Shown here: in pieces, positions 1-64,000 of the stretch
Layout of the letters: every line of letters starts with the position of its first letter
How positions within the stretch are numbered: the stretch's first letter is position 1
Origin: Vulcanimicrobiota bacterium
Lineage (GTDB): Bacteria > Vulcanimicrobiota > Vulcanimicrobiia > Vulcanimicrobiales > Vulcanimicrobiaceae
DNA length: 64,000 bases
Assembly: GCA_027459645.1 (NCBI GenBank)
Contig: DAIDHQ010000006.1
Span: forward strand, 62,001-126,000
Direction: 5' to 3'
Program-made: the position numbers and the translations under genes
The notes under the pieces: generated by a model
Seen by the model: only the letters and a program-made list of their open reading frames with translations
What the model was told of the DNA's origin: nothing
The model's database searches: none

Positions 1-1836
1 GGTTTCGAAGCGGCCGTTCGCGACGGCGCCGGGCGGCGTGACGTTCTTCCAATGCGCGCCGTTGTCGCGCGTCATCTGCACGTAGCCGTCGTCCGTACCA
101 ACCCAAATCTCTCCGCGTGAGAGCGGCGAGCCTTCGATATCCAGAATGGTGTCGGTATATTCCGCTCCGGTCACGTCGTGCGTGATCGGACCGCCTGCCG
201 GCTGCTGATGCGCTTTATCGTTGCGCGTGAGATCCGGACTGATCGGACGCCACGTGCGGCCGCCATCGGTCGTTTGAAACACGACGTTTCCACCAAACCA
301 CACTTCGCGCGGATTCCAAGGCGCAAACCCGATCGGAGATTCCCAATTAAAGCGATACGGGCTCTTCGCGATGTCGTAATCTTGCTGCACCGTCGTAAAG
401 TACGGCTGCGTGAACGTCCACTCGCGCGAGCGGCGTTTATAGACGAAGAGCGCGCCGTCTTGTCCGTCGGACCAGATGACGTTCGGATTCGCGGGATCGG
501 GAATCGCCCACTGCCCGTCGTCGTCCTGCACGACGGCCGTCCAGCCCCAATTGCCGTTGCCGGCTTGATCGAGCGAGTTCGACGGGCCGCAGTACGAATT
601 GTTGTCTTGCAATCCGCCGCAGACGGTATACGGATTGTCGCTGCCGAGGCCCACGCGATAGAACTGTCCGATCGGCAGGTTCGCCCAAAACGCCCACGTC
701 TTCGTTCCGTCGACGGTAATGGCATAGCCGCCGTCTTCTCCCACGATCATGCGATTGGGATCGTTCGGCGCAATCCATATAGAGTGGAAATCGGGATGGA
801 TCTGCAAACCAATAGGTTTGAAGTGTTTTCCGCCGTCGGTGCTGGCAGCCAGAAGCGTCGAAGCCGTAAAGACGTGATCGGGATTTTTCGGATCGACTTC
901 CACGTGCGAAAAATAGAACGGCCGTTCGTCGATGAGCGTGTTCGAACTCACCAGCTTCCAGCTTTGCCCGCCGTCGCCGGAACGCCAAAGAATTCCGTGC
1001 TTCGATTCGATGAGCGCGTAGACGACCTTTGCGTCGCTCGGTGCGACCGCAAGACCGATGCGTCCGGTGATGCCGGCGGGGAGTCCGTGACCGGTAAGCC
1101 GGGTCCACGTGCGTCCGCCATCGTTCGAACGATAGAGCCCATCGCGATTTCCGCCGCTGCGAAAGGTCCAAGGACGCCGCTGAAATTCCCAGACGCCCGC
1201 ATAAATGACGTTCGGATCTTTCGGGTTCATCGCAAGATCCGACACGCCGCTCTGCGGACCGACGGCGAGGGTTTTGCTCCACGTCTTCCCGCCGTCGAAC
1301 GTTACGTACGCGCCGCGGTGCGGAGAATCGGCGAACACGTTTCCGAGCGCGCCGACGATTACGTGCTGAGGATTCGACGGATCGATCAAGATGCGCGAGA
1401 TGTACTTCGTGCCGCGCAGCCCGACGCTAACCCAGGTTTTCCCGCCGTCGGTCGTTTTATAGACGCCGTCGCCGTAGCTCACGTCGTTGCGCGGGTTGGA
1501 TTCGCCCGTACCGACCCACACGGTGTTTTCGTTCGTCGGGTCGATCGCGACCGCACCGATCGCGCCGACCGGTTCTCGATCGAAGACCGGCGTCCAGGCC
1601 GCTCCGCCATCGGTGCTCTTCCACACGCCGCCACCGGCTGCGCCAAGGTAATACAGGTTCGGATCTTGGGCGGTTCCCGCCACGCTCGTAACGCGTCCGC
1701 CGGCAACGGCGGGCCCCATCGAGCGCCACCGCATCTGTCCCGTGGGGAGCGGTGCGGCTGCTGCGGCGGAAACGGAAAGCGCGAAGAGCGCGGCAACGGT
1801 AACGTACGAACGCATCACAAGACGAAGGTTTTCCAT
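1..1836 (-). CDS. VPS10/sortilin-like BNR propeller protein (3' end outside window)
   Basis: Translated from the minus strand this frame is open for 612 codons from ATG 1836 to the window edge without a stop, so the C-terminus is missing. A second ATG at 1815 gives a cleaner signal peptide (MRSYVTVAALFALSVSAAAA) and may be the true start. The mature part is a chain of BNR/Asp-box blades (repeated S-x-D-G-G-x-T-W motifs such as STDGGAAWTPV, TTDGGKTWVSV, SNDGGRTWTRL), as in secreted proteins annotated as 'glycosyl hydrolase' or sortilin/VPS10 family, usually about 1000 residues. These are beta-propellers; a catalytic activity is not shown by the sequence. Function unknown, exported. Confidence 0.85.
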   Translation of the reverse strand, partial: MENLRLVMRSYVTVAALFALSVSAAAAAPLPTGQMRWRSMGPAVAGGRVTSVAGTAQDPNLYYLGAAGGGVWKSTDGGAAWTPVFDREPVGAIGAVAIDPTNENTVWVGTGESNPRNDVSYGDGVYKTTDGGKTWVSVGLRGTKYISRILIDPSNPQHVIVGALGNVFADSPHRGAYVTFDGGKTWSKTLAVGPQSGVSDLAMNPKDPNVIYAGVWEFQRRPWTFRSGGNRDGLYRSNDGGRTWTRLTGHGLPAGITGRIGLAVAPSDAKVVYALIESKHGILWRSGDGGQSWKLVSSNTLIDERPFYFSHVEVDPKNPDHVFTASTLLAASTDGGKHFKPIGLQIHPDFHSIWIAPNDPNRMIVGEDGGYAITVDGTKTWAFWANLPIGQFYRVGLGSDNPYTVCGGLQDNNSYCGPSNSLDQAGNGNWGWTAVVQDDDGQWAIPDPANPNVIWSDGQDGALFVYKRRSREWTFTQPYFTTVQQDYDIAKSPYRFNWESPIGFAPWNPREVWFGGNVVFQTTDGGRTWRPISPDLTRNDKAHQQPAGGPITHDVTGAEYTDTILDIEGSPLSRGEIWVGTDDGYVQMTRDNGAHWKNVTPPGAVANGRFET

Positions 1837-1876
1837 CGGACTAGGGTCCGCCTTGAATCACCCCGCCGGACGCGGG

Positions 1877-3415
1877 CTAAAATTTCATGCGATCGACGGG
1901 CCGTTGCCCCAAATTTTCTATGCCGTAATGTTTGAAACGAGGCCATACCACCGAGAGCGGCTGGTGCATGCCGGTGCACAACAATATCGGCCGATGCGTT
2001 TCATACGGCATCGCGTAGGGCGAGGTACCGAACGTCGCGATGATGCGCGATGACGCGCAGAGCTTGGCCCATTCGGAAGGATCGCCGTTGACGACGAGGA
2101 CGACGGAACCGTCGAATCCGTGCGTGCCCCATAGATAATATTGATTGCTACCGCTCAACACGGGCGGCAGCCCATGCCCGTACACATCGATGGCCGCCGC
2201 TTCGCCATAGTTCGACGCCCATATCGCCGCTTCTGTGCGCTCGCCGGGCGGAAGCGCCGCATATATAGCACTCACCTTTGCGGCGAGCGTGCGCCAACCA
2301 AATTCGTCGGAGAGCACCTGCATCAGCGGCGCGCCGATCCCCGCCCGCTCCAGCGGCTGCATCTTGAACGGCTGATGATCGATCGTCTCTTTGAGTTTTG
2401 CGGGCGGCTCAAGCGCCAAGACGAACGGCAACGCCGGTACGGCGTTGAGCGTCGCGAGAATCGCCCATAGGGCGACGAGCAGACGAGGAATTCTCGTGAC
2501 CGCGGCGGCACCAACGGCGAACATCGCGGGATACGCCGGCGTCATGTAATACGCCTTACCGTGCGTCACCAAGATAATGGCGGCCGTAACGATAAACGCG
2601 ATCGACAAAAAGCGCACGTCGCGCAAACGCTTGGAGAAGAACGGCGCGATGACGCCCGTCATCCACAACGGCAAGAGTACGAAATTCATCAGGAACGTTT
2701 GCAGGACCGCAAACTCGAGCGGCGTTCCGATCAAGTTCCCCGAGTTATCGTTTCGCAACAATTCGAGAAACGGAAGCCCGTGCACCAGCTGCCAGATGAC
2801 GTTCGGCAGCGCGACGACCGTGGCGATGCCGATGCCGATCCATAAATCGCGCGATTTGAGGATTGAGCGCGGGCCTGCGATAAGCACGCCGGCGAGCAGC
2901 CCGATCGCCCACATAACGATGCCGTAACGCGCCTCGAACGAAACGCCGGCGACGACGCCGGCCCATCGGTAGAGAACCGGCTCGTCGCGCAGATAGGCTC
3001 GTACGAGCAAATATGCAACGCCGGTAAAGGTCAATGGTTCGAACGTCGAGGTGTTGAGCGTTGCGGACATCGCGGTCAGCATCGTTGCCCCCGCGATGGC
3101 GACGGCGGCGATCCAAGCGCCGCGCGTCGTCGCACCGAGTAACTGCGCGAACGCAACGGTAAGCGGCACCAGGAGCACGTCCGCGGCAATCGCGGGAAGC
3201 CGCAGCAGAAAGACGTGATTTCCGGCGATCTGGGTCGCGGCGGCGATGAACGGAACGAGCGGCGGCTGATCGACGTAACCGAAGGCCGGATGCCGTCCGC
3301 ACACGATAAAATACAGTTCGTTGCGGAACGGGCCGTAATGACCGCCCGCAAGTATAAAGACGACCGCTAAAACGGCGGCGACGCCCCAGGCGATAAGCCT
3401 CGCTGTTCGACCCAT
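1877..3415 (-). CDS. GT39-family membrane glycosyltransferase
   Basis: A 512-residue protein with about 10 hydrophobic segments in the N-terminal 340 residues and a soluble C-terminal periplasmic part. The first loop after the first membrane segment contains ELYFIVCGRHPAFGYVDQPP, the acidic loop typical of the GT-C fold PMT_2/ArnT-like family (dolichyl- or undecaprenyl-phosphate sugar donors). It probably transfers a sugar from a lipid carrier to an acceptor on the outer face of the inner membrane; donor and acceptor cannot be read from sequence. It stands alone between two unrelated minus-strand genes (41 bp after it, 69 bp before it). Confidence 0.8.
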   Translation of the reverse strand: MGRTARLIAWGVAAVLAVVFILAGGHYGPFRNELYFIVCGRHPAFGYVDQPPLVPFIAAATQIAGNHVFLLRLPAIAADVLLVPLTVAFAQLLGATTRGAWIAAVAIAGATMLTAMSATLNTSTFEPLTFTGVAYLLVRAYLRDEPVLYRWAGVVAGVSFEARYGIVMWAIGLLAGVLIAGPRSILKSRDLWIGIGIATVVALPNVIWQLVHGLPFLELLRNDNSGNLIGTPLEFAVLQTFLMNFVLLPLWMTGVIAPFFSKRLRDVRFLSIAFIVTAAIILVTHGKAYYMTPAYPAMFAVGAAAVTRIPRLLVALWAILATLNAVPALPFVLALEPPAKLKETIDHQPFKMQPLERAGIGAPLMQVLSDEFGWRTLAAKVSAIYAALPPGERTEAAIWASNYGEAAAIDVYGHGLPPVLSGSNQYYLWGTHGFDGSVVLVVNGDPSEWAKLCASSRIIATFGTSPYAMPYETHRPILLCTGMHQPLSVVWPRFKHYGIENLGQRPVDRMKF

Positions 3416-3484
3416 GCGCCGCTATTGAAACACTCGTTTCAATTCTCCTGCCTGGGGCGTGACCGCCTATGTGTAGAGCCGCAA

Positions 3485-4285
3485 TTAGCGGGCGTGCGCG
3501 GTCAAATCGCCGTAGCGATCGTGATGGCGCAACCACGGTTCCCGGTCGAAGCTTTCGTTGCGTCCGCGCGGCGCGCGATCGAGCCACTGGTACATGTTCC
3601 ACAGCCCGTCGAGGCCGCGAGCGTACGTTGAATACGTGTGATAGACCACGCCGTTGTCCATAACGAACGCGCTCACGCCCGGGGCTTCCCGGAAGTACGT
3701 GCGGCGATCGGTGCCCGCCATCTCGGCAAAGCGCGTCGGCCATGCGGGTTCGCTTCCCGGCTCTTCCGCCGGCGCCGGACCGTCGCTGCGCCGGTAGTTG
3801 TAGGTGGTCTCGCCGCTGCGCTCTTGTTCTTCGGAATATGACACGTTGAATTCGAAGTTGAAATCGCTATCGGACGAGGACGCCCACGGGAACGTCCAAC
3901 CCATACGCTGCTTGAACGCGTGCAATTTTTGGAGCGGCGCGCGGGAGACCGCGCTAAATGCGACGTCGTGATGCTCGAGATGCGTTACGATGCCGTTGAA
4001 ACCGTCGGCGATCGACGAGCACGAAGGACACCCGGCTTGATAATCGGGCCCGAACATAAAGTGGTAGACCAGGAGCTGCGAACGCCCTTTAAAGAGATCC
4101 GCCAGCAATGCCGGCCCGGCGTCGGTTTCGAAGCGGTACGGCTTGTCGATACGGACCCAGGGCAGTTCCATCCGCCGGCGCGCCAGCTCGTCGCTGCGCC
4201 GCGTCAGCTCCTTTTCGTCCTTCAGCAGATCCAGGCGGGCGGCCAGCCATTGGTCGCGCGTGGCGATCTTGGGGTGCGTCGTCAT
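3485..4285 (-). CDS. DUF899 thioredoxin-like protein
   Basis: A 266-residue cytoplasmic protein of the DUF899 family (thioredoxin/AhpC-like fold). Visible hallmarks are LPWVRIDKPYRFET near residue 40, the FMFGPDYQAGCPSCSSIADG stretch with C86-x-x-C89, and the C-terminal GLDGLWNMYQWLDRAPRG block. The start is supported by an AAAGGA-type ribosome site just upstream. Members are often found beside YCII/ECF42 regulatory genes, as here, where the YCII gene begins 182 bp away on the opposite strand. A redox role is inferred from the CxxC; substrate unknown. Confidence 0.85.
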   Translation of the reverse strand: MTTHPKIATRDQWLAARLDLLKDEKELTRRSDELARRRMELPWVRIDKPYRFETDAGPALLADLFKGRSQLLVYHFMFGPDYQAGCPSCSSIADGFNGIVTHLEHHDVAFSAVSRAPLQKLHAFKQRMGWTFPWASSSDSDFNFEFNVSYSEEQERSGETTYNYRRSDGPAPAEEPGSEPAWPTRFAEMAGTDRRTYFREAPGVSAFVMDNGVVYHTYSTYARGLDGLWNMYQWLDRAPRGRNESFDREPWLRHHDRYGDLTAHAR

Positions 4286-4466
4286 GGTAGGTTCCTTTCA
4301 AAAGCGGTGAAATGAGCGTCGTCAAGCGGGCTTTGAGCAGCAACAGCAGGGGCGCGGGGGCTGCGACGGCGTCTGCGACGAGCGGCGCGATCGCGGGGAT
4401 GCATTCCAAGCACATACCTTTGGTCGATTTGGAACCGGCAGAATCGACAACGGTTCAGGAGGGACT

Positions 4467-4817
4467 ATGAAATACGCATGCTTCATCTATGGTGACGACG
4501 AGCCGCTGCCCGAGAGCGAGCAGACGAAGCTCCGCGACGACAGCATCGCTTACCATCAAGAACTCAAACGCAAGGGACACTTGGTGGCGCTCGAAGCGCT
4601 GGACGATGCCGATACGGCCACGACGGTTCGGCGGCGCAACGGCAAGCTTTCGATGACCGACGGACCGTTCGCCGAGGTCAAGGAACATCTGGGCGGCTTC
4701 TTCATCCTCGAAGCGAGGGATCTAAACGAAGCCCTCCGCCTTGCCGGCGATCACCCCGCAGCTTGCTGGGATGCAATCGAAGTACGTCCGGTGCTGGACA
4801 TCCCGAAGCCGGCATGA
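4467..4817 (+). CDS. YCII/DGPF-domain protein, ECF42 partner
   Basis: A 116-residue protein of the YCII-related (DGPF) family, named after its DGPF motif, seen here in MTDGPFAEVKEHLGGFFI around residues 61-80. The start follows a strong AGGAGGG site at 4457-4463. Its TGA overlaps the ATG of the sigma-factor gene (4814-4817), so the two are translationally coupled. DGPF proteins are the standard genomic partners of ECF42 sigma factors; their biochemical role is not settled. This gene probably heads a three-gene operon with the sigma factor and a hydrolase. Confidence 0.9.
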   Translation: MKYACFIYGDDEPLPESEQTKLRDDSIAYHQELKRKGHLVALEALDDADTATTVRRRNGKLSMTDGPFAEVKEHLGGFFILEARDLNEALRLAGDHPAACWDAIEVRPVLDIPKPA

Positions 4818-6037
4818 CCTCGGCCGACCTCGAGTCGATCTATCGTTGCGAATCACGCCACATTTTGGCAACGCTGATTCGTTTGCTAGGCGACGTCGAG
4901 TTGGCCGAAGACGCAATGCACGAAGCATTCCTTGCCGCGGCCGAACAATGGCCGCGGGAGGGAATGCCGCGCAATCCGCGTTCGTGGCTGATCTCCGCCG
5001 GCCGCTTTCAAGCGATCGACGTGATTCGACGGCGCAGCCGCTATGATGCGGTCTCGCAGCGGATGGCGCGGCAAACGGCATGGAGTCACGAGTTGGAAGT
5101 CGATTTGGAACACATTCCCGACGACGATTTGCGCTTGATCTTCCTCTGTTGCCATCCGTCGCTGGCCGTGGATGCGCAAGTCGCATTGACGCTTCGCGAA
5201 GCCTGCGGATTAACGACGGAAGAGATCGCGCAGGCCTTCGTCGCGCGGCCTTCGGCAATCGCGCAGCGTATCGTGCGGGCCAAGAACAAGATTCGAGAAG
5301 CGCGCATTCCCTACGAGCTGCCTGCGCCATCGGAGTTGCCGCAACGCGTGCGCGCCGTGCTGCACGTGATCTACTTGCTTTTCAACGAAGGCTACGACGC
5401 GTCGCACGGCTCGGCGCTCCTACGCACCGACCTCTGCGGCGAAGCGATCCGCCTCGGCCGGCTTCTTGCCGGGCTTCTTCCGGATGCCGAAATCTACGGA
5501 CTCGTCGCGCTCATGATGTTCCATCATGCGCGACGCGCCGCGCGTACCGACCGCGATGGAAACGTCGTGCTGCTCGACGATCAAGACCGCTCCGCGTGGG
5601 ATCGCGCAGAGATTGCCGAAGCCGAGGAATTCTTGGGGCTCGCGCTTGCCTCACCGAAACCCGGCCGATACGCGTGCGAGGCCGCGATCGCGCAGGTGCA
5701 TACAGCCGCGCAACGGCCGGGCGAGACGAATTGGGATCGGATCGTGACGCTGTACGACGCGCTTCTCGAACTGGAACCGTCGCCGATCGTCGAATTGAAT
5801 CGCGCCGCCGCCATCGCGATGCGCGACGGTCCGGAAGCGGGCCTTGCGATCATCGAAGCGCTCGGCGCACGCGGCCAGTTGAACGACTATCGTTTCGCAC
5901 ATGCGGCGCGTGCCGATCTCTATCGCCGCTTGGGAAGAAACGCGCAAGCGCGCGATGCATATGAGCAGGCGCTCGCGCTGACGGAGCAAGAGGCGGAACG
6001 GCGCTATCTAATCGATCGATTGGCCCAACTCGAGTGA
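4814..6037 (+). CDS. ECF42-type RNA polymerase sigma factor
   Basis: A 407-residue extracytoplasmic-function sigma factor. ATG 4814 overlaps the YCII stop; an upstream in-frame ATG at 4763 lies inside the YCII gene and is less likely. Region sigma2 is at residues 10-80 (LAEDAMHEAFLAAAEQWP, NPRSWLISAGRFQAIDVIRR) and region sigma4 near 110-165 (ALTLREACGLTTEEIAQAF). The long C-terminal extension of about 230 residues is TPR-like and ends GRNAQARDAYEQALALTEQE, the diagnostic layout of ECF42. No anti-sigma gene is nearby, as expected for this group, in which the extension is thought to control activity. Target promoters unknown. Confidence 0.9.
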   Translation: MTSADLESIYRCESRHILATLIRLLGDVELAEDAMHEAFLAAAEQWPREGMPRNPRSWLISAGRFQAIDVIRRRSRYDAVSQRMARQTAWSHELEVDLEHIPDDDLRLIFLCCHPSLAVDAQVALTLREACGLTTEEIAQAFVARPSAIAQRIVRAKNKIREARIPYELPAPSELPQRVRAVLHVIYLLFNEGYDASHGSALLRTDLCGEAIRLGRLLAGLLPDAEIYGLVALMMFHHARRAARTDRDGNVVLLDDQDRSAWDRAEIAEAEEFLGLALASPKPGRYACEAAIAQVHTAAQRPGETNWDRIVTLYDALLELEPSPIVELNRAAAIAMRDGPEAGLAIIEALGARGQLNDYRFAHAARADLYRRLGRNAQARDAYEQALALTEQEAERRYLIDRLAQLE

Positions 6038-6798
6038 CTCGGCCCGTCGAACTGCATTACGAACGCACGGGCGGCGCAAAGCCATCCCTCATCCTGCTGC
6101 ACGGTCTAACCGCAAGCGGTGCGTGTTGGCGCCCCTTAGCGCGCGCGCTCCAAGATCGATACGATGTCATTATGCCGGACGCACGCGGCCACGGCAATTC
6201 CGATTCCCCGTTGCACGGATACCGGTACGACGAGCACGCAGCCGACCTTCTCGCGCTCATCGAACGCTTGCAACTCGCAACGCCGGTCGTCCTTGGCCAC
6301 TCCATGGGCGGCATGACGGCGGCACTCGCCGCAAGCCGCAGCGCGGATATTCGAGCAGTCGTTCTGGTCGATCCAACGTTCATCAGCGAGCGATGGCAGC
6401 GCGAAGTGCGCGACAGCGATGTCGTCGAGCAGCATCGCCGGCTTCTCGATCTCGGCCCGGACGACGTGATTTCGGAGCTTGCCGTTCGGCATCCGCACCG
6501 CTCCCGCGAAATCATCGAGCTCCTCGCACAAGCGCGTTTGCAGACGCGGCTGAGCGCGTTCGACGTGCTGACGCCGCCCAACCCGGACTACCGCGAACTG
6601 ATTCGCGAGATTCGCGTGCCGATGCTGCTCGTGACCAGCGACGGCGGCGTCGTTTCGCAAGACCGCGCTCGGGAACTGCAACAGCTCAACCCCAGCCTGC
6701 GCACCGCGCACGTCACCGGCGCCGGCCACGGCATCCCGTACGACCGCCCCGATCGCTTGGAAGCAGCGGTGGCGGCGTTTCTTGCAGACAGCGGTTAA
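6034..6798 (+). CDS. alpha/beta hydrolase
   Basis: A 254-residue cytoplasmic alpha/beta-fold hydrolase starting at GTG 6034, overlapping the sigma-factor stop by 4 bp (GTGA). LILLHGLTASGACW gives the oxyanion-hole HG motif, MPDARGHGNSD the usual strand-4 signature, VLGHSMGGMTAAL the nucleophile elbow with Ser, and VTGAGHGIPYDRPD the catalytic His near the C-terminus. All catalytic positions look intact. Coupling to the ECF42 gene suggests it belongs to that regulon's core operon; substrate unknown. Confidence 0.85.
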   Translation: MTRPVELHYERTGGAKPSLILLHGLTASGACWRPLARALQDRYDVIMPDARGHGNSDSPLHGYRYDEHAADLLALIERLQLATPVVLGHSMGGMTAALAASRSADIRAVVLVDPTFISERWQREVRDSDVVEQHRRLLDLGPDDVISELAVRHPHRSREIIELLAQARLQTRLSAFDVLTPPNPDYRELIREIRVPMLLVTSDGGVVSQDRARELQQLNPSLRTAHVTGAGHGIPYDRPDRLEAAVAAFLADSG

Positions 6799-7164
6799 TT
6801 ATCGCTTTTGCAGCGTGCAGTCGGAATAGCTGAGAAACACCCAGTTGGTTTTCGGCCGGTTTTCCCAGAGGCGCACAAAATTACTCGGCGATGCAAAAAT
6901 CAACCGTTCGCGCGTCGGAACGCCCTTCTGCAGACCCGTCATTTCGATCAGCTTGTTCGACGCGCTGTCGACGTTGCCCGTAAACGTACCGAAGGGCCCG
7001 AGGTCCTTGACGCTCCACGTGCCCTTTGCGGCATCGTAACGAAACGTTTGGTTTTGCTTTCCGCCGACGGAGCTGTTCGCGAACTCTTGATGCTCGTGCA
7101 CGACGCCGTTCGAATCGATCGTGAGCATGTCGGGCGATCGATGACTTGTCATGTGCACCACCAT
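6799..7164 (-). pseudogene. DUF1579-like secreted protein, probably N-terminally truncated
   Basis: The open frame gives 121 residues (NQTFRYDAAKGTWSVKDL in the middle, YSDCTLQKR at the end). The pattern 'RYDAASGKW...' followed by a late Cys resembles the C-terminal two thirds of small secreted proteins near DUF1579. The expected N-terminal part (signal peptide and a G-x-W-x-C strand) is missing. Just upstream in the same frame lies a hydrophobic, signal-like run (ATILAVVPIAAVMFIADGF), separated from the ORF by two stop codons. The gene is therefore probably broken at its 5' end. Alternatively it is a short intact protein starting at one of the Met codons near 7164. Confidence 0.45.
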
Positions 7165-7312
7165 TTACCGAATCTTTATGTACAAGGTAACGGCACCGAT
7201 TTAGCCAACGGCTGGGGGCCGCGGAGGGGTCCTCGGGACACCATTGAAGCCGTCGGCAATGAACATTACGGCAGCTATCGGCACCACCGCAAGAATGGTC
7301 GCGCGCTAACCC

Positions 7313-9127
<1,815 letters not shown>

Positions 9128-9158
9128 GATCGACGCTTGAGACAGCGTTATCTCCGCC

Positions 9159-9318
9159 TCAGATCGGCGAACACGAACCCGTGTAATAGTTGGTCTCGAA
9201 CGTCGTGCCGCCCGCGCTCGACTTCTGATAGCCAATTTCGACGCGGAGATCGTGCGGTTCACGGCGATAGACGTAACTTACAGGGTGTCCGGCGCCCGAA
9301 CCCGACCAGCGCCAACCC
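9159..9318 (-). pseudogene. C-terminal remnant of an unknown secreted protein
   Basis: The minus-strand frame ending at 9159 reads HPVSYVYRREPHDLRVEIGY followed by QKSSAGGTTFETNYYTGSCS and a stop, with amino-acid use typical of an exported protein. It has no credible start. At about 9318 it abuts a plus-strand glyoxalase remnant, so both genes seem to have been cut at this junction. Family not recognised; chance ORF is possible. Confidence 0.3.
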
Positions 9319-9399
9319 ATGGAACTCGCACTCTTCGAAGACCCGACCGGCAACACGATCGGACTCGTAAACCCCGGAGAATGTTCTCAGACGGAATGA
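9301..9399 (+). pseudogene. C-terminal remnant of a VOC/glyoxalase-family protein
   Basis: The plus-strand frame reads MELALFEDPTGNTIGLVNPG (ATG 9319) and ends at TGA 9397-9399. The motif 'F-x-DPxGN-x-IGLV' is the last beta strand of vicinal-oxygen-chelate (glyoxalase/bleomycin-resistance-like) proteins. The rest of the roughly 120-residue domain is absent upstream. Only about 27 residues survive, so it cannot be functional. Confidence 0.5.
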
Positions 9400-9442
9400 A
9401 ATCCAGCGATGATGGAACTCGCTTTCGGTGGGCCATCGTCAT

Positions 9443-10862
9443 TTACTGTTTGGTGAACGTCCCTAGTCCATCGTTCAACCACTCGATGGTCAACGTTGCC
9501 GGATGGGTGCTGGCAGCCGGCGTAAACGTTAGTTCCGAAGCCGCACGGAATCCTCCGCCGCCAGGACGGAACACAAACGTGTCGCCACTCCAATGATGTA
9601 GCGCAAACACCATGTGCTTCGGACCGATGGTGAGCCTCAATCCTCCGCTCACTTCGCTAATTGTCGCGGGGCCATACACATTGCTGACGTACGTTCCCAC
9701 ATAAACATCGCTCGGTCGCGCCGGCGGCGCGTCCTCAGGTGGCGTTTTCCCGACAAGCTTCCCCCGGAGGTGCGCCGACACCGCATCGAACGCTTTCCCG
9801 TAGAATGCGAGCCAGTCACGTTGATAGCGGCCGAATTCGACGCGATCGGAAAACCGTTGGTAAGAACGACGATGCCAAGGTGCGCCGCCGGAAGCAGTTC
9901 GTAACAGGTTGCCTCGCCTTGTTCCATTGCGCCGGAGTGCTTATGCGCAAATGCCCAAGCTTGTCATACGAAAGGGCGACGCCCCAGACCGTTGAAGGGT
10001 ACGCGTCCGTCCGCGCCGGCGGGTCCCGAGACGACCTGCGGCGTGTGCGTTTCTTCTAGCGGACCCTTCGCGATAATCTGTTTGCCGTCGTAGCCGCCAT
10101 CGTCGAGTTGCAGGATCATCCACTTCGCCATATCCATGACGTTTGAGTGCGCGCCACCCGCCGGAGCTGCGACATCGTAGACCGCAAGATCATTCGGGCC
10201 GGCTTCCCAGCCGTGTTCGGTTCTTAGATGAAGCGAAGCGCGGTTTGGGTTCGACTCGTAGCCTGCAAAACGATAGCCGCTAGATGTCATACCGAGAGGC
10301 TTGAGACGTGCTCAGCGTTGGCTGCAGCCTGAGCGCCGGCCGCAATACCGTAGTTCGTGTACCCGAAAGAGATTCGAAACGACGAGAGCGGCCAGTAACG
10401 CAGACGTTTGATTATTTCGTTGCGATCGAAGCCTAAGTCTTCAAGGACCTCTCCCGCGTGATCCGGCAGACCGCTACGATGCGAGAACATGTCTGCGATG
10501 GTGACGTGCGATCCAACCCACGGATCCTGCAACGTGAAACAGGGGATCTCTTTTGCAATCGGATCGCTCCAGCGTACTTTTACGTCGCCCACTTCGCCGG
10601 CGATGACCGTCGATGATAGCGATTTAGAGAGCGAGGCGAGTTCGAACACCGTGTACTTATCGACACGTAGATTCGTACCGATCTAACGCACGCCAAACCC
10701 CTTTGCATACACGATTTTCCCGTCGCGAACCACCGCGATAGCCAAACCGGGTACGCCGGTCCGCTTTTGTATTTGCTTGGCGATGCCGTCGAGTGAGGCG
10801 ATCGCAGAATCGATCCGCGCCGGGGAGAACGCTACGGTGGCGGCAAGGACAAGATGCAGCAT
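9443..10862 (-). pseudogene. serine hydrolase (beta-lactamase/PBP4* family), multiply frameshifted
   Basis: All parts of a secreted class-C-like serine hydrolase can be followed along the minus strand, but in changing frames. ATG 10862 starts a signal peptide, then GVPGLAIAVVRDGKIVYAKG; an in-frame TAG at 10683-10685 follows. The same frame continues with the catalytic S-x-x-K (FELASLSKSL) and the Tyr motif (SFGYTNYGIAAG). Near 10290 the frame shifts to MTSSGYRFAGYESNP, then shifts twice between about 9905 and 9985 (VALSYDKLGHLRIS, then HSGAMEQGEATCYELL) and once near 9830. The C-terminal DUF3471-like domain (PSDVYVGTYVSNVYGPATIS) ends at 9443. One stop plus at least four frameshifts and a small deletion indicate an old pseudogene. 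Confidence 0.85.
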
Positions 10863-10897
10863 GCTCGCTTGCTTTATAGGCACAACAGAGCGATCCT

Positions 10898-11860
10898 TTG
10901 CCTCACGGGCTTCTTGGCTCGTACCAATGCACCAAGTTCGAAGGGGGTGTCCCGGGTAGGGCGCCATGCACCGACGAACGACGCGTGGTGATAGAAAATG
11001 GCGGGCCCGAAAAGGTGACGGCCGCTGGCTTGGATGTCTTGGGACAAGCACCGGGCCGTGCAATCGTGGATGAAACCGTCGGCACTCCATCTCATGTCGC
11101 CGTTGCCTCCGACGACGCGCACATCTTAGTGCAGAGACTCTTCGGCGGCATCCAGCAGCAGATTCCCGGGATGCGTTACGCGATTGCGTATCGTGCTGCT
11201 AATGGGCAGTCGGGTGGCGATATCGCCGATGTATTTCACTATGACAACGACCACGTGTCATTTTTGATCGCGGATATCGCGGGAAAGGGCAGCGCAGCGG
11301 CGGCACAGGCGGCGATGGTGAAATACGGCTTGCGTACGTTGGCTTCCGCCGGCCTCATGCCCGAGTCAGTAATGCGCGCGCTCAACCGGCTGTACTTCGA
11401 GAGCGCCACGTTTGAAAACCAACCGGAATCGTTTGCGACGGTTTTCTTCGGCATCATCGACGCGACGCGGCGATTCCTATTCTATTCGAACGCGGGGCAC
11501 GAGCCGGTGCTCGTAATTTTCCCGGACGGAACGCATTCCGTTCTTGGCTCGACCGGGCCCCTCGTCGGCGTCTTCGGCGATCAGCACCACCTCTTCAAAC
11601 AATCGACGATTGAATTGCCTGCTGGGTCGCTTCTCATTGCGGCAACTGACGGCATCACCGAAACGCGCGGATCGAACGGTGAGTTCTATGGCCTCGAACG
11701 CTTCGTCACGTTTTCGCTTCAGAATCGCAACGCCTCCGAGTCGGACATCGCGCAAAGTTTACTTACCGACGTAAACGCGTTCGGCAACTCGATACAACGC
11801 GACGATATCGCGGTTATCGTCTGCCGATTTTCACTTGATGAGGTTTCCGCCGCGGGGTAG
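10898..11860 (+). CDS. SpoIIE/RsbU-type PP2C serine phosphatase
   Basis: The frame encodes 320 residues, of which about residues 75-320 form a SpoIIE-like PP2C phosphatase domain: QQIPGMRYAIAYRAANGQSG, GGDIADVFHYDNDHVSFLIA, DIAGKGSAAAAQAAM, NAGHEPVLVIFPDG, LIAATDGITETRG and QRDDIAVIVCRF. The metal-binding Asp residues are present. Such enzymes dephosphorylate anti-anti-sigma (STAS) proteins. No sensor domain (PAS, GAF, HAMP) is recognisable in the first 70 residues and the start is uncertain (ATG 10898; GTG 10988 and GTG 11066 are alternatives), so the protein may have lost an N-terminal sensor. It lies beside a decayed gene and has no sigma-factor partner nearby. Confidence 0.7.
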   Translation: MPHGLLGSYQCTKFEGGVPGRAPCTDERRVVIENGGPEKVTAAGLDVLGQAPGRAIVDETVGTPSHVAVASDDAHILVQRLFGGIQQQIPGMRYAIAYRAANGQSGGDIADVFHYDNDHVSFLIADIAGKGSAAAAQAAMVKYGLRTLASAGLMPESVMRALNRLYFESATFENQPESFATVFFGIIDATRRFLFYSNAGHEPVLVIFPDGTHSVLGSTGPLVGVFGDQHHLFKQSTIELPAGSLLIAATDGITETRGSNGEFYGLERFVTFSLQNRNASESDIAQSLLTDVNAFGNSIQRDDIAVIVCRFSLDEVSAAG

Positions 11861-11870
11861 CTTTTTGCGG

Positions 11871-12102
11871 GCGGGTAAAGGCTGCCAGCTACTACCGCAT
11901 GTTCCAGTCTACCTTGAAGGTATCCCTGATTCTCCGATCGACTACGAGCTGCGCGTGCGCGCGGAACTCAAGCGTGGCCATTGCCGCAGCGGCAACGTGA
12001 AGACGGTGATCGAAACTTTCTTTTGGTTCCCGCACTGGCTCGCACGATGCTTACGGACGCATCACCAACACGACGGTCGTGCTTTCGCACGAGCCGCTGT
12101 AA
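11871..12102 (+). pseudogene. decayed ORF of unknown family
   Basis: Plausible coding sequence is split over two frames: PHVPVYLEGIPDSPIDYELR through GNVKTVIETFF in one, then GSRTGSHDAYGRITNTTVVL ending SHEPL and a stop at 12100-12102 in another, joined at a T run near 12022. A one-base indel would join them. No family recognised. It sits in the decay zone between the phosphatase gene and an integrase remnant. Chance coding look-alike cannot be excluded. Confidence 0.3.
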
Positions 12103-12119
12103 TTTAAACGCTTTATCGC

Positions 12120-12215
12120 TCACACCCTGAGCGCTTTTTGCCCGACCGCTATCTGCAAGTCTATAGAGAACGAGACGCCGAGGCGGCGGCTGTGTTCGAA
12201 CAGCTCGCCAGCTGA
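12120..12215 (+). pseudogene. C-terminal tail of a tyrosine recombinase
   Basis: The last 23 codons read DRYLQVYRERDAEAAAVFEQ and end in a stop at 12213-12215. This aligns with the extreme C-terminus of the integrase ending at 48583 (DRYITVYRDRDAEAAEAFAK), including the position of the active-site Tyr and the tail after it. Nothing else of the enzyme is found upstream. It marks an older insertion event just outside the present att array. Confidence 0.55.
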
Positions 12216-12408
12216 GGCGTCTCGTCAGATTCTTGGCGAACGTAATATGTTCGACGACGCAGAGATCAGATGGCGCTGCAGTTCAAGGCGAGATGCTGTA
12301 CGACAATTCGCACGCAGAAACCATGAAGGTCCCGCTCGACGGCTGAATCAATGTAGACTTCCGACGCCAAAAACATCAATACCTTACCGCTTATGGAGAA
12401 CATCGCTC

Positions 12409-12783
12409 GTGAAAACTTTTGCGTTTTATGCCGCCGCTCTCGCGCTCGTCTTTGTTGCGGCCGCACCAGCCCTAGCCGGAACGTCCCATCTCAAATGTTC
12501 CTTTTGGGATCAGGCACATATATGGAACACGCTTGACGTTGCCTATACGCCTTCAAAGGAAGTCGTCGTCGACGGCAAAGGCGAGCACTACGAGTCGTGG
12601 GCCGTCACCGTGAATGGAGCAGGACACTATCCCGGATACTACAGCGTAGCCGCAAACACGCTCTCGTGGCATGGTCCCGCATTGCATACGAAGGACGCGC
12701 TCTACGCCATCGACATGAAGTCATTGCAGTTCACGATCGCCGGCAACCTCGGCCTCACGCGCGGAAGTTGCAAACCACACTAG
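12409..12783 (+). CDS. small secreted protein, unknown function
   Basis: A 124-residue protein starting at GTG 12409, preceded by GGAG at 12395-12398 (10-nt spacing). The longer frame reaching back to 12247 looks non-coding. Residues 1-24 form a clear signal peptide (KTFAFYAAALALVFVAAAPA, cleavage after ALAG). The mature part has two Cys (one in HLKCSFWDQ near the start, one in GSCKPH at the end), likely a disulfide, and several Trp/Tyr (ESWAVTVNGAGHYPGYYSVA). Family not recognised. It is the last gene before the att array, followed by a strong hairpin. Confidence 0.65.
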   Translation: MKTFAFYAAALALVFVAAAPALAGTSHLKCSFWDQAHIWNTLDVAYTPSKEVVVDGKGEHYESWAVTVNGAGHYPGYYSVAANTLSWHGPALHTKDALYAIDMKSLQFTIAGNLGLTRGSCKPH

Positions 12784-12807
12784 GATTTCGCTAAATGGCG
12801 TGCGCGT

Positions 12808-12837
12808 GAAAGAAAGACGCCCCGCAAAACGGGGCGT
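12808..12837 (-). terminator. hairpin terminator beside att1 (probable original tRNA-Glu terminator)
   Basis: A perfect 8-bp stem ACGCCCCG/CGGGGCGT (12817-12824 and 12830-12837) with a 5-nt loop. On the minus strand it is followed by CTTTCTTTC. It sits 3 bp beyond the att1 copy of the tRNA-Glu 3' end, in the direction of tRNA transcription, so it may be the ancestral terminator of that tRNA. It may also end the plus-strand secreted-protein gene. Confidence 0.7.
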
Positions 12838-12840
12838 AAG

Positions 12841-12858
12841 TTGGTAGCGCCAACGGGA
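12841..12858. repeat. att1: distal copy of the tRNA-Glu 3' end
   Basis: TTGGTAGCGCCAACGGGA is identical to 18 bp at 60155-60172, the 3' end of the tRNA-Glu gene. Sequence to the right is unrelated to the tRNA. It marks the far left end of a tandem island array. Confidence 0.75.
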
Positions 12859-12947
12859 CCTGAACATTTGCATGCATGTAAGACTGCGCGAAGGTCGAGT
12901 GGTGGCTCATGAGCCGCATTCACGGTAGCGGGGATCGGTGCGACAAC

Positions 12948-13718
12948 ATGAAAATAGCAACGTACAATGTGAACGGCGTCAACGGGCGTTTGCCTGTCCT
13001 TCTCGAGTGGCTGCAGCAAGCAAAGCCGGACATCGCCTGCCTTCAAGAACTAAAAGCGCCGCACGAAAAATTCCCGGAAGCCGCGATTCGCAAAGCGGGA
13101 TACGAGGCGATTTGGTTCGGACAAAAGAGTTGGAATGGCGTCTCGATTCTTGCGCGTGGAGAAAAGCCGGTTGAAACGCAACGTGCGTTGCCCTTCGATC
13201 CGGATCCCGCGCACGCGCGCTATATCGAGGCCTCGGTGCGCAGTCTTCGCATCGGATGCATTTACCTACCGAACGGCAACCCCGCCCCGGGAGCGAAGTT
13301 CGACTACAAGCTCGCGTGGTTTGATGCCTTGATTCGGCACGCGTCCGAACTGCTGGCGCGCGAAGAACCCGTCGTGCTGGCCGGCGACTTTAACGTGATG
13401 CCGACCGACCTCGACGTTTACAAGCCAGAGAGCTGGCGGGGCGATGCACTCTTCCGTCCTGAGGTGCGCGATGCGTTCTTCCGCCTCACCTCGCAAGGCT
13501 GGATCGACGCGCTACGCGTGATGCATCCCGACGAACGAATTTACACGTTTTGGGATTACTTCCGCAACGCGTTCGGGCGAAACGCTGGTCTGCGCATCGA
13601 TCATCTTCTGCTCAGCCCGAACCTTCGCTCCCGGTTGGTCGCGGCCGGCGTCGATCGCGACATACGCGCGAAAGAGAAAACGAGCGACCACGCGCCTACG
13701 TGGATCGAATTGCGTTAG
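12948..13718 (+). CDS. xth: exodeoxyribonuclease III
   Basis: A 256-residue EEP-fold nuclease. ATG 12948 begins MKIATYNVNGVNGRLPVLLE, the canonical N-terminus; the in-frame ATG at 12909 adds an atypical leader. Visible active-site motifs are YNVNG (Asn), LQELKAPHEKFP (Glu), YLPNGNP, LAGDFNVMPTDLD (Asp-x-Asn) and the C-terminal RIDHLLLSP and KTSDHAPTWIEL (Asp-His). It acts in base-excision repair as AP endonuclease and 3'-5' exonuclease. It is the first gene of segment A, converging on an aldo/keto reductase with a 4-bp overlap of stops. Being inside an att-bounded segment, it may be a second copy in this genome. Confidence 0.9.
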   Translation: MKIATYNVNGVNGRLPVLLEWLQQAKPDIACLQELKAPHEKFPEAAIRKAGYEAIWFGQKSWNGVSILARGEKPVETQRALPFDPDPAHARYIEASVRSLRIGCIYLPNGNPAPGAKFDYKLAWFDALIRHASELLAREEPVVLAGDFNVMPTDLDVYKPESWRGDALFRPEVRDAFFRLTSQGWIDALRVMHPDERIYTFWDYFRNAFGRNAGLRIDHLLLSPNLRSRLVAAGVDRDIRAKEKTSDHAPTWIELR

Positions 13719-14593
13719 CCGATCGAGTCGAGCTCTGCTACGTCTTCGGCAGAGAGTTGCAATCCCGCGCCTCGTATGTTTTCTGTAAGATGAACGCACG
13801 ACGACGTTCCCGGAATCAGCAAGATATTCGGGGAGCGCTGCAACAGCCACGCCAGCGCAACGGAAAACGGCGTCGTACCACGGCGCTCCGCTACGTTTTG
13901 CAATCGATCGGATTGTAACGGCGTGAATCCGCCGAGCGGAAAGTACGGAACGTAGGCGATGCCGTCACGAGCGAGGGCATCGATCAGCGCGTCGTCCTGC
14001 CGATTTGCGATATTGTAGAAGTTTTGAACGCAGACGACGGGCGCAATCGCTCGCGCCTCGGAAATTTGTTCTGCCGAGACGGTGCTGACGCCCAGATGCC
14101 GGATGAGACCTTCCGTTCGCAGCTCCGCCAGCGTTCCGAACGCTTCGGCGATGGAACCCGTTTCGGGCCGATCGAATCCGCCCCACCGCAGATTGACCAC
14201 ATCGAGCGCTTCCAATTTCAATCGTTTCAGGTTATCTTCAACCGCGGCGCGCAATTCGTGCGGCTTTCGCGCGTGCGGCCAACCGCCTTTTTCGTCGCGG
14301 CGCGCGCCGACTTTGGTGACGATGTGCAGATCCTGCGGATAGGGAGCCAGTGCTTCGGCGATGATCTCGTTCGTAATGTACGGCCCGTAGAAATCCGACG
14401 TGTCGATGTGGTTGATGCCCGCGTCGACGACCGCGCGAAGCACGGCAACGGCCTCGGCACGATCGCGCGGCGGTCCGAAGACGTGCGGCCCCGCAAGTTG
14501 CATCGCTCCGTAGCCAAGACGCGTAACGACGCAATCATCGGCCAGAGCAAAGGTACCACCGGGAAGAGCGGCGTTCATCATGTCAACGTTCAA
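13715..14593 (-). CDS. aldo/keto reductase
   Basis: A 292-residue TIM-barrel NADPH-dependent oxidoreductase. RLGYGAMQLAGPHVFGPPRD is the N-terminal signature; AGINHIDTSDFYGPYITNEI carries the catalytic Asp and Tyr, HIVTKVGARRDEKGGW the Lys, and LLIPGTSSCVHLTENIRGAG the cofactor-binding end. It resembles AKR members annotated as oxidoreductases related to YdbC. Substrate not predictable. Converges with the exonuclease gene. Confidence 0.88.
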   Translation of the reverse strand: MNVDMMNAALPGGTFALADDCVVTRLGYGAMQLAGPHVFGPPRDRAEAVAVLRAVVDAGINHIDTSDFYGPYITNEIIAEALAPYPQDLHIVTKVGARRDEKGGWPHARKPHELRAAVEDNLKRLKLEALDVVNLRWGGFDRPETGSIAEAFGTLAELRTEGLIRHLGVSTVSAEQISEARAIAPVVCVQNFYNIANRQDDALIDALARDGIAYVPYFPLGGFTPLQSDRLQNVAERRGTTPFSVALAWLLQRSPNILLIPGTSSCVHLTENIRGAGLQLSAEDVAELDSIG

Positions 14594-14638
14594 CCTCCCA
14601 AAGCCCGACGAGGTTTCAGGGCTCTACGGCGTCCCGTT

Positions 14639-14918
14639 TCAAGTCGCGTGATAGTATGGCAAAGCCTCTTTGCAGCCGAGCACGTGCGGGGCGCCTTCGT
14701 AGCCGATGACTCTCACCACGATGCGATGGATGCCTAGGCCCGGCGGCAGCGGCGTATATTCGGTGCCACCCGCGCGGGCGCAGTGGAAAAACACGATGTG
14801 CTTTCCGTAAAAGAGCATGATCTTGAGCTCATCGCCCCTGTTAGCCGGCAGCAAAAACGGCGAACGTGGAAAGGGCAACAACCAGTGTCGAGATGATGAT
14901 ACGCCGCAGATCGGTCAA
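14639..14918 (-). pseudogene. small secreted protein with a one-base frameshift
   Basis: A TTG at 14918 overlaps the DUF72 stop (TTGA) and opens a signal peptide, [20 protein letters not shown], that hits a stop at 14841. The rest of a plausible protein, PANRGDELKIMLFYGKHIVF through HVLGCKEALPYYHAT, lies in another frame and ends at 14639. Removing one base from the 5-nt A/T run at 14853-14857 joins the two into one exported protein of about 92 residues. The run could be a mutation, a phase-variable site or a sequencing error. Family unknown. Confidence 0.5.
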
Positions 14919-15721
14919 GCGTCGAAAAAGTTCGCTCCGGCGCCCTGCCAATCCACTCGACCGAGGAGACGGAGCGCGTCGGCCGCAGCCGCACCTGAAG
15001 CGGTATTGTCGAAGATGCACCACCGCTCGCCCTGCGCGCCGCGCATCCGATCGGCGATCTGCCGTAGCGCGTCATCATCGTACGACGAATAATAGATGCG
15101 CGGGCTTCCGTGCAGACGCAGATACTGTACGCCCGGCCAGCCGCCGGGAAGCTCCGCTCCCGGCGCACGCGGTGGGTCTGCTCCGACGCGCGGCACCTTC
15201 CAGCTTGCAAGTGCGGCACCGCACTCCAAGGTGAACCAGGACGGATGGCGTGGTTCGCACACGATGGTCGGCGCACCGGCATACACGCACTGTGCGAAGA
15301 AGCGCTCCATCGTTGGCGCATCGAAAGCGAAACTTGGCGGTAGCTGCAGCAGCAACAAGCGACGCCGACTGCCGAGTCCCGCGCTCTCTTCCAAAAACGC
15401 TTCGAACTCCATCCCACAATCGACGCACCGCTTCTCGTGCGAGATCAGCTTCGGAATCTTGACGCTGAAAGCAAAGCCATCGGGCACGCTTGCGGCCCAG
15501 CGTTCGTAGGTCGATTTTCGGTGCGGACGATAGAACGACGAGTTTATCTCGGTTGCGTTAAAGACGCGCGCGTAGCGCTCAAGGTGCGTGCCGTCGCGGG
15601 GAAACTCGTTAGCGCATGCCCGCGGGATCGCCCATCCCGCGGTGCCGATCCGTATCGAGGAATCAGCGGGCCTGAAGGCAGACGCCGGCGGCAATTTCGA
15701 ACGAGCGCAAGCGCGCGCCAT
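14915..15721 (-). CDS. DUF72 family TIM-barrel protein
   Basis: A 268-residue DUF72 (YecE-like) protein. Hallmarks are [11 protein letters not shown] near residue 23, [77 protein letters not shown] and [18 protein letters not shown]. The only start in frame is ATG 15721, which overlaps the upstream monooxygenase gene by 59 bp, so they share a transcript. Activity of this family is unknown; the fold resembles metal-dependent TIM barrels. Confidence 0.88.
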
Positions 15722-16655
15722 GGTCGTAGATGTGGCTGGTGAGCATGAGTTCGTTCACGGCCGTTCGCTCGATGAACGATTCAATGCCCTTACCGATATC
15801 GTGACGCGAACCGACCACCGCGTACATCAACGTGTGTTCGACCATCTCTCGCTCGGCCGGCGTCCACAGGTCTTCCATCGAGTCGACGGGCGGCGGTAGT
15901 TGCCCCGGACGTCCACGACGCAAGTTGATGAACGACTGCTGGTGCGAGGTGAAGAGTCGACGCGCTTCTTCCGCCGTGTCGGCACCGACGACGTTCAGGA
16001 CCGCCATCGCATATGGTTCGGAGCACTGGGCGGAGGGCTGGAACTGCGTGCGATAGAGATGCAGCGCGTGCATCAGCGCATCCGGCGCGAAGTGTGACGC
16101 GAACGCGAACGGCAGGCCAAGTTCCGCCGCCAGTTGTGCACTGAAAAGACTCGATCCGAGCAACCACATCGGGATGTTCGAACCGGCACCCGGAACCGCA
16201 CGCACCGGCTGATTTGGCAGGGCCGGCGCAAGATACGATTGCAGTTCGAGAACATCGCGGGGAAACGTGTCACCGCTCGAGTCGAGATTGCGTCGAAGAG
16301 CGCTAGCGGTTAGCGGATCGGTTCCAGGAGCTCGCCCGAGCCCGAGATCGATCCGACCCGGATAGAGCGCCTCGAGCGTGCCGAACTGTTCGGCGACCAC
16401 GAGCGGCGCGTGATTGGGAAGCATGATCCCACCCGATCCAATGCGGATCGTCGACGTCGCGGCCGCAGCGTGCCCGATAACGAGCGCGGTCGCCGCGCTT
16501 GCGATACCAGGCATATTGTGGTGTTCGGCGAGCCAGAAGCGGCGGTAGCCCCAGCGCTCCGCGTGTTGAGCGAGGTCGACGCTGTTTGCAATTGCGTCGG
16601 CAGGCGTGCGCCCGGCGGGAATCGGCGAGAGATCGAGGATGGAAACGGGTATCAC
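15663..16655 (-). CDS. luciferase-like flavin-dependent monooxygenase
   Basis: A 330-residue LLM-class flavin-dependent oxidoreductase (MsnO8-like) with the N-terminal [60 protein letters not shown] and [15 protein letters not shown] motifs. GTG 16655 is preceded by GAGG. It uses FMNH2 or F420 to oxidise a small organic molecule; substrate unknown. Transcribed ahead of the DUF72 gene. Confidence 0.88.
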
Positions 16656-16751
16656 GTTACCTCATAATCGCCCGGCGCGCCCATGCGTTGCGCTGGGAAT
16701 GGCGGTGACGAACCGTGCAACCCCTCCTGACCAGATTGAGTCGTGCTGGAC

Positions 16752-17348
16752 ATGAAAATATTGGTCATCGGAGCGACCGGCACGATTGGTGCCGAAGTCG
16801 TCAAGGCGCTGCGCGCGCATCACGAAATCGTAGAAGCGAGCCGAAATTCGGGTATTCGCGTGGATATCGATGATCCAGGTTCGATCAAGCGAATGTATCG
16901 AGAAGCCGGAGCGGTCGACGCGGTGGTCGTCGCGGCTGGGGGCGGAGCGTTCAGATCATTACCGGAGCTCTCCGACCAGGACTTCGACTACTCGCTGCGC
17001 AGCAAATTGATGGGCCAAGTCAACGTCGTCCGATTCGGTCTGCAAAATGTTGCGGACGGCGGATCGTTCACGTTGACCAGCGGCGTACTTTCCCAAGAAC
17101 CGATGCCGGGAAGTGCTGCGATTTCGCTCATCAATGCAGGCGTCGAAGGATTTGCACGGGCCGCTGCGCTTGAATTGCAGCAACGCAAGATTCGCGTCAA
17201 TGTCGTGAGCCCCGGTTGGGTTTCGGAGACGCTTTCGGCGATGGGGCAAGACCCATCACACGGCATTCCCGCATCCGATGTCGCAAAAGCCTACGTGCAA
17301 GCCGTCGACGGGGCCATGTCCGGTACGATCATAAGCGCGAAGAGGTAA
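16752..17348 (+). CDS. short-chain dehydrogenase/reductase, degenerate active site
   Basis: A Rossmann-fold protein of about 198 residues from ATG 16752 (GTG 16743 is an alternative). MKILVIGATGTIGAEVVKAL gives the Gly-rich NAD(P) motif and VVVAAGGGAF the next strand. Where classical SDRs have Y-x-x-x-K the sequence is AAISLINAGVEGFARAAALE, with no Tyr or Lys, so the usual proton-relay residues are missing. Similar short SDR-like proteins are known, often annotated as YueD-type short-chain dehydrogenases. It may bind cofactor without classical chemistry. Confidence 0.8.
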   Translation: MKILVIGATGTIGAEVVKALRAHHEIVEASRNSGIRVDIDDPGSIKRMYREAGAVDAVVVAAGGGAFRSLPELSDQDFDYSLRSKLMGQVNVVRFGLQNVADGGSFTLTSGVLSQEPMPGSAAISLINAGVEGFARAAALELQQRKIRVNVVSPGWVSETLSAMGQDPSHGIPASDVAKAYVQAVDGAMSGTIISAKR

Positions 17349-17384
17349 CCGAAACACCGACGGACGCCTGCGCGTATCTTCGTC

Positions 17385-18728
17385 ATGAGGTTCATCTTCG
17401 CAGCAGCGGCCATCTTTTTCGCAGCGCTTCTTCCAGCCGCCGCTTCGGCCAAGCAATGTCCGGTCGGATCGTATCGCCTAAGCAATGGAACGGCAGTCGA
17501 CATCGCGCCTTCGGATCCCGGCACGTTGCGCTGGCGCACGTTCACGGGCGAAACGGGGCAGTTGCATCGGCAAAAGGACGGCACATGGAAAAGCACGTAC
17601 GGTTGGACCGGCCGCCCGGACGGGAAGACCGTTTCGTTTTCCGATTGCGCGCGCGGGGAAATCACCTTTGCGAATGAGCCCGGAACACGAATTCCATTCG
17701 ATGTTACAAACACGACGTTTACGAGTGGTGGCGTCAAGCTTGCGGGGCGGTTAGTTCTCCCCAAAGGCAACGGAAAGGTTCCGATCGTGGTTCTCGTCCA
17801 CGGTTCCGAGCACGATTCCGCCCTCACGTTTTACGCCTTGCAACGCATGTTTCCGGCGCAGGGCATCGGTGCGTTCATGTACGACAAACGTGGAACCGGG
17901 ATTTCCGGCGGTACGTACACGCAAGATTTCAGCGTTCTTGCAAACGATGCGATTGCTGCAATGAAGACCGCAAAGCGGCTTGCGGGGCCGCGGTTAGGGC
18001 GCATTGGCTATCAAGGCGGCAGCGAAGGCGGTTGGGTCGTGCCGATCGCAGCAAACCGCGCGCAGGTGGATTTCGCGATCGTAAGCTTCGGCCTGGCGGT
18101 TAGCGTGTTGCAGGAAGATCAAGAGAGCGTCGCGCTGGACATGTACTTTCATCATCACTCCGCCGCGGACACAGCGAAGGCGCTACAGCTTGCGCGTGCT
18201 GGCGAATATGTCGTCGAGACGCAAGGCCAGCACGGCTATGCGGCATTTGATGCCTTGCGCAAAAAGTATAGATCCGAGCCGTGGTATAAGGACGTCCACG
18301 GTGATTTTCTCTTCGTCGTCCTGCCACTCGACAGGGTCCAGATCCTTGCTGCGGCTAAGCAGTATGGGGTGAACACGACGCCGTTTCACTACGATCCGAT
18401 GCCCACGTTGGAAGCATCTCGCACGCCGCAGCTGTGGATATTGGGCGCGGATGACCTTGACGCGCCGAGCGCCGTGACCGCGAAACGCATAACCTCACTC
18501 ATCGAGCGAGGGAAACGATACACGCTTGCGGTCTATCCTGGCGCCGAACACGGGATGACCGAGTACGAAGCGAGCGCAACCGGCGATCGTGGACGTGTTT
18601 CAACGCGCTACGCGCCGGGTTATTTTCAAATGATGGCGGATTTTATCCGCACAGGCCGTATTGGAGCGCATTACGGCAATGCAAAACTTACGAAGCTCGC
18701 CCGCGCTACCCACGATCTACGCAACTGA
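17385..18728 (+). CDS. secreted alpha/beta hydrolase
   Basis: A 447-residue exported protein: signal peptide MRFIFAAAAIFFAALLPAAA, a beta-rich domain to about residue 105, then an alpha/beta hydrolase core. VVLVHGSEHDS gives the oxyanion hole, YDKRGTGISGG strand 4, GYQGGSEGGWVVPIAA the G-x-S-x-G nucleophile, LGADDLDAPSAV the likely Asp and YPGAEHGMTEYE the His. It resembles bacterial dienelactone-hydrolase/acyl-peptidase-like esterases with an N-terminal accessory domain. Substrate unknown. Confidence 0.82.
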   Translation: MRFIFAAAAIFFAALLPAAASAKQCPVGSYRLSNGTAVDIAPSDPGTLRWRTFTGETGQLHRQKDGTWKSTYGWTGRPDGKTVSFSDCARGEITFANEPGTRIPFDVTNTTFTSGGVKLAGRLVLPKGNGKVPIVVLVHGSEHDSALTFYALQRMFPAQGIGAFMYDKRGTGISGGTYTQDFSVLANDAIAAMKTAKRLAGPRLGRIGYQGGSEGGWVVPIAANRAQVDFAIVSFGLAVSVLQEDQESVALDMYFHHHSAADTAKALQLARAGEYVVETQGQHGYAAFDALRKKYRSEPWYKDVHGDFLFVVLPLDRVQILAAAKQYGVNTTPFHYDPMPTLEASRTPQLWILGADDLDAPSAVTAKRITSLIERGKRYTLAVYPGAEHGMTEYEASATGDRGRVSTRYAPGYFQMMADFIRTGRIGAHYGNAKLTKLARATHDLRN

Positions 18729-18762
18729 TTCCGGCTCACCGGCAAACGAAAGCCGCGTAGAA

Positions 18763-19278
18763 ATGCGTGGCTTCTTCCTGGCTATCAGCGGTCTCGCGCT
18801 AGCGGCGCTTTTTGGGTGCGTGTCCAAGCACGAAGCACCGTCGACGCCGATCCCGATTACGAAAGCTATTTCGGCGCATCGTGGCGCCTGCGATAAGGCG
18901 GCCCGTCAACGATATGGAGCGCGAATAGCGCGGCTACTCCACGATCGGCTTCCCTATGTGGTTTATCACTGCATGTCACACACCGAGGCGACGTGGTTAC
19001 GTGGCGGCTGTGGCAAAAATGACCGCGTTGTATTTATGACGTTTGCGCGCCCGCAAGCGGTACATTTCGAGCAAGACGGGCACGTCGCGAAGGTGTACGT
19101 TCGTACGCTCGGCGTGAAGTGGGAGGCTCTAGGAAAACGCGAGATGCTGCTGATCGATCCACAAGTCTTTAAGATTCCGCCACCTCCGGGAGCGTCGCCC
19201 TACCATGGACCGGAGCTGTTCGCAATGTTCGGCGTTGACGGCGACCCCGTCGGACTCGCCGGCGGCGAGTGCACGTAA
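18763..19278 (+). CDS. putative lipoprotein, unknown function
   Basis: A 171-residue protein from ATG 18763, MRGFFLAISGLALAALFGCV, with a lipobox (LFGC). The longer frame back to 18661 overlaps the hydrolase gene and is unlikely. The mature part has three further Cys (HRGACDKAARQRYGARIARL, YHCMSHTEATWLRGGCGKND), and a Pro-rich stretch PPPPGASPYHGPELF near the end. Family not recognised. A second short frame follows directly after its stop. Confidence 0.6.
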   Translation: MRGFFLAISGLALAALFGCVSKHEAPSTPIPITKAISAHRGACDKAARQRYGARIARLLHDRLPYVVYHCMSHTEATWLRGGCGKNDRVVFMTFARPQAVHFEQDGHVAKVYVRTLGVKWEALGKREMLLIDPQVFKIPPPPGASPYHGPELFAMFGVDGDPVGLAGGECT

Positions 19279-19827
19279 CGCCGAGCCCTTGAATTCGGCA
19301 TCGTCGTCGTTGTTTCGGCGATCCTTGCGCTCCCGGGTGCAGCGGTAGCAGATTCAGGCGCTCATGCATCTCGCTCGCCCGGTCCCGAAACGATTGCCGC
19401 TACGACGATTCGGCCAAACGACTTTCAGGTGTTCATTCGCCCGTGGCGACCCGAAACGAAAGCGTTTTGTGCGGTCCTAGAATCGGACCAGCAATGGCGC
19501 GAACTATTATTGCCGGCAGCGGTCGCCTTCGGGAATAAGCCCTTCGCACCGAAAGCAATGTGGTGGCGCACCCACGCAATGCTGCTGGTCGCGCGCTCGA
19601 CCTATTCCTCGACGGTCAACGTGTTTCGCCTTCAGTCAATCCATCGTACGCCGCACGGGCTTGTCGTAAACTACGCGTTTGCGCCTCCCCGTGAATGTGT
19701 GCGCTCTTCATCACACCGGAGCGGTGCATCCAGCGCAGTAGGCGCCTCAGTAGAAGCCGACGGCAAAAGATTAGGCAGCTGGCCGTGGGAGAGGCTTAAG
19801 CTTGGCTATCTCCTTCGCCTTGGGTGA
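19279..19827 (+). pseudogene. secreted protein frame without a usable start
   Basis: Directly after the lipoprotein stop and in the same frame comes a signal-peptide-like run (EFGIVVVVSAILALPGAAVA, 19291 onward), then a continuous frame FIRPWRPETKAFCAVLESDQ ... to a stop at 19825-19827. No ATG, GTG or TTG precedes the signal sequence in frame; the first GTG (19429) would remove it. Either the start codon has mutated, the preceding TAA is recent and this is the second half of one longer protein, or an unusual start is used. Its end overlaps higA on the other strand by 57 bp. Confidence 0.4.
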
Positions 19828-20100
19828 GTGCAGGGCGTCATAGATCTCGACTGCTGCCTGGAGATTGAGCCACGTTTGAACGCTAACACCGAGGACACGC
19901 TCCAGACGCATCGCCATCTCAGGCGTAACTGCCCTCTTCCCGTTGACAATAGCGTTTAAATTCGCGCGGCTCACGCCGAGCCGTTTTGCAAGGTCACCCT
20001 GATTCAGGTTGAGTTCTTCGTCGTCGAGATATTCTCGAATGAAATCGCCGGGGGTACTTGGCCGGCGGCGACTCGGGACCATGATTTCTCTTGCCATCAA
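19771..20100 (-). CDS. higA: HigA-family antitoxin
   Basis: A 109-residue helix-turn-helix antitoxin of the HigA/VapI type: PSTPGDFIREYLDDEELNLN, then DLAKRLGVSRANLNAIVNGK and MAMRLERVLGVSVQTWLNLQ, the characteristic HigA end. Starts 4 bp inside the toxin gene (20097-20100), so the two are translated together. HigA neutralises the HigB mRNA interferase and represses the operon, here presumably through the inverted repeat at 20421-20436. Confidence 0.9.
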   Translation of the reverse strand: MMAREIMVPSRRRPSTPGDFIREYLDDEELNLNQGDLAKRLGVSRANLNAIVNGKRAVTPEMAMRLERVLGVSVQTWLNLQAAVEIYDALHSPKAKEIAKLKPLPRPAA

Positions 20101-20405
20101 TCGCTATCTCCATGAAACTCTCCGACAACAATGCCCACCGCGCCGTGAGTCTCATCCCATCGAAATCGAAGTCGATATTGCCCGTCTATGCGAACCTGAT
20201 ACGTGCCGCGGAGCTTGCCATGGAGCTCCTTGAAGCGCCAACCTGGCGGGAAACTGAAGCAGTCTCGTAACGTAGCCGTGTTTAGCACTTTATCGATAAT
20301 GGACGCGGTCTTACCATGCAGCTTCGACGGAACAATGCGCCTTGAAGCCTTGGACGGTCGACCTTCCCAGATCGATCGCGTTTCCTCGCTGTCAAACCGG
20401 TCCAT
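20097..20405 (-). CDS. higB: HigB/RelE-type toxin
   Basis: A 102-residue ribosome-dependent RNase of the RelE/HigB fold: MDRFDSEETRSIWEGRPSKA, FSFPPGWRFKELHGKLRGTY and QYRLRFRWDETHGAV, the typical plasmid-maintenance-killer signature. ATG 20405 is preferred; TTG 20408 adds one residue. A promoter positioned to start transcription at or within 1-3 bases of the ATG suggests a leaderless message. Toxin-first order is normal for HigBA. Confidence 0.88.
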   Translation of the reverse strand: MDRFDSEETRSIWEGRPSKASRRIVPSKLHGKTASIIDKVLNTATLRDCFSFPPGWRFKELHGKLRGTYQVRIDGQYRLRFRWDETHGAVGIVVGEFHGDSD

Positions 20406-20413
20406 CAATTGAT

Positions 20414-20442
20414 AATATATACTGTCAAGCGACAGTTTACAA
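20414..20442 (-). promoter_or_regulatory. higBA promoter with operator in the spacer
   Basis: On the minus strand: TTGTAA (20442-20437), a 17-bp spacer, then TATATT (20419-20414). The spacer holds the inverted repeat ACTGTC-N4-GACAGT (20421-20436), a likely HigA operator. The predicted start point falls at about 20405-20407, on the higB ATG. Confidence 0.6.
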
Positions 20443-20475
20443 GATGCATTAGAGCTGGCCGTTGGCGGCTCGCGA

Positions 20476-20513
20476 TAAGGAAAGCTCCCGATTCGAGCAC
20501 GAATCGAGAGCTT
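20476..20513 (-). terminator. hairpin terminator beside att2
   Basis: A 14-bp stem with one mismatch (20482-20495 with 20500-20513, loop AGCA), followed on the minus strand by TTTCC. It lies 3 bp past the att2 copy of the tRNA 3' end, in the direction in which the tRNA gene would be transcribed. Confidence 0.6.
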
Positions 20514-20516
20514 ATG

Positions 20517-20544
20517 TTGGTAGCGCCAACGGGAATCGAACCCG
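20517..20544. repeat. att2: internal copy of the tRNA-Glu 3' end
   Basis: A 28-bp match to 60155-60182, from TTGGTAGCGCCAACGGGA through TCGAACCCG. It separates segments A and B. Confidence 0.85.
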
Positions 20545-20657
20545 CGAATCGGGGTCCCGGCCGCTCCCGTCGATTACCGGAAAGTCCCGTCCCGTAAGGG
20601 TTTTCGCGTTTTCGAGTCCCGGCTCATCCCCTCGAATCCCGGCGATTTCCGCGAAAT

Positions 20658-20676
20658 CCGTTAGACGGCCGTTAGA
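20658..20676 (+). repeat. left subterminal double repeat of element B
   Basis: CCGTTAGACGGCCGTTAGA: two copies of the 8-mer CCGTTAGA separated by 3 bp (11-bp period, one helical turn). The identical 19 bp, with the same AAT before it, occur at 48600-48618 near the right end. Probable integrase arm site. Confidence 0.7.
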
Positions 20677-20691
20677 CGGATATCGTGAAAG

Positions 20692-21633
20692 TCAGCCGCG
20701 CGCACGAGCCTCATCTGCCAGCCTAACTAGCTGGTCCTGGCCTAGCCTCGACAGCACTTCCACTATCGGCCGCTCCGTCGTCACGCTCGGCGACTGGCGA
20801 TACTGCTTGACCGCTCCCTCAAGCCCTGCGAGCGTCAGCCGATGATCAGTGTTTCTCAAACTTCGTAGAACGTCGCAAATGCTCTTTTCTCGCCGCGTCG
20901 CGCTACTCTCGATGACCAGTGTGCGACGCGCAGGATCAGAGGCGAGCGCGTGGGGCTTCTTTATCCACTCAACGCGCGAGGACGCCTGCCGGTGGAAGCC
21001 CAGCAAGTAGTCGCGACAGTCACGGACCATTCGCTCTGGCTGGTTGGCACGTTCTAATCCCCAAATTCTCTCCGGGATGTGTACCTCAAGGACATAGCCA
21101 TCCTCGATACCGATAAGGTCGGCGCGCCGCGTCGCGTCGTCATCGACGCCACATTTTACATGCACCTCGATATAGAGCACGCATCCGATAAGCGAGGAGA
21201 TGTTACATTCGGTAATGACTCCGCGTACATCAGGGCGCCGTTTTCGCCCTGGCGTCTTCACAGATCTATCTATGGTAATGTCTTTAAGGCGGAAGAAAAA
21301 CCAGCGACCATCGATACGGGCGATCAACCAACCATGTCTTTCGAGATAGGCCAAGCATGTCTTATGCGCAAGTGTTGGCTTTGCTCCGCCACGGCCTCCA
21401 ACTCCGTTGCGTTCTGCTTCGCCGAGTTCCCTCCAGTATTCGGATCCCGCCAGGTTGCACGGAACCACGAATTCACCAGTTATGAGAGATCGATACCGTG
21501 GCAACATCGGCTCGGTCGGAACGCCGTGTTCCCATGCATACCTGATCGCTTTCCGAACGCGAAGCGCTTCCAGGACATGCACTGCGCGATTTGTCTCTAC
21601 ATTGATGGCTTCTTTCCCATGATCGGTACTCAA
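20692..21633 (-). CDS. hypothetical protein, possible nuclease-like fold
   Basis: A 313-residue soluble protein. The longest frame starts at 21729, but TTG 21633 overlaps the upstream stop (TTGA, 21630-21633) and is the likely coupled start. A central region reads GCVLYIEVHVKCGVDDDATR followed by RADLIGIEDGYVLEVHIPER; the order acidic residue, then a strand E-V-x-I, recalls PD-(D/E)xK or CoiA-like nucleases, but the expected Lys is His here, so this is speculative. Second gene of a two-gene operon with a membrane-anchored coiled-coil protein. No family recognised. Confidence 0.55.
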   Translation of the reverse strand: MSTDHGKEAINVETNRAVHVLEALRVRKAIRYAWEHGVPTEPMLPRYRSLITGEFVVPCNLAGSEYWRELGEAERNGVGGRGGAKPTLAHKTCLAYLERHGWLIARIDGRWFFFRLKDITIDRSVKTPGRKRRPDVRGVITECNISSLIGCVLYIEVHVKCGVDDDATRRADLIGIEDGYVLEVHIPERIWGLERANQPERMVRDCRDYLLGFHRQASSRVEWIKKPHALASDPARRTLVIESSATRREKSICDVLRSLRNTDHRLTLAGLEGAVKQYRQSPSVTTERPIVEVLSRLGQDQLVRLADEARARG

Positions 21634-22373
21634 TGCAATGCCCACCGAACAAAGAGAACATCGATTGCGAAACCGGCAAACCCGGCAGCGATGGCGACTA
21701 TCGCAATACCTCCGACGATGATGCACCAAAATTGAGCCAGAGTCATCTCGCCATTGAGTTTATTGACGATGGAGTCATGAACTGATGCGGCAATCCTGTC
21801 GCGCAACTGTGGATCCAATTGCGACGCCGCCGTCCTGGCGTCGGCAACAGCTTTGGCGGCCGCGTGAAGCTCGCCACGTGCGACCAGCACATCGGCGGCG
21901 GCCGCAGTGACTTCGGTTTTTGCCGTACGAAGCTGCGTTGCTGATTCGGTCAATGCCCCGTGCAGGTCGCTAGCACTCCCTGCGATGATCTTCTTGATGG
22001 TGTCGGTCGCCCCACGAGTCAACTCGTCGGCAACGCGACGAGATTCTTGAATAGCGGCTTGCACGGCGTTCAGCTCTTGGTCGAGAATTCCGGTCTTCTT
22101 CCGTGAATATTCTTCAAGAACTTTTCCAAGTTCGAGCACGTCATCGCGAAGGCCGTTAAATGGCGCGCTGAAATCATCTCGTGCGCGCTCCATTCGCTGC
22201 AGCATCTCGGTACACAACGCGAGAACGATAAAGACGCTCCTGACGCCTTCCAACTTGACCACAGCGCGCACCCGGTTAATGCGTCGTGCGATTTCATCAG
22301 GAAACGACTGAATAACGTACGCAAGCGCTGCTTCTGGGTCCATCGAAAAGTCGGGTTGCTCAGCGCTTTCCAT
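21630..22373 (-). CDS. membrane-anchored coiled-coil protein, unknown function
   Basis: A 247-residue protein: N-terminal acidic segment with SPFDEIARRIN-like helix (residues 20-45), a long helical/coiled-coil middle (about 60-200; KTEVTAAAADVLVARGELHA, AVADARTAASQLD), and one C-terminal membrane helix (FWCIIVGGIAIVAIAAGFAG). Topology suggests a cytoplasmic rod tethered by its tail, like some TraM-like or effector-anchoring proteins. Its stop overlaps the start of the next gene (TTGA), implying the pair act together. No family recognised. Confidence 0.6.
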   Translation of the reverse strand: MESAEQPDFSMDPEAALAYVIQSFPDEIARRINRVRAVVKLEGVRSVFIVLALCTEMLQRMERARDDFSAPFNGLRDDVLELGKVLEEYSRKKTGILDQELNAVQAAIQESRRVADELTRGATDTIKKIIAGSASDLHGALTESATQLRTAKTEVTAAAADVLVARGELHAAAKAVADARTAASQLDPQLRDRIAASVHDSIVNKLNGEMTLAQFWCIIVGGIAIVAIAAGFAGFAIDVLFVRWALH

Positions 22374-22456
22374 AGATTACTTCCTTACGGTCCTTACGCA
22401 TTCATAGTCTCAAGGGGTCTTCGAACATCCCGATTTCAGCGTGCATGAAAGGCGCA

Positions 22457-22981
22457 TCACTCCTCGCGGCCGTCTCGATCGGTGTCGCGCACTCGCGCGA
22501 GGTCCTGCATCGCCTCTTCATCCTGATCGTACAATCCGTACTGTTTGCTCAACTCGATGAGATTGCGCAGATGCTGGCGCCGTTCGCGTCGGCGCGCGGC
22601 GCCGAAGGTCACTACGTCAGCGAGCGCAACGCGACGGTGACGGCCGACGCGCTCGCATGGTATCTTGCCTTCGTCCAATAGCCGCACGAGATGGGTTCTT
22701 GAAACGTCGAGGAAATCGGCGGCCTGTTGGGAGGTGAGCATCCGGTCTGCAGGTAGCACGCTGACGGCTCCGCCGCGCGCGAGCATGTGTGCGGCTATAA
22801 GGAGCACTTCGCGCAAAGGAGGCGGAAGCGGAAGGGGCTCGTCGCCCGGAATCGCGAGGTAGCCGGTAGCGCCGGGACGCGCGATGGCCTCGCCGAGGCT
22901 CCGAATCAGGGCCCGTTGGTCAGCATCGGGAGCCGCCACGACCTGGCCCGGGTCAAGGATGCTACTCATCGTATTCGCCAC
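22457..22981 (-). CDS. excisionase-type HTH protein, antitoxin-like
   Basis: A 174-residue protein with a winged-HTH excisionase/MerR-like domain at about 80-125: RMLTSQQAADFLDVSRTHLV then RLLDEGKIPCERVGRHRRVA. The layout (N-terminal 75 residues, HTH, then RERRQHLRNLIELSKQYGLY) matches antitoxins normally encoded just upstream of a PIN-domain toxin. Here no PIN gene follows; the next minus-strand gene is unrelated. It could be an orphan antitoxin or a repressor. GTG 22981 or ATG 22969 are possible starts. Confidence 0.7.
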   Translation of the reverse strand: MANTMSSILDPGQVVAAPDADQRALIRSLGEAIARPGATGYLAIPGDEPLPLPPPLREVLLIAAHMLARGGAVSVLPADRMLTSQQAADFLDVSRTHLVRLLDEGKIPCERVGRHRRVALADVVTFGAARRRERRQHLRNLIELSKQYGLYDQDEEAMQDLARVRDTDRDGREE

Positions 22982-23089
22982 GAACGCCCTCTAGGTGTCG
23001 ATTATGGCGAATATTCGCTGAGGCTATTGTTGGCGCCTTTGCACGTGGCAAAGGGGCAAGGCGTGTTGCGCGTGGTACTCACGCCCCCG

Positions 23090-24319
23090 ATGCCGCGCTC
23101 CAGCACCAAAGCCATTCCTCCGCACAAATGGGCTTTCAAAGCGCGCTTCCGGGCGGGCGCGTTCGGCTGGCGCTCGCAGCCCGCGATCGCGCGCATCGCC
23201 GAGGCGGTAAGCGAGATAAAACGCGTTGCGCGGACCGACCCGGTACTCGCCGCCGACGGAGCGGTGACATTTCTCCAACGCTTGGTGCCTGCGATCGAGC
23301 ACGTTGACGGCTCGTCCGGCTCCATCGGCTCCGCCGTCAATCGAGCGATCCGCGAGCTGACGGAATTGATAGCGGCGGCGCCGGCCGCGGCAAGCGTCCG
23401 CGACGCGTGGCTGGAGCGCCTCTGGGACGCCTTCAACGGAGACGGCTACGGTTATCTCGACGAGCTCGGCGATATCTGGGGCGATCTCTGTGCAACCGAC
23501 GAGCACGCAAATACGTGGGCGGACCGGCTCACGCAATTCGTGCGAGCGGCTTATGCTATCCCATGCGACGGCTTCCGCTACGTCAAAGGCGTTGATGCCT
23601 GTCTAAGCGCGCTCTTCAGAATCAATCGTTTCGAAGAGCTGCGCGCGATACTCGAGCTGACAGGCAAGACCTTTTGGAACTACCACCAGTGGGGATTCAA
23701 AGCGCTTGTCGCCGAGGGGAAGCGCGCCGAAGCGTTACGCTACGCTGAAAGCCATCGCGGCACCAACGACGGCTACGCTATCGATCGTGCGTGCGAAGAA
23801 CTGCTGCTCGACTCGGGACTTGCCGACGAGGCCTACCGCCGCTACGCCTTACGCACGAATCACCAGTCGACCTACCTTGCAACGTTCCGCGCAATCACCA
23901 AGAAGTATCCACACAAAGATCCGCGCGATATTCTCGCCGACCTCGTCGAGAGCACACCGGGTGAACGCGGCAAGTGGTTCGCTGCCGCCAAGAGCGCTGG
24001 CTTCTATGATGAAGCGATCGCGCTCGTGCAGGCTGCACCCGCCGACCCCAAGACGCTCGGGCGCGCAGCTCGCGACTTCGCAGAGAAACGGCCGATCTTC
24101 GCGATGGAAGCTGCGCTCGCCGCGCTGCACTGGGCAGCCAAAGGCTATGGCTATGAGATCACCGGATTAGACATCCGCGAAATCTACCGCAGCGGCCAAA
24201 CCGCCGCGGTCAACGCAGATCGCAGCAACGACTACAACGCCCGCACTCGCGCCATTCTTCAAACTGCCGGTAAGCCGTTGGTTGACGCAATCACGTTAGA
24301 CTTACCGCTGCGCAGCTGA
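23090..24319 (+). CDS. helical-repeat protein, possibly DUF6880-like
   Basis: From ATG 23090 the protein has about 409 residues; the longer open frame to 22787 runs through the divergent HTH gene and is probably not coding. It is almost all helical: WRSQPAIARIAEAVSEIKRV, AVTFLQRLVPAIEHVDGSSG, WDAFNGDGYGYLDELGDIWG, AFRAITKKYPHKDPRDILAD, and HWAAKGYGYEITGLDIREIY at the end. This pattern resembles proteins with the DUF6880/TPR-like region, but I am not certain of the family. No catalytic motif seen. Divergent from the HTH gene, which might regulate it. Confidence 0.6.
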   Translation: MPRSSTKAIPPHKWAFKARFRAGAFGWRSQPAIARIAEAVSEIKRVARTDPVLAADGAVTFLQRLVPAIEHVDGSSGSIGSAVNRAIRELTELIAAAPAAASVRDAWLERLWDAFNGDGYGYLDELGDIWGDLCATDEHANTWADRLTQFVRAAYAIPCDGFRYVKGVDACLSALFRINRFEELRAILELTGKTFWNYHQWGFKALVAEGKRAEALRYAESHRGTNDGYAIDRACEELLLDSGLADEAYRRYALRTNHQSTYLATFRAITKKYPHKDPRDILADLVESTPGERGKWFAAAKSAGFYDEAIALVQAAPADPKTLGRAARDFAEKRPIFAMEAALAALHWAAKGYGYEITGLDIREIYRSGQTAAVNADRSNDYNARTRAILQTAGKPLVDAITLDLPLRS

Positions 24320-24340
24320 CACACGCCGAATGTTCCCGGC

Positions 24341-24904
24341 TCAGCGATGCGATGCGAAGGACAGTTGTGCAGGCTCACGTTGTTTGGAAGCGGTCTCGGT
24401 TTCCGTTCGCTCTTCGAGTTTACGGCGGATGTCGCTCCCGCAGTGGCTAACGAACTCGGTCCAGTCCCGTTCACTCTTCAGCTCGTGGAAAGTCTTATCT
24501 GGAACGGTATAGACCGCAGCCTTTTTCTTCTGGTTAAGAAGGCGAAAGACGTTGCAGAGCGTTCCGACACTCTTCCCATCCCAAACCATGAGCCCAACCG
24601 TAGCAGCCTGCGCCATTGCACGATCTTTAACCGAATAGAAGTCAAAGCTGCGCTCACGCGTTTCGGCTTTAACGGCGTGTACCGCCCACTCACCAAGATT
24701 ATTGCGGCAATGACCGCCGGAACAGTAGACTTGAACGTTGCGGTATCCACGGGCCTTCAAGTACGACTGCAAAGCCTTATCTGCTCCGTTGGCGTCGCCG
24801 ATAACAATCGGGAAACCCCGTTCTATCATGTTATCAATCCGCGCGCGTACCTCATCGTTCAAGCGTGAGATGTGCCGCGAACCGCCCAAAAACACTGTCG
24901 TCAT
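24341..24904 (-). CDS. SLOG/YspA-like nucleotide-binding protein
   Basis: A 187-residue protein with a Rossmannoid SLOG look: MTTVFLGGSRHISRLNDEVR at the N-terminus (strand, then G-G-S-R), RGFPIVIGDANGADKALQSY with the conserved G-D-A-N-G-A-D loop, and NVQVYCSGGHCRNN after the next strand. This matches the DUF2493/cpYpsA-related branch thought to bind or process nucleotides such as ADP-ribose derivatives. Its ATG overlaps the stop of the PRTase gene by 4 bp. Third gene of a tight operon (Xre/ParS-like, PRTase, SLOG). Ligand unknown. Confidence 0.7.
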   Translation of the reverse strand: MTTVFLGGSRHISRLNDEVRARIDNMIERGFPIVIGDANGADKALQSYLKARGYRNVQVYCSGGHCRNNLGEWAVHAVKAETRERSFDFYSVKDRAMAQAATVGLMVWDGKSVGTLCNVFRLLNQKKKAAVYTVPDKTFHELKSERDWTEFVSHCGSDIRRKLEERTETETASKQREPAQLSFASHR

Positions 24905-25488
24905 TGATTGCTCCGCGTTCGAGTAATGGTTAGCGCCAAAACGTCTGCTACCGCGCCCTTCTCGTAGAGCGCAGCGCTTATTGCATTCATCGTAGCGCCT
25001 GACCGAAACAAGTCATCAAACAGTAAGACCCTTTTACCCCTTACCTGGGAGGCATCAACGTCGTGAAGCCCCTCCAGCAGCTTCGCCCGTTCGTCGAGGT
25101 CGTATACGTTCTTCAGCTGGGGAATGTCGCGCGTCCGTACGACGCAGTTCACGACGGGAATGTTCAACCGTTGACCGATGGCTTCCGCTAAGACAAGGAC
25201 GGGTTGAACGGCGCGGTCGGTCGACGCAGGGACTGGCACTAAGATATCAATGCCGGGCCTCCAGGCGCTCAAAAACGCCTCTACGCCGTCAACAATCTCA
25301 GGGACGACCGCTGCGTCGGAACGGTATTTGAATCGATACAACAGTTCGCCCATTTCGGAACGCGTCGTATCGAACTGCATATGTCCGAACTCATCGTAGC
25401 CCAACGGCACACTGTTAAGCGTGTGGAGATCCAAGGCATAGCCCGCCTTCCATCTGCCAATCAACTGACGCGGCTGAAAGTTCGCCAT
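24901..25488 (-). CDS. ComF-like phosphoribosyltransferase lacking the zinc ribbon
   Basis: A 195-residue type I phosphoribosyltransferase: GELLYRFKYRSDAAVVPEIV, DILVPVPASTDRAVQP, and the PRPP loop VLLFDDLFRSGATMNA at 154-169. This is the ComF/amidophosphoribosyltransferase-like layout, but the N-terminal CxxC zinc ribbon of ComF is absent. It lies 7 bp after the Xre/ParS-like gene and overlaps the SLOG gene by 4 bp. A role in making or transferring a phosphoribosyl group is inferred; whether it acts on nucleotides, RNA or protein is unknown. Confidence 0.8.
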   Translation of the reverse strand: MANFQPRQLIGRWKAGYALDLHTLNSVPLGYDEFGHMQFDTTRSEMGELLYRFKYRSDAAVVPEIVDGVEAFLSAWRPGIDILVPVPASTDRAVQPVLVLAEAIGQRLNIPVVNCVVRTRDIPQLKNVYDLDERAKLLEGLHDVDASQVRGKRVLLFDDLFRSGATMNAISAALYEKGAVADVLALTITRTRSNQ

Positions 25489-25495
25489 CTTCTTC

Positions 25496-26251
25496 CTATT
25501 GGATCGCGCTCGGATCGCACGCGATGCCGAACTGTTCTAAAATCGCAATCGCTGCCGTTCGCGCACCGTAGTCGTCCAGCTTCAGCGGGTACGGCTGCTG
25601 GGGCGAGGGACTAACGGAAATTGCTATACCTTCGACGCCGACGTCGGAGAAACTGAGGTGCGCGGGATAGTGAACGTCCTCGGGATCGTGAAATAGCCAG
25701 GCGTACTTTTGCGAACCCTTCCAGCCCGCATGCTCTCGCTCGCGTTCCTGTTTCGGCACAGAAGCGATGCCGTAGGGTACCAGTCGTGCGTTCACCGCAA
25801 CGACAAAGTCTTTGAAATTCAAATAGCCCTCCATCGGACTAGAACGCGGTCGCCGCGTACTGTCTCCAGCGTGGCTCTCGACGGCGCTCAAGACGTCGGC
25901 GTATCTGCCGTCACGCAACGCGTCAACGGGCATGGTGAAATCGAGGACCGGATTTGCTCCTCGAAACCACTGCTCGGCGTTCGTCGGGCTAAATCCAGAA
26001 TGAATCAGTGCGTAGTACGCCATGGCTGCGTGCCGAAGTCGATCGAGACGGTCTGCTGAAGGGCGATTTCGTCCCAACGACCATCGCGTGATCGTCTTGA
26101 GATCCGGGGTGTTTGTTATGCGCGCGAGTGTAGGTCGGCCGAGCGCATGTGCTAGCTCCTTGACCAGTGCAGCATCGTCGATGTGGTAGACGCGATCATG
26201 CGCTTCTTGGAGAATGCGTGTCGCCGGCGCTCTGAATGCTCTAGGCATCAT
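25496..26251 (-). CDS. Xre/MbcA/ParS-like regulator with C-terminal extension
   Basis: A 251-residue protein. Residues about 25-75 form an HTH-like segment (LVKELAHALGRPTLARITNT, LKTITRWSLGRNRPSADRLD). Residues about 95-125 read EQWFRGANPVLDFTMPVDAL RDG in essence, matching the toxin-binding domain of Xre/MbcA/ParS (DUF2384) antitoxins (W-x3-x-N-P-x-L-x3-P-x-D-L-L-x-x-G). Such antitoxins usually end there; here another 120 residues follow (YLNFKDFVVAVNARLVPYGI, AHLSFSDVGVEGIAISVSPS) of unknown fold. First gene of the operon and its probable autoregulator. Confidence 0.65.
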   Translation of the reverse strand: MMPRAFRAPATRILQEAHDRVYHIDDAALVKELAHALGRPTLARITNTPDLKTITRWSLGRNRPSADRLDRLRHAAMAYYALIHSGFSPTNAEQWFRGANPVLDFTMPVDALRDGRYADVLSAVESHAGDSTRRPRSSPMEGYLNFKDFVVAVNARLVPYGIASVPKQEREREHAGWKGSQKYAWLFHDPEDVHYPAHLSFSDVGVEGIAISVSPSPQQPYPLKLDDYGARTAAIAILEQFGIACDPSAIQ

Positions 26252-26466
26252 GATCCAAGAGTTTCTGGATAAATCTGCATGCCCCTATTTGCGCCCCCCT
26301 CGGTGCCCCCTCGGAACGAAGAGCTGCAGGTGGGCAGAGGCCCTGGGCACTGCGAACGAATGTTCGGGAAGCGGCCGGATCGGCCTCTCTCAAAAGCCGG
26401 GCGAGGATGCGGGGCCAGCGAGCCGCGCCGCACCGCAGCCCGGCCGCCGCTCGCGGAGCGGAAGCG

Positions 26467-28530
26467 TCAAGGTGTCGCGGCCTGCACCTTTTCGACGTTG
26501 GCAGCTGCTATCTGCGCCTGCTTCCACGCGTTGCCGGCCTGAGGCTGTTCCGGCTGTTGGGGCAACAAGCTAGTACGAGTCATCGTCGTGTAGACGACAC
26601 CGTTCCGCTTCCTCGCAAAGCGCTTTCGGACGATTCCATTCGGAAACGTTTCAGCGTTAGCAATCGCAAGGGACCACGAAAGTATCAACTCCCGTTTCGC
26701 ACGCGTGACGGCGACATACAACAGTCGGCGCTGCTCCGCGACGTGCTCCGCATCATGCAGCGGGTCCTTCAGCTTTATGCCCGGCACGATTTCATCAGCA
26801 AGGCCGGCTACGATGACCGTCTCCTCTTCCAAACCCTTCGCGCCATGAAGAGTCATCACTCGAACTCGCGGAACGTTGTCATCGTCGATGAGTGGAGCTC
26901 GCGTTCCTATCTTGTAGCGAAGATCTTCAATTACGTGCAACAATGTCGGCTGCCGCCGAGTTTGCATGATTTGAAGCGCGGCACGCCTCAGAAGATCAAG
27001 ATCACCGCGGGCATGATCTCGGTCCTCTTGTTCAAGTCGCTCACGGTTCGCGCGCGCGGTCGCTGTTTCCCGAGCCGGCGCTGGTCGACCCGGCATTGTA
27101 TCCGCCAGCGCAGGGTCAAACAGCATCTCGATTGTGTCCTGCAAGCCCGCGGGAGCAAGAGCCTTGAACTTGAGATAGGACTCGGCGCGTTTCTTGATAT
27201 TTGCGTTGCCTTCACCCGCCAGGGTAACGCTTCCATCGGCAATGCCATTGATAAGGTCGAGGCCAGTCTTGTGCGATTGCAAAGCAGAACGATATGCCGC
27301 AACATTGCGGTGATCCGCTTGATCCGGTTTCTCTGCGTGTAGTGCGAACCACGCGCGGAGAGCTACTCGATCATCTTCGTTAGCGTATAGCGTGGCGAGC
27401 GCGAATCGCGAGCGCACGAACGGAACCTGCAGCACCTCTTCGTGGAAGGTCGTTACTGCATCGTCCCCGATCAATGTCTTGAGGCGATAGCCAATGAACT
27501 GCCGGGTTACGAGCACAAGGATATTGTCCCGCCTGGCTTTGATCACTTCAGCAAGTCCGGCGATTTCTTGATCGAGTGTTTGCCAAACGACGAAATCGAC
27601 TCGACCATCTTCCGCAAGAGCTGGAATCATTGGGTCTTTTTGAGATCCCGCCGCGGCCGCGATCCCATTTGCAAGGCTAACGATTTTCTTGGCGCAACGA
27701 AAATTGTCAGGCAACGGAATCTGTTCGACGACCTGCCTTCGTGCCTCGTCCGACGGGAATGCAGTAATGCCTTCGGGATGGTTGTATCGAAAGCCGTAGA
27801 TTGATTGGTCGTCATCGCCAAGCACGACTACGGACCCATCGCCGGCCGTAATGAGGTCAACGAAGGTTTGCTCGCATTCGGTCAGATCCTGATACTCGTC
27901 GACGAAAACGTGTTTGAATTGCTCGACCTGTATGTTGCCGCTTCGAATTGCGTCGGTTGTGATGTAGACGACTTCGCCAACGAGCATGCCGCCGTGCATG
28001 CGGAGCCACTCGTCTACAGCGCCGGCAAAACGCTCGTCATTTAGATTCCGCGGACTTGCCCAATGGGCCTGAAGCTTCTTGAGCTCAGCGTTACGATCTG
28101 CATGCGTTGGAAACTGGACGACCTTGTCGGCAATATCGTATAGCAAGACCTTTTCTTCATGCGCTAGCAGGAAACGCAAACCACGCCCCTGCACAGCGTC
28201 AGGATTTTCGCGGAGAAGTCGCGCTGCGTGGGAGTGAAGGGTCGAAACAACCGGATCGTCCTCTTCTGCGCCGGGATCGATCTGTGGCTTGATGAAAGCC
28301 TCGTGCAACGTTTTGGCGATTACTCGCGTGAACGTGCCGACGAAAATTTGCGCCCTACTAACCTTGGCCGTATCAACGAGACGTAGGACCCGGCGCTTCA
28401 AGCACGTGGTCTTTCCTGCGCCAGGTCCCGCGAGAACTTTGATCACGCGATGGTCGCTCTCGATGAGGCGTATGCTGTGCTCGCCCTTGATGCCCTCGAG
28501 CCATCTGGGCTGCTCCGGAACCATTCCCAT
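26467..28530 (-). CDS. UvrD/Rep-like superfamily 1 helicase
   Basis: A 687-residue SF1 helicase from ATG 28530, which follows AAGAGGG; the frame extends upstream to 28674 inside traF but without support. Walker A is VLAGPGAGKTT (about residue 34), motif II VFVDEYQDLTECEQ, motif III VVLGDDDQSIYGFR, motif IV/V RVRVMTLHGAKGLEEETVIV and motif VI RRLLYVAVTRAKREL. It is a 3'-5' DNA translocase. It overlaps the end of traF by 88 bp and lies 215 bp upstream of the Xre/PRTase/SLOG operon, so it might belong with that system or be plain island repair cargo. Confidence 0.88.
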   Translation of the reverse strand: MGMVPEQPRWLEGIKGEHSIRLIESDHRVIKVLAGPGAGKTTCLKRRVLRLVDTAKVSRAQIFVGTFTRVIAKTLHEAFIKPQIDPGAEEDDPVVSTLHSHAARLLRENPDAVQGRGLRFLLAHEEKVLLYDIADKVVQFPTHADRNAELKKLQAHWASPRNLNDERFAGAVDEWLRMHGGMLVGEVVYITTDAIRSGNIQVEQFKHVFVDEYQDLTECEQTFVDLITAGDGSVVVLGDDDQSIYGFRYNHPEGITAFPSDEARRQVVEQIPLPDNFRCAKKIVSLANGIAAAAGSQKDPMIPALAEDGRVDFVVWQTLDQEIAGLAEVIKARRDNILVLVTRQFIGYRLKTLIGDDAVTTFHEEVLQVPFVRSRFALATLYANEDDRVALRAWFALHAEKPDQADHRNVAAYRSALQSHKTGLDLINGIADGSVTLAGEGNANIKKRAESYLKFKALAPAGLQDTIEMLFDPALADTMPGRPAPARETATARANRERLEQEDRDHARGDLDLLRRAALQIMQTRRQPTLLHVIEDLRYKIGTRAPLIDDDNVPRVRVMTLHGAKGLEEETVIVAGLADEIVPGIKLKDPLHDAEHVAEQRRLLYVAVTRAKRELILSWSLAIANAETFPNGIVRKRFARKRNGVVYTTMTRTSLLPQQPEQPQAGNAWKQAQIAAANVEKVQAATP

Positions 28531-29231
28531 CCGGCCCTCTTCGCGGGCAGGGATGGGCTTGCCGCCAGACACCCCGCGGCGTTGGAAGCACTGTTTAGCT
28601 GCTCCGCGGGTAGTCCGAAGAGGAGAATCGGCTCCGCCGATGCCAGGACAGCCGCGGCGGTCACCGGCCCCCAATAGCGGGAGTCCCAGCTTCGCGGGTT
28701 ATCCGCATAGAGCCAGATTTGCCCGGGGCCAAGACGGTAGCGACCGGGCGGCCAGGCTAGGAGGGGGCGGCCGGACCTGTCGTGTCGGAGGGACGCGCTT
28801 TGGGGCAGCGGGCAGCCACTGATGGCCACCGCCAGGGACGACACGTCAACCTCGTCGCCGGCGACTGCTGCGACGGATTTCAGCAGGAGCTCGGTGTCGT
28901 CCGGACACGGCCCTGCGGCGAGATAGCCACGCTGCCGGCCGAGCTTTGCAACATCGACGGGTGCGCAGATGGCGACAAGCATGCCGCGCCGCACTCCGCC
29001 CGGCGGCAAAGGCGACAACCAGTAGATCCCGATCGGCATGCTGCCGGTGAAATTGACCCGCAGGTGAGCGCGTTGAAGTGCGATTACCGCGATGCAGACC
29101 ACGATACTGAGCATCGCGAACCTGAAGGCGCGCATGGTCTGCCCATCGGCGCAGGTAACGATCGCGACGGCTGCGGTAAGGGCCGCCGTGATCGCAAGCG
29201 TGAGGATCGCCATGGTAACCGGCTGACTCAT
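28443..29231 (-). CDS. traF: TraF-like signal peptidase (conjugation relic)
   Basis: A 262-residue inner-membrane S26-family peptidase related to TraF of IncP plasmids, which matures the TrbC pilin. Several membrane segments lie in the first 60 residues; NFTGSMPIGIYWLSPLPP contains the catalytic Ser and LLLKSVAAVAGDEVDVS the catalytic Lys. RSWDSRYWGPV is the usual C-terminal box. About 65 further residues overlap the helicase gene and look like a read-on tail. No trbC or pilin gene is present in the window, so it has no visible substrate. Confidence 0.82.
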   Translation of the reverse strand: MSQPVTMAILTLAITAALTAAVAIVTCADGQTMRAFRFAMLSIVVCIAVIALQRAHLRVNFTGSMPIGIYWLSPLPPGGVRRGMLVAICAPVDVAKLGRQRGYLAAGPCPDDTELLLKSVAAVAGDEVDVSSLAVAISGCPLPQSASLRHDRSGRPLLAWPPGRYRLGPGQIWLYADNPRSWDSRYWGPVTAAAVLASAEPILLFGLPAEQLNSASNAAGCLAASPSLPAKRAGWEWFRSSPDGSRASRASTAYASSRATIA

Positions 29232-29236
29232 GCCGA

Positions 29237-29866
29237 TCAGAACACGACGACGCGCGAGACGCTCGACACGAGAATCGGCGCACGCCTTGGCGCGACTACA
29301 CGGCGCGTGGGATGCGGAGTAACGCGCCGCACGACCCGCGTAGCCACCAGAACGGAAGCATGCATCGCGCTGCGCTCGCTGATTACGCGCGGAGCCGCGC
29401 CGACGTCGTAAACACCGGCAACGGCGAGCACGTGACGGACGTAGTCGGCGCCGCCATTCAGGCGGCCGGTGTTATACATACCGATCGCGTGACGCAGCGC
29501 CACTTGCCCGTTTCCAAAGTGGCGTGCAGCGATCGCGTAATCTGACGCCAATATCGTTGCACCCGCTCGCAGGTTCAAACACGGATCGAATACGGTGTCC
29601 ATACTCAACCCAAGATGCGCGAAGTTCATGCTGTCGATTTGCGCGATTCCGGCGTCGATAAGATGCCCAGCGCGGATCAGCTGACTTGCTAGCATCGCTG
29701 CGCTTTGGCGATCGCGCGGATAGTATGAGCGGCGAGCCGTGTCGTCGTCGATCGCGAACGGGTTCCCGCCGCTTTCCACTTGAACGATCGCGGCCATAGT
29801 CGACGGCGTCACATCTGGTGCGCATCGCGCAATCAGTGTCGCGAGCGCAAGCCCTTGCAGCATCAT
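29237..29866 (-). CDS. VirB1/TrbN-like lytic transglycosylase
   Basis: A 209-residue lytic transglycosylase of type IV secretion systems. The catalytic Glu is in PSTMAAIVQVESGGNPFAID, followed by LIDAGIAQIDSMNFAHLGLS and HAIGMYNTGRLNGGADYVRH, the standard SLT signature. A short N-terminal hydrophobic stretch suggests export. It opens the peptidoglycan for the conjugation channel. Its ATG overlaps the trbI stop by 4 bp; traF follows after 5 bp. Confidence 0.85.
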   Translation of the reverse strand: MMLQGLALATLIARCAPDVTPSTMAAIVQVESGGNPFAIDDDTARRSYYPRDRQSAAMLASQLIRAGHLIDAGIAQIDSMNFAHLGLSMDTVFDPCLNLRAGATILASDYAIAARHFGNGQVALRHAIGMYNTGRLNGGADYVRHVLAVAGVYDVGAAPRVISERSAMHASVLVATRVVRRVTPHPTRRVVAPRRAPILVSSVSRVVVF

Positions 29867-31107
29867 GGCGCACCGTCCGCATACGGAGCCGCGAGCACAA
29901 TGTCGCGGTCGACCAGAACGTCGAATTCGTAGCCGGGAGGGACTTCGAGCGTCGGCGGCATCTGGAGCTGACGCTGCGTGAGCCGAATGCTCGTGTTTCC
30001 GATTTGCTGGCCGACGGCACCGGCAATCGTTTGCCCGATACTCGGCGCGGCATAGATGCTCGACGATTGCTGCGGCTGGCTCAGTTGCGCGCCGGCGCCG
30101 ATGATGCTAAGCAGCAGCGCGGAGTTGAACGCTTTGTTGAGATGCTCGTCCACATTCGCTGCAAAGCCGGCGTATCCGGACGGATCCGTTCCGGACATCC
30201 CACCAATGTCGAGACTCGATCCGTCAGGGTAGAGCAGCCTTGTCCATGCGACGAGGACGCGGCGCTGGCCTTGCACGATCCGACTGTCGTACGTGCCGAC
30301 GAGCTTCGTGCCGCGCGGGATGAGCAGATACGTTCCCGTGACGCTGTCGAAGACGTCGTCGCGCACCTGCCCGACGATCGTGCCGGGAAGATCCGCGTTG
30401 ATTCCCGTGAGCAGCGTTGCCGGGATGATGCTGCCCGCGTGCAGCTCGTACGGCGATGGATCATCTTCTCGCGCAACCACTAGACGATCGTGCGATCCGC
30501 CGATGCCGGCGGAGGCGAGAAACGCGCTTCGCTCGTCCTGCGCATCCGGCGTTCGTGCATTCACGCCAAGTCCAAGCATCGTGGGATTGGACGGCATAGA
30601 ACTTGGCGCCGATTGCGGCGCGGGAAGTGTTGCTTCGCCGCCGGCACCCTCCAGCCGAATCAGGACCGGAGCGCCCGACGCTGCGTCAGAGAGCGCCTGC
30701 TGCCGCTCTTCACGCTCGCGCCGCGCTTGCGCAGCTTGCATCTGTTCTGCGGAGATCGCCGGTGCCGATGGAACGCGCGCCGTGCTCTCCGGTGCGAGTG
30801 CCGGAACGCGCGGTGCGATTGGAGGTGGCGATGGGAGCCGCGGTGGTGACGGCTGCGCATTCGGAACGCTGTTCCACCATGGCGTTTGATGCTCGGATGC
30901 TTTCATCAGCGGCGCAGAGCCGGAGGCATTTGCCGCACGCCGATGTCCGGCAGTCGAAATGCCGTACACGATCATGCCGAACAGCGCTGCCAGCACAAGT
31001 GCGGCCGTGAAGCCGGCCTTCGAGCTGATCCTGGTGACGCCGCGAACGCGTCCGCGCCAGCCACTCTCGTCGAGTTCGACGGGCGATTGAATCTGATTGC
31101 GATCCAT
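29863..31107 (-). CDS. trbI: TrbI/VirB10-family conjugation protein
   Basis: A 414-residue VirB10-like protein starting at ATG 31107 (the frame runs on to 31260 without need). One N-terminal membrane helix (GFTAALVLAALFGMIVYGIS), a long Pro-rich periplasmic linker, then the beta-barrel domain: ELHAGSIIPATLLTGINADL, GQVRDDVFDSVTGTYLLIPR, GTKLVGTYDSRIVQGQRRVL and FDVLVDRDIVLAAPY at the end. It bridges inner and outer membranes in the transfer channel. It appears full length. Confidence 0.9.
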   Translation of the reverse strand: MDRNQIQSPVELDESGWRGRVRGVTRISSKAGFTAALVLAALFGMIVYGISTAGHRRAANASGSAPLMKASEHQTPWWNSVPNAQPSPPRLPSPPPIAPRVPALAPESTARVPSAPAISAEQMQAAQARREREERQQALSDAASGAPVLIRLEGAGGEATLPAPQSAPSSMPSNPTMLGLGVNARTPDAQDERSAFLASAGIGGSHDRLVVAREDDPSPYELHAGSIIPATLLTGINADLPGTIVGQVRDDVFDSVTGTYLLIPRGTKLVGTYDSRIVQGQRRVLVAWTRLLYPDGSSLDIGGMSGTDPSGYAGFAANVDEHLNKAFNSALLLSIIGAGAQLSQPQQSSSIYAAPSIGQTIAGAVGQQIGNTSIRLTQRQLQMPPTLEVPPGYEFDVLVDRDIVLAAPYADGAP

Positions 31108-31111
31108 GACG

Positions 31112-31771
31112 TCAGTTCCCGTGTGTGATAATCGCCCGGCGCTGGTGCTTGCCGCTTCCCTCGACGAGCGCGATGCTCGCTGGCACACCGTCGACCACGT
31201 AGTATTGGCCGGTGAAGCGGTAGTTGACGAGCGTGTCGCCTCCATCACTGCCGACGGCAAACAATACGGGAATGTCGCTCATCCCCTGCGGCATCTGCAG
31301 ATACGTGTGCGTACCGTCGCTAAATGCACGAACTGGCTGCAGGCCGCGGTCGCCGCTCATCCGGTAGTTGAATTCAAGCTTGTCAATCGCGGTTTCGGGC
31401 ATTGGCGTGCTCGGCCGGATTCCGCGACCCGCAAACACCGTTGCAAAGTCGTGCTGGGGATCGTGCGGATACATGAAACCGATGCGCAGCATGGGTTTGC
31501 TGTAACTCGAGACGAGCATCAGATAATACGTGCGCCGATCGGTTGTAACGATAAGGTCGGTATGCAAACCGGCTTCCGTCGGTTTGATCAGCACGTGCGG
31601 CATGACATCGCTAGCCGAACCGCTTCTAGCCGGCGCGATCAGCCACCGCACGGAATCGCCGACGGCGACGTTGACGATCGATTCGCCCGGTTCGAGCACC
31701 AGGTCGCAGACGAAGAGAGGCCTGCAGCGCAACGTCGGCGGTGTGCGTTCACCGACGGGAAAGCGCAGCAC
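31112..31771 (-). CDS. trbG: TrbG/VirB9-family protein, N-terminally truncated
   Basis: The frame from GTG 31771 gives 219 residues with TrbG features: DLVLEPGESIVNVAVGDSVR, HVLIKPTEAGLHTDLIVTTD, RTYYLMLVSS and YVVDGVPASIALVEG. TrbG is normally about 300-330 residues with a signal peptide. Here the frame upstream (ITGPDGV preceded by a few codons) soon meets a TAG and the next gene, so signal peptide and about 80 residues are lost. It follows that the outer-membrane part of this conjugation system is probably not functional. Confidence 0.8.
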   Translation of the reverse strand: MLRFPVGERTPPTLRCRPLFVCDLVLEPGESIVNVAVGDSVRWLIAPARSGSASDVMPHVLIKPTEAGLHTDLIVTTDRRTYYLMLVSSYSKPMLRIGFMYPHDPQHDFATVFAGRGIRPSTPMPETAIDKLEFNYRMSGDRGLQPVRAFSDGTHTYLQMPQGMSDIPVLFAVGSDGGDTLVNYRFTGQYYVVDGVPASIALVEGSGKHQRRAIITHGN

Positions 31772-31876
31772 GCCGTCGGGACCCGTAATCGGGCCGGCCC
31801 CGCCCGCGAGCCGACCCCCTCGGGCAGGCTATCCGCTGGGCCTACTGCTTTCGCTTCCAGCAGAGACGCTGAACGA

Positions 31877-32098
31877 TCATTCCATCGGCGCCTCGCCTTG
31901 AGGAAAGTGTAGATCTACATATTCATCCGCGAGCTGCCCCAGAGACTTTCTTTGGCGCTGCGCGTGTGCGCGAAGGAGTGCTAGCTTTGAGGGTTCGATC
32001 GTAGTTGTGATGCGCACGCGTCGCGGGCGTCCGAGCTTTGGACGGCCTAGATGCGCAGGCGCGCCGGCGTTCGCGGATTCGTGATCGTCAGGACGCAT
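31877..32098 (-). CDS. small ribbon-helix-helix-like protein
   Basis: A 73-residue basic protein from ATG 32098 (ATG 32122 is an alternative). RRVRITTTIEPSKLALLRAH then QRQRKSLGQLADEYVDLHF reads as a strand followed by two helices, the ribbon-helix-helix pattern of CopG/ParG-type DNA-binding proteins. Its start overlaps the preceding gene by 11 bp. Probable regulator or partition-type accessory factor of the element. Confidence 0.6.
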   Translation of the reverse strand: MRPDDHESANAGAPAHLGRPKLGRPRRVRITTTIEPSKLALLRAHAQRQRKSLGQLADEYVDLHFPQGEAPME

Positions 32099-32507
32099 CG
32101 GGGAGACCCCGCGCGTAGTCATCGAAAACGTCGGCTAGCGTCATGCGGTTTTTCGTAAGCACTTCGCGAGTTCGCTGCGCGATCGAGGTTTGAACGTAGA
32201 CACGAACTTCCGAGCCGATTACCGGACGGCCCATGCGAACCGTTTGCGCCGGCTCCTGCGTTCGCGCGGCATGGTGGCTGCTTGACACCGCTTTCGCGGC
32301 CCTGCGGCGACGTCTGCCACGCGACCCGCCGGCCCGAACGTCGACGTCGCGGCGCATCAGTTCGGCGATCGATGGCTCGCGCTCGACATCGTCGACGTCG
32401 CGAATATCGTCGTCAGGTATTGCTGGGAGGCTGACGATGATGCGGCCCTTGTGATCGACCTGTACTCCGCGATCTCGTAGCCAGTCGAGTTGACTGTCAT
32501 AGGCCAT
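32088..32507 (-). CDS. putative DNA-binding protein with RHH-like end
   Basis: A 139-residue protein. MAYDSQLDWLRDRGVQVDHK at the N-terminus, an Arg-rich middle (GGSRGRRRRRAAKAVSS), and a C-terminal SEVRVYVQTSIAQRTREVLT then LADVFDDYARGL that resembles the ribbon-helix-helix of the next gene. The two may form a complex or derive from a duplication. Family not recognised. Confidence 0.55.
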   Translation of the reverse strand: MAYDSQLDWLRDRGVQVDHKGRIIVSLPAIPDDDIRDVDDVEREPSIAELMRRDVDVRAGGSRGRRRRRAAKAVSSSHHAARTQEPAQTVRMGRPVIGSEVRVYVQTSIAQRTREVLTKNRMTLADVFDDYARGLPDAS

Positions 32508-32552
32508 CTTAAATGTTCCTCTGCCCGCCGGCGCAGCCCGTGATCTCGACGC

Positions 32553-32957
32553 TCATGCTTCGCGCTCGATGCGCAGGAGAAGCGCCATCGCCTCGATCTC
32601 GTTCAGCGCGCCGATTTGGTCCGAGCGACCCTTGGTGGCGGCGCGAACCAGGCGGGCTACCTCGTCGGCGCAAATGGCGCTGCGCTTAAAAGCGCGGTGC
32701 AAGTGCTGGCGTTGTTCGTCGGAAAGTGGCGCGGCGGTCGTGATCATCCGCGTGAGCATGCGGTCGATGAGGTGCTTGCGCATCGCATCGATCTCGCCGC
32801 GATAGGCGCGCGTTAGCTCGACGTGCTCTTCTTGGACCCAACGAAGCCGTTTCTCGGTAAAGCGGATCGCGGAGCGGAGCTGCTCGTCGTTCAGTTGCGA
32901 GTAGTCGTGCGGATGGGTGGAACGGGCGGGGCGGCCATCAGAATCCATACGAGCCAT
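32553..32957 (-). CDS. hypothetical helical protein
   Basis: A protein of about 134 residues from ATG 32957 (the frame extends to 33056 but the upstream part is low-complexity). YSQLNDEQLRSAIRFTEKRL through ELTRAYRGEIDAMRKHLIDR is strongly helical with heptad spacing; NEIEAMALLLRIEREA ends it. First gene of the regulator operon read from the 33082-33109 promoter. No family recognised. Confidence 0.5.
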   Translation of the reverse strand: MARMDSDGRPARSTHPHDYSQLNDEQLRSAIRFTEKRLRWVQEEHVELTRAYRGEIDAMRKHLIDRMLTRMITTAAPLSDEQRQHLHRAFKRSAICADEVARLVRAATKGRSDQIGALNEIEAMALLLRIEREA

Positions 32958-33081
32958 GCCTGAATAGAGTGAGTGAGGCGAAGGGCGGGGCGGCGACTCG
33001 GAGGCCGTGGAACCGAAAGAGGGGTCGTGCGCTGAAACCGCGGCCCGGGGAGGCATCGCGAGCTCTTACTTCCTGGAACCT

Positions 33082-33124
33082 ATCATAGCAAAATCTCGAT
33101 AAAAGTCAATAGTAAACTATTGAC
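33082..33124. promoter_or_regulatory. divergent regulatory region with perfect 20-bp palindrome
   Basis: GTCAATAGTAAACTATTGAC (33105-33124) is a perfect inverted repeat with 8-bp arms. It overlaps the -35 box of a minus-strand promoter (TTGACT 33109-33104, 16-bp spacer, TATGAT 33087-33082) and lies just upstream of the plus-strand Xre gene, whose likely -10 is TATCCT at 33134-33139. Probable operator for that Xre repressor. Confidence 0.65.
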
Positions 33125-33145
33125 CTCTTATGGTATCCTAATGGC

Positions 33146-33565
33146 GTGGCCGTTGCGAGTTTCAGCAAACGCTTCAAAGAGCTTGTCCGGGGGCTGAACG
33201 ACACCCAGTTGGGCTTCGTCCTGGGCGTCTCCGCCGATGCCGCCCGCAAGATGCGCAACGGGGACATCAAGAGCCTCAAGCTCCAGGCGGCGCTGCGCCT
33301 GGCCCGCGAGCTCAAGGTCTCGCCCTGGTATCTCGCAGGAGAGCCTGAGCCGGCTACGCCGCTGGCGGCGGTTCCTCCGGAGGAAAGTCGAGGCCGGCGG
33401 AAGGGCCGGAAGAGCAGTCCGGCTCTTGAGCAGGCTCAACTAGAAACCGCAGAAAGCGCCCTACTCCTTCATGACGAGGTAATCGAACTACGCGCTCGGA
33501 TTCGTCGCCTCGAAGCCGCTGTTGAAGAATTGCAATCGCGCGCAACAGCTTCACCCTCGCAGTAG
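33146..33565 (+). CDS. Xre-family repressor with C-terminal coiled coil
   Basis: A 139-residue protein. Residues 8-60 are an HTH domain (LVRGLNDTQLGFVLGVSADA, ARKMRNGDIKSLKLQAALRL), followed by SPWYLAGEPEPATP, then a coiled coil (about 95-130, EVIELRARIRRLEAAVEELQ) for oligomerisation. GTG 33146 lies about 7 nt after a TATCCT box, so the message may be leaderless. Divergent from the helical/RHH genes, with a palindrome between them: a typical mobile-element master repressor layout. Confidence 0.75.
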   Translation: MAVASFSKRFKELVRGLNDTQLGFVLGVSADAARKMRNGDIKSLKLQAALRLARELKVSPWYLAGEPEPATPLAAVPPEESRGRRKGRKSSPALEQAQLETAESALLLHDEVIELRARIRRLEAAVEELQSRATASPSQ

Positions 33566-33757
33566 CGAGGCGGTCGTTCGGTCCTTCGTCGTCCATGCCT
33601 CGTCTTTCCGATCGGTTGCACCCGAGCGACCGGTCGGGAGCTCGTCATTGCGATCCCTCCTTCAGTTCGCTTGGCTTTGCTCGTTATACTGAATAACGTG
33701 CAGACATGCGAAATGTTACACGCGCCTGGTTCTTTATAAACGTGAATATGTCGCGCG

Positions 33758-34063
33758 CTAGTCGATTCTCACCGTGTTTTCAACAATGATTGCGCCGTCG
33801 CAGAGTGCGTGCGCGCCGCCGAGGCTAGGGCATGCTTGCACGCATGCGCAAACGAAATCGCGTGGAAAGATGTACGCCTTTGCGATCGCGAGATGCGGGA
33901 AGTATCCGCCTTTCGTCGATAGCCGGCCTTTGCCGCTGCGCCAATCAAAGATTCCGATCGCGCCGTCAGCCTGAACGATAATACGATCGTCAGATGTAGG
34001 CATCACCGTCCATTCCCGCGCCTTTCGCATGCCAGCGAGTTTTGCAACGACGACGTTGCTCAT
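33758..34063 (-). CDS. hypothetical protein
   Basis: A 101-residue protein (ATG 34063, overlapping the preceding gene by 4 bp). It has TSDDRIIVQADGAIGIFDWR, a beta-rich pattern, and three Cys in FVCACVQACPSL. No membrane segment. Family not recognised; translated with the small upstream gene, so the two probably work together. Confidence 0.5.
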   Translation of the reverse strand: MSNVVVAKLAGMRKAREWTVMPTSDDRIIVQADGAIGIFDWRSGKGRLSTKGGYFPHLAIAKAYIFPRDFVCACVQACPSLGGAHALCDGAIIVENTVRID

Positions 34064-34248
34064 CGCGCGACCTCGACGAGTCCCGTAGGACCGAGCATGA
34101 TTGTGTCGCCGTTATCCAACCAAAGGCGAATCGCCTCATCAACCTGCTGGATGTCAACGACGACATGGAATGCGGCGAGCCACCGGATCAACATCGCGGG
34201 TTTGATCTCGGTGATTAGCGCGAGCGTCGTGCCGTAAACTTCGATCAT
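34060..34248 (-). CDS. small hypothetical protein
   Basis: A 62-residue protein with a strong ribosome site (AGGAGG, 7 nt before ATG 34248), which makes it credible despite its size. MIRWLAAFHVVVDIQQVDEA then LWLDNGDTIMLGPTGLVEVA suggests an alpha/beta mini-domain. No family recognised. Overlaps the next gene by 4 bp. Confidence 0.5.
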   Translation of the reverse strand: MIEVYGTTLALITEIKPAMLIRWLAAFHVVVDIQQVDEAIRLWLDNGDTIMLGPTGLVEVAR

Positions 34249-34624
34249 GATTTGCCTCCTGCGGCGCCGCCGTCGGGCTGCCGCAAAAGGGCATCACCGC
34301 GCGCGGCTCACGCGCGCAAGGCCGAAGCGAAGCGGAGCCGCGCTAGCGGTTGCCTTTTGTGCGGGAGCCACGAGCGCGGTACGCTTTACGGGCGGCAGCA
34401 CGGCACAGAGATCGCAGGACCGCTAGCCGGCCAGGCGAAGCCAGATCTCCCCGGTCGGCGCACGTGGGCAGCCGGTTGGAGGAAGCGCGACTAGGATGTC
34501 GCCCACACCCGGTATGCGGGCAACCGCATACGCGACGGCAGCGAGGGCTCGTGTTCAACGGGCCTTCCTGTTTTTACGCTGTTCCTGCGGCGATGGAAAA
34601 CAGGACCACTTTTTACCGGTGCGC
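34249..34624. other. gap without a supported gene; one hairpin
   Basis: No reading frame here looks coding. The one clear structure is a perfect hairpin, GTATGCGG-GCAA-CCGCATAC (34512-34531). Because conjugation relics are nearby it could be a leftover oriT inverted repeat, but no relaxase gene is seen, and it may simply be a terminator-like element. Confidence 0.4.
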
Positions 34625-36925
34625 TCATAGTTGGCCAAACCGCAAACCCATGCGGAAGGTTCGTGCGGCGGCATAGTGGTTGCCCTGCGCATTAAGATAC
34701 GTGATTCGGTAGCGATCATTCAAGACGTTGTACATGCCGAGCGTGATCGTCAAACGAGGGCTCGCGGCGATTCCGCGCTCGAAGTCGAACGTGGTGTGTG
34801 GTGGGACCTTGCACTCGTCGCTGGGCGGTTGGCAGTATGACGACGAAAGGCCGCTCCCGTACTCGCCGTCGATCGACCACCACCCGCCCCGCCGGTCCGA
34901 CAGCGAAACTCCGCCTGCACTGTCCCAGCGTTGATCGTGATCGGCGGGCGTCCAGTCGTCGGGCGCACCGAAGCATGGGGCCAGCAGTTGCGTCTCGCAG
35001 CCCTTGTTCACTGAGCGCGTGTGTGTCAGCGAGACGTACGCACGCCCTCCGCGTGCGAGCGTCTGTTGATAGTCGAGACTTTGCGAGGAAATGTTGCCGC
35101 GCGCGTAGTTGATGTCTTGGTGCAGCGCGGTAACGCCGACCTGTGTGTCATCGATCAGATCTACCGCGTTCTTTTGCATGATGCGTAGACCGAGCTGCCC
35201 TTTGCCGAACGGTATGCTGCCGCCCACCTCGATGTCGGTATCGCGCTGCGGCTTGAGATCGAACTGCGCGATGGTGGGCCGCAGCGGGGCGTTCAGTTCG
35301 TGCGCAGCGGCCGGCGAGACGTTTTCGAACGAGAACGGCGTGAAGAACCGGCCGGCGTAAATATACACGTCGGCGCGAGTACCGTATACGCGTGTGATTT
35401 TGAGCCGCGGACTGATCTGCGAGAAGCCGCGTGCAAATTGCGTGGAAAAAATCTGGAATGCGTCAGCTCGTACACCGTAATCCGCTCGCCAAAGCGGGCC
35501 CATCTTCCACGAGTCTTGCACGTAGGCCGATTCCGTATGCGCAACGTTCGGAGCGTTGTCTACCACGCTCGCGGATGCTGCCGATATAAAGTTCTCAGGC
35601 TGAAGCGTGACGGCGTAGAGTTTCCGCACGTTCGTTGCGTCGTAGGTCGCTCCGTACTTGAGAACCTGGTGCGTCCCCGCGGTACTACCGTCAACGGTCA
35701 AAATCACGTCTCGCGCCGTACGATCGGAAAAGAGCGAGTATGCGCATGCGCTTACAATACCGCTCGCGCAGTCGCTGGGGGCGCCTCCTGACGCCAGGTT
35801 CAACGCTTCGCCATAGGTAAAATCGTTGAACGGATCGTTGAAGTCACGGATGCGTGAGCGCTTAAAGGCCACTCCGTAGACGAGCGTTCCGTTCGTGCGG
35901 AGCATGTGGTGGAAGTGAACGTTGATGAACGTATCGTCCTGAATTTCGTTGTCGTTCGTGCTCGCAGGTTCGCCGCCGGCCACGTCGTTCGGGATCTGAA
36001 ACGTCTGCAGTGAGTGCATGGCGCTTGCGAGCACGAAGTCGTTTCCGAATGGAACGGTATACCGAACGAACTGGTTCGCATCGCTGCCATCGTCGTGCAC
36101 CGCTTGAAAGTTCGGCGGGTCGAGTGCGCGCGCGGAGCGTTCTTGGCGCGATGCTATTTCGATAGACCCCTTGCCGATGGGAGCGTGGTATTCAAGGTCA
36201 GAGTCGTAAGACGCGAACGATCCTCCGGTTACGTAGCCGTTGAGGCCTGTGGGACCGCGCGAGGCTTTCGTATCGATGTTGACGACCGCTGCGAAGCGTC
36301 CGCCGTACTGCGCGGGATATGCACCCTCAAGCACGTCCATGAACGCAATGTCAGACGGATCGATCTCCGTGCCGACTTCGCGGTTTAGCGCTTGCGGAAT
36401 CGAGACGCCGTCGACGACGTAATTGAGGTCGCCGTGATCACCGTTGATGTGCACGACGCCGTTCGCGCCGCGTGCTGCACCGGGCAATTGCAGCAGGAGG
36501 CTCGGCAACGACGCGTACGCCGGGGACTGCAGGATGGCCGTTTGATTCAGCACGACGTCGGTGCCGCTGCCGTGGGTCGTCGAAGAAGATACCGAACGCG
36601 TCGAACCGACCGTTTTGAGTAACTGGAGCCGCACGAAGGCGCCTTCGCTCGGTAAATCGACGGTGGAATACGCGCTGCCCGCCGAGCCGCCGGCTTGGAG
36701 CGCATAGGTTCCGACGGGGAGTGCCTGAAATGCGAAACGTCCCTGCTGGTCGCAGCGGCGCTCAAGGCGCAGGCCGTTGCCGCTAATCTTGACTGCCACG
36801 CCTGCTGCGGGCAGACCCTGCGGGTCCGTGATAACCCCGGAGAGGGTCGCGCCGCTTTGACCGTACGCCGGCATGTCTGCAAGCAGAGCAAGCGCCGCTA
36901 ATATGAGAAGCATTCGCAAATACAT
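34625..36925 (-). CDS. TonB-dependent receptor with carboxypeptidase-like N-domain
   Basis: A 766-residue outer-membrane protein from ATG 36925 (the upstream frame is not needed). Signal peptide MYLRMLLILAALALLADMPA; residues about 25-110 a carboxypeptidase regulatory-like (CarboxypepD_reg) domain (LSGVITDPQGLPAAGVAVKI); then the plug (GVVHINGDHGDLNYVVDGVS, GAYPAQYGGRFAAVVNIDTK) and a beta barrel ending FRMGLRFGQL with an aromatic-rich terminal strand. It imports a large or metal-bound ligand using TonB energy; the substrate is not evident, but the metal genes downstream on the island make a metal chelate possible. Confidence 0.85.
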   Translation of the reverse strand: MYLRMLLILAALALLADMPAYGQSGATLSGVITDPQGLPAAGVAVKISGNGLRLERRCDQQGRFAFQALPVGTYALQAGGSAGSAYSTVDLPSEGAFVRLQLLKTVGSTRSVSSSTTHGSGTDVVLNQTAILQSPAYASLPSLLLQLPGAARGANGVVHINGDHGDLNYVVDGVSIPQALNREVGTEIDPSDIAFMDVLEGAYPAQYGGRFAAVVNIDTKASRGPTGLNGYVTGGSFASYDSDLEYHAPIGKGSIEIASRQERSARALDPPNFQAVHDDGSDANQFVRYTVPFGNDFVLASAMHSLQTFQIPNDVAGGEPASTNDNEIQDDTFINVHFHHMLRTNGTLVYGVAFKRSRIRDFNDPFNDFTYGEALNLASGGAPSDCASGIVSACAYSLFSDRTARDVILTVDGSTAGTHQVLKYGATYDATNVRKLYAVTLQPENFISAASASVVDNAPNVAHTESAYVQDSWKMGPLWRADYGVRADAFQIFSTQFARGFSQISPRLKITRVYGTRADVYIYAGRFFTPFSFENVSPAAAHELNAPLRPTIAQFDLKPQRDTDIEVGGSIPFGKGQLGLRIMQKNAVDLIDDTQVGVTALHQDINYARGNISSQSLDYQQTLARGGRAYVSLTHTRSVNKGCETQLLAPCFGAPDDWTPADHDQRWDSAGGVSLSDRRGGWWSIDGEYGSGLSSSYCQPPSDECKVPPHTTFDFERGIAASPRLTITLGMYNVLNDRYRITYLNAQGNHYAAARTFRMGLRFGQL

Positions 36926-37434
36926 TTTGACAATGGTTCGCAAATACGGCGCCTGCTCCTGTGGCCTCGGTCCAGCGCGGCGCGGGTGAAAGCATCTTGG
37001 GCCATGCGCCGCCGCCCAGTCGGCCCGCCGCCATGAGGACCTCGTGCTTGTTGCTACTGGAGACGGTCCCGGTTTTCGGGAAAGCGCATAAGCGACGAGC
37101 GGAAGCCTCGCCACGGTGGGGCTTCTGAGTTACTGGGATGGGCAACCGCAGCTCACGACAACGGGAGCGGACACGGCGGAAAACGCGCGCGCTGGCGGAC
37201 ATCTTGATCGCGCGAAACACCCCCATCTTGGGGGGAGGGAATGCGCTACTTCTTCGGTTTCTTGCGAGCGCGCGGTTTTGCAGCTTTTTTCCTTCGCATG
37301 CACGACTTTAGCATGCTGCCGGCGGCCCTAGGCCGTCGTCCATGAAGTGACCTTTCAACGTTGGCCTCCCGGCTTCGGTACCGGGACAAAGCGAGTCGCC
37401 GACATCCAAATCTAGCGCGCTGTCGTGTGGACTT
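36926..37434. other. intergenic region with hairpin and a tiny basic ORF
   Basis: No full gene is supported. A GC-rich hairpin of 10-11 bp lies at 37101-37124 (GAAGCCTCGCC/GGTGGGGCTTC, two G-T pairs). A minus-strand ORF of 22 codons (37314-37246) encodes MLKSCMRRKKAAKPRARKKP plus two Lys, very basic, possibly the relic of a nucleoid-type tail or chance. No cobalamin or other riboswitch signature was recognised ahead of the TonB receptor. Confidence 0.4.
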
Positions 37435-38568
37435 CTAAGGTGCCGGTTCTTTGATGCGTCGAAATGCGAAATATAGCGTAAGGTCGTAGCATGCTTTGAT
37501 TGCTCCGGCTGCAAAGAATGGTGTTCCCGCGGCGGCGGCCTGCACCGCCAGCCCGGAGAGCGCCGGCGATAACGCCGCAGCCGCAGGACGGACCGCGTTT
37601 GTGACGCCCGCGGCACGCACTCGGTCGCCTTCGGGTACGACGGACAACACGAGAGCCTGGCGCGTCGGCACGTCCATCTGCGAGAGCGCCGATCGTGCAA
37701 GCAACAAAACAGCTGCAACCTCAAACGAAGGCGCAACCGGAATGAGCGCGAGCAGCAGGTTTGATGGCAGGTGCGTAAACACCATTGTTTTGAGCAATCC
37801 AATACGTGATCCCAGCCACGCCGCCACGAACAACGACGCCATCGCTAGAATATTCGTTGCGGCCAGAACGGCGCCGAGTATTTGAATGTTCGGATGGAAG
37901 CGCCACGTCAGCCAATACACAATGAATCCTTGTGCGACGAATCCGCCGGCGAAGGCATCGACTGCAAACAGCGCCGTAAGACGCTCGACCGTGCCGAATG
38001 CGCGGGGTGACGCGTGTTGCGCGTTCGATTCGCGCAGCGTGCGTGTGTTGGGAAGACCGCAAAGGTAGAGAATGCACAGGACCGCTGCTGCAGCGATGTA
38101 TTGGACGGTCGAGACGCCGATAGAGATCGCCCCGCCTTCCGCGGTGCCGAGAGCCAGGCCCAACATCCCAATGGCGTTGTACCAAGCGAAACGGTGAACA
38201 CCCGCACTTGACCCCTGAACCGCGACTTGTTCGAGTGCCGTGAACGGCCCCACCTCTTGGCCGCCGATATTCATGCCGCCGACGAAAGCCGCCACCGGCA
38301 GCAGCAACGCATTACCCGTTAGAATCAGAAGCGCTCCTGCGCCCATAAAGATCGCGGAACCGATTGCGATCGCGCGCATTGGGAACGATCGTGCAAGCCG
38401 TGCCGTCAACCATGACTGTGCGGCTCCTGAAGCCAGGGCGAGCGCCACGAGCGTTCCAACCGAGAGCGCGGAAAACCCGTGTCGAACCAGCCAAACTGGG
38501 ACCGCAACCGTCGCCGCTCCGTACGCGAGTTGCCGCACACCTTTGGCGATGTACGGCCACAAGGGCAT
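37435..38568 (-). CDS. MFS transporter
   Basis: A 377-residue inner-membrane protein with about 11-12 hydrophobic segments, starting at ATG 38568 (MPLWPYIAKGVRQLAYGAAT). The longer frame to 38715 lies inside the ChrB gene. Features such as LTARLARSFPMRAIAIGSAI (loop 2-3 region) and DVPTRQALVLSVVPEGDRVR (loop 10-11) fit the major facilitator superfamily. It is the last gene of the chromate/cupredoxin operon, as in other chrBA operons that carry an extra MFS gene. Substrate uncertain. Confidence 0.8.
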   Translation of the reverse strand: MPLWPYIAKGVRQLAYGAATVAVPVWLVRHGFSALSVGTLVALALASGAAQSWLTARLARSFPMRAIAIGSAIFMGAGALLILTGNALLLPVAAFVGGMNIGGQEVGPFTALEQVAVQGSSAGVHRFAWYNAIGMLGLALGTAEGGAISIGVSTVQYIAAAAVLCILYLCGLPNTRTLRESNAQHASPRAFGTVERLTALFAVDAFAGGFVAQGFIVYWLTWRFHPNIQILGAVLAATNILAMASLFVAAWLGSRIGLLKTMVFTHLPSNLLLALIPVAPSFEVAAVLLLARSALSQMDVPTRQALVLSVVPEGDRVRAAGVTNAVRPAAAALSPALSGLAVQAAAAGTPFFAAGAIKACYDLTLYFAFRRIKEPAP

Positions 38569-38587
38569 TTTTGCTCCGTGGATCACA

Positions 38588-39028
38588 CTATTGCAACACG
38601 TTCGATTTGCAGAATTCGTACAACGCGTCGTAAATCGGAGATTGCGCTTCCAGCAATGCATGGTCGTCGACGAAGCGCGCCGGCGAAAGTGCGGCGAACC
38701 CCGTCGCGATCGCAAACAACCCTGCGGATTCGGGCGTCAGCGTGCGGTTCGACGTATCGGCTCCCCGCACGATATCCGCAAGCCGAAGGAGCGCCGGGTC
38801 CGACAGCTGATGTCTCTCCACGATCGCGTCAAAGGAACAGCGCTCACCATGGTGACCCAGCTCGACATCGGGTACGTCGAACGGAATGGCCGATTGCTGC
38901 CTCGCGGTCTCCATGACCGCGTCGGGCTCGACAAACAAGAACTGCGCGTCAGGATCGATGAAGCGCTTGATGAGCCACGGGCACGCGATGCGGTCCACTT
39001 TTGCGCGGGCGCGTGTTACGTATTTCAT
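38588..39028 (-). CDS. chrB: chromate resistance protein ChrB, C-terminal-domain type
   Basis: A 146-residue protein matching the ChrB C-terminal domain alone: MKYVTRARAKVDRIACPWLI at the start, RFIDPDAQFLFVEPDAV, GHHGERCSFDAIVERH, then DPALLRLADIVRGADTSN. Full ChrB proteins carry an extra N-terminal domain and regulate chrA by sensing chromate; this short form is common beside chrA. Lies 37 bp after chrA and 19 bp before the MFS gene. Confidence 0.88.
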   Translation of the reverse strand: MKYVTRARAKVDRIACPWLIKRFIDPDAQFLFVEPDAVMETARQQSAIPFDVPDVELGHHGERCSFDAIVERHQLSDPALLRLADIVRGADTSNRTLTPESAGLFAIATGFAALSPARFVDDHALLEAQSPIYDALYEFCKSNVLQ

Positions 39029-39065
39029 GGCGCGGCTCCTTGTGCGGACGATATGCAGGTTCGCG

Positions 39066-40277
39066 TTAGCGCAGTACCCATTCCGGGCGGAGGTGAGGAT
39101 ACGCGATAAGGCCGACTACGGCGCCCAGTCCAACCAGGAGCTGATCGGGCAACCGCCCGCGGATCGCTAACAGCAGGCTCCCCGCCGCGAGTGTTAGGGT
39201 AAGCCAGTCGCCCACGGCGCTTCGGCCGACGAAGTAGACCGTACCTGCGAGCACGCCAACCACGGCCACGGTGACTCCCCGCAAAAAGCCACGCACACGC
39301 GCGTTCGAACGATACTTGCGCAAGAGCGGTGTGGCAAGGACGGTGAAACCAAAAGGCGGTAGAAAAATGCCGGCCGTCGCGGCCAGCGCACCGGGCAGTC
39401 CTTTCAGCAGAAATCCGACGAAGGTCGCGGTAATGACTACCGGACCGGGCGAGATCATCCCGACCGCGACGGCGTCGAGAAACTGGCGGTTCGAGAGCCA
39501 GTGGTACTGGTCGACGACGTATGCTTTTAGGAACGGCACGATGACCAACCCGCTGCCGAAGACCAGCAGACCCGTCTTGAAGAAAAACAGAAAGAGCGCG
39601 GCGACGGTTCCGGCGCCAGCAAAACCGGCGCTGGACACGACGGCGATGAGCGGTACGGTAGTCGAGCGCAGCTTGTGGGCTTCGCTACGCGGTTTGCCGC
39701 GCTCGGCACTATTGCGGCCGAAAACCAGCGTCCCGAACACACCGGCTGCCACGAACAGCAGCGCGAGTTCTCGTTGAACCGCTAGCGTGAGCGCGAGTGC
39801 TGCGACGAAAAATCCCCACGCAGCTGGGTCGCGGCCGAGTGTCTTGCGGCCCAAGTTCCAGCAGGCCTTGACGATCAGCGCGACCACGATGGGCGCAACG
39901 CCGTAAAAGAGCGCGCGCGTCTCCCACGCACCCGCGTAGCGAACGTACAGGTACGCGGCGGCGCACACCAGCACGAACGGCGCAGCCGCAAAGGCGAGCG
40001 CGGCGGCAATCGCCCCCGGCACGCCACGAAGCACGTACCCGCAATATATCCCCAGTTGATATGCGAGCGGACCGGGGCAAGCCGTGGCAATGGCCAAACC
40101 TTCGTCGTACTCCGCGTCGTCGAGCCACCGCCGCGCCTCAACCAGATCGGCGCGCATGTAGTTCGCGAGCGCAACAGGACCCCCGAATCCGGTTGCTCCC
40201 AAGGTCAAAAAGTATCGCACGATATCGAGGAGCGAGGGACGCAGGTTCGCTTTGGAACTATGCGAGACCGCCGTCAA
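39066..40277 (-). CDS. chrA: chromate transporter ChrA
   Basis: A 403-residue inner-membrane protein of the CHR family with two homologous halves. The N-half begins YFLTLGATGFGGPVALANYM with the family motif GFGGP and ATACPGPLAYQLGIYCGYVL; the C-half has FFKTGLLVFGSGLVIVPFLK and AVGMISPGPVVITATFVGFL. Both halves are complete, so this is a long-chain, probably functional chromate efflux protein. Its ATG overlaps the stop of the beta-propeller gene by 4 bp. Confidence 0.93.
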   Translation of the reverse strand: MTAVSHSSKANLRPSLLDIVRYFLTLGATGFGGPVALANYMRADLVEARRWLDDAEYDEGLAIATACPGPLAYQLGIYCGYVLRGVPGAIAAALAFAAAPFVLVCAAAYLYVRYAGAWETRALFYGVAPIVVALIVKACWNLGRKTLGRDPAAWGFFVAALALTLAVQRELALLFVAAGVFGTLVFGRNSAERGKPRSEAHKLRSTTVPLIAVVSSAGFAGAGTVAALFLFFFKTGLLVFGSGLVIVPFLKAYVVDQYHWLSNRQFLDAVAVGMISPGPVVITATFVGFLLKGLPGALAATAGIFLPPFGFTVLATPLLRKYRSNARVRGFLRGVTVAVVGVLAGTVYFVGRSAVGDWLTLTLAAGSLLLAIRGRLPDQLLVGLGAVVGLIAYPHLRPEWVLR

Positions 40278-41299
40278 AACCGCAGGTCCACCGGGGCCAT
40301 GATGCGCAGAACACCGATGCCGTCGATGTCCTGCAACGGGAAATAGACCTCGTGCGTTGCGGGATCGACCGCAACGGAATGCGCTTCAAACGCGAGGTAG
40401 CCGCGACCCAATGAATGCAATACGCGGTCCTTCAGCTGAAACACCGAAACGACGCCGCTTTCGCTTGCGACATACAGGCGCTGCAAGCCGGTATCGAAGG
40501 CGAGCACGTCGGGCCCGTCGCCGGTGTCATGGATGGAGAGCACATGCATCGTGTGCATGTCCAGAAGCAGTAGTTTGGCGTTGCCGTCGCAGGCAACGAA
40601 CGCCAAGCGCGCCGGAACATCCAGTAGAAGGCTGTGATCGTCGTTGCAAGCGGCGGGCAGCGGGTAGCGTGCCGTGATGCGATCCGTGCTCGGGTCAATC
40701 GCCGCAATCACGTCGCGCGTCTGAACATCCACGAAGACGCGATTGCTGACCGGATCGTACTCCGAATTGCCGACTTCGCCGTCCATAGGAACGGTCGCCA
40801 CACGACGATTCGTGCGCGCGTCCACCACCGTCTCTGTGTCGCCAGCCTCGTCCGAAATGAACAACTCGTGATCGCGCGCATCGTACGTCATGCCGTCCGG
40901 ATAGATGCCGGCCGGCACCTTTGCAAGAATACGAAAGGTGCGCTCCGATAGTACGTCAACTTCGTTTCGATCCGTAGCCGTCGCGAACACTTCGCCGAGC
41001 TGCGGGACGGCAAGAACGCCATGAACGCCCGGCACGCCGGGAACCTGCGCGGCAATCCGGTTGTTTCGGAGATCGAACGCCGTGACTATTCCTGAACCGA
41101 GATGCGCGATGAAGAGCAGGTGTCGTCGCGGATCAACGCTCTCGTAGTCGAAGCGGTCAGCTTTCCCGCCTAAAGGAATGTCCGCATGCACGACCTTGAG
41201 GGGTAACGTGCTCGATGCTTGAGCGCAGGCCGTCACGCCTACGACAAGTGCGATGACCAACGCTGCCAGCGGCAGGCCGGACATTGCCTGCCGATTCAT
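40274..41299 (-). CDS. secreted YncE-like seven-bladed beta-propeller
   Basis: A 341-residue exported protein from ATG 41299 (overlapping the cupredoxin stop by 4 bp). Signal peptide followed by VTACAQASS, possibly lipoprotein-like. Repeated blades such as TVVDARTNRRVATVPMDGEV, DPSTDRITARYPLPAACNDD and HTMHVLSIHDTGDGPDVLAF are the YVTN/YncE pattern. Propellers of this kind often sit in metal- or redox-related operons; ligand unknown. Central gene of the cupredoxin-propeller-ChrA-ChrB-MFS operon. Confidence 0.82.
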   Translation of the reverse strand: MNRQAMSGLPLAALVIALVVGVTACAQASSTLPLKVVHADIPLGGKADRFDYESVDPRRHLLFIAHLGSGIVTAFDLRNNRIAAQVPGVPGVHGVLAVPQLGEVFATATDRNEVDVLSERTFRILAKVPAGIYPDGMTYDARDHELFISDEAGDTETVVDARTNRRVATVPMDGEVGNSEYDPVSNRVFVDVQTRDVIAAIDPSTDRITARYPLPAACNDDHSLLLDVPARLAFVACDGNAKLLLLDMHTMHVLSIHDTGDGPDVLAFDTGLQRLYVASESGVVSVFQLKDRVLHSLGRGYLAFEAHSVAVDPATHEVYFPLQDIDGIGVLRIMAPVDLRF

Positions 41300-41715
41300 C
41301 GCGCCGGCAGCACCACCAGCTCGCCGCCCATCCACGGTTTGTGAAACTCGCAGCGAAATGGGAAGACGCCCGCTTTGTTCGCAGTGAAGGAAACGGTCAC
41401 GCTGGCAAGCGGCGATATTGAGCGATTGATCGCGTACGCGGGCAGCGTAAAGGTGTGCCCGTCATCACCACCGGCTTGAAGATTGCGAATATGCAACACC
41501 ACGCGGTCCCCCTGGTGGACTACCAGAGTGCTCGGCGCATAGCCGTAGACTTCGCCGTACTTCGAGACCGTCTTTGCCTGCGCCGGATTCTCTTTTGAGA
41601 CCCAAACGACGGTTTGCAAATAGAACGTGCGCGTCGTGGCTGCAAATGCCGGCGTAAGCGTTGCAAAAATGCACATGGTGCCGAACACCGCGGCACGGAA
41701 CTTCGTTTTATTCAT
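41296..41715 (-). CDS. periplasmic cupredoxin
   Basis: A 139-residue exported blue-copper-like protein. Signal peptide MNKTKFRAAVFGTMCIFATL; mature domain with STLVVHQGDRVVLHIRNLQA and the copper ligands His in GGDDGHTFTLPA and Cys-His-Met in FPFRCEFHKPWMGGELVVL (C-x3-H-x4-M). All four ligands of a type I site are present. It may shuttle electrons or bind copper in the periplasm. First gene of the minus-strand chromate operon. Confidence 0.85.
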   Translation of the reverse strand: MNKTKFRAAVFGTMCIFATLTPAFAATTRTFYLQTVVWVSKENPAQAKTVSKYGEVYGYAPSTLVVHQGDRVVLHIRNLQAGGDDGHTFTLPAYAINRSISPLASVTVSFTANKAGVFPFRCEFHKPWMGGELVVLPAR

Positions 41716-41955
41716 ACATTCTCCATTACGGAATAGGCGATCGCGCCTGCAACGGCACTGTTGCGTCGCCTACGACTCTTGTGCCAGCGTATCCCATTTG
41801 GATGACGAAACAATGACAGCCTCGTTTGAAAGCTTCGCAGCGCGCTCGCCGTTGTCATCGTCTTGTCATGGCCTTGTGATATTCTGACTCCGCGACGCCC
41901 TTGCGCCGCCGTTTTTTTATGCTATTTGCTGATTCGGAGGTAATCGACACGTACT

Positions 41956-42723
41956 ATGGAGCCCACGTCACGCGCGCAGCGTCGCAGGAACGCTCGTAAC
42001 AGCAACTCGTCCGCGCACAAGGAACGCGGCCCGCTGCGTGCGCTCTACCTCGCTATTGCGATCGTCCTTGCGCTGGTGTTCGCAGGCTTCGGCGTTTCCA
42101 ACTGGCTCCAAAACCGCGCACAGCAACGGGCCGTCGCCTTCGATGTAAGCACGCCGACGCCGGGGCCATCGGCCGGTAGACGAAACGCAACACGGCTGCG
42201 CGATGGCGAAAGCCTCGGCCTAGCGACTGCCTTTCCCCGTGCTGACCTTCAGCACGGCATCGCGGCAGACACGTCGCTGGGCGGGCGCGGCGCGGCCATC
42301 GACGGCATACCGTGCCAAGCCGAAATGGTGCGAATACATGTGCACAGTCACCTTGCTCTTTACGTCAACGGCAAGCAGATACAGGTGCCGGGCGCGATCG
42401 GAATCGTACCGACGCCGCAGGGCGGCTGCTTGTACTGGCTGCATACGCACGGTCCCGACGGCATCATTCATGTAGAAGCGGTCACGCCGGACGCACCGCA
42501 AGGCGGCCACTACACCCTCGGCATGTTCTTCGATATTTGGGGCATGCCGCTCTCAGCTGGGCAAATGGGCCCCTTCAAGGGGAAGGTCACGGGCTTCGTC
42601 GATGGGGCACACTACACCGGGGACCCGCGCGGCATTCCGCTTCGCGCGCACGAGCTCATTACTCTGGAAGTGGGCCGTCCGCTCGCGCAGCCGCCTATAT
42701 ACGCGTTCCCGCCGGGCGACTGA
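41956..42723 (+). CDS. membrane-anchored His-rich protein, unknown function
   Basis: A 255-residue protein: basic N-terminus, one membrane helix (LRALYLAIAIVLALVFAGFG), then an exported domain with CQAEMVRIHVHSHLALYVNG, KQIQVPGAIGIVPTPQGGCL and YWLHTHGPDGIIHVEAVTPD. The H-x-H-x-H, the paired Cys and HTHGPDGIIH are conserved in uncharacterised proteins of this kind and suggest a metal site. It diverges from the cupredoxin gene and precedes a two-component system, so it is plausibly part of the metal response. Confidence 0.6.
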   Translation: MEPTSRAQRRRNARNSNSSAHKERGPLRALYLAIAIVLALVFAGFGVSNWLQNRAQQRAVAFDVSTPTPGPSAGRRNATRLRDGESLGLATAFPRADLQHGIAADTSLGGRGAAIDGIPCQAEMVRIHVHSHLALYVNGKQIQVPGAIGIVPTPQGGCLYWLHTHGPDGIIHVEAVTPDAPQGGHYTLGMFFDIWGMPLSAGQMGPFKGKVTGFVDGAHYTGDPRGIPLRAHELITLEVGRPLAQPPIYAFPPGD

Positions 42724-42774
42724 CCCGACAGTGCGGGATATGCCTGTGGCACCAACTTTGACTATGATACGCAC

Positions 42775-44109
42775 ATGCCGTTGCGACCGCTCAACCTAGG
42801 GATCGTTACCCGCATTACGCTGCTGTGGACAGCGCTGTTCGCGGTCGGGCTTACGGCGTTCACGGCGCTCGCGTGGGCGGGCATCGTCCGCGAGCAACTC
42901 GAAGCGCTCGACGTCGACCTTTCCTCCACGGCCACGTTCGCGGCTACCCGAATCGCCGAGCACAACATGCCGACGGCTACAGACTTACAGGATGCCGAGG
43001 CACCCGATGCATCGGTTCTCGTCATCCGCCACGGCGTCGCGCGCGTCATCGGACCCAAAACGTTCTCGTCTCATTTCGTTGCCGCGCTTGCGGCCTTGCC
43101 GCTCAACCGCGGCATTACGCTTGCCGATGGGGATGCGCTGCGCGCGTACGCCATCCGTTTAGGCTCGGGATCGCGCATCGTTGCGGTGGTTTCGATGCGT
43201 ACGTTCCAGGATGAGGAGCGGCGCGCGGGCTACGGGTTCGGCATCGCTGCGCTGCCGATTCTCTTGCTTGCGATCATCGTCGGCTTTGTGCTTGCACGGC
43301 GTTCGCTCGCGCCCATCGAGACGATGCGCCGGATCGCCGCACAGATCGCTCATGAAGGGACGTTTACGCATCGGCTACACCTTGACGGAAAGGACGAGCT
43401 GGCGCGCTTAGCCGCGACGTTCGACGATATGCTGGGGCGGCTTGAGCAATCCTTCGTGCGAGAACGAGCGTTTATCGGCGACGTTTCGCACGAGCTGCGG
43501 AATTCGCTCGGTGCGATTATCGGCGAAGGCGAGTTCGCTCTCGCGAAATCCGATGATGCGCAGCGCTGCGGTTCGGCGCTCGCCGCAATCGTTGCACGAT
43601 CGCGACGCTTGGCCGGCACGGTTGACGATTTGCTGCTGTTGGCCCGTGCGGACGCCGGCGTACTGCCGCGCATGGAGCACGTTGACATCAATGAACTGAC
43701 CGCGCGCGTCACCGCTGAGGTTCAGCAGCGCGAGAGCGGACCGCCGGTCAGCGTGAGTCTCAGTGAAGAACCCTTTACGCTCCTCGCGCATTCCGAGCTG
43801 CTTGAACGCGTTATCGATAACGTGCTGGTGAATGCACGCCATGCGGCGCGCTCCCGTGTTGCCCTCATGATATCTGGCCGGGACGACATGGTGCAAATAC
43901 GCGTGGAGGACGACGGACCAGGCGTGCCCGAGCCCGAGCGTGAGGCGATCTTTCGGCGCTTCCGGCGCGGAGATGCCGGCTACGCCGGAAGCGGACTTGG
44001 GCTCGCTCTTGTACAAGCCATCGTGCGCGCCTACGGCGGTACCGTATCGGTCGATCGCAGCCCTTGGGACGGCGCTTCCTTTCTGATCGAACTGAAGCGA
44101 GAGCCGTAG
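42775..44109 (+). CDS. sensor histidine kinase
   Basis: A 444-residue inner-membrane kinase: membrane helix 1 (about 12-36), a periplasmic sensor of about 120 residues, helix 2 (about 155-176), HAMP (LAPIETMRRIAAQIAHEGTF), HisKA with His239 in FIGDVSHELRNSLGAIIGEG, and HATPase with DNVLVNARHAARSRV, VEDDGPGVPEPEREAIFRRF and GSGLGLALVQAIVRAYGG. The H-box reads HELRNSL rather than HELRTPL. Likely senses metal or envelope signal, judging by its neighbours. It precedes its response regulator, the reverse of the common order. Confidence 0.9.
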   Translation: MPLRPLNLGIVTRITLLWTALFAVGLTAFTALAWAGIVREQLEALDVDLSSTATFAATRIAEHNMPTATDLQDAEAPDASVLVIRHGVARVIGPKTFSSHFVAALAALPLNRGITLADGDALRAYAIRLGSGSRIVAVVSMRTFQDEERRAGYGFGIAALPILLLAIIVGFVLARRSLAPIETMRRIAAQIAHEGTFTHRLHLDGKDELARLAATFDDMLGRLEQSFVRERAFIGDVSHELRNSLGAIIGEGEFALAKSDDAQRCGSALAAIVARSRRLAGTVDDLLLLARADAGVLPRMEHVDINELTARVTAEVQQRESGPPVSVSLSEEPFTLLAHSELLERVIDNVLVNARHAARSRVALMISGRDDMVQIRVEDDGPGVPEPEREAIFRRFRRGDAGYAGSGLGLALVQAIVRAYGGTVSVDRSPWDGASFLIELKREP

Positions 44110-44236
44110 TTGTCACCATTTCGTCATGTGTACGCGTTAGGATCCGTTCGGCAACGAGTAGGAGTATGAACGCCACCGTACGCTTACGTCTTCACGCCGT
44201 ATCGACGCTCAAACGGGACGCAGCCGGGGGTTTACC

Positions 44237-44914
44237 ATGCGCGTGCTAGTCGTTGAAGATGACTCGCAGCTTCGCGACGTTCTGTGCCGGACGCTCAACG
44301 AGCACGGCTTCAGCGTGGAAGCAGCGGCCGACGGCGAGATCGGTGAACGGCTCGCATCCGAAGGCGGATTCGATGCAATCGTTTTGGACTGGATGCTGCC
44401 CGTGCTGAGCGGTTATGATATTTGCCGTCGTCTGCGCGATGCCGGCGATGCGACGCCGGTGTTAATGCTTACCGCACGTGACGAGATCGAAGATCGCATC
44501 AGCGGGCTCGACGTGGGCGCGGACGACTACCTCGTGAAGCCTTTTGATGCCGGCGAGCTGCGCGCGCGCCTTCGAGCAATCGTTCGGCGCTCCGGTCGCC
44601 AGCAGAGTGCCTCATACGCTGTGGGATCGTTGCGGCTTGACGTTCCTTCGCGGCGAGCCAGCATGAACGGCGAACGGCTCGATCTATCACGGCGGGAATT
44701 CGATCTGCTTGAGCTATTTATGCGTAACGTCAACGTTGCGATGACGCGAGAATCCATCGAGGAACATGTCTGGGGAACGACGTTCGAGCGGACCTCCAAC
44801 GTCGTGGATGTCTTCGTTGGTCGCCTTCGTAAGCGACTCGGAGTTGCCGGAGAGTTTATTGAAGCAGTACGCGGCATCGGCTACCGGTTCTCTGGCGACA
44901 AATCGACGCGATGA
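44237..44914 (+). CDS. OmpR/PhoB-family response regulator
   Basis: A 225-residue regulator. Receiver domain 1-120 with acidic pocket EDD (7-9), phosphoacceptor D51 in AIVLDWMLPVLSGYD, T in MLTARDEIEDR and K in DDYLVKPFDAGEL. C-terminal winged helix (about 130-223): LSRREFDLLELFMRNVNVAM, SNVVDVFVGRLRKRLGVAGE, RGIGYRFSGD. Partner of the kinase 127 bp upstream. Probable target is the divergent chromate/cupredoxin operon, an inference from position. Confidence 0.92.
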   Translation: MRVLVVEDDSQLRDVLCRTLNEHGFSVEAAADGEIGERLASEGGFDAIVLDWMLPVLSGYDICRRLRDAGDATPVLMLTARDEIEDRISGLDVGADDYLVKPFDAGELRARLRAIVRRSGRQQSASYAVGSLRLDVPSRRASMNGERLDLSRREFDLLELFMRNVNVAMTRESIEEHVWGTTFERTSNVVDVFVGRLRKRLGVAGEFIEAVRGIGYRFSGDKSTR

Positions 44915-44926
44915 AGGCGTGACCTA

Positions 44927-45256
44927 ATGACGATTTGGCGTCTTGCAATAGCAGGTGGCGTAAGCGGTTACATCGCATTCGCGATTGCATACTTGGCTGG
45001 CTGGCGCGCACATCGTTCCGCCGTCGCAGGTATCGGCACGTTTATAGCAGTGTGTTCGTGGCGGCTCATTGGAAACGTCTTACACATCAATGGCGACTTC
45101 GTTCCGTTGGTGAGCCCGGCGGATATCGGTAGCGTGGCTGCAGGAGCATCGGGAGCGATACTCGTGCGAGTTCGTCATACCGACGTTCCTAACTGGCTGC
45201 TTGTGATCGTCTGCTCGGCGTTGAGTTCGTTCTTCGCAAACATCGTGGTCCTTTGA
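44927..45256 (+). CDS. small integral membrane protein
   Basis: A 109-residue protein with about three membrane helices ([60 protein letters not shown]). Starts 12 bp after the response regulator stop, so it is in the same transcript. No family recognised. Confidence 0.55.
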
Positions 45257-45275
45257 CGAGATTGAAGTGCAATCT

Positions 45276-46730
45276 ATGAATGTTGTCGCGGTGCTCATCG
45301 CCGTCGTCGTTATTTTGGAAGCGGCGCACCGCGGAGCTCGGCGATTCCGCCGAATGACGGGGCCTCACGCAACCGAATCACCGTTATCGAGCTGGCGTCG
45401 CTATGTACCACTGATCACCGTGCTCGCCTTGGCATGTGTCGCTACGGCGGCTGCTGCACCGATAAACCTTCGGCAAGGAGCGCGCGTGGAGTACGCGCAT
45501 GCGGTGCAAACGCATATCCGGCACGTCGTCATCATCATTCAGGAAAACCGCAGTTTCGACAATCTCTTCCACGATTTCCCCGGTGCCGACACGGTTGATT
45601 ACGGCCGTTCGCGCGCGGGCCTGGTTCGACTGCACCCGGTGGATCTGGACTACGCAGCCGACGTGGATCACCAGCACCGGGCGTTTTCGACCGAATACGA
45701 CGACGGCCGAATGGACGGCTGGGATCGCGCTGCCACGCTGCCGCGCCAAGATCCGGACTTCCCGTACGCGTATGTGCCGCACGCAGAGATCGAGCCCTAT
45801 TGGGATATGGCGGAGCAGTACACCTTGGCCGATCGCATGTTCCAATCCAATACCGGTCCATCGTTTCCGGCGCATTTGTATCTGGTCGCCGGCCAGGGCG
45901 CGAGAGTCGCGAGCAATCCAAATCGCCTTGAGACGACCCGTTTCGCATGGGGCTGCGACTCGCCGCTTACCGCCCGCGTCGACCTCATCGCGGCGGACGG
46001 AGCGGAGGTTCCGGGGCCATATCCGTGTTTCGATTTTCCGACACTTGCCGATACGGCCGTCAACGCCGGCGTGACCTGGAGTTACTACGCTCCGGGCCTC
46101 GATCATTTGGGCAACATTTGGTCGGCATTTGATGCGATTCGACATATCCGCTATTCACCATACTGGGAAAACGTTATTTCACCGGAGACCCGCGTGCTCG
46201 AAGACGCCGCGCGAGCCGATTTGCCGAACATCACCTGGGTGGTTCCGAGCGCGCAAAATTCGGATCATCCGTTTCCGGCGGGGAAAAGCACGCGCGACAT
46301 CAGCGTAACGGGCCAATACGGTCCGGACTGGGTCGCGTCGGTTGTCAATGCCATCGGGCGCAGCCCAACGTGGAATAGCAGCGTGATTTTCGTCGTCTGG
46401 GACGATTGGGGCGGGTGGTACGACCACGTCAAACCACCGCAGTTGGATAGGATGGGCTTGGGCTTCCGCGTGCCGCTCATCGTGATCTCACCGTGGGCGA
46501 AGCGGCACTATATTTCCCATGTGCAGCACGAATTCGGCAGCCTGCTTCGGTTCAGCGAACTCGCCTTCGATTTGCCCTCGCTTGACACGACGGACCGGCG
46601 CTCCGATGGGCTGCGGGATTGCTTCGACTTCTCGCAGCACCCTCGCGCGTTCAGTCCGATCCCCACGTTGCGGCGGCCTTCGTTTTTTGAATCCACACGA
46701 ACGGATCTCAGTCCGGATAGCGATTACTAA
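45276..46730 (+). CDS. secreted phosphoesterase (phospholipase C/acid phosphatase family)
   Basis: A protein of about 484 residues (ATG 45276 preferred to 45267), with an N-terminal membrane/signal segment and a second hydrophobic stretch near residue 40. The PF04185 phosphoesterase hallmark [20 protein letters not shown] is present, as are [37 protein letters not shown], and [20 protein letters not shown] with the catalytic Asp/His cluster. It cleaves phosphoester bonds outside the cytoplasm; whether a lipid, nucleotide or sugar phosphate is unknown. Last gene of the two-component cluster. Confidence 0.85.
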
Positions 46731-47063
46731 CGGCCGGCAGGTCGGGAGCAAACAGAAGCGACGGCCGGGCAATCTGTTCGGTATACGTTACAATGCCAGA
46801 TAGTCGCTGCTTGATTTGGCGGGACGCACATGAAAGTACCGGCTTGTCGTCGATATAGATTCATGACCAAGCGTGCCGTGCGAGGGCCGCAAGAAGTGGG
46901 GCGAAACCGGCAAGTCTTTGACGTCAGCGAGCCGAGCTGCGCGCTTGCCCGCTTCGTGCCTTGCACGCGCTCATCGCGGACACGCGGTCGCTGGCTTGCC
47001 GCCTTTCCTGATATACGCCGGAAACCTCGCCTACGGCGGGGCTCCTACGTTTTCACCGGCCAT
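46731..47063. other. intergenic region, no gene supported
   Basis: Open frames here have no family resemblance and cross the excisionase gene in another frame. The only notable structure is a GC hairpin at about 47012-47040, similar on the minus strand to that at 37101-37124 (both contain AGCCCC-R-CCGT...GGCGAGG-Y-TTCCG). Confidence 0.4.
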
Positions 47064-47092
47064 TTGACGATGGCAGAACTCTGCGCGATAAT
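47064..47092 (+). promoter_or_regulatory. promoter of the element B excisionase-integrase genes
   Basis: TTGACG (47064-47069), 17-bp spacer, GATAAT (47087-47092). A transcript from here would cross the hairpin at 47140-47169 before reaching the excisionase ATG at 47191. Confidence 0.6.
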
Positions 47093-47139
47093 CTTGGTGC
47101 AAGATAACACGCAACTTTCACCCGCATATTATTGCGTGC

Positions 47140-47169
47140 AAAACCTCGGGCAAGAATGCTCGGGGTTTT
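47140..47169 (+). terminator. leader hairpin/attenuator upstream of element B excisionase
   Basis: AAAACC-T-CGGGCA / AGAA loop / TGCTCG-G-GGTTTT forms a 13-bp stem with G-T pairs, then CTCGTTTT. It lies between the promoter and the excisionase start, at the same place as the hairpin in element C. Confidence 0.6.
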
Positions 47170-47190
47170 CTCGTTTTACAGGTCTGCACA

Positions 47191-47412
47191 ATGGCGAAGG
47201 CATTACAACCGCTCGAAGATCTCGGCGACATTCTGACGCCGACCGACGTTCAACGCGTCTTGGGAATTGGACGCAACGCGACGTACGAATTGCTCGCTTC
47301 CGGCAAGCTGCCGTCGATCCGCGTGACTCCCCGCCGCATCATCGTGACGAGGCAGGCGCTCGAAGCATTCCTGGGTCTCGCGGCGAATACGTCGATTGCC
47401 GGGACCCCGTAG
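47191..47412 (+). CDS. excisionase-family HTH protein (element B)
   Basis: A 73-residue excisionase/MerR-type winged helix: ILTPTDVQRVLGIGRNATYE, LLASGKLPSIRVTPRRIIVT, RQALEAFLGL. Closely similar to the element C excisionase at 58725-58940. It probably bends the att DNA and directs integrase toward excision. The integrase start follows 11 bp later. Confidence 0.85.
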   Translation: MAKALQPLEDLGDILTPTDVQRVLGIGRNATYELLASGKLPSIRVTPRRIIVTRQALEAFLGLAANTSIAGTP

Positions 47413-47423
47413 GAGATACGTCC

Positions 47424-48583
47424 TTGGGGTACCTCAGGAAAATCGGAGACAAGAAGTTCCGCATCGTGTACGACGTCATATCGATCGACGGCAAACGCCG
47501 GCAAAAGACCGAGACCCTGTTCGGGGTAACGAAGAAGCCAGCTTTGCGCTTCTCGCGAAGCGCAAAGCTGGCGTCTTGGCCGGTGAGTGCACGCCGAACG
47601 CCGACATGACGATGAACGATCTGTTCGATCGCTTCATACAGTCCAAAGAGAATCGCTTAGCCGCGACAACACTGCAGCGTTACGAAGGTCTGCTGCGGCT
47701 GTACCTGCGGCCGGCGTTTGGCAAAAGGAAAGTCGCGAGCGTCAAAGCCGTCGACATTCTCGCAGCCTATGCTCAGTGGTCGAAGCGATCGGTCAGCCCG
47801 CGCACGGTTCGACACGCGGCTGAACTTCTGCGAAACGTGCTCCGGCGAGCCGTGAAATGGGAAATCATTCTTCGCAGCCCAGGGGCATCACTCGATGCCG
47901 ATGATCTGCCGAAGGTGCTCAAGCCCGAGTCGACGGTTCTCACGGAGCTCGAAGTCCACCAACTACTACGTGAAGCTCGAAACCCGACGCATCGGTGTAC
48001 GGCGCGTCACTATCTCACGGCATCCAGCACGTTCTATCCCGCAGTAGCGTTCGCGTTGTACACGGGAGCACGCTTGGGCGAAATCATGGCTATGCGCTGG
48101 CTAGACATCGACTTCCCCCAGCGCGTCGTCACGATCAGCCGATCGCTGAGCGATACGAAGCGGGCTGGAACGATCTACAAACGACCCAAGAACGACAGAG
48201 TGCGGACGGTGTGCGTCGCAGCGCCGCTGCTCGCGATTCTGCAAAGCCACAAGGCGGTGCAAGCCGCCGAGAAGATCGCCATGGGTCCGGCTTATCACGA
48301 CGAGGATCTGATCTTCGCCAAACTGGACGGCACGGCGATCCCGCCGTGGCTGTTCAGCTCGGCCTTCCGGAACTTCATGAAGCGTTCGGGAGTCCGCCGG
48401 GTTCGCTTCCACGATCTCCGCGATACCCACGCCTCACTGCTTGCCAAAGCGGGTGTGCCGATCGAGGTGATCTCAAAGCGGCTCGGTCACAGCGACATCA
48501 GCATCACCTACGATCGGTATATCACGGTCTACCGTGACCGTGATGCCGAGGCAGCGGAGGCGTTCGCCAAGATCGTGGCTTAA
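47424..48583 (+). pseudogene. tyrosine integrase of element B, frameshifted
   Basis: TTG 47424 with AGGAG 8 nt upstream begins GYLRKIGDKKFRIVYDVISI and DGKRRQKTETLFGVTKK, the AP2-like arm-binding N-terminus. At 47538 the frame is lost; from about 47550 the rest is read in another frame: LLAKRKAGVLAGECTPNADM (core-binding start), YTGARLGEIMAMRWLDIDFP (Arg), RVRFHDLRDTHASLLAKAGV (His-x-x-Arg), RLGHSDISITYDRYITVYRD (His, Tyr). The catalytic domain is complete, but the arm-binding domain is separated by the frameshift, which sits in a perfect 36-bp palindrome. Probably inactive, unless frameshifting or an internal start yields protein. Confidence 0.82.
47538..47573. repeat. perfect palindrome at the integrase frameshift
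   Basis: Arms of 16 bp (GCCAGCTTTGCGCTTC and its exact complement) around a TCGC loop. The right arm encodes the conserved KRKAG stretch of the integrase; the left arm replaces what should encode a run like EAEAL. This is what a quasi-palindrome-templated mutation would leave behind. Confidence 0.8.
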
Positions 48584-48599
48584 ACGCATCCGCCGCAAT

Positions 48600-48618
48600 C
48601 CGTTAGACGGCCGTTAGA
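48600..48618 (+). repeat. right subterminal double repeat of element B
   Basis: CCGTTAGACGGCCGTTAGA, identical to 20658-20676 and in the same orientation, 17 bp after the integrase stop and 58 bp before att3. Confidence 0.75.
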
Positions 48619-48647
48619 TTTGGGACTCCAACGGCCGCGAAATGCAC

Positions 48648-48669
48648 GGAAAACCCTTACAGGATAAGG
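48648..48669 (-). terminator. short hairpin terminator beside att3
   Basis: On the minus strand CCTTA-TCCTG-TAAGG followed by GTTTTCC. It lies 7 bp past the att3 copy of the tRNA 3' end, in the tRNA's direction. The stem is short, so strength is uncertain. Confidence 0.5.
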
Positions 48670-48676
48670 ATATTTG

Positions 48677-48699
48677 TGGTAGCGCCAACGGGAATCGAA
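48677..48699. repeat. att3: internal copy of the tRNA-Glu 3' end
   Basis: A 23-bp match to the tRNA-Glu end (TGGTAGCGCCAACGGGAATC then GAA). It separates elements B and C. Confidence 0.85.
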
Positions 48700-48817
48700 T
48701 CTGAATCCGATGATCCCGACGAGTGACGCGAGGTGCTGAAAAGAGTTGTGGTGTCACCCTTTGGAACACTTGGCTGTCCCGACCGGCACCGGGCAAAACC
48801 GGCTCGTCTCACTGAGT

Positions 48818-48836
48818 CCGTGCCACAACGGTGCCA
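48818..48836 (+). repeat. left subterminal double repeat of element C
   Basis: CCGTGCCACAACGGTGCCA: two 8-mers 3 bp apart, the second with one mismatch. The partner is at 60090-60108. It lies 118 bp inside att3, matching the 113 bp seen in element B. Confidence 0.7.
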
Positions 48837-48892
48837 TAGCGGCGATTTAGAGACACAGACGAGCTCGGCCGGCGACGGCGCAGCCGAAAAAC

Positions 48893-49363
48893 TCACGGCA
48901 TCGGAAATTCCAAGCAGGATTCGCAGAGATACTCGCCGCTTGGCTTGAGCGTGTAACCGTCCTCACCAAGATTGATCCTCGACCGGCACGAAGCGCAGAG
49001 TGTTGGCTCAAAAGATGGCGGATTCTCGAGTTTCTCAAAGTTGTACGCGTTCGTACCGTACCATACATAAATTTCCGTTTCGAACGCTTTCCTGCACTCG
49101 TCGCATGTCTTCCATTCGCCGCGGTGCTCCTCGGCGTGATGATAGCCGCAAAGCGTGTAACGCCGATGGTTGCGGTCGCAACTGTTCCGGGCGTATGAGA
49201 ACATCTTGTAGTTCGCCGCATCATCGCAGACGAGTTTGCTACAGCAAAGCGTCTTGGTGAGATTGCGCGCTTTTCGGCATAGGCCACAGCGACTCGCCGT
49301 CGCGGCCTTGGGTTGTTTTCGGCGAGCCGGCTTTTGCCTGGTGCGTTGCTTTTTCGTCGCCAC
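48893..49363 (-). CDS. zinc-finger-like protein, unknown function
   Basis: A 156-residue protein with a very basic N-terminus (KKQRTRQKPARRKQPKA) and many Cys pairs: CGLCRKARNLTKTLCC, a C...C/H cluster around CDRNHRRYTLCGYHHAEEH, CDECRKAF, CASCRSRI and CESCLEF. These suggest three or four zinc sites, perhaps HNH- or rubredoxin-like folds. CxxC plus H-H could mark an HNH-type nuclease, but no clear catalytic motif is seen. First gene inside the left end of element C. Confidence 0.55.
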   Translation of the reverse strand: MATKKQRTRQKPARRKQPKAATASRCGLCRKARNLTKTLCCSKLVCDDAANYKMFSYARNSCDRNHRRYTLCGYHHAEEHRGEWKTCDECRKAFETEIYVWYGTNAYNFEKLENPPSFEPTLCASCRSRINLGEDGYTLKPSGEYLCESCLEFPMP

Positions 49364-49417
49364 GACGGGTTCTTTTGCAGGCTGCGGCCCTCTCTCCCTC
49401 GCTTGTCCGAGGCTACG

Positions 49418-50110
49418 CTAGTCCGCAACGTCCGTTGGTGTCGGATCGCTATTGCCAAGCACCTGTTCAGCCGCGGCCTCTGCAAGTCCATCTTCGCCCG
49501 CCGCCGGGTCGATCGGCCACGGCAAGGCCGATACCAGGTCCGCGACGAGCTTCAGAGTTCGGATCGCATCTGATGGGAGCCACACGTGTTGGAAATCGGG
49601 ATGAGTTGCCGAGTTTCTCAGGCGCCGTATGGCGTCCCACTGCTGGAAGTGCATGTCATCGACGAGTCCGTCTTCGTGAAGTCGCTTCAGTCGTTGAGCC
49701 ATCGACCGCGGATGCGGTACGATCGCACGCGCCCGAAAAAAACGATCTACTGCGAAATCGGCAACACGCAGGATCTGTTGACCGACGATCGTCGCCAATG
49801 GATAATAGAAAAAGCCGTAACCGAGGCCGCCCTTGGTGAATTCAAAAGCATTCACGATGTCGTTCGGAACGGCGTCAGATAGCGTGGCCAGCGCGACCGC
49901 ATCGATCCAATCGGCGCCATCCATCGGCGTTATCGAACCGTCGCGGTGGTCCAGTTTCACGAATGACGCGCTCACCGGGTCGGAATCGAGCCAATTCTGC
50001 CGCGTTACGTGCTTGAAGGGCTGCTTTCGCTCGTGCGATTCCATGCAGATCGTTTCGACGGCAATGCCATTCGCCACTCGCGTCGTCGCGAGAATGAGCG
50101 CGCGACCCAC
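49418..50110 (-). CDS. hypothetical protein, possibly DUF4145-like
   Basis: Up to 230 residues (ATG 50110; ATG 50044 is an alternative start). The C-terminal half has QQILRVADFAVDRFFRARAI, MAQRLKRLHEDGLVDDMHFQ, and WDAIRRLRNSATHP, a helical pattern with the R-N-x-x-x-H-P motif common in DUF4145 and related HEPN-like proteins. HEPN domains occur in defence RNases, which fits the neighbourhood, but the assignment is tentative. Confidence 0.5.
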   Translation of the reverse strand: MGRALILATTRVANGIAVETICMESHERKQPFKHVTRQNWLDSDPVSASFVKLDHRDGSITPMDGADWIDAVALATLSDAVPNDIVNAFEFTKGGLGYGFFYYPLATIVGQQILRVADFAVDRFFRARAIVPHPRSMAQRLKRLHEDGLVDDMHFQQWDAIRRLRNSATHPDFQHVWLPSDAIRTLKLVADLVSALPWPIDPAAGEDGLAEAAAEQVLGNSDPTPTDVAD

Positions 50111-50144
50111 ACTTTCTCGGTGTGGTACCTTGAAACTTTCTGGC

Positions 50145-50606
50145 TCAGATACGCCATTTGAGCTCTCTCATGAAATCCAATAGGTTGATGCAGCGGATGC
50201 CCTCGGCTCCGCAAACGTATGGAATTTTGGGACGGGCATCCGAACCACCAGTCTCTTGCGTGACGACCGCGAGCCCGCGTACTGAAGCGAGACCCATAAC
50301 CCAAGGGTCACCAGCGGACTTGTTCGTTCGCTCGTCAACCAGTTTCGGGTATCGAGCCATCAAGCGTGAAACACATGTCTGGACGTCGTCGTCGATCTCA
50401 TGAAACATTGTTGAGCGTTCCTTCGCCCACTTGTACAACTCGTCTGCCTTGGCTTCGAGTTCGCCCAGTACCTCACGCGAAGCAATCACGACGTTTCCAG
50501 CAATGCAATCATCGAATCGGTCCCAGAATGTTGGGACAACGTCCGGCGGATAGGCCCGAACCCAAGCGTGGATAAGTGCGCTTGTGTCAATACTGAAGGT
50601 CGGCAA
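50145..50606 (-). CDS. DUF4411 PIN-like toxin
   Basis: A 153-residue PIN-fold protein of the DUF4411 family: MPTFSIDTSALIHAWVRAYP with the first Asp, VVIASREVLGELEAKADELY with the conserved Glu, and KSAGDPWVMGLASVRGLAVV with the later Asp, then TQETGG. The acidic residues of a Mg-dependent RNase are present. It directly follows (no gap) the ImmA/IrrE regulator; this pairing is a known predicted type II toxin-antitoxin arrangement. Confidence 0.82.
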   Translation of the reverse strand: MPTFSIDTSALIHAWVRAYPPDVVPTFWDRFDDCIAGNVVIASREVLGELEAKADELYKWAKERSTMFHEIDDDVQTCVSRLMARYPKLVDERTNKSAGDPWVMGLASVRGLAVVTQETGGSDARPKIPYVCGAEGIRCINLLDFMRELKWRI

Positions 50607-51773
50607 TTAGCCCGTCCTCACGAGCCGGGCGATGTTGTCAAGATGCTTCACGCGCACGCCAAGGTATGTTGCGACATCATTCAGCGTTATTCGATCTTGC
50701 TCGTAGGTGTCGAGGACAAGCCCAACAAAAGGCCGACCCAAAAGGCCGACGGTTTCTCGGGGCATGTTGCGAGCAAAGCCTTTCTCGTCACCAGCAATTG
50801 CTTCTGCGCGAGCCATATGTTCTTCCATGAATCTCTGACGCGCCTTCCGATAAGCAGCATCTGTCGTTCGGCCGAGTATGAGCAGCCTGCGCAATACAAC
50901 CTCACGACTAACACCGAAATCGCTCGCAATAAGCCGAAGCGTATCGTCTTTCCAGATTGCGCCGGTATAGGCTCGCACATTTGCATTCCCGAGCAGTAGT
51001 GATCGCGGAACTAGCGCTGCGCCCGCGACGTGATTGCAGAACTGCTCGATACGTTGCACTTCGGGGGAGCGTGGCGCAGACTCGTCGATGTCACAGATTC
51101 CGCCGCGGTGGAGCGCAATGTGCGACAGTTCATGCAACAAGCTGAAAAGTCGCCCGGCCCACGCATCTTTGCGATTCACGGCCGCGACAGGAAGATGCTG
51201 CGTCGCAAGAGAGAACCCACGCATTTCACTTACTTCGACGCGGGCCATTTGAAAGACAAGGACGCCGCGATCTTCAGCGAGCTGTCGCCAACGATTGAAT
51301 GCGAGCCGTGGTTCCTCGTGTACAGGCTCCCCGGCGCCCAAAAAAGCGCGGAGGCTCTCGCCAGTCGATTCTGGATCGTCATCGATGGACGCGGTGAAGC
51401 GGAAAGAGGGCGGCTCTTCGCCCAGCTCTCGAAAGAGCTCCAACGCCACATCTCGATGATAGGCAGCGCTACGCAGATCAAGCCGAAGCTCGGGAGAGTA
51501 GATATCCGCCACTTCGCCCGGCAGTCGGCGGAAGTCACTCTGCACACGGAATGCCGTGGGCACCTCAGACAAGTAAAAGACGGCAAGGGGCCTCTTGTAG
51601 ACCTGTGCCAGCTTTCGCAGTTGTGGGATCGTCGGTTGATCCGCGCCTTGCTCCCAACTTGAAAGCTTCTCTTCGGAAACAGACGCCTTTTGTGCAGCGA
51701 CGGCTAAAGAGAGGCCCGCCTCGTCGCGCGCCCACCGGAGAATCTCGCAGTTAGTTCGAGCTTTTATCGTCAA
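50607..51773 (-). CDS. Xre-ImmA/IrrE metallopeptidase antitoxin/regulator
   Basis: A 388-residue two-domain protein. Residues about 8-60 are an Xre HTH (LRWARDEAGLSLAVAAQKAS, LSSWEQGADQPTIPQLRKLA). The C-terminal part is an ImmA/IrrE (COG2856) Zn-peptidase with RLFSLLHELSHIALHRGGIC (H-E-x-x-H) and IEQFCNHVAGAALVPRSLLL. It likely represses the operon and neutralises the adjacent PIN toxin, with the peptidase possibly controlling its own or another repressor's stability. Confidence 0.88.
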   Translation of the reverse strand: MTIKARTNCEILRWARDEAGLSLAVAAQKASVSEEKLSSWEQGADQPTIPQLRKLAQVYKRPLAVFYLSEVPTAFRVQSDFRRLPGEVADIYSPELRLDLRSAAYHRDVALELFRELGEEPPSFRFTASIDDDPESTGESLRAFLGAGEPVHEEPRLAFNRWRQLAEDRGVLVFQMARVEVSEMRGFSLATQHLPVAAVNRKDAWAGRLFSLLHELSHIALHRGGICDIDESAPRSPEVQRIEQFCNHVAGAALVPRSLLLGNANVRAYTGAIWKDDTLRLIASDFGVSREVVLRRLLILGRTTDAAYRKARQRFMEEHMARAEAIAGDEKGFARNMPRETVGLLGRPFVGLVLDTYEQDRITLNDVATYLGVRVKHLDNIARLVRTG

Positions 51774-51903
51774 TTAGAATTCCCAAGTGAGACAATACCG
51801 ACGACGGTCGTAAGTGGAAGGGTCCTCGCCTCCGTTGTCCCGCCGAACGCGCGCGTCCAACCCGCAAGCCCACCTTTTCGCGATATCTGATGCAATGTCG
51901 TTC

Positions 51904-53388
51904 CTATGTCGGCGATTCCGGCGCCAATGCTCGGAGCGAGGCCGCCACTTCGGTGAACTCGGCGAGCGCAGCTTCGAGGTCTTCAACAATTTCGGCTGCC
52001 AGGACGTGCGGTTCGGGAAGGTTGGCGGCGTCTTCAAGCGATTCGTCGCGCAGCCAGAACAGGTCAAGGCTCACTTTGTCGCGCGCGATTATCTCGTCGT
52101 ACGTGTAACGATGAAACCGCTCGGATTCGGCACGTTGTGCTCGATTGTCGGCGCTGTAGCAGGCGACGAAGTCGTCGAGATGTTCACGCCGTAATGGGTT
52201 CTCCTTCAGCGTGAAGTGCATGTTGGTGCGCAGATCGTACACCCAGAGCGCTCGCGTTGACGGCGTTTCTGAAGCAGGCTTCCGATCAAAGAAGAGAACG
52301 TTTGCCTTGACGCCTTGAGCGTAGAAGATTCCCGTCGGCAAGCGTAGCAGCGTATGAACGTCGCACTCGTGAAGCAAGCGGCGGCGCACGGTCTCGCCAG
52401 CTCCACCCTCGAAGAGCACGTTATCGGGTACAACGACCGCTGCGCGGCCCTCTATTTTCAGCATCGTCTTGACGTGCTGGACGAAGTTCAGTTGCTTGTT
52501 GGAGGTCGTCGCCCAGAAGTCGTCGCGCACGACGGTCAGATCGTCGCGGCGGGATTCGCCGTTCTCGCCCACGATCGTAACCGATGACTTCTTGCCGAAC
52601 GGCGGATTGGTGAGCACCATCTCGAAGCGCATTCCCGGATCGGACTTGAGCGCGTCGTCAACGCGAATCGGGCTCTCAGCGTCTGCCGCCGTGATGCCGT
52701 GAAGAAGCAGATTCATTGCGCAGAGCCGCGCGGTATTGTCGACGATCTCCCATCCGTGCAAGGCTTCATACCGAAGTTGGTGCTTCTGGTCGGGATCGAG
52801 CAAGCCGGCTCGTGCGATGTGCTCGAAGGCCGCGAGCAGAAAGCCGCCAGTCCCGCAGGCCGGATCGCAGATGGTCATGCCCGCTTGCGGTTGCATAACG
52901 TCGACGATTGCGCGAATTAGGGGGCGCGGCGTAAAATACTGACCGGCGCCGGACTTCGTGTCCTCGGCGTTTTTTTGTAGCAGGCCTTCGTATGCATCAC
53001 CTTTCACATCGGCATCGAGCGTCATCCACCGCTCTTTATCGATCAGGTCAACGATCAAGCGCTTTAGCTTCGCTGGGTCTTGAATACGGTTCTGCGCCTT
53101 CCTGAAGACGACGCCGAGCATGCCTGGATGCTTGCCGAGTTCGGTCAGAATGTGGCGGTAATGAACTTCTAGTTCGTCTCCGTCAAGGCGAAGAAGCGAC
53201 GGCCAATCAAGACCATCCGGGACGACTGATGGTCGATTGAATGGTGCGAGTGTCTGTTCGTCCGCCATCTTCAGGAAGAGCAGATACGTCAACTGCTCGA
53301 CGTAGTCGCCGTACGACAAACCGTCGTCACGGAGCACATGGCAGTAATTCCAGAGCTTTGCGACAAGCGCACCTGATTCGTTTACCAA
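51904..53388 (-). CDS. hsdM: type I restriction-modification DNA methylase subunit
   Basis: A 494-residue N6-adenine methyltransferase (HsdM). N-terminal helical domain (YGDYVEQLTYLLFLKMADEQ), GAGQYFTPRPLIRAIVDVMQ, SAM motif I DPACGTGGFLLAAF, motif IV MVLTNPPFGKKSS, and PDNVLFEGGAGETVRRRLLH. Works with HsdS to methylate and with HsdR to cut. It overlaps hsdS by 7 bp and is last in the operon R-S-M. Confidence 0.95.
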   Translation of the reverse strand: MVNESGALVAKLWNYCHVLRDDGLSYGDYVEQLTYLLFLKMADEQTLAPFNRPSVVPDGLDWPSLLRLDGDELEVHYRHILTELGKHPGMLGVVFRKAQNRIQDPAKLKRLIVDLIDKERWMTLDADVKGDAYEGLLQKNAEDTKSGAGQYFTPRPLIRAIVDVMQPQAGMTICDPACGTGGFLLAAFEHIARAGLLDPDQKHQLRYEALHGWEIVDNTARLCAMNLLLHGITAADAESPIRVDDALKSDPGMRFEMVLTNPPFGKKSSVTIVGENGESRRDDLTVVRDDFWATTSNKQLNFVQHVKTMLKIEGRAAVVVPDNVLFEGGAGETVRRRLLHECDVHTLLRLPTGIFYAQGVKANVLFFDRKPASETPSTRALWVYDLRTNMHFTLKENPLRREHLDDFVACYSADNRAQRAESERFHRYTYDEIIARDKVSLDLFWLRDESLEDAANLPEPHVLAAEIVEDLEAALAEFTEVAASLRALAPESPT

Positions 53389-54695
53389 GCCACAACCTCC
53401 GATTTCGGCCTTGACGGAGCACCGTTACGCTTTGCCAATGCCCTTGTCGCGCGATCCGCACCGGGAGTGACTGACGCAGCTGAAACGACACCTTCGCCAT
53501 GCGACTGCGAAACAAGGCGCCCGGAAAATGCCATGTCTAAGATGGCGCGTCGGAGGCGCCGAATCTGCAGCCGCCCTTTCACCGCAGCGGTCGCGACGCG
53601 TTCGCATGCGCTGACCTGCAGAGCGGTCTGTGAGATAAGGCGGCTTCGCTCTTCGGGTGGTGGCATCGGGATCATCAAATCGCGAATCATACCCTGACTG
53701 ATATTCGGCTGTGCCCCACCTTTGGCCGAATCGATCAGGTCGCACCTCATCGCACGCAGACATAACCATAAGAACGGTACGAGCTCCGCTTCATGTGGCT
53801 CTATGGCGCATACGGCTTGGTTTGTGGCGGCTGAGTCCAGGTCTAGGATGCCGAGTTTTCCGACCGTGGCACCGTACATGGCCATCATCAGGGTCCCCCG
53901 TCTCAGCAATTTTGCACTCGACGATGCTAGGCCGGTGTCGGAGATGCGTTCTGCTGTTGCGCGCACATGAGAGTCTCCCAATTCGCCTGACTTGACCCAC
54001 GGTATAGTGCCGCAAAAATTCTCGACTTTTCGGCGTGACGGGGTGCCGCCGCTACTCGTTTTTGCAATGGTCGACAGCTTTACGGATGGCCACCTGGATG
54101 ATCGAACGGCCCTATACGCTGCCTCAGCTAGTGCGTTTGCTCGATGTTCCACGTGTGTTAGCGATGCTTCGGCGGCGTCGAGGCGGGAGAATTGTTCTTC
54201 GATGACTTCGACGATCTGCCGTTGCTCGGAAGGAGGCGGAAGCGGTATCGGAAGTCGACGCAGGTCCTCCTGCGGTAAGTGATTGATCGTGCTTCCGGTA
54301 ACCAGGCTATCAAAGGTCCGCGAATAGCCGTAGTGGCGCAGGAGGTAGAATAAATACTCCGGCATGAGCGCAGGCGAGCATCGCACACGATGAAGTGCTT
54401 TCTGGAAATGCACGTCGGTGGCGCCCCTTCGCCATATTGCCGCCCGGCCGACTTCTCCGCCCTCGCAGACGACCACATCACCTTGCTGGAGAGCAAATTT
54501 TGCAGATTCTTCTTCCGTAAAATCCATCGTCGGCAGGTCGTCAACGGCGAACGCACCCCACTGCACGTCGCGATTTCGAAGGTATGCCTTTGGTCTGGCA
54601 CCTACCTTCGCTTTCGGAGAGAGCATCTTTCCAAGCTGAGTGTCAGCAACCTCACACAACAAAACCAGGCGCCATCCGTCTGGCATAACACTCAT
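53382..54695 (-). CDS. hsdS: type I restriction-modification specificity subunit
   Basis: A 437-residue HsdS with two target-recognition domains (about 5-155 and 200-360), each closed by a conserved helix: LPIPLPPPSEQRQIVEVIEE and LMIPMPPPEERSRLISQTAL. FDSLVTGSTINHLPQEDLRR and AKGGAQPNISQGMIRDLMIP are the matching junction motifs. The two halves bind the two parts of a bipartite DNA site; the recognised sequence cannot be read off. Starts 4 bp inside hsdR. Confidence 0.93.
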   Translation of the reverse strand: MSVMPDGWRLVLLCEVADTQLGKMLSPKAKVGARPKAYLRNRDVQWGAFAVDDLPTMDFTEEESAKFALQQGDVVVCEGGEVGRAAIWRRGATDVHFQKALHRVRCSPALMPEYLFYLLRHYGYSRTFDSLVTGSTINHLPQEDLRRLPIPLPPPSEQRQIVEVIEEQFSRLDAAEASLTHVEHRANALAEAAYRAVRSSRWPSVKLSTIAKTSSGGTPSRRKVENFCGTIPWVKSGELGDSHVRATAERISDTGLASSSAKLLRRGTLMMAMYGATVGKLGILDLDSAATNQAVCAIEPHEAELVPFLWLCLRAMRCDLIDSAKGGAQPNISQGMIRDLMIPMPPPEERSRLISQTALQVSACERVATAAVKGRLQIRRLRRAILDMAFSGRLVSQSHGEGVVSAASVTPGADRATRALAKRNGAPSRPKSEVVAW

Positions 54696-57460
54696 GCCGC
54701 GAGCGTCTCGTTCAATTCGTCGAGCAACGGGTTCAGAGCATCACCGAACACTTCGTGCGCTTTTCCGAGCCCGCCGTGCTGCGAGAACGGCGTATACTGG
54801 AAGTCGTCGGGCGATATTGCGAGGCTCGCCGCAATATGATCGCGGATACGTTCGAGCCACTGCGTTTGTTCTGTGGTAAAAGTGCGACCAGCCTGTTTCT
54901 GCTGGAGCATCCATCCGGCAAAGCGTTCGTTGACACGCTCTGGAAACGGGACCAGTTGCTCGTCCTGGTTTAACGCAAAGCGCACGATTTGAACGATGTC
55001 GGCCAGCACGCGAGGGCCGGAGCCCCGCACCTTCGACTTGTCGAGGGTTTCGTACGCGGCCCACAGATTCTCCGGCGTCCAATGCTGTGGCGTGCGGCCA
55101 ATGGCATTGGCCAATTCTTTAACCTCTTTCCACGTCAAGCGATGTTTGTACGGGCGGCTGTAGAGAATCTGCAACGCGGTGATCTCGTCCTTGTGCTCAT
55201 CAATGTATGCGCGAAACGATTCGACGGTCTTGCGGGCACGGTCCGCAGCATCAACCGAGTAATCCGCCCCGAGCAACCGGTCTGCCGATGTTTCGTCGAT
55301 CACTTGATCGTAGCTGCGCCGCAGCTCGACCAGCTTCTCTCGGAAAGCGGGGTTATCGGCAAGCGGCCCAACCGCTTTATCGATCATTCGCGCCGCCACG
55401 GCATCACATGTTTCCGGACTGGGCTGCTCAAGGCCCGTTTCCCATTGAGCGGCTTCGTATTGCCTATCGGGATCGAGCGCGTCCACGATGTTCTCGGCCA
55501 ACTCTTTGAGCGGGACACCGGCTACTGCCTCAAGCTCTTCGCGGTCTTGCTTAGAGAGGCGTAAGTTGAGCCGGGCGATGCGTGATGCGATGGACGATAC
55601 AAGGCTCTTCTCGCGAGAGCCCAATGCGAGATTATGCAAGAGCTTATCGAAGCCGAGTTTGGGATTGCGATCCATCGGCGTCGTGTCATGAAGGTCGGCC
55701 TCTGTAACGCCGACCGCGTCAACGATTACAAAGCGGTCCTTTACCTTGGCATCGGGTGTCACGCCTTGCAAGTCGGTCGGGTTGATGACGCGCACCCCGC
55801 GGCCCTTCATCTGTTCGAAGAACTGTCGCGAGCGGACCATGCGCATGAAGAACACGCACTCGATCGGCTTCACGTCCGTTCCGGTCGCGATCATGTCAAC
55901 GGTTACCGCAATACGGGGATTGTAGCTGTTGCGAAAGTCCTGGAGCAGTTGCTCGGCCGTTTGACCTTGCGAGCCAGACTTATAGGTGATCTTGGCGGCG
56001 AACTCATTGCCCTTACCGAATTCTTCGCGCACGATTTGGACGATGTCGTCGGCGTGGCTGTCGTCCTTGGCGAAGATCAAGGTCTTCGGAACGTGCGTGC
56101 GTCCCTCGAACAGCGTTGGAAGACTGTCGCGGAAAGCTCGCACGATGGTTCGAATCTGGTCTCTGGCGACAACCTTGCGGTCGAGTTCCTTGGCATCATA
56201 TATGATGTCATCGTCAAGTTGTTCGAAACGCCTTTCGCGTGTCTGCCGGTCGCGAAAGGCAGTCACCAAGCCGGCGTCAATCTTCGACCCCTTGGCGCTG
56301 ATCTCGGTCGCAATTCGGTATACGTCGAAGTCGACGTTCACGTTGTCGGCCACCGCCCGCTCGTGATTGTATTCCATCACCAGATTTTGGTTGAAAAACC
56401 CAAGGGTCTGCTTCCCGGGCGTTGCCGTCAAACCGATGATAAACGCGTCGAAGTACTCCAGCACTTGCCGCCACAAGCCATAGATAGAACGATGGCACTC
56501 ATCGACGATGATAACGTCGAATGTTTCGATGGGAACCGCTGGGTTGTATGCGACTTCGACCGGCTTCGCGGGCTGCAAATCGTAGGCCGATTCTTCGTCG
56601 AGTTCTTCCGGAAGATCGGGTTCGCCCTTGAGAATCGAATAGAGGCGCTGAATCGTGGAGATGACGACGCGCGAAACGCCGTCGATGCGATTCGAACCGA
56701 GACGCTGGACGTTGTACAGTTCGGTAAACTTACGGCCGTCGTCGGGCGTTGAGAACGCCTGAAACTCTTTGAGCGTCTGCCGTCCGAGATTCGCACGATC
56801 GACGAGGAAGAGAATCCGGCGCGCTCCGGCATACTTGATGAGCCGATAGGCGATATTGGCGGCGGTGAAGGTCTTGCCCGAGCCTGTGGCCATCTGGATG
56901 AGGGCCCGCGGCCGGCCGTGCTTGAGCGATTCCTCCAAATTGCGAATCGCCTCGGCTTGTGCAGACCACAGGCCTTGTTCGTTGAGCTCCGGGAGATCGC
57001 GAAGTCGGGCGCGCAAGGTCGCACGTTCGGCCCCGATCTCTGCGAGCGTCTCCGGTCGATAAAACGTGAACACTTGGCGGCTCGCGGGGTCTGCATCGAA
57101 GCCGTTCGTGAAGCGCGTCTCTACGCCGGTGGATTCGAATGCAAACGGCAGCGGCTTCACGAGCGCGGAAATCCCCTCAGGTAAGCCCGCGGTATATTTG
57201 CCCGATTGCCGCTCGACGCCGGTGAGCGTCGAACCAGCCTTCTTGGCCTCGATCACTCCGGCGGCTCTGCGGTTGACAAATAAAAGATAGTCGGCTGCGT
57301 CGTAACCGCCGTTCATTTTGAACTCGCGAACCGCGACGCCAACGCCGGCGCCAAGATTCAGTTTCTTGTAGTCCTGGACAATCCACCCGCATGCGCCCAG
57401 TTGGCGATCGATCTCCATGCGCGCCCGGGCTTCAGGGTCCAGGTAGTCCTCGACGGCCAA
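54692..57460 (-). CDS. hsdR: type I restriction-modification endonuclease/translocase
   Basis: A 922-residue HsdR. Nuclease domain with D57 and E71-x-K73 (DAADYLLFVNRRAAGVIEAK), then SF2 motor: motif I LIQMATGSGKTFTAANIA (about 187-204), motif II VIIVDECHRSIYG, motif III GLTATPGKQT, motif VI near MKGRGVRVINPTD. The C-terminal third is the helical region that docks on HsdM/HsdS. First gene of the operon, 197 bp from the divergent DUF4160 gene with a palindrome between them. Confidence 0.95.
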   Translation of the reverse strand: MAVEDYLDPEARARMEIDRQLGACGWIVQDYKKLNLGAGVGVAVREFKMNGGYDAADYLLFVNRRAAGVIEAKKAGSTLTGVERQSGKYTAGLPEGISALVKPLPFAFESTGVETRFTNGFDADPASRQVFTFYRPETLAEIGAERATLRARLRDLPELNEQGLWSAQAEAIRNLEESLKHGRPRALIQMATGSGKTFTAANIAYRLIKYAGARRILFLVDRANLGRQTLKEFQAFSTPDDGRKFTELYNVQRLGSNRIDGVSRVVISTIQRLYSILKGEPDLPEELDEESAYDLQPAKPVEVAYNPAVPIETFDVIIVDECHRSIYGLWRQVLEYFDAFIIGLTATPGKQTLGFFNQNLVMEYNHERAVADNVNVDFDVYRIATEISAKGSKIDAGLVTAFRDRQTRERRFEQLDDDIIYDAKELDRKVVARDQIRTIVRAFRDSLPTLFEGRTHVPKTLIFAKDDSHADDIVQIVREEFGKGNEFAAKITYKSGSQGQTAEQLLQDFRNSYNPRIAVTVDMIATGTDVKPIECVFFMRMVRSRQFFEQMKGRGVRVINPTDLQGVTPDAKVKDRFVIVDAVGVTEADLHDTTPMDRNPKLGFDKLLHNLALGSREKSLVSSIASRIARLNLRLSKQDREELEAVAGVPLKELAENIVDALDPDRQYEAAQWETGLEQPSPETCDAVAARMIDKAVGPLADNPAFREKLVELRRSYDQVIDETSADRLLGADYSVDAADRARKTVESFRAYIDEHKDEITALQILYSRPYKHRLTWKEVKELANAIGRTPQHWTPENLWAAYETLDKSKVRGSGPRVLADIVQIVRFALNQDEQLVPFPERVNERFAGWMLQQKQAGRTFTTEQTQWLERIRDHIAASLAISPDDFQYTPFSQHGGLGKAHEVFGDALNPLLDELNETLAA

Positions 57461-57560
57461 ATGCCAACCTCACCAGCAACGGAGGCACCGCAAGGTGTCT
57501 TGCAGGCCTAAATACTGCGCCGACCTTGTCCAGGCCTAGAACCGCTGGACCCCATCGGCC

Positions 57561-57589
57561 GGATAGTATCGCATTTTGCTACACTATCC
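57561..57589. promoter_or_regulatory. palindrome between hsdR and the DUF4160 gene
   Basis: GGATAGT...ACTATCC with an inner GCA/TGC: nearly symmetric over 29 bp. Each strand carries an extended -10-like box inside it (TGCTACACT on plus, TGCGATACT on minus), so it may be both an operator and a divergent promoter core. Confidence 0.45.
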
Positions 57590-57621
57590 GCCTCGCGTCC
57601 AAGGGTCGCCCCGCGGTAGGC

Positions 57622-57650
57622 TTGAAACCAAAAGGCGTTTGGGTTATAGT
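57622..57650 (+). promoter_or_regulatory. promoter of the DUF4160/DUF2442 pair
   Basis: TTGAAA (57622-57627), 17-bp spacer, TATAGT (57645-57650). The expected start point, 57657-57658, coincides with the GTG start codon, so the message is probably leaderless. Confidence 0.65.
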
Positions 57651-57657
57651 GGGGCCC

Positions 57658-57912
57658 GTGAGTAGTGTTCGGATCGGCGGCATCATTTTTCAACTATTCC
57701 CAGTCGATCACGAACCACGGCACGTTCACGCACTTTACGCGGGCATCGAAGTCATCGTTGACCTCCTCGATGACCGAACGGTAGCCCTTGCAGACCGGCC
57801 AGACCGAATTTCACCGGGAAACGCCAAGCGCAGTGACGTGAAAAAGATTTTGAGGGTTGCGGCAGAGCACTTCGATGAATTGGTCGCGGCCTGGGAGAGA
57901 ATGCATCCATGA
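57658..57912 (+). CDS. DUF4160 protein (toxin-antitoxin-like pair)
   Basis: An 84-residue protein from GTG 57658. IGGIIFQLFPVDHEPRHVHA is the DUF4160 signature (H-x-P-x-H-x-H), followed by DVKKILRVAAEHFDELVAAW. DUF4160 is regularly encoded just upstream of DUF2442, in mobile DNA, and the pair is suspected to be a toxin-antitoxin or regulatory module. Overlaps the next gene by 4 bp. Confidence 0.82.
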   Translation: MSSVRIGGIIFQLFPVDHEPRHVHALYAGIEVIVDLLDDRTVALADRPDRISPGNAKRSDVKKILRVAAEHFDELVAAWERMHP

Positions 57913-58343
57913 GTAAGCCCAAAGCACGCATCGACGTTACCGACGAGCAGATCGAGGCAGCGATCGCGCTGGCAAAGCTACGCGAGCCGTATCGGCCAAA
58001 AGCAGTCGCCGCGGTGTACCGCAAAAAAGAGGACGTGATCGCCATCAAATTGGCGACCGGCGTGGAATTGGCGATTCCGCGCAAGCTGTTGCAAGGGCTG
58101 GAACATGCGACGCCTGAGCAAGTCGGCGAAGTTGAGATATTGGGACCGGGTTCGAGCCTGCATTGGGAGTCGCTCGACGTCGACCACTACGTCCCAAGCC
58201 TCATCGAAGGCGTCTTCGGAAACCGTCGCTGGATGAGCGAGCTCGGCAAACTCGGCGGCAAGGCGCGCACCGAAGCGAAAGCGCGGGCTGCTCGCAAGAA
58301 CGGACGCAAGGGCGGTAGACCGCCCAAGAAGACCGCCGCCTAG
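57909..58343 (+). CDS. DUF2442 protein
   Basis: A 144-residue protein. AIKLATGVELAIPRKLLQGL and GSSLHWESLDVDHYVPSLIE are the DUF2442 core (the '-W-x-x-L-D-x-D-x-x-v-P' end). A very basic tail follows (AARKNGRKGGRPPKKTAA), likely nucleic-acid binding. Partner of the DUF4160 protein. Confidence 0.82.
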   Translation: MSKPKARIDVTDEQIEAAIALAKLREPYRPKAVAAVYRKKEDVIAIKLATGVELAIPRKLLQGLEHATPEQVGEVEILGPGSSLHWESLDVDHYVPSLIEGVFGNRRWMSELGKLGGKARTEAKARAARKNGRKGGRPPKKTAA

Positions 58344-58676
58344 CAGCCCGGCGAACACCCAACCTTTTGCCGGTCGGCGGCTGAGCGCAGCGACCCGCCT
58401 CATCGGCTGTGCGTTTGTACGCACAGCGACCGGCTTGCGTCGTGAAAAATCGCAAATCGGTGCAGTTCTTGCGTAGTGAAGCATGCAGGCCGGGTTCACT
58501 GCAGCGTAGCAGCCGGGTCCAGGGTTTGCCCGATAGGGCCGAGCACTGCGAGCCCTGGACGCGGCTGCTAAAATGAATCGAACGTCGGACTGCAAGCACA
58601 GGCCACGCTCCTGCGATATAATTGGTGTAGCGATTCATACTCGACTTTCGCCCGCAATATAATGCCCGTGAAACTG
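58344..58676. other. gap rich in inverted repeats, excisionase leader
   Basis: No gene is supported. It holds a perfect hairpin CTGTGCGT-TTGT-ACGCACAG (58407-58426) and a long inverted repeat, AGCAGCCGGGTCCAGGG (58508-58524) with its complement at 58553-58569 (16 of 17 bp). A TATAAT at 58617-58622 starts a leader that resembles the element B leader over about 100 bp. Confidence 0.5.
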
Positions 58677-58711
58677 CCCTGCAACGAGAGCGTTGCGGGG
58701 TTTTCTTTTTT
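58677..58711 (+). terminator. leader hairpin/attenuator upstream of element C excisionase
   Basis: CCCTGCAACG-AGAG-CGTTGCGGGG (10-bp stem with one G-T pair), then TTTTCTTTTTT. It lies 14 bp before the excisionase ATG, within the leader, at the same place as in element B. Confidence 0.75.
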
Positions 58712-58724
58712 TGGAGCTGGCACA

Positions 58725-58940
58725 ATGAATGACTCTTCACCACTCGCAGCTGCGCGCGACGTGTTGACGGTGCGCGAAGTGCAGCATGTGCTCGGCATCG
58801 GGCGCAACGCGACGTACGAGCTGATTGCATCGGGACGCTTGCCCTCGATTCGTGTGACCGCTCGCCGGATCGTCGTGACGAGGAAAGCGCTCGAAGTGTT
58901 CCTGGGCCTTGCGCCGAATACCGGACACGAAGAGCGATGA
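58725..58940 (+). CDS. excisionase-family HTH protein (element C)
   Basis: A 71-residue winged-helix excisionase from ATG 58725 (GGAG 8 nt upstream). VLTVREVQHVLGIGRNATYE, LIASGRLPSIRVTARRIVVT, RKALEVFLGLAPN: strikingly close to the element B excisionase, while the integrases are much less alike. Its stop overlaps the integrase ATG (ATGA, 58937-58940). Confidence 0.87.
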   Translation: MNDSSPLAAARDVLTVREVQHVLGIGRNATYELIASGRLPSIRVTARRIVVTRKALEVFLGLAPNTGHEER

Positions 58941-60196
58941 AGGGCCATATCACACGCGGTCGCGTAGACGGAACATGGTATTTGCGGGTCGAGCTCCCGC
59001 GCGATGCAGGCGGCCAGCGCCGGCAGCGCCGCGAGACCGTGCGCTGCACAAAAGCCGAAGCACAACGGCGCCTGCGCGACCTGTTGCGCGAAGTGGAAAT
59101 GGGCGGGCACGCCGATGGCGCGCGCGTCACAGTTGCAGCTCTCGCGCAGCGTTGGCTCGATTCGACTGAACATCGCGTGACGGCGCGGACCTACGCGTTC
59201 TACGCCGCGCATGTGCGCCTCTATATCACGCCCTCGCTCGGATCGCTACGAGCAGAGCAGCTGCGCCCCGCGCACGTCGAAGCAGCACTCGCAGCGTGGA
59301 GACACGGCGAGCGTAACGACAAGGAGCAAGGCTCGCTCTCGGCGCGCACGGTCGCGCACGTTTTCAACACCCTGCGTACGCTGCTACGATGGGGCGTGAA
59401 GATGGGGATGCTCGTCCGCAACGTCGCAGATGCGGTTGAGCCGCCGCGCTACGAACGCAAGGAGATGCGTTCTCTGGAATCGACCGGTGTCGCAAAGCTA
59501 CTCAAAGCTGCACAGGGCCGCGATCTGCAAGCCGTGATCGCCGTCGCAATCGGCACGGGTCTGCGCCGCGGCGAGCTGCTGGGGCTGCGTTGGTCCGACA
59601 TCGATTTTGTTGCTCGTCGGCTAACCGTGCGTCGTTCCGTAGAAACGGTGAAGGGCGTCACGCGCACGAAGCCGCCGAAAACCGCACGCAGCGCACGCAC
59701 GATCGCCCTCCCACCATTCGTTGTAGATGTGCTGCGCGATGAATACGCGAGAATGGAATTACTGCGCGGCAGCGCGGCCGATGAAAACGCGTGGGTTTTC
59801 GTGCGTCGCGACGGCTCGCCGTGGGAGCCGGGGGCATTCTCCTTGGCCTTCGCTCGCTTCGTAAAGAGCGCGAAACTGCCGCACGTGCGCTTCCACGACC
59901 TGCGTCACTCGTTCGGAACGCTTGCGCTTGCGTCAGGCGTCGATCTGCAAACGGTTTCACGCGCCCTCGGGCATGAGTCGGTCGCGATCACCTCGCGAAT
60001 CTACGTCCACGCCATCGACGCATTGCAGGCCGATGCGGCGGAACGGATCGACGCGCTGCTCGGCCCCGCTGTTTCCGGCGCAATGTTGTCCGTGCCACAA
60101 CCGTGCCACGCGACTTCTCTGATAAAGAAAAAGCCCTGTAAAACGAGGCCGAATTTGGTAGCGCCAACGGGAATCGAACCCGTCTTTGCCACGTGA
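58937..60196 (+). CDS. tyrosine integrase of element C
   Basis: A 419-residue tyrosine recombinase. Arm-binding AP2-like domain (ITRGRVDGTWYLRVELPRDA), core-binding domain (WLDSTEHRVTARTYAFYAAH), catalytic domain with Arg (GTGLRRGELLGLRWSDIDF), His-x-x-Arg (HVRFHDLRHSFGTLALASGV), His (RALGHESVAITSRIYVHAID) and the Tyr in SRIYVH. All active-site residues present. The last codons (LVAPTGIEPVFAT) are read from the antisense of the tRNA-Glu gene, so the C-terminus crosses the att core. The right-end arm repeat is also inside this ORF. Confidence 0.92.
   Translation: MKGHITRGRVDGTWYLRVELPRDAGGQRRQRRETVRCTKAEAQRRLRDLLREVEMGGHADGARVTVAALAQRWLDSTEHRVTARTYAFYAAHVRLYITPSLGSLRAEQLRPAHVEAALAAWRHGERNDKEQGSLSARTVAHVFNTLRTLLRWGVKMGMLVRNVADAVEPPRYERKEMRSLESTGVAKLLKAAQGRDLQAVIAVAIGTGLRRGELLGLRWSDIDFVARRLTVRRSVETVKGVTRTKPPKTARSARTIALPPFVVDVLRDEYARMELLRGSAADENAWVFVRRDGSPWEPGAFSLAFARFVKSAKLPHVRFHDLRHSFGTLALASGVDLQTVSRALGHESVAITSRIYVHAIDALQADAAERIDALLGPAVSGAMLSVPQPCHATSLIKKKPCKTRPNLVAPTGIEPVFAT
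60090..60108 (+). repeat. right subterminal double repeat of element C
   Basis: CCGTGCCACAACCGTGCCA: two perfect 8-mers 3 bp apart, 46 bp from att4, inside the integrase ORF. Matches 48818-48836 at 18 of 19 bases. Confidence 0.75.
60124..60149 (-). terminator. terminator of tRNA-Glu (supplied by element C)
   Basis: On the minus strand GCCTCG-TTTTA-CAGGGC (one mismatch) followed by TTTTTCTTT, 6 bp downstream of the tRNA CCA end. Confidence 0.6.
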
Positions 60197-60230
60197 AAGG
60201 CGGCTGTCCTAACCGATAGACGATGGCGCC
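60156..60230 (-). tRNA. tRNA-Glu (UUC), island attachment site
   Basis: Reads as a complete cloverleaf: acceptor GGCGCCA/TGGCGCT, D arm GTCTATCGGTTAGGAC, anticodon loop CTTTCAC (UUC), T arm CGGGTTCGATTCCCG, encoded CCA. Its 3' part is the att core (att4) repeated at 48677, 20517 and 12841. Confidence 0.93.
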
Positions 60231-60342
60231 ACGGGCAAACTCCCACTACGCTACCCGAGTGGCAGAGCCCCTGTCAACGCCGGATGCCACTTCTGGCGAA
60301 AAGCCGAGTAGGAGGCCATAGGAAGCTTACGGAGGGTTTGCT

Positions 60343-60663
60343 TTGCTCGTTGTTACGACGGAAGGGGTCGCCGGGCGCCGGGTGGCCGAGACGCTCGGGC
60401 AGGTTTTTGGGGTGGTCGTCCGCAGCCGCGGCCTGGGCGGCAATATCATGGCGGGCCTGCGATCGATTGCGGGCGGCGAGATCACGGAATACACCGAAAT
60501 GCTTGAAGAGGCGCGGCGGCACGCCGTCGACCGCATGGTGAAAAACGCCGCCAGCATGGGGGCCGACGCGATCATCATGATGCGCTTTGACTCATCGGAG
60601 CTCGGTCAGACGATGAGCGAGATCGTGGCCTACGGTACGGCCGTCAAATTGGAGGCAGTATGA
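60343..60663 (+). CDS. YbjQ/UPF0145 family protein
   Basis: A 106-residue protein of the YbjQ family (putative heavy-metal-binding, pentameric in structures). RSRGLGGNIMAGLRSIAGGE, ITEYTEMLEEARRHAVDRMV and MGADAIIMMRFDSSEL are its signature. TTG 60343 follows GGAGGG with 6-nt spacing. Overlaps the next gene by 4 bp (ATGA). Cellular role unknown. Confidence 0.9.
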   Translation: MLVVTTEGVAGRRVAETLGQVFGVVVRSRGLGGNIMAGLRSIAGGEITEYTEMLEEARRHAVDRMVKNAASMGADAIIMMRFDSSELGQTMSEIVAYGTAVKLEAV

Positions 60664-60950
60664 TTCGCATGTTCGTCGCGGGGCTGGGAGCGGTGCTGCT
60701 CCTGGGCTCCGTCGTGCTGTTCTTGTTCCAGCCGATCTCGTGGCCCGCCGCCCTCGAAATGGATGTCCTCGGCCTGCTGATTCTGAGCAGTCTCGCCTTT
60801 GAACGCCGCTACCGCGGCCGCAAGGCCGATGGCGGCGGCGATTGGCAGGCGACGGGCGAGCGGTTCGAAGATCCGACGACCGGCGAACTGACCGAGGTGC
60901 GCTACAACCCGGCAACGGGTGAGCGCGCGTACGTGCCCGCGGAGCATTAG
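60660..60950 (+). CDS. small membrane protein, YbjQ partner
   Basis: A 96-residue protein with two N-terminal membrane helices (IRMFVAGLGAVLLLGSVVLF, MDVLGLLILSSLAF) and a soluble tail (ERFEDPTTGELTEVRYNPAT). Translationally coupled to the YbjQ gene. No family recognised. Its stop abuts the tRNA gene on the other strand. Confidence 0.65.
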   Translation: MIRMFVAGLGAVLLLGSVVLFLFQPISWPAALEMDVLGLLILSSLAFERRYRGRKADGGGDWQATGERFEDPTTGELTEVRYNPATGERAYVPAEH

Positions 60951-61022
60951 TGGGCCTGGTAGGATTCGAACCTACGCGCAACCAGTTATGAGCCGGCCGC
61001 TCTACCGCTGAGCTACAGGCCC
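60951..61022 (-). tRNA. tRNA with CAU anticodon (Met or Ile2)
   Basis: Acceptor GGGCCTG/CAGGCCC with discriminator A, D arm GCTCAGCGGTAGAGC, anticodon loop CTCATAA (CAU), T arm TAGGTTCGAATCCTA. CCA is not encoded, unlike the tRNA-Glu nearby. CAU is used by elongator Met and by lysidine-modified Ile2; the sequence alone does not settle which. Not initiator type, because the first acceptor pair is matched. Confidence 0.9.
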
Positions 61023-61340
61023 CGGCGGCGGACGCTTTCTGGACGCCGGGCGGCTATCCTCGGCGTTATGGAGAGCGTGTACGTCACCCTCTACCCGAGC
61101 GACGACAGCCTGGTCAACGGCCAGGTCCTCCACGTCCACCTCGATTGCTGGGACGTACGCCTCTCCGCACCCCTGCAGCACGCCGGCACGATTCCCGCGA
61201 CATTCTGGCTGAATCCCGCGCCGGTGAACTGCAACGTCTGCATCGTCGGCACCAGCGAAGATCCCGTTACCGGCGAATTGCGAGCGCGCTTCTTTCCGCT
61301 CGACATGACCGAACGCGAGGAACGTTCGATCATCGCCGCG

Positions 61341-63971
<2,631 letters not shown>

Positions 63972-64000
63972 AGCAGGCCCCGAATACGTCGCCCGTGCAA

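Follow-up and report, generated by a model that had tools for sequence, protein, structure and literature searches.

What role does an antitoxin-type Xre/MbcA regulator play when the RES toxin that normally follows it is replaced by a phosphoribosyltransferase (PRTase) gene and a SLOG gene? The locus that raises this question lies in a window of 64 kb, by which we mean the whole stretch analyzed (bases 62001-126000 of a 254-kb contig, from a draft genome of 3.14 Mb), and an earlier note, made from the sequence alone, had proposed it as a new conflict system. Our analysis indicates that it is probably a toxin-antitoxin operon carried by a conjugative element and put together from two sources, with the PRTase as the toxin, the SLOG protein as the antitoxin and a borrowed MbcA-type protein as the repressor. 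Three intact ORFs were found, all on the minus strand and packed as tightly as first described, with a gap of 7 bp between regulator and PRTase and an overlap of 4 bp (ATGA) between PRTase and SLOG:

26251-25496, minus strand: regulator (gene 1), 251 aa
25488-24901, minus strand: PRTase (gene 2), 195 aa, ComF-like, without zinc ribbon; probable toxin
24904-24341, minus strand: SLOG protein (gene 3), 187 aa, SLOG/DprA-like and ShosA-like, without C-terminal HTH; probable antitoxin

The sequence AGGAAG overlaps the stop codon of the regulator gene just 5' of the PRTase start, suggesting that translation of these two genes is coupled.

We determined which of the three genes travel together by gathering relatives, via either the PRTase or the SLOG protein, from genomes, plasmids and proviruses. 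Leaving the window itself aside, this gave 39 distinct PRTases at E<1e-20. In every one of these loci (39/39), a SLOG gene was located directly 3' of the PRTase gene on the same strand. Since 31 of the loci had been fetched by the PRTase alone, the SLOG adjacency is not circular for them, and its occurrence in 39 other distinct loci rules out a chance cluster. An MbcA-type regulator upstream of the pair was found in none of them (0/39). The three-gene order that the earlier note suggested looking for thus holds elsewhere for genes 2 and 3, while gene 1 occurs apart from them: PRTase and SLOG constitute a conserved, self-contained module, and gene 1 stands outside it. The pair is found on chromosomes and also on plasmids and proviruses, whose hosts range from Listeria through Klebsiella to Agrobacterium. 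It is close to repA on a Klebsiella plasmid, beside parA on a Citrobacter plasmid and, in cases noted one by one, near CBASS-type genes, SIR2 and nucleotidyltransferase genes or restriction genes on other replicons.

Five further fetched loci carry only distant PRTases, without SLOG (L010 and L086-L089), and three only distant SLOGs, without PRTase (L109-L111). Some copies of the pair are broken, with both genes (L009) or the PRTase (L020 and L062) split between frames, owing either to decay or to draft-assembly error. Closer SLOG homologues without an adjacent PRTase were also seen on plasmids of Mesorhizobium, Planktothrix, Shinella and Methylobacterium (L047, L048, L049 and L050), suggesting that SLOG may have other roles; they are possibly solitary antitoxins or SLOG proteins of other function. 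When viral contigs were searched for the PRTase, single-sequence patterns gave no confirmed match and an alignment query succeeded; the same collection held no match to the regulator. The phage collection returned only distant partial matches to the PRTase and none to the SLOG protein.

The PRTase is a single-domain protein of 195 aa, with no RecQ helicase fused to it. It matched the ComF subfamily (E 1.5e-13), though with 51 bits against a curated cut-off of 234 bits, and its sequence contains no CxxC cysteine pairs and no zinc ribbon, as had been described. The PRPP-binding loop is intact, and residues L155, D158, D159 and G164 were invariant among 17 aligned sequences:

24991-25029, minus strand: PRPP-binding loop VLLFDDLFRSGAT, PRTase residues 154-166

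The same genome encodes a separate chromosomal ComF-like protein that does have a CxxC zinc ribbon (L118), and the earlier note's proviso that the PRTase might prove to be an ordinary competence ComF can be set aside. Given that ComF and DprA, relatives of both genes, are competence proteins, PRTase and SLOG could instead form a metabolic or DNA-uptake pair without any toxin-antitoxin function. The presence of that second, zinc-ribbon-bearing gene, the location of related pairs on plasmids and proviruses, some of them beside repA or parA, and the recruitment of antitoxin-type HTHs by the pair argue against this explanation, which we consider very improbable.

Among the PADLOC profiles, the closest match of the PRTase was the PRTase domain of PsyrT (3.8e-17), and the ShosT profile was also matched (7.7e-8). 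The ShosT profile turned out to be unspecific, since it matched PRTases in 14 of 14 control genomes, and this hit was therefore discarded as proof of ShosTA identity. The SLOG model (pLDDT 86.5) had ShosA (8zva) as its best PDB match by Foldseek (E 7.7e-5), followed by DprA, a likeness of fold only, with 17% identity and a TM score of 0.57; no PADLOC profile for ShosA matched the sequence. The assignment of this protein to a DUF2493-like SLOG family held as far as the SLOG/DprA-like fold, nearest to ShosA, is concerned; DUF2493 itself gave no match in Pfam, and that membership was dropped.

These results place the pair close to known systems in which a PRTase is held in check by a DprA-like protein. 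The antitoxins of shosTA and rqlHI are DprA homologues (PMC9122126). RqlH toxicity requires the PRTase domain of the protein, although this domain by itself is not sufficient, and its removal abolishes RqlI binding (PMC4670107). ShosT is described, in a passage of PMC12593503 citing Pu et al. 2025, as a phosphoribosyl transferase/pyrophosphatase that disturbs purine metabolism. Like ShosTA, the genes studied here form a two-gene pair of a PRTase and a SLOG/DprA-fold protein borne on mobile elements and proviruses, and they display the features of that class, an intact PRPP loop and an adjacent partner of DprA/SLOG fold. They differ from ShosTA proper in that the SLOG protein has 187 aa as against 308 aa for the ShosA chain, that neither partner is specifically recognized by the ShosTA sequence profiles (an unspecific match for ShosT, none for ShosA) and that an Xre/MbcA regulator gene precedes the pair. 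With PsyrTA/RqlHI they share PsyrT as the closest PADLOC relative of the PRTase and a DprA-like partner, whereas there RecQ is fused to the PRTase and here a UvrD-like helicase is encoded by a separate gene that was not found in the related loci tested. ComF belongs to the same PRTase subfamily, but our protein lacks the zinc ribbon, scores far below the cut-off of the family and is paired with SLOG. Since the best PDB match of the SLOG protein is ShosA, the antitoxin of a PRTase toxin, a compact ShosTA/RqlHI-like pair is the most likely interpretation, with the PRTase most likely acting as the toxin and SLOG as the antitoxin. Instead of the new conflict system that had been proposed, the core of the locus thus appears as a variant of a known PRTase/DprA kind of toxin-antitoxin. 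It would represent a compact and widespread module whose SLOG half is missed by PADLOC.

If the pair is self-contained, the presence of gene 1 requires an explanation. The regulator and the DNA upstream of it comprise the following parts:

25856-26251, minus strand: N-terminal part of the regulator, residues 1-132, complete MbcA/Xre-type antitoxin module
25496-25837, minus strand: C-terminal extension of the regulator, residues 139-251 plus stop codon, about 113 aa, orphan domain
26280-26309, minus strand: putative operator GGGGCA-N6-GGGGCG-N6-GGGGCA, three direct repeats whose period is exactly 12 bp; distance to the regulator start, 29-58 bp

Residues 52-128 matched M. tuberculosis MbcA (6fkg_C) in phmmer (E 6.1e-5), and the same chain was the best match of the predicted fold, with a Foldseek probability of 1.00 but an E value of 0.028, bearing out the description of gene 1 as an Xre/MbcA-type regulator. 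Two of its nearest relatives, from the same phylum, are stand-alone antitoxins, one of 131 aa and 64% identical to the regulator (L053), the other 55% identical (L054), and each has a RES gene (PF08808) directly after it. Several of the more distant relatives, on actinobacterial plasmids, also adjoin RES genes. Gene 1 is thus derived from an antitoxin lineage that normally accompanies RES toxins, as the earlier note had supposed. Compared with Xre-RES and MbcTA systems, the locus shares the MbcA-type antitoxin part and a putative 12-bp direct-repeat operator; it differs in lacking a RES toxin and in the C-terminal extension of gene 1. The only RES match in the genome lies elsewhere (L116, G000:C18) and is preceded by a small gene of its own (140 aa), suggesting that an Xre-RES-like pair probably persists elsewhere in the host.

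The earlier note had placed a nucleotide-chemistry pair in the position of the toxin, and PRTase-SLOG does occupy the RES position. The corollary, that the real antitoxin of the PRTase is gene 1, RES having been swapped for the PRTase, with SLOG as a co-toxin or cofactor, fared less well. It would account for a complete MbcA-type module 7 bp before the PRTase and for the antitoxin-then-toxin order known from Xre-RES, but several observations speak against it: 39 other PRTase-SLOG loci do without gene 1, related PRTases have antitoxins of the ShosA/RqlI type (PMC9122126, PMC4670107), and antitoxin-type HTHs are elsewhere joined to SLOG and not to the PRTase; we consider it improbable. Because the pair stands without gene 1 at all of these loci and a DprA/SLOG-like protein is the antitoxin in the validated shosTA and rqlHI systems, gene 1 is more likely to be an operon repressor than an antidote, although with its full antitoxin domain it could still bind some toxin.

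The C-terminal extension, noted earlier as an unusual stretch of some 120 residues, is real and begins just past the point where the stand-alone antitoxin L053 ends. Pfam contained no family matching it, a search of plasmids found no homologue, and the structure prediction that had been suggested for it gave no confident fold. One clear homologue was detected, a free protein of 103 aa (L052:5193-5504) with 40% identity and a DDYGAR core in the two-sequence alignment, together with one weak match; the gene for the free protein is not beside a recognized toxin gene. The module may be tripartite, SLOG neutralizing the PRTase and the C-terminal domain of gene 1 adding sensing or a second level of control by contacting the PRTase or SLOG. 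Fusion of the extension right at the end of the stand-alone antitoxin, in frame and within the same putative operon, would fit this explanation, as would a free small homologue with a conserved DDYGAR core; against it, only a single clear homologue is found, with no recognized toxin gene beside it, and the fold prediction is not confident, so that we regard it as possible but rather unlikely. We give about the same tentative credence to a related scheme in which the RES-type antitoxin serves purely as a sensor and repressor and the C-terminal domain takes up a signal (for example, a nucleotide, the PRTase or SLOG) and releases the 12-bp operators, which would make gene 1 a true third component.

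Gene 1 might also be the remnant antitoxin of a decayed Xre-RES pair, beside the PRTase operon by accident and without any role. No RES partner is present at the locus, the trio occurs at no other locus, and the fusion resembles what would arise if an antitoxin lost its stop codon and read into a downstream gene. Yet the frame of 251 aa is intact, the putative operator array has been preserved and the spacing to the PRTase is tight, and we judge such a remnant unlikely. The repeats of the putative operator had a lag-12 score of 17/21 (p=0.001 by comparison with 1000 dinucleotide shuffles), and no other such repeat triple exists within the 64-kb window. The GGGGC(A/G) unit recurs at a 12-bp period upstream of the two Xre-RES relatives L053 and L054, with one unit imperfect in L054. 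Although the upstream DNA of the Xre genes aligned poorly overall, the alignment pointed to the repeat array, and about half of 25 upstream regions of the regulator family had 12 bp as the best of 13 lags tried, alone or tied with another. The upstream regions of L034, L035, L039 and L055 also contain direct repeats of 12-bp period with other unit sequences, suggesting that the period is a feature of the family while the unit changes. For the mbcA operator of M. tuberculosis, a direct repeat of GACAAA, "separated by 12 bp", has been proposed, a wording that may denote either period or spacer (PMC7291234); the operator of P. putida Xre-RES is an imperfect inverted repeat (PMC12204516). A promoter scan found no sigma-70-type promoter upstream of the regulator, and the promoter and terminator scans were uninformative.

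Other lineages of the pair appear to have solved the problem of control in a different way. In two of them, an HTH is fused to the C terminus of SLOG: dnstrm_HI1420 ("addiction module antidote"; identified as PF21716 in L011) and HTH_37. In seven of the nine loci with a dnstrm_HI1420 fusion (L003-L007, L011 and L012), the palindrome TGTARCCNATRGGYTACA precedes the PRTase by about 20-50 bp; it was not seen in L008, where little upstream sequence is available, or in L061, where the HTH is degenerate. The HTH_37 fusion is found in L013 and L083, and the palindrome ATACAAAATTTTGTAT is present in the upstream region of L013. In a tree built from the PRTase and the SLOG core of 36 pairs (midpoint rooting only, with one long branch, L014), two changes of HTH label were needed, both forced by strongly supported branches, showing that the two fusions arose independently. 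The window grouped with the HTH-less loci L002 and L060, beside the dnstrm_HI1420-fusion clade. We infer that fusion supplied a regulator on at least two occasions, and the window appears to represent a third route, the capture in trans of a RES-type regulator together with its putative operator. The core would thus exchange its transcriptional control between lineages, as indicated by two HTH families fused to the antitoxin and by one RES-type antitoxin gene captured with its operator.

Taken together, homology and the anatomy of the locus suggest how the operon could work. The PRTase would act on PRPP or purine nucleotides and harm DNA metabolism, by analogy with ShosT and the PRTase domain of RqlH, and SLOG, translationally coupled to it through the ATGA overlap, would restrain it by binding or by handling its product. 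Gene 1, presumably a RES-type Xre/MbcA antitoxin now without its RES partner, with an orphan domain added at its C terminus and its direct-repeat operator retained, would most likely bind the 12-bp repeats and repress the whole operon, thereby doing the job of the SLOG-fused HTH of other lineages. Loss of the element, or a phage that shuts down or disturbs the host, could deplete the antitoxin and free the PRTase; toxicity, neutralization, DNA binding and any role in maintenance or against phages are predicted on these same grounds. A general question follows that can be tested, namely, whether antitoxins can be recruited to serve, on their own, as repressors of toxin-antitoxin cores of foreign origin.

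The surroundings are those of a mobile element. Upstream on the same strand are genes for CagX/VirB9-like, TrbI/VirB10-like, SLT and S26 signal peptidase proteins and a UvrD-like helicase, placing the locus within a conjugative element or next to one. The helicase had been pointed out earlier as lying just upstream. It is present and on the same strand, but 215 bp, with the repeats within them, separate it from the regulator, and a tblastn search of 15 other related loci detected no UvrD (0/15); the helicase was thus rejected as a component. The GajB (Gabija helicase) models of PADLOC match this protein as general superfamily hits.

A related element in genome G085, 92% identical over window positions 22485-24366, has lost the module. 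Its SLOG gene is reduced to 63 codons that match over roughly the first 43, and only the last codons of the PRTase persist, ending another ORF. The slot (L112:17162-18410), located before the S26 peptidase gene, is occupied by a HigBA-type pair, made up of a Gp49-type toxin gene (the Gp49 match is below the Pfam cut-off) and an HTH gene, and by an ORF of 140 aa. This replacement fits a toxin-antitoxin slot. The end of the 140-aa ORF (..TRSNQ) resembles a leftover PRTase terminus. In the window itself, a HigBA pair (HigB-like, PF05015, with an HTH_3 antitoxin) is located at 19771-20408, about 4 kb from the module. An ORF of 510 aa on the plus strand (22787-24319), with a sub-threshold match to DUF6880, adjoins the toxin-antitoxin slot and is kept in G085 at about 92% DNA identity.

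Follow-up and report, generated by a model that had tools for sequence, protein, structure and literature searches.

Quasipalindrome-associated template-switch mutation was modelled by Ripley in 1982 and is known from a hotspot in the Escherichia coli thyA gene and from the lacZ reporters of Lovett and colleagues (PMC7202029). In this process, a nascent strand pairs with itself in a short stem, is extended along its own sequence and returns; the repeat becomes more perfect as a result, and the reading frame is often shifted. In E. coli, the mechanism is established (PMC7202029). A comparable homogenisation of inverted-repeat arms has been reported in yeast coding genes, where multi-nucleotide changes perfect short repeats and where one case likewise reaches arms of 16 bp (PMC8604942). 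On the scale of whole mobile elements, the closest described systems are CIMEs and tandem accretion, with att sites on both sides, a broken integrase and a tandem neighbour that occupies the same tRNA 3' end (PMC5704250).

The case described herein concerns the integrase gene of a mobile element in a soil bacterium and lies in a window of 64,000 nucleotides, which is the whole stretch of DNA that was analysed. As in quasipalindrome mutation, an imperfect repeat appears to have become perfect, with several bases altered at once, a frameshift, one arm perhaps templated by the other and a short loop that is not inverted. Unlike the classical systems, the window case is natural, comes from an uncultured phylum, was not selected in a reporter and shows lineage-specific changes in both arms. 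Multi-nucleotide coding changes that perfect a short repeat are shared with the yeast genes, where the replacements are mostly in frame (PMC8604942), whereas the deletion in the window breaks the frame. The surroundings resemble CIMEs and tandem accretion in the three features named above. In contrast to a CIME (PMC5704250), the integrase of the element, referred to here as element B, is nearly whole, broken but not lost, and its excisionase gene is intact.

An 18-bp sequence of the tRNA-Glu 3' end is present in three copies on the plus strand of the window. The first (20523–20540) is the left att repeat of element B; the second (48682–48699), which the broken integrase adjoins, is both the right end of element B and the left end of element C; and the third (60161–60178) lies within the intact tRNA-Glu (TTC) gene (60156–60230, minus strand). 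This tRNA gene is the integration target, and it also adjoins the integrase in five relatives (L003–L006 and L008). The arrangement is read here as two tandem elements, B at 20.5–48.7 kb and C at 48.7–60.2 kb. Element B encodes TrbI, CagX, an S26 peptidase, a UvrD helicase and a TonB receptor, in addition to an MFS protein, a chromate transporter, a histidine kinase and a phosphoesterase; its label of "metal-resistance" island derives from the chromate transporter. TrbI, CagX and the S26 peptidase, encoded at 26470–31771, belong to a conjugation system of which the region holds a part. In element C (48682–60178), large minus-strand open reading frames resemble, by inspection of their translations, the R, S and M subunits of type I restriction-modification systems. 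The intact integrase of element C (58937–60196, plus strand) is 33% identical to integrase B over 325 residues.

Directly 5' of integrase B, an intact gene encodes an excisionase-like HTH_17 protein of 73 residues (47191–47412, plus strand; Pfam HTH_17, 1.8e-9), with an NCBIfam excise domain at 1.8e-5, under that model's cut-off, and a dN/dS of ~0.11 relative to the closest relative, L003. The integrase gene that follows is divided between two plus-strand frames. Frame A (47424–47609) begins with a TTG start at 47424, just 3' of an AGGAG motif, and encodes 38 native N-terminal residues and then 23 frameshifted ones before a TGA stop at 47607–47609. Frame B (47606–48583) begins with an internal ATG and holds the whole core-binding and catalytic domains, with Phage_int_SAM_3 from residue 2 and Phage_integrase at 1.9e-23 to 2.3e-23, which identifies a tyrosine integrase. 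The frameshift parts the N-terminal 38 residues from these two domains. No Pfam model matches the integrase N-terminus, that of the intact L003 included, and the N-terminal ~60 residues are therefore called arm-binding by position alone. The core-binding and catalytic domains and the att repeats at a tRNA 3' end are those of an arm-binding, tRNA-targeting integrase; in the window, the N-terminal arm-binding domain is not in the same protein.

The switch from frame A to frame B, for which a −1 shift would restore the full-length reading, coincides with a palindrome. Its left arm, GCCAGCTTTGCGCTTC (47537–47552, plus strand), and its right arm, GAAGCGCAAAGCTGGC (47557–47572, plus strand), are exact complements over 16 bp and enclose the 4-nt loop TCGC (47553–47556, plus strand), for a total span of 36 bp. 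The loop is the same in most relatives and keeps its orientation. Among hairpins with a loop of at most 12 nt, the palindrome is the only one in the 64 kb whose arms reach 11 bp. As single-stranded DNA, the palindrome folds at −25.2 kcal/mol (z = −7.4), and the corresponding sequences of the relatives at −7 to −13. A 72-bp stretch containing the palindrome occurs once in the genome, since the second match is the same locus on the opposite strand; this uniqueness rules out the insertion of a repeat or MITE. An intrinsic terminator is ruled out by the missing T run after the hairpin and by the location within coding DNA, and a conserved functional hairpin by its absence from all relatives. No second copy of the palindrome allele was found in viral contigs or in the sole other genome of the genus, and a plasmid search returned nothing but a spurious 57-bp match.

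Six close relatives, all from metagenome-assembled genomes (MAGs) of Candidatus Eremiobacterota and recovered again in an order-wide search, carry the integrase unbroken. Their proteins are mostly 83–89% identical to the window integrase (L003, 89%; L004–L007, 83%; L008, 86% over the best segment). At the DNA level, L003, the nearest relative available for comparison, is 86% identical. L008 contains a run of N and L007 ends at a contig edge; the palindrome region is complete in both. All six start at the same position after GTAGGAG and stay in one frame through the palindrome region, with the peptide GVT(K/R)KQAEA(L/I/M)LAKRKAAV across the site. The initial annotation had placed a perfect inverted repeat with 16-bp arms exactly at the frame change, and both are seen in the window. 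It had also described the KRKAG encoded by the right arm as conserved; this holds for KRKA, while all close relatives carry alanine (KRKAA) in place of the final glycine. The alignment to the nearest intact integrase, proposed there as a check on whether the palindrome had been imperfect before, agrees with that expectation: the repeat is present and imperfect in 6/6 relatives, and a core stem of 7 bp, GCGCTTC/GAAGCGC, was probably already in the common ancestor with L003, since each of its bases is common to L003 or to the outgroups. The DNA alignment to L003 has a single gap in the entire integrase gene, namely 1 nt missing from the left arm of the window. As side observations, the arms of a perfect hairpin in a related genome (L042:1180) measure 17 bp and its loop 6 nt, and in L015 (G079), the genome from which the closest integrase relative comes, integrase matches number at least 20 and include several partial ones, which hints at many decayed elements.

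The 16 arm pairs, numbered from the outside, were listed in a linear alignment for the window and five relatives, and 11 of them are able to form in at least one relative. At pairs 2, 3, 7, 8 and 9, the relatives have C.C, A.G, T.G or C.G, A.A and A.A, respectively. Strictly, four of these pairs are unpaired in all five relatives; at pair 7, four of the relatives have a G.T wobble and L005 has C-G, which could pair. In the window, all five are Watson-Crick pairs, each through one window-only substitution, and no other arm position carries one (5/5 complete pairs). The completing substitution lies in the left arm for pairs 3, 8 and 9 (47539, 47544 and 47545 are the window-only substitutions there, with the 1-nt deletion beside 47543). 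For pairs 2 and 7, it lies in the right arm, at 47571 and 47566, each opposite an unchanged left-arm base; the 47566 change is synonymous (AAG to AAA) and that at 47571 replaces Ala by Gly.

These observations favour, with a probability of roughly 0.8, quasi-palindrome template switching as the process that turned the imperfect repeat into a perfect one and broke the reading frame in the integrase of a tRNA-Glu-targeting element. The gene would have carried a natural imperfect inverted repeat, at whose 7-bp core stem the nascent strand may have folded back during DNA synthesis; one arm would then have been copied from the other before the strand returned, and the outcome would be a perfect 16-bp hairpin, one deleted base and a shifted frame. 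Before-like states are seen in the relatives and the after state in the window, and it is the polymerase mechanism connecting them that we infer. The loop, which is not inverted, fits intramolecular switching (PMC8604942). The initial annotation had likewise seen a template-switch footprint, with the right arm as the template. Such a footprint is well supported, as all window-only arm changes make pairs; the right arm is not just an unchanged template, since it holds two window-only changes that pair with unchanged bases of the left arm. A single right-to-left switch alone does not account for 47566 and 47571, and the homogenisation is two-way or stepwise: since 2/5 pairs owe their completion to the right arm, there would have been several switches, or the two right-arm substitutions would have come before the switch.

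An artefact of sequencing, of the library (fold-back) or of assembly, in which the integrase of the organism is intact and one arm was miscopied in the consensus, is unlikely. The genome is a draft of 47 contigs with 96.55% completeness and for that reason probably a short-read MAG, and fold-back errors arise at the same type of sequence. The state of the remaining gene is also what an intact integrase would lead one to expect: the downstream part in frame B has no stop and a dN/dS of 0.10 relative to L003, equal to the value between intact relatives, and the window lineage has accumulated 39 synonymous and 7 nonsynonymous changes. Since the rest of the gene still bears the mark of purifying selection, the break is either recent on the window branch or an error of the draft sequence. 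Against the latter, the repeat of just 36 bp fits inside one read, so that the majority of reads would need to carry the error, and the two right-arm changes, which do not break the frame, are unexpected from one-way copying.

Another reading dispenses with a single polymerase switch. The hairpin would have been perfected in both directions by mismatch repair within a folded single strand, exposed for example in conjugative transfer or on the lagging strand, and the resulting two-cistron integrase would remain partly functional. This combination is considered quite improbable.

Ordinary decay, that is, a chance 1-nt deletion together with unrelated substitutions that happened to form a palindrome, is very improbable. 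In its favour, ~4% of sites outside the arms, in the 3' part of the gene, carry window-only substitutions. Against it, every one of those in the arms falls at an unpaired position and completes a pair. The left arm arose through three substitutions and the deletion, and just 3 of the 257040 outcomes of one deletion and three substitutions in a 17-nt left arm are exactly complementary to the right one (~1e-5 by chance). In 30 dinucleotide shuffles, the longest hairpin reached 12 bp (0.1 per window) and one of 16 bp never appeared; by extrapolation from these shuffles, the latter is expected at ~4e-4 per window. Furthermore, the rest of the integrase gene is free of decay.

The domains of phage lambda Int are able to influence each other in trans, and a split yet working integrase, in which the stub and a translationally coupled fragment act together or the fragment retains reduced activity, can be envisaged. 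The frame A stop overlaps the internal ATG in an ATGA at 47606–47609, this ATG coincides exactly with the beginning of the core-binding domain, and the downstream part is still strongly constrained. The same ATGA letters, however, are simply part of the coding sequence in most of the intact relatives, which makes the overlap accidental rather than a product of the mutation; the internal ATG at 47606 has no good ribosome-binding site ahead of it; and the constraint may merely reflect a recent break. In addition, arm-binding domains are reported to be essential for the mobility of such integrases (PMC8138268), and a working split enzyme is accordingly given very little credence. Programmed −1 frameshifting stimulated by the hairpin, which would yield full-length integrase and for which the required −1 shift and the location of the hairpin where the two frames overlap might speak, is hardly credible, given that frame A has no X XXY YYZ slippery heptamer between 47424 and 47604 and that the relatives neither possess the hairpin nor need the shift.

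Under the template-switch reading, the likely products of the gene are a stub of 61 residues and, provided that translation starts at the internal ATG, a fragment with the core-binding and catalytic domains but without the arm-binding one. Both integrative and excisive recombination by the broken integrase have probably been lost. Two copies of CCGTTAGA, 11 bp apart, lie at the left end of element B (20658–20676, plus strand; copies at 20658 and 20669) and two more, equally spaced, at its right end (48600–48618, plus strand; 48600 and 48611); the pair is also found downstream of the integrase in the relatives. At both ends of element C (48818 and 60090) stands CCGTGCCACAAC, once on the left (48818–48829, plus strand), while the right end has two copies of CCGTGCCAC, 11 bp apart (60090–60109, plus strand). 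The two elements differ in their short end repeats, and each has one end with two copies 11 bp apart. Taken singly, the short end motifs of B and C have no significance against shuffles; they are good arm-type site candidates nonetheless, by their place at the element ends and, for element B, by their conservation in relatives.

If the end motifs are arm-type sites, integrase C would differ in its arm specificity and could not easily excise element B. The genome yielded no close second copy of integrase B; the best match apart from it is 33–34% identical. Together with the different candidate arm sites of integrase C, this makes it plausible, judging from the sequence, that element B is stranded, or "frozen", in the chromosome. 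Tandem elements can, for their part, move together (PMC5704250).

The kind of mutation is already known, and the window is a new natural example of it. It offers a well-documented natural case of a probable template switch that broke a recombinase gene, with before-like relatives and the after state at hand, in a phylum without genetics. Given alleles from the same species, one-event and several-event models could be told apart by the direction of correction, which alternates among the five pairs. For the biology of such elements, the locus indicates that a mobile element may be stranded by a mutation invited by its own coding sequence.
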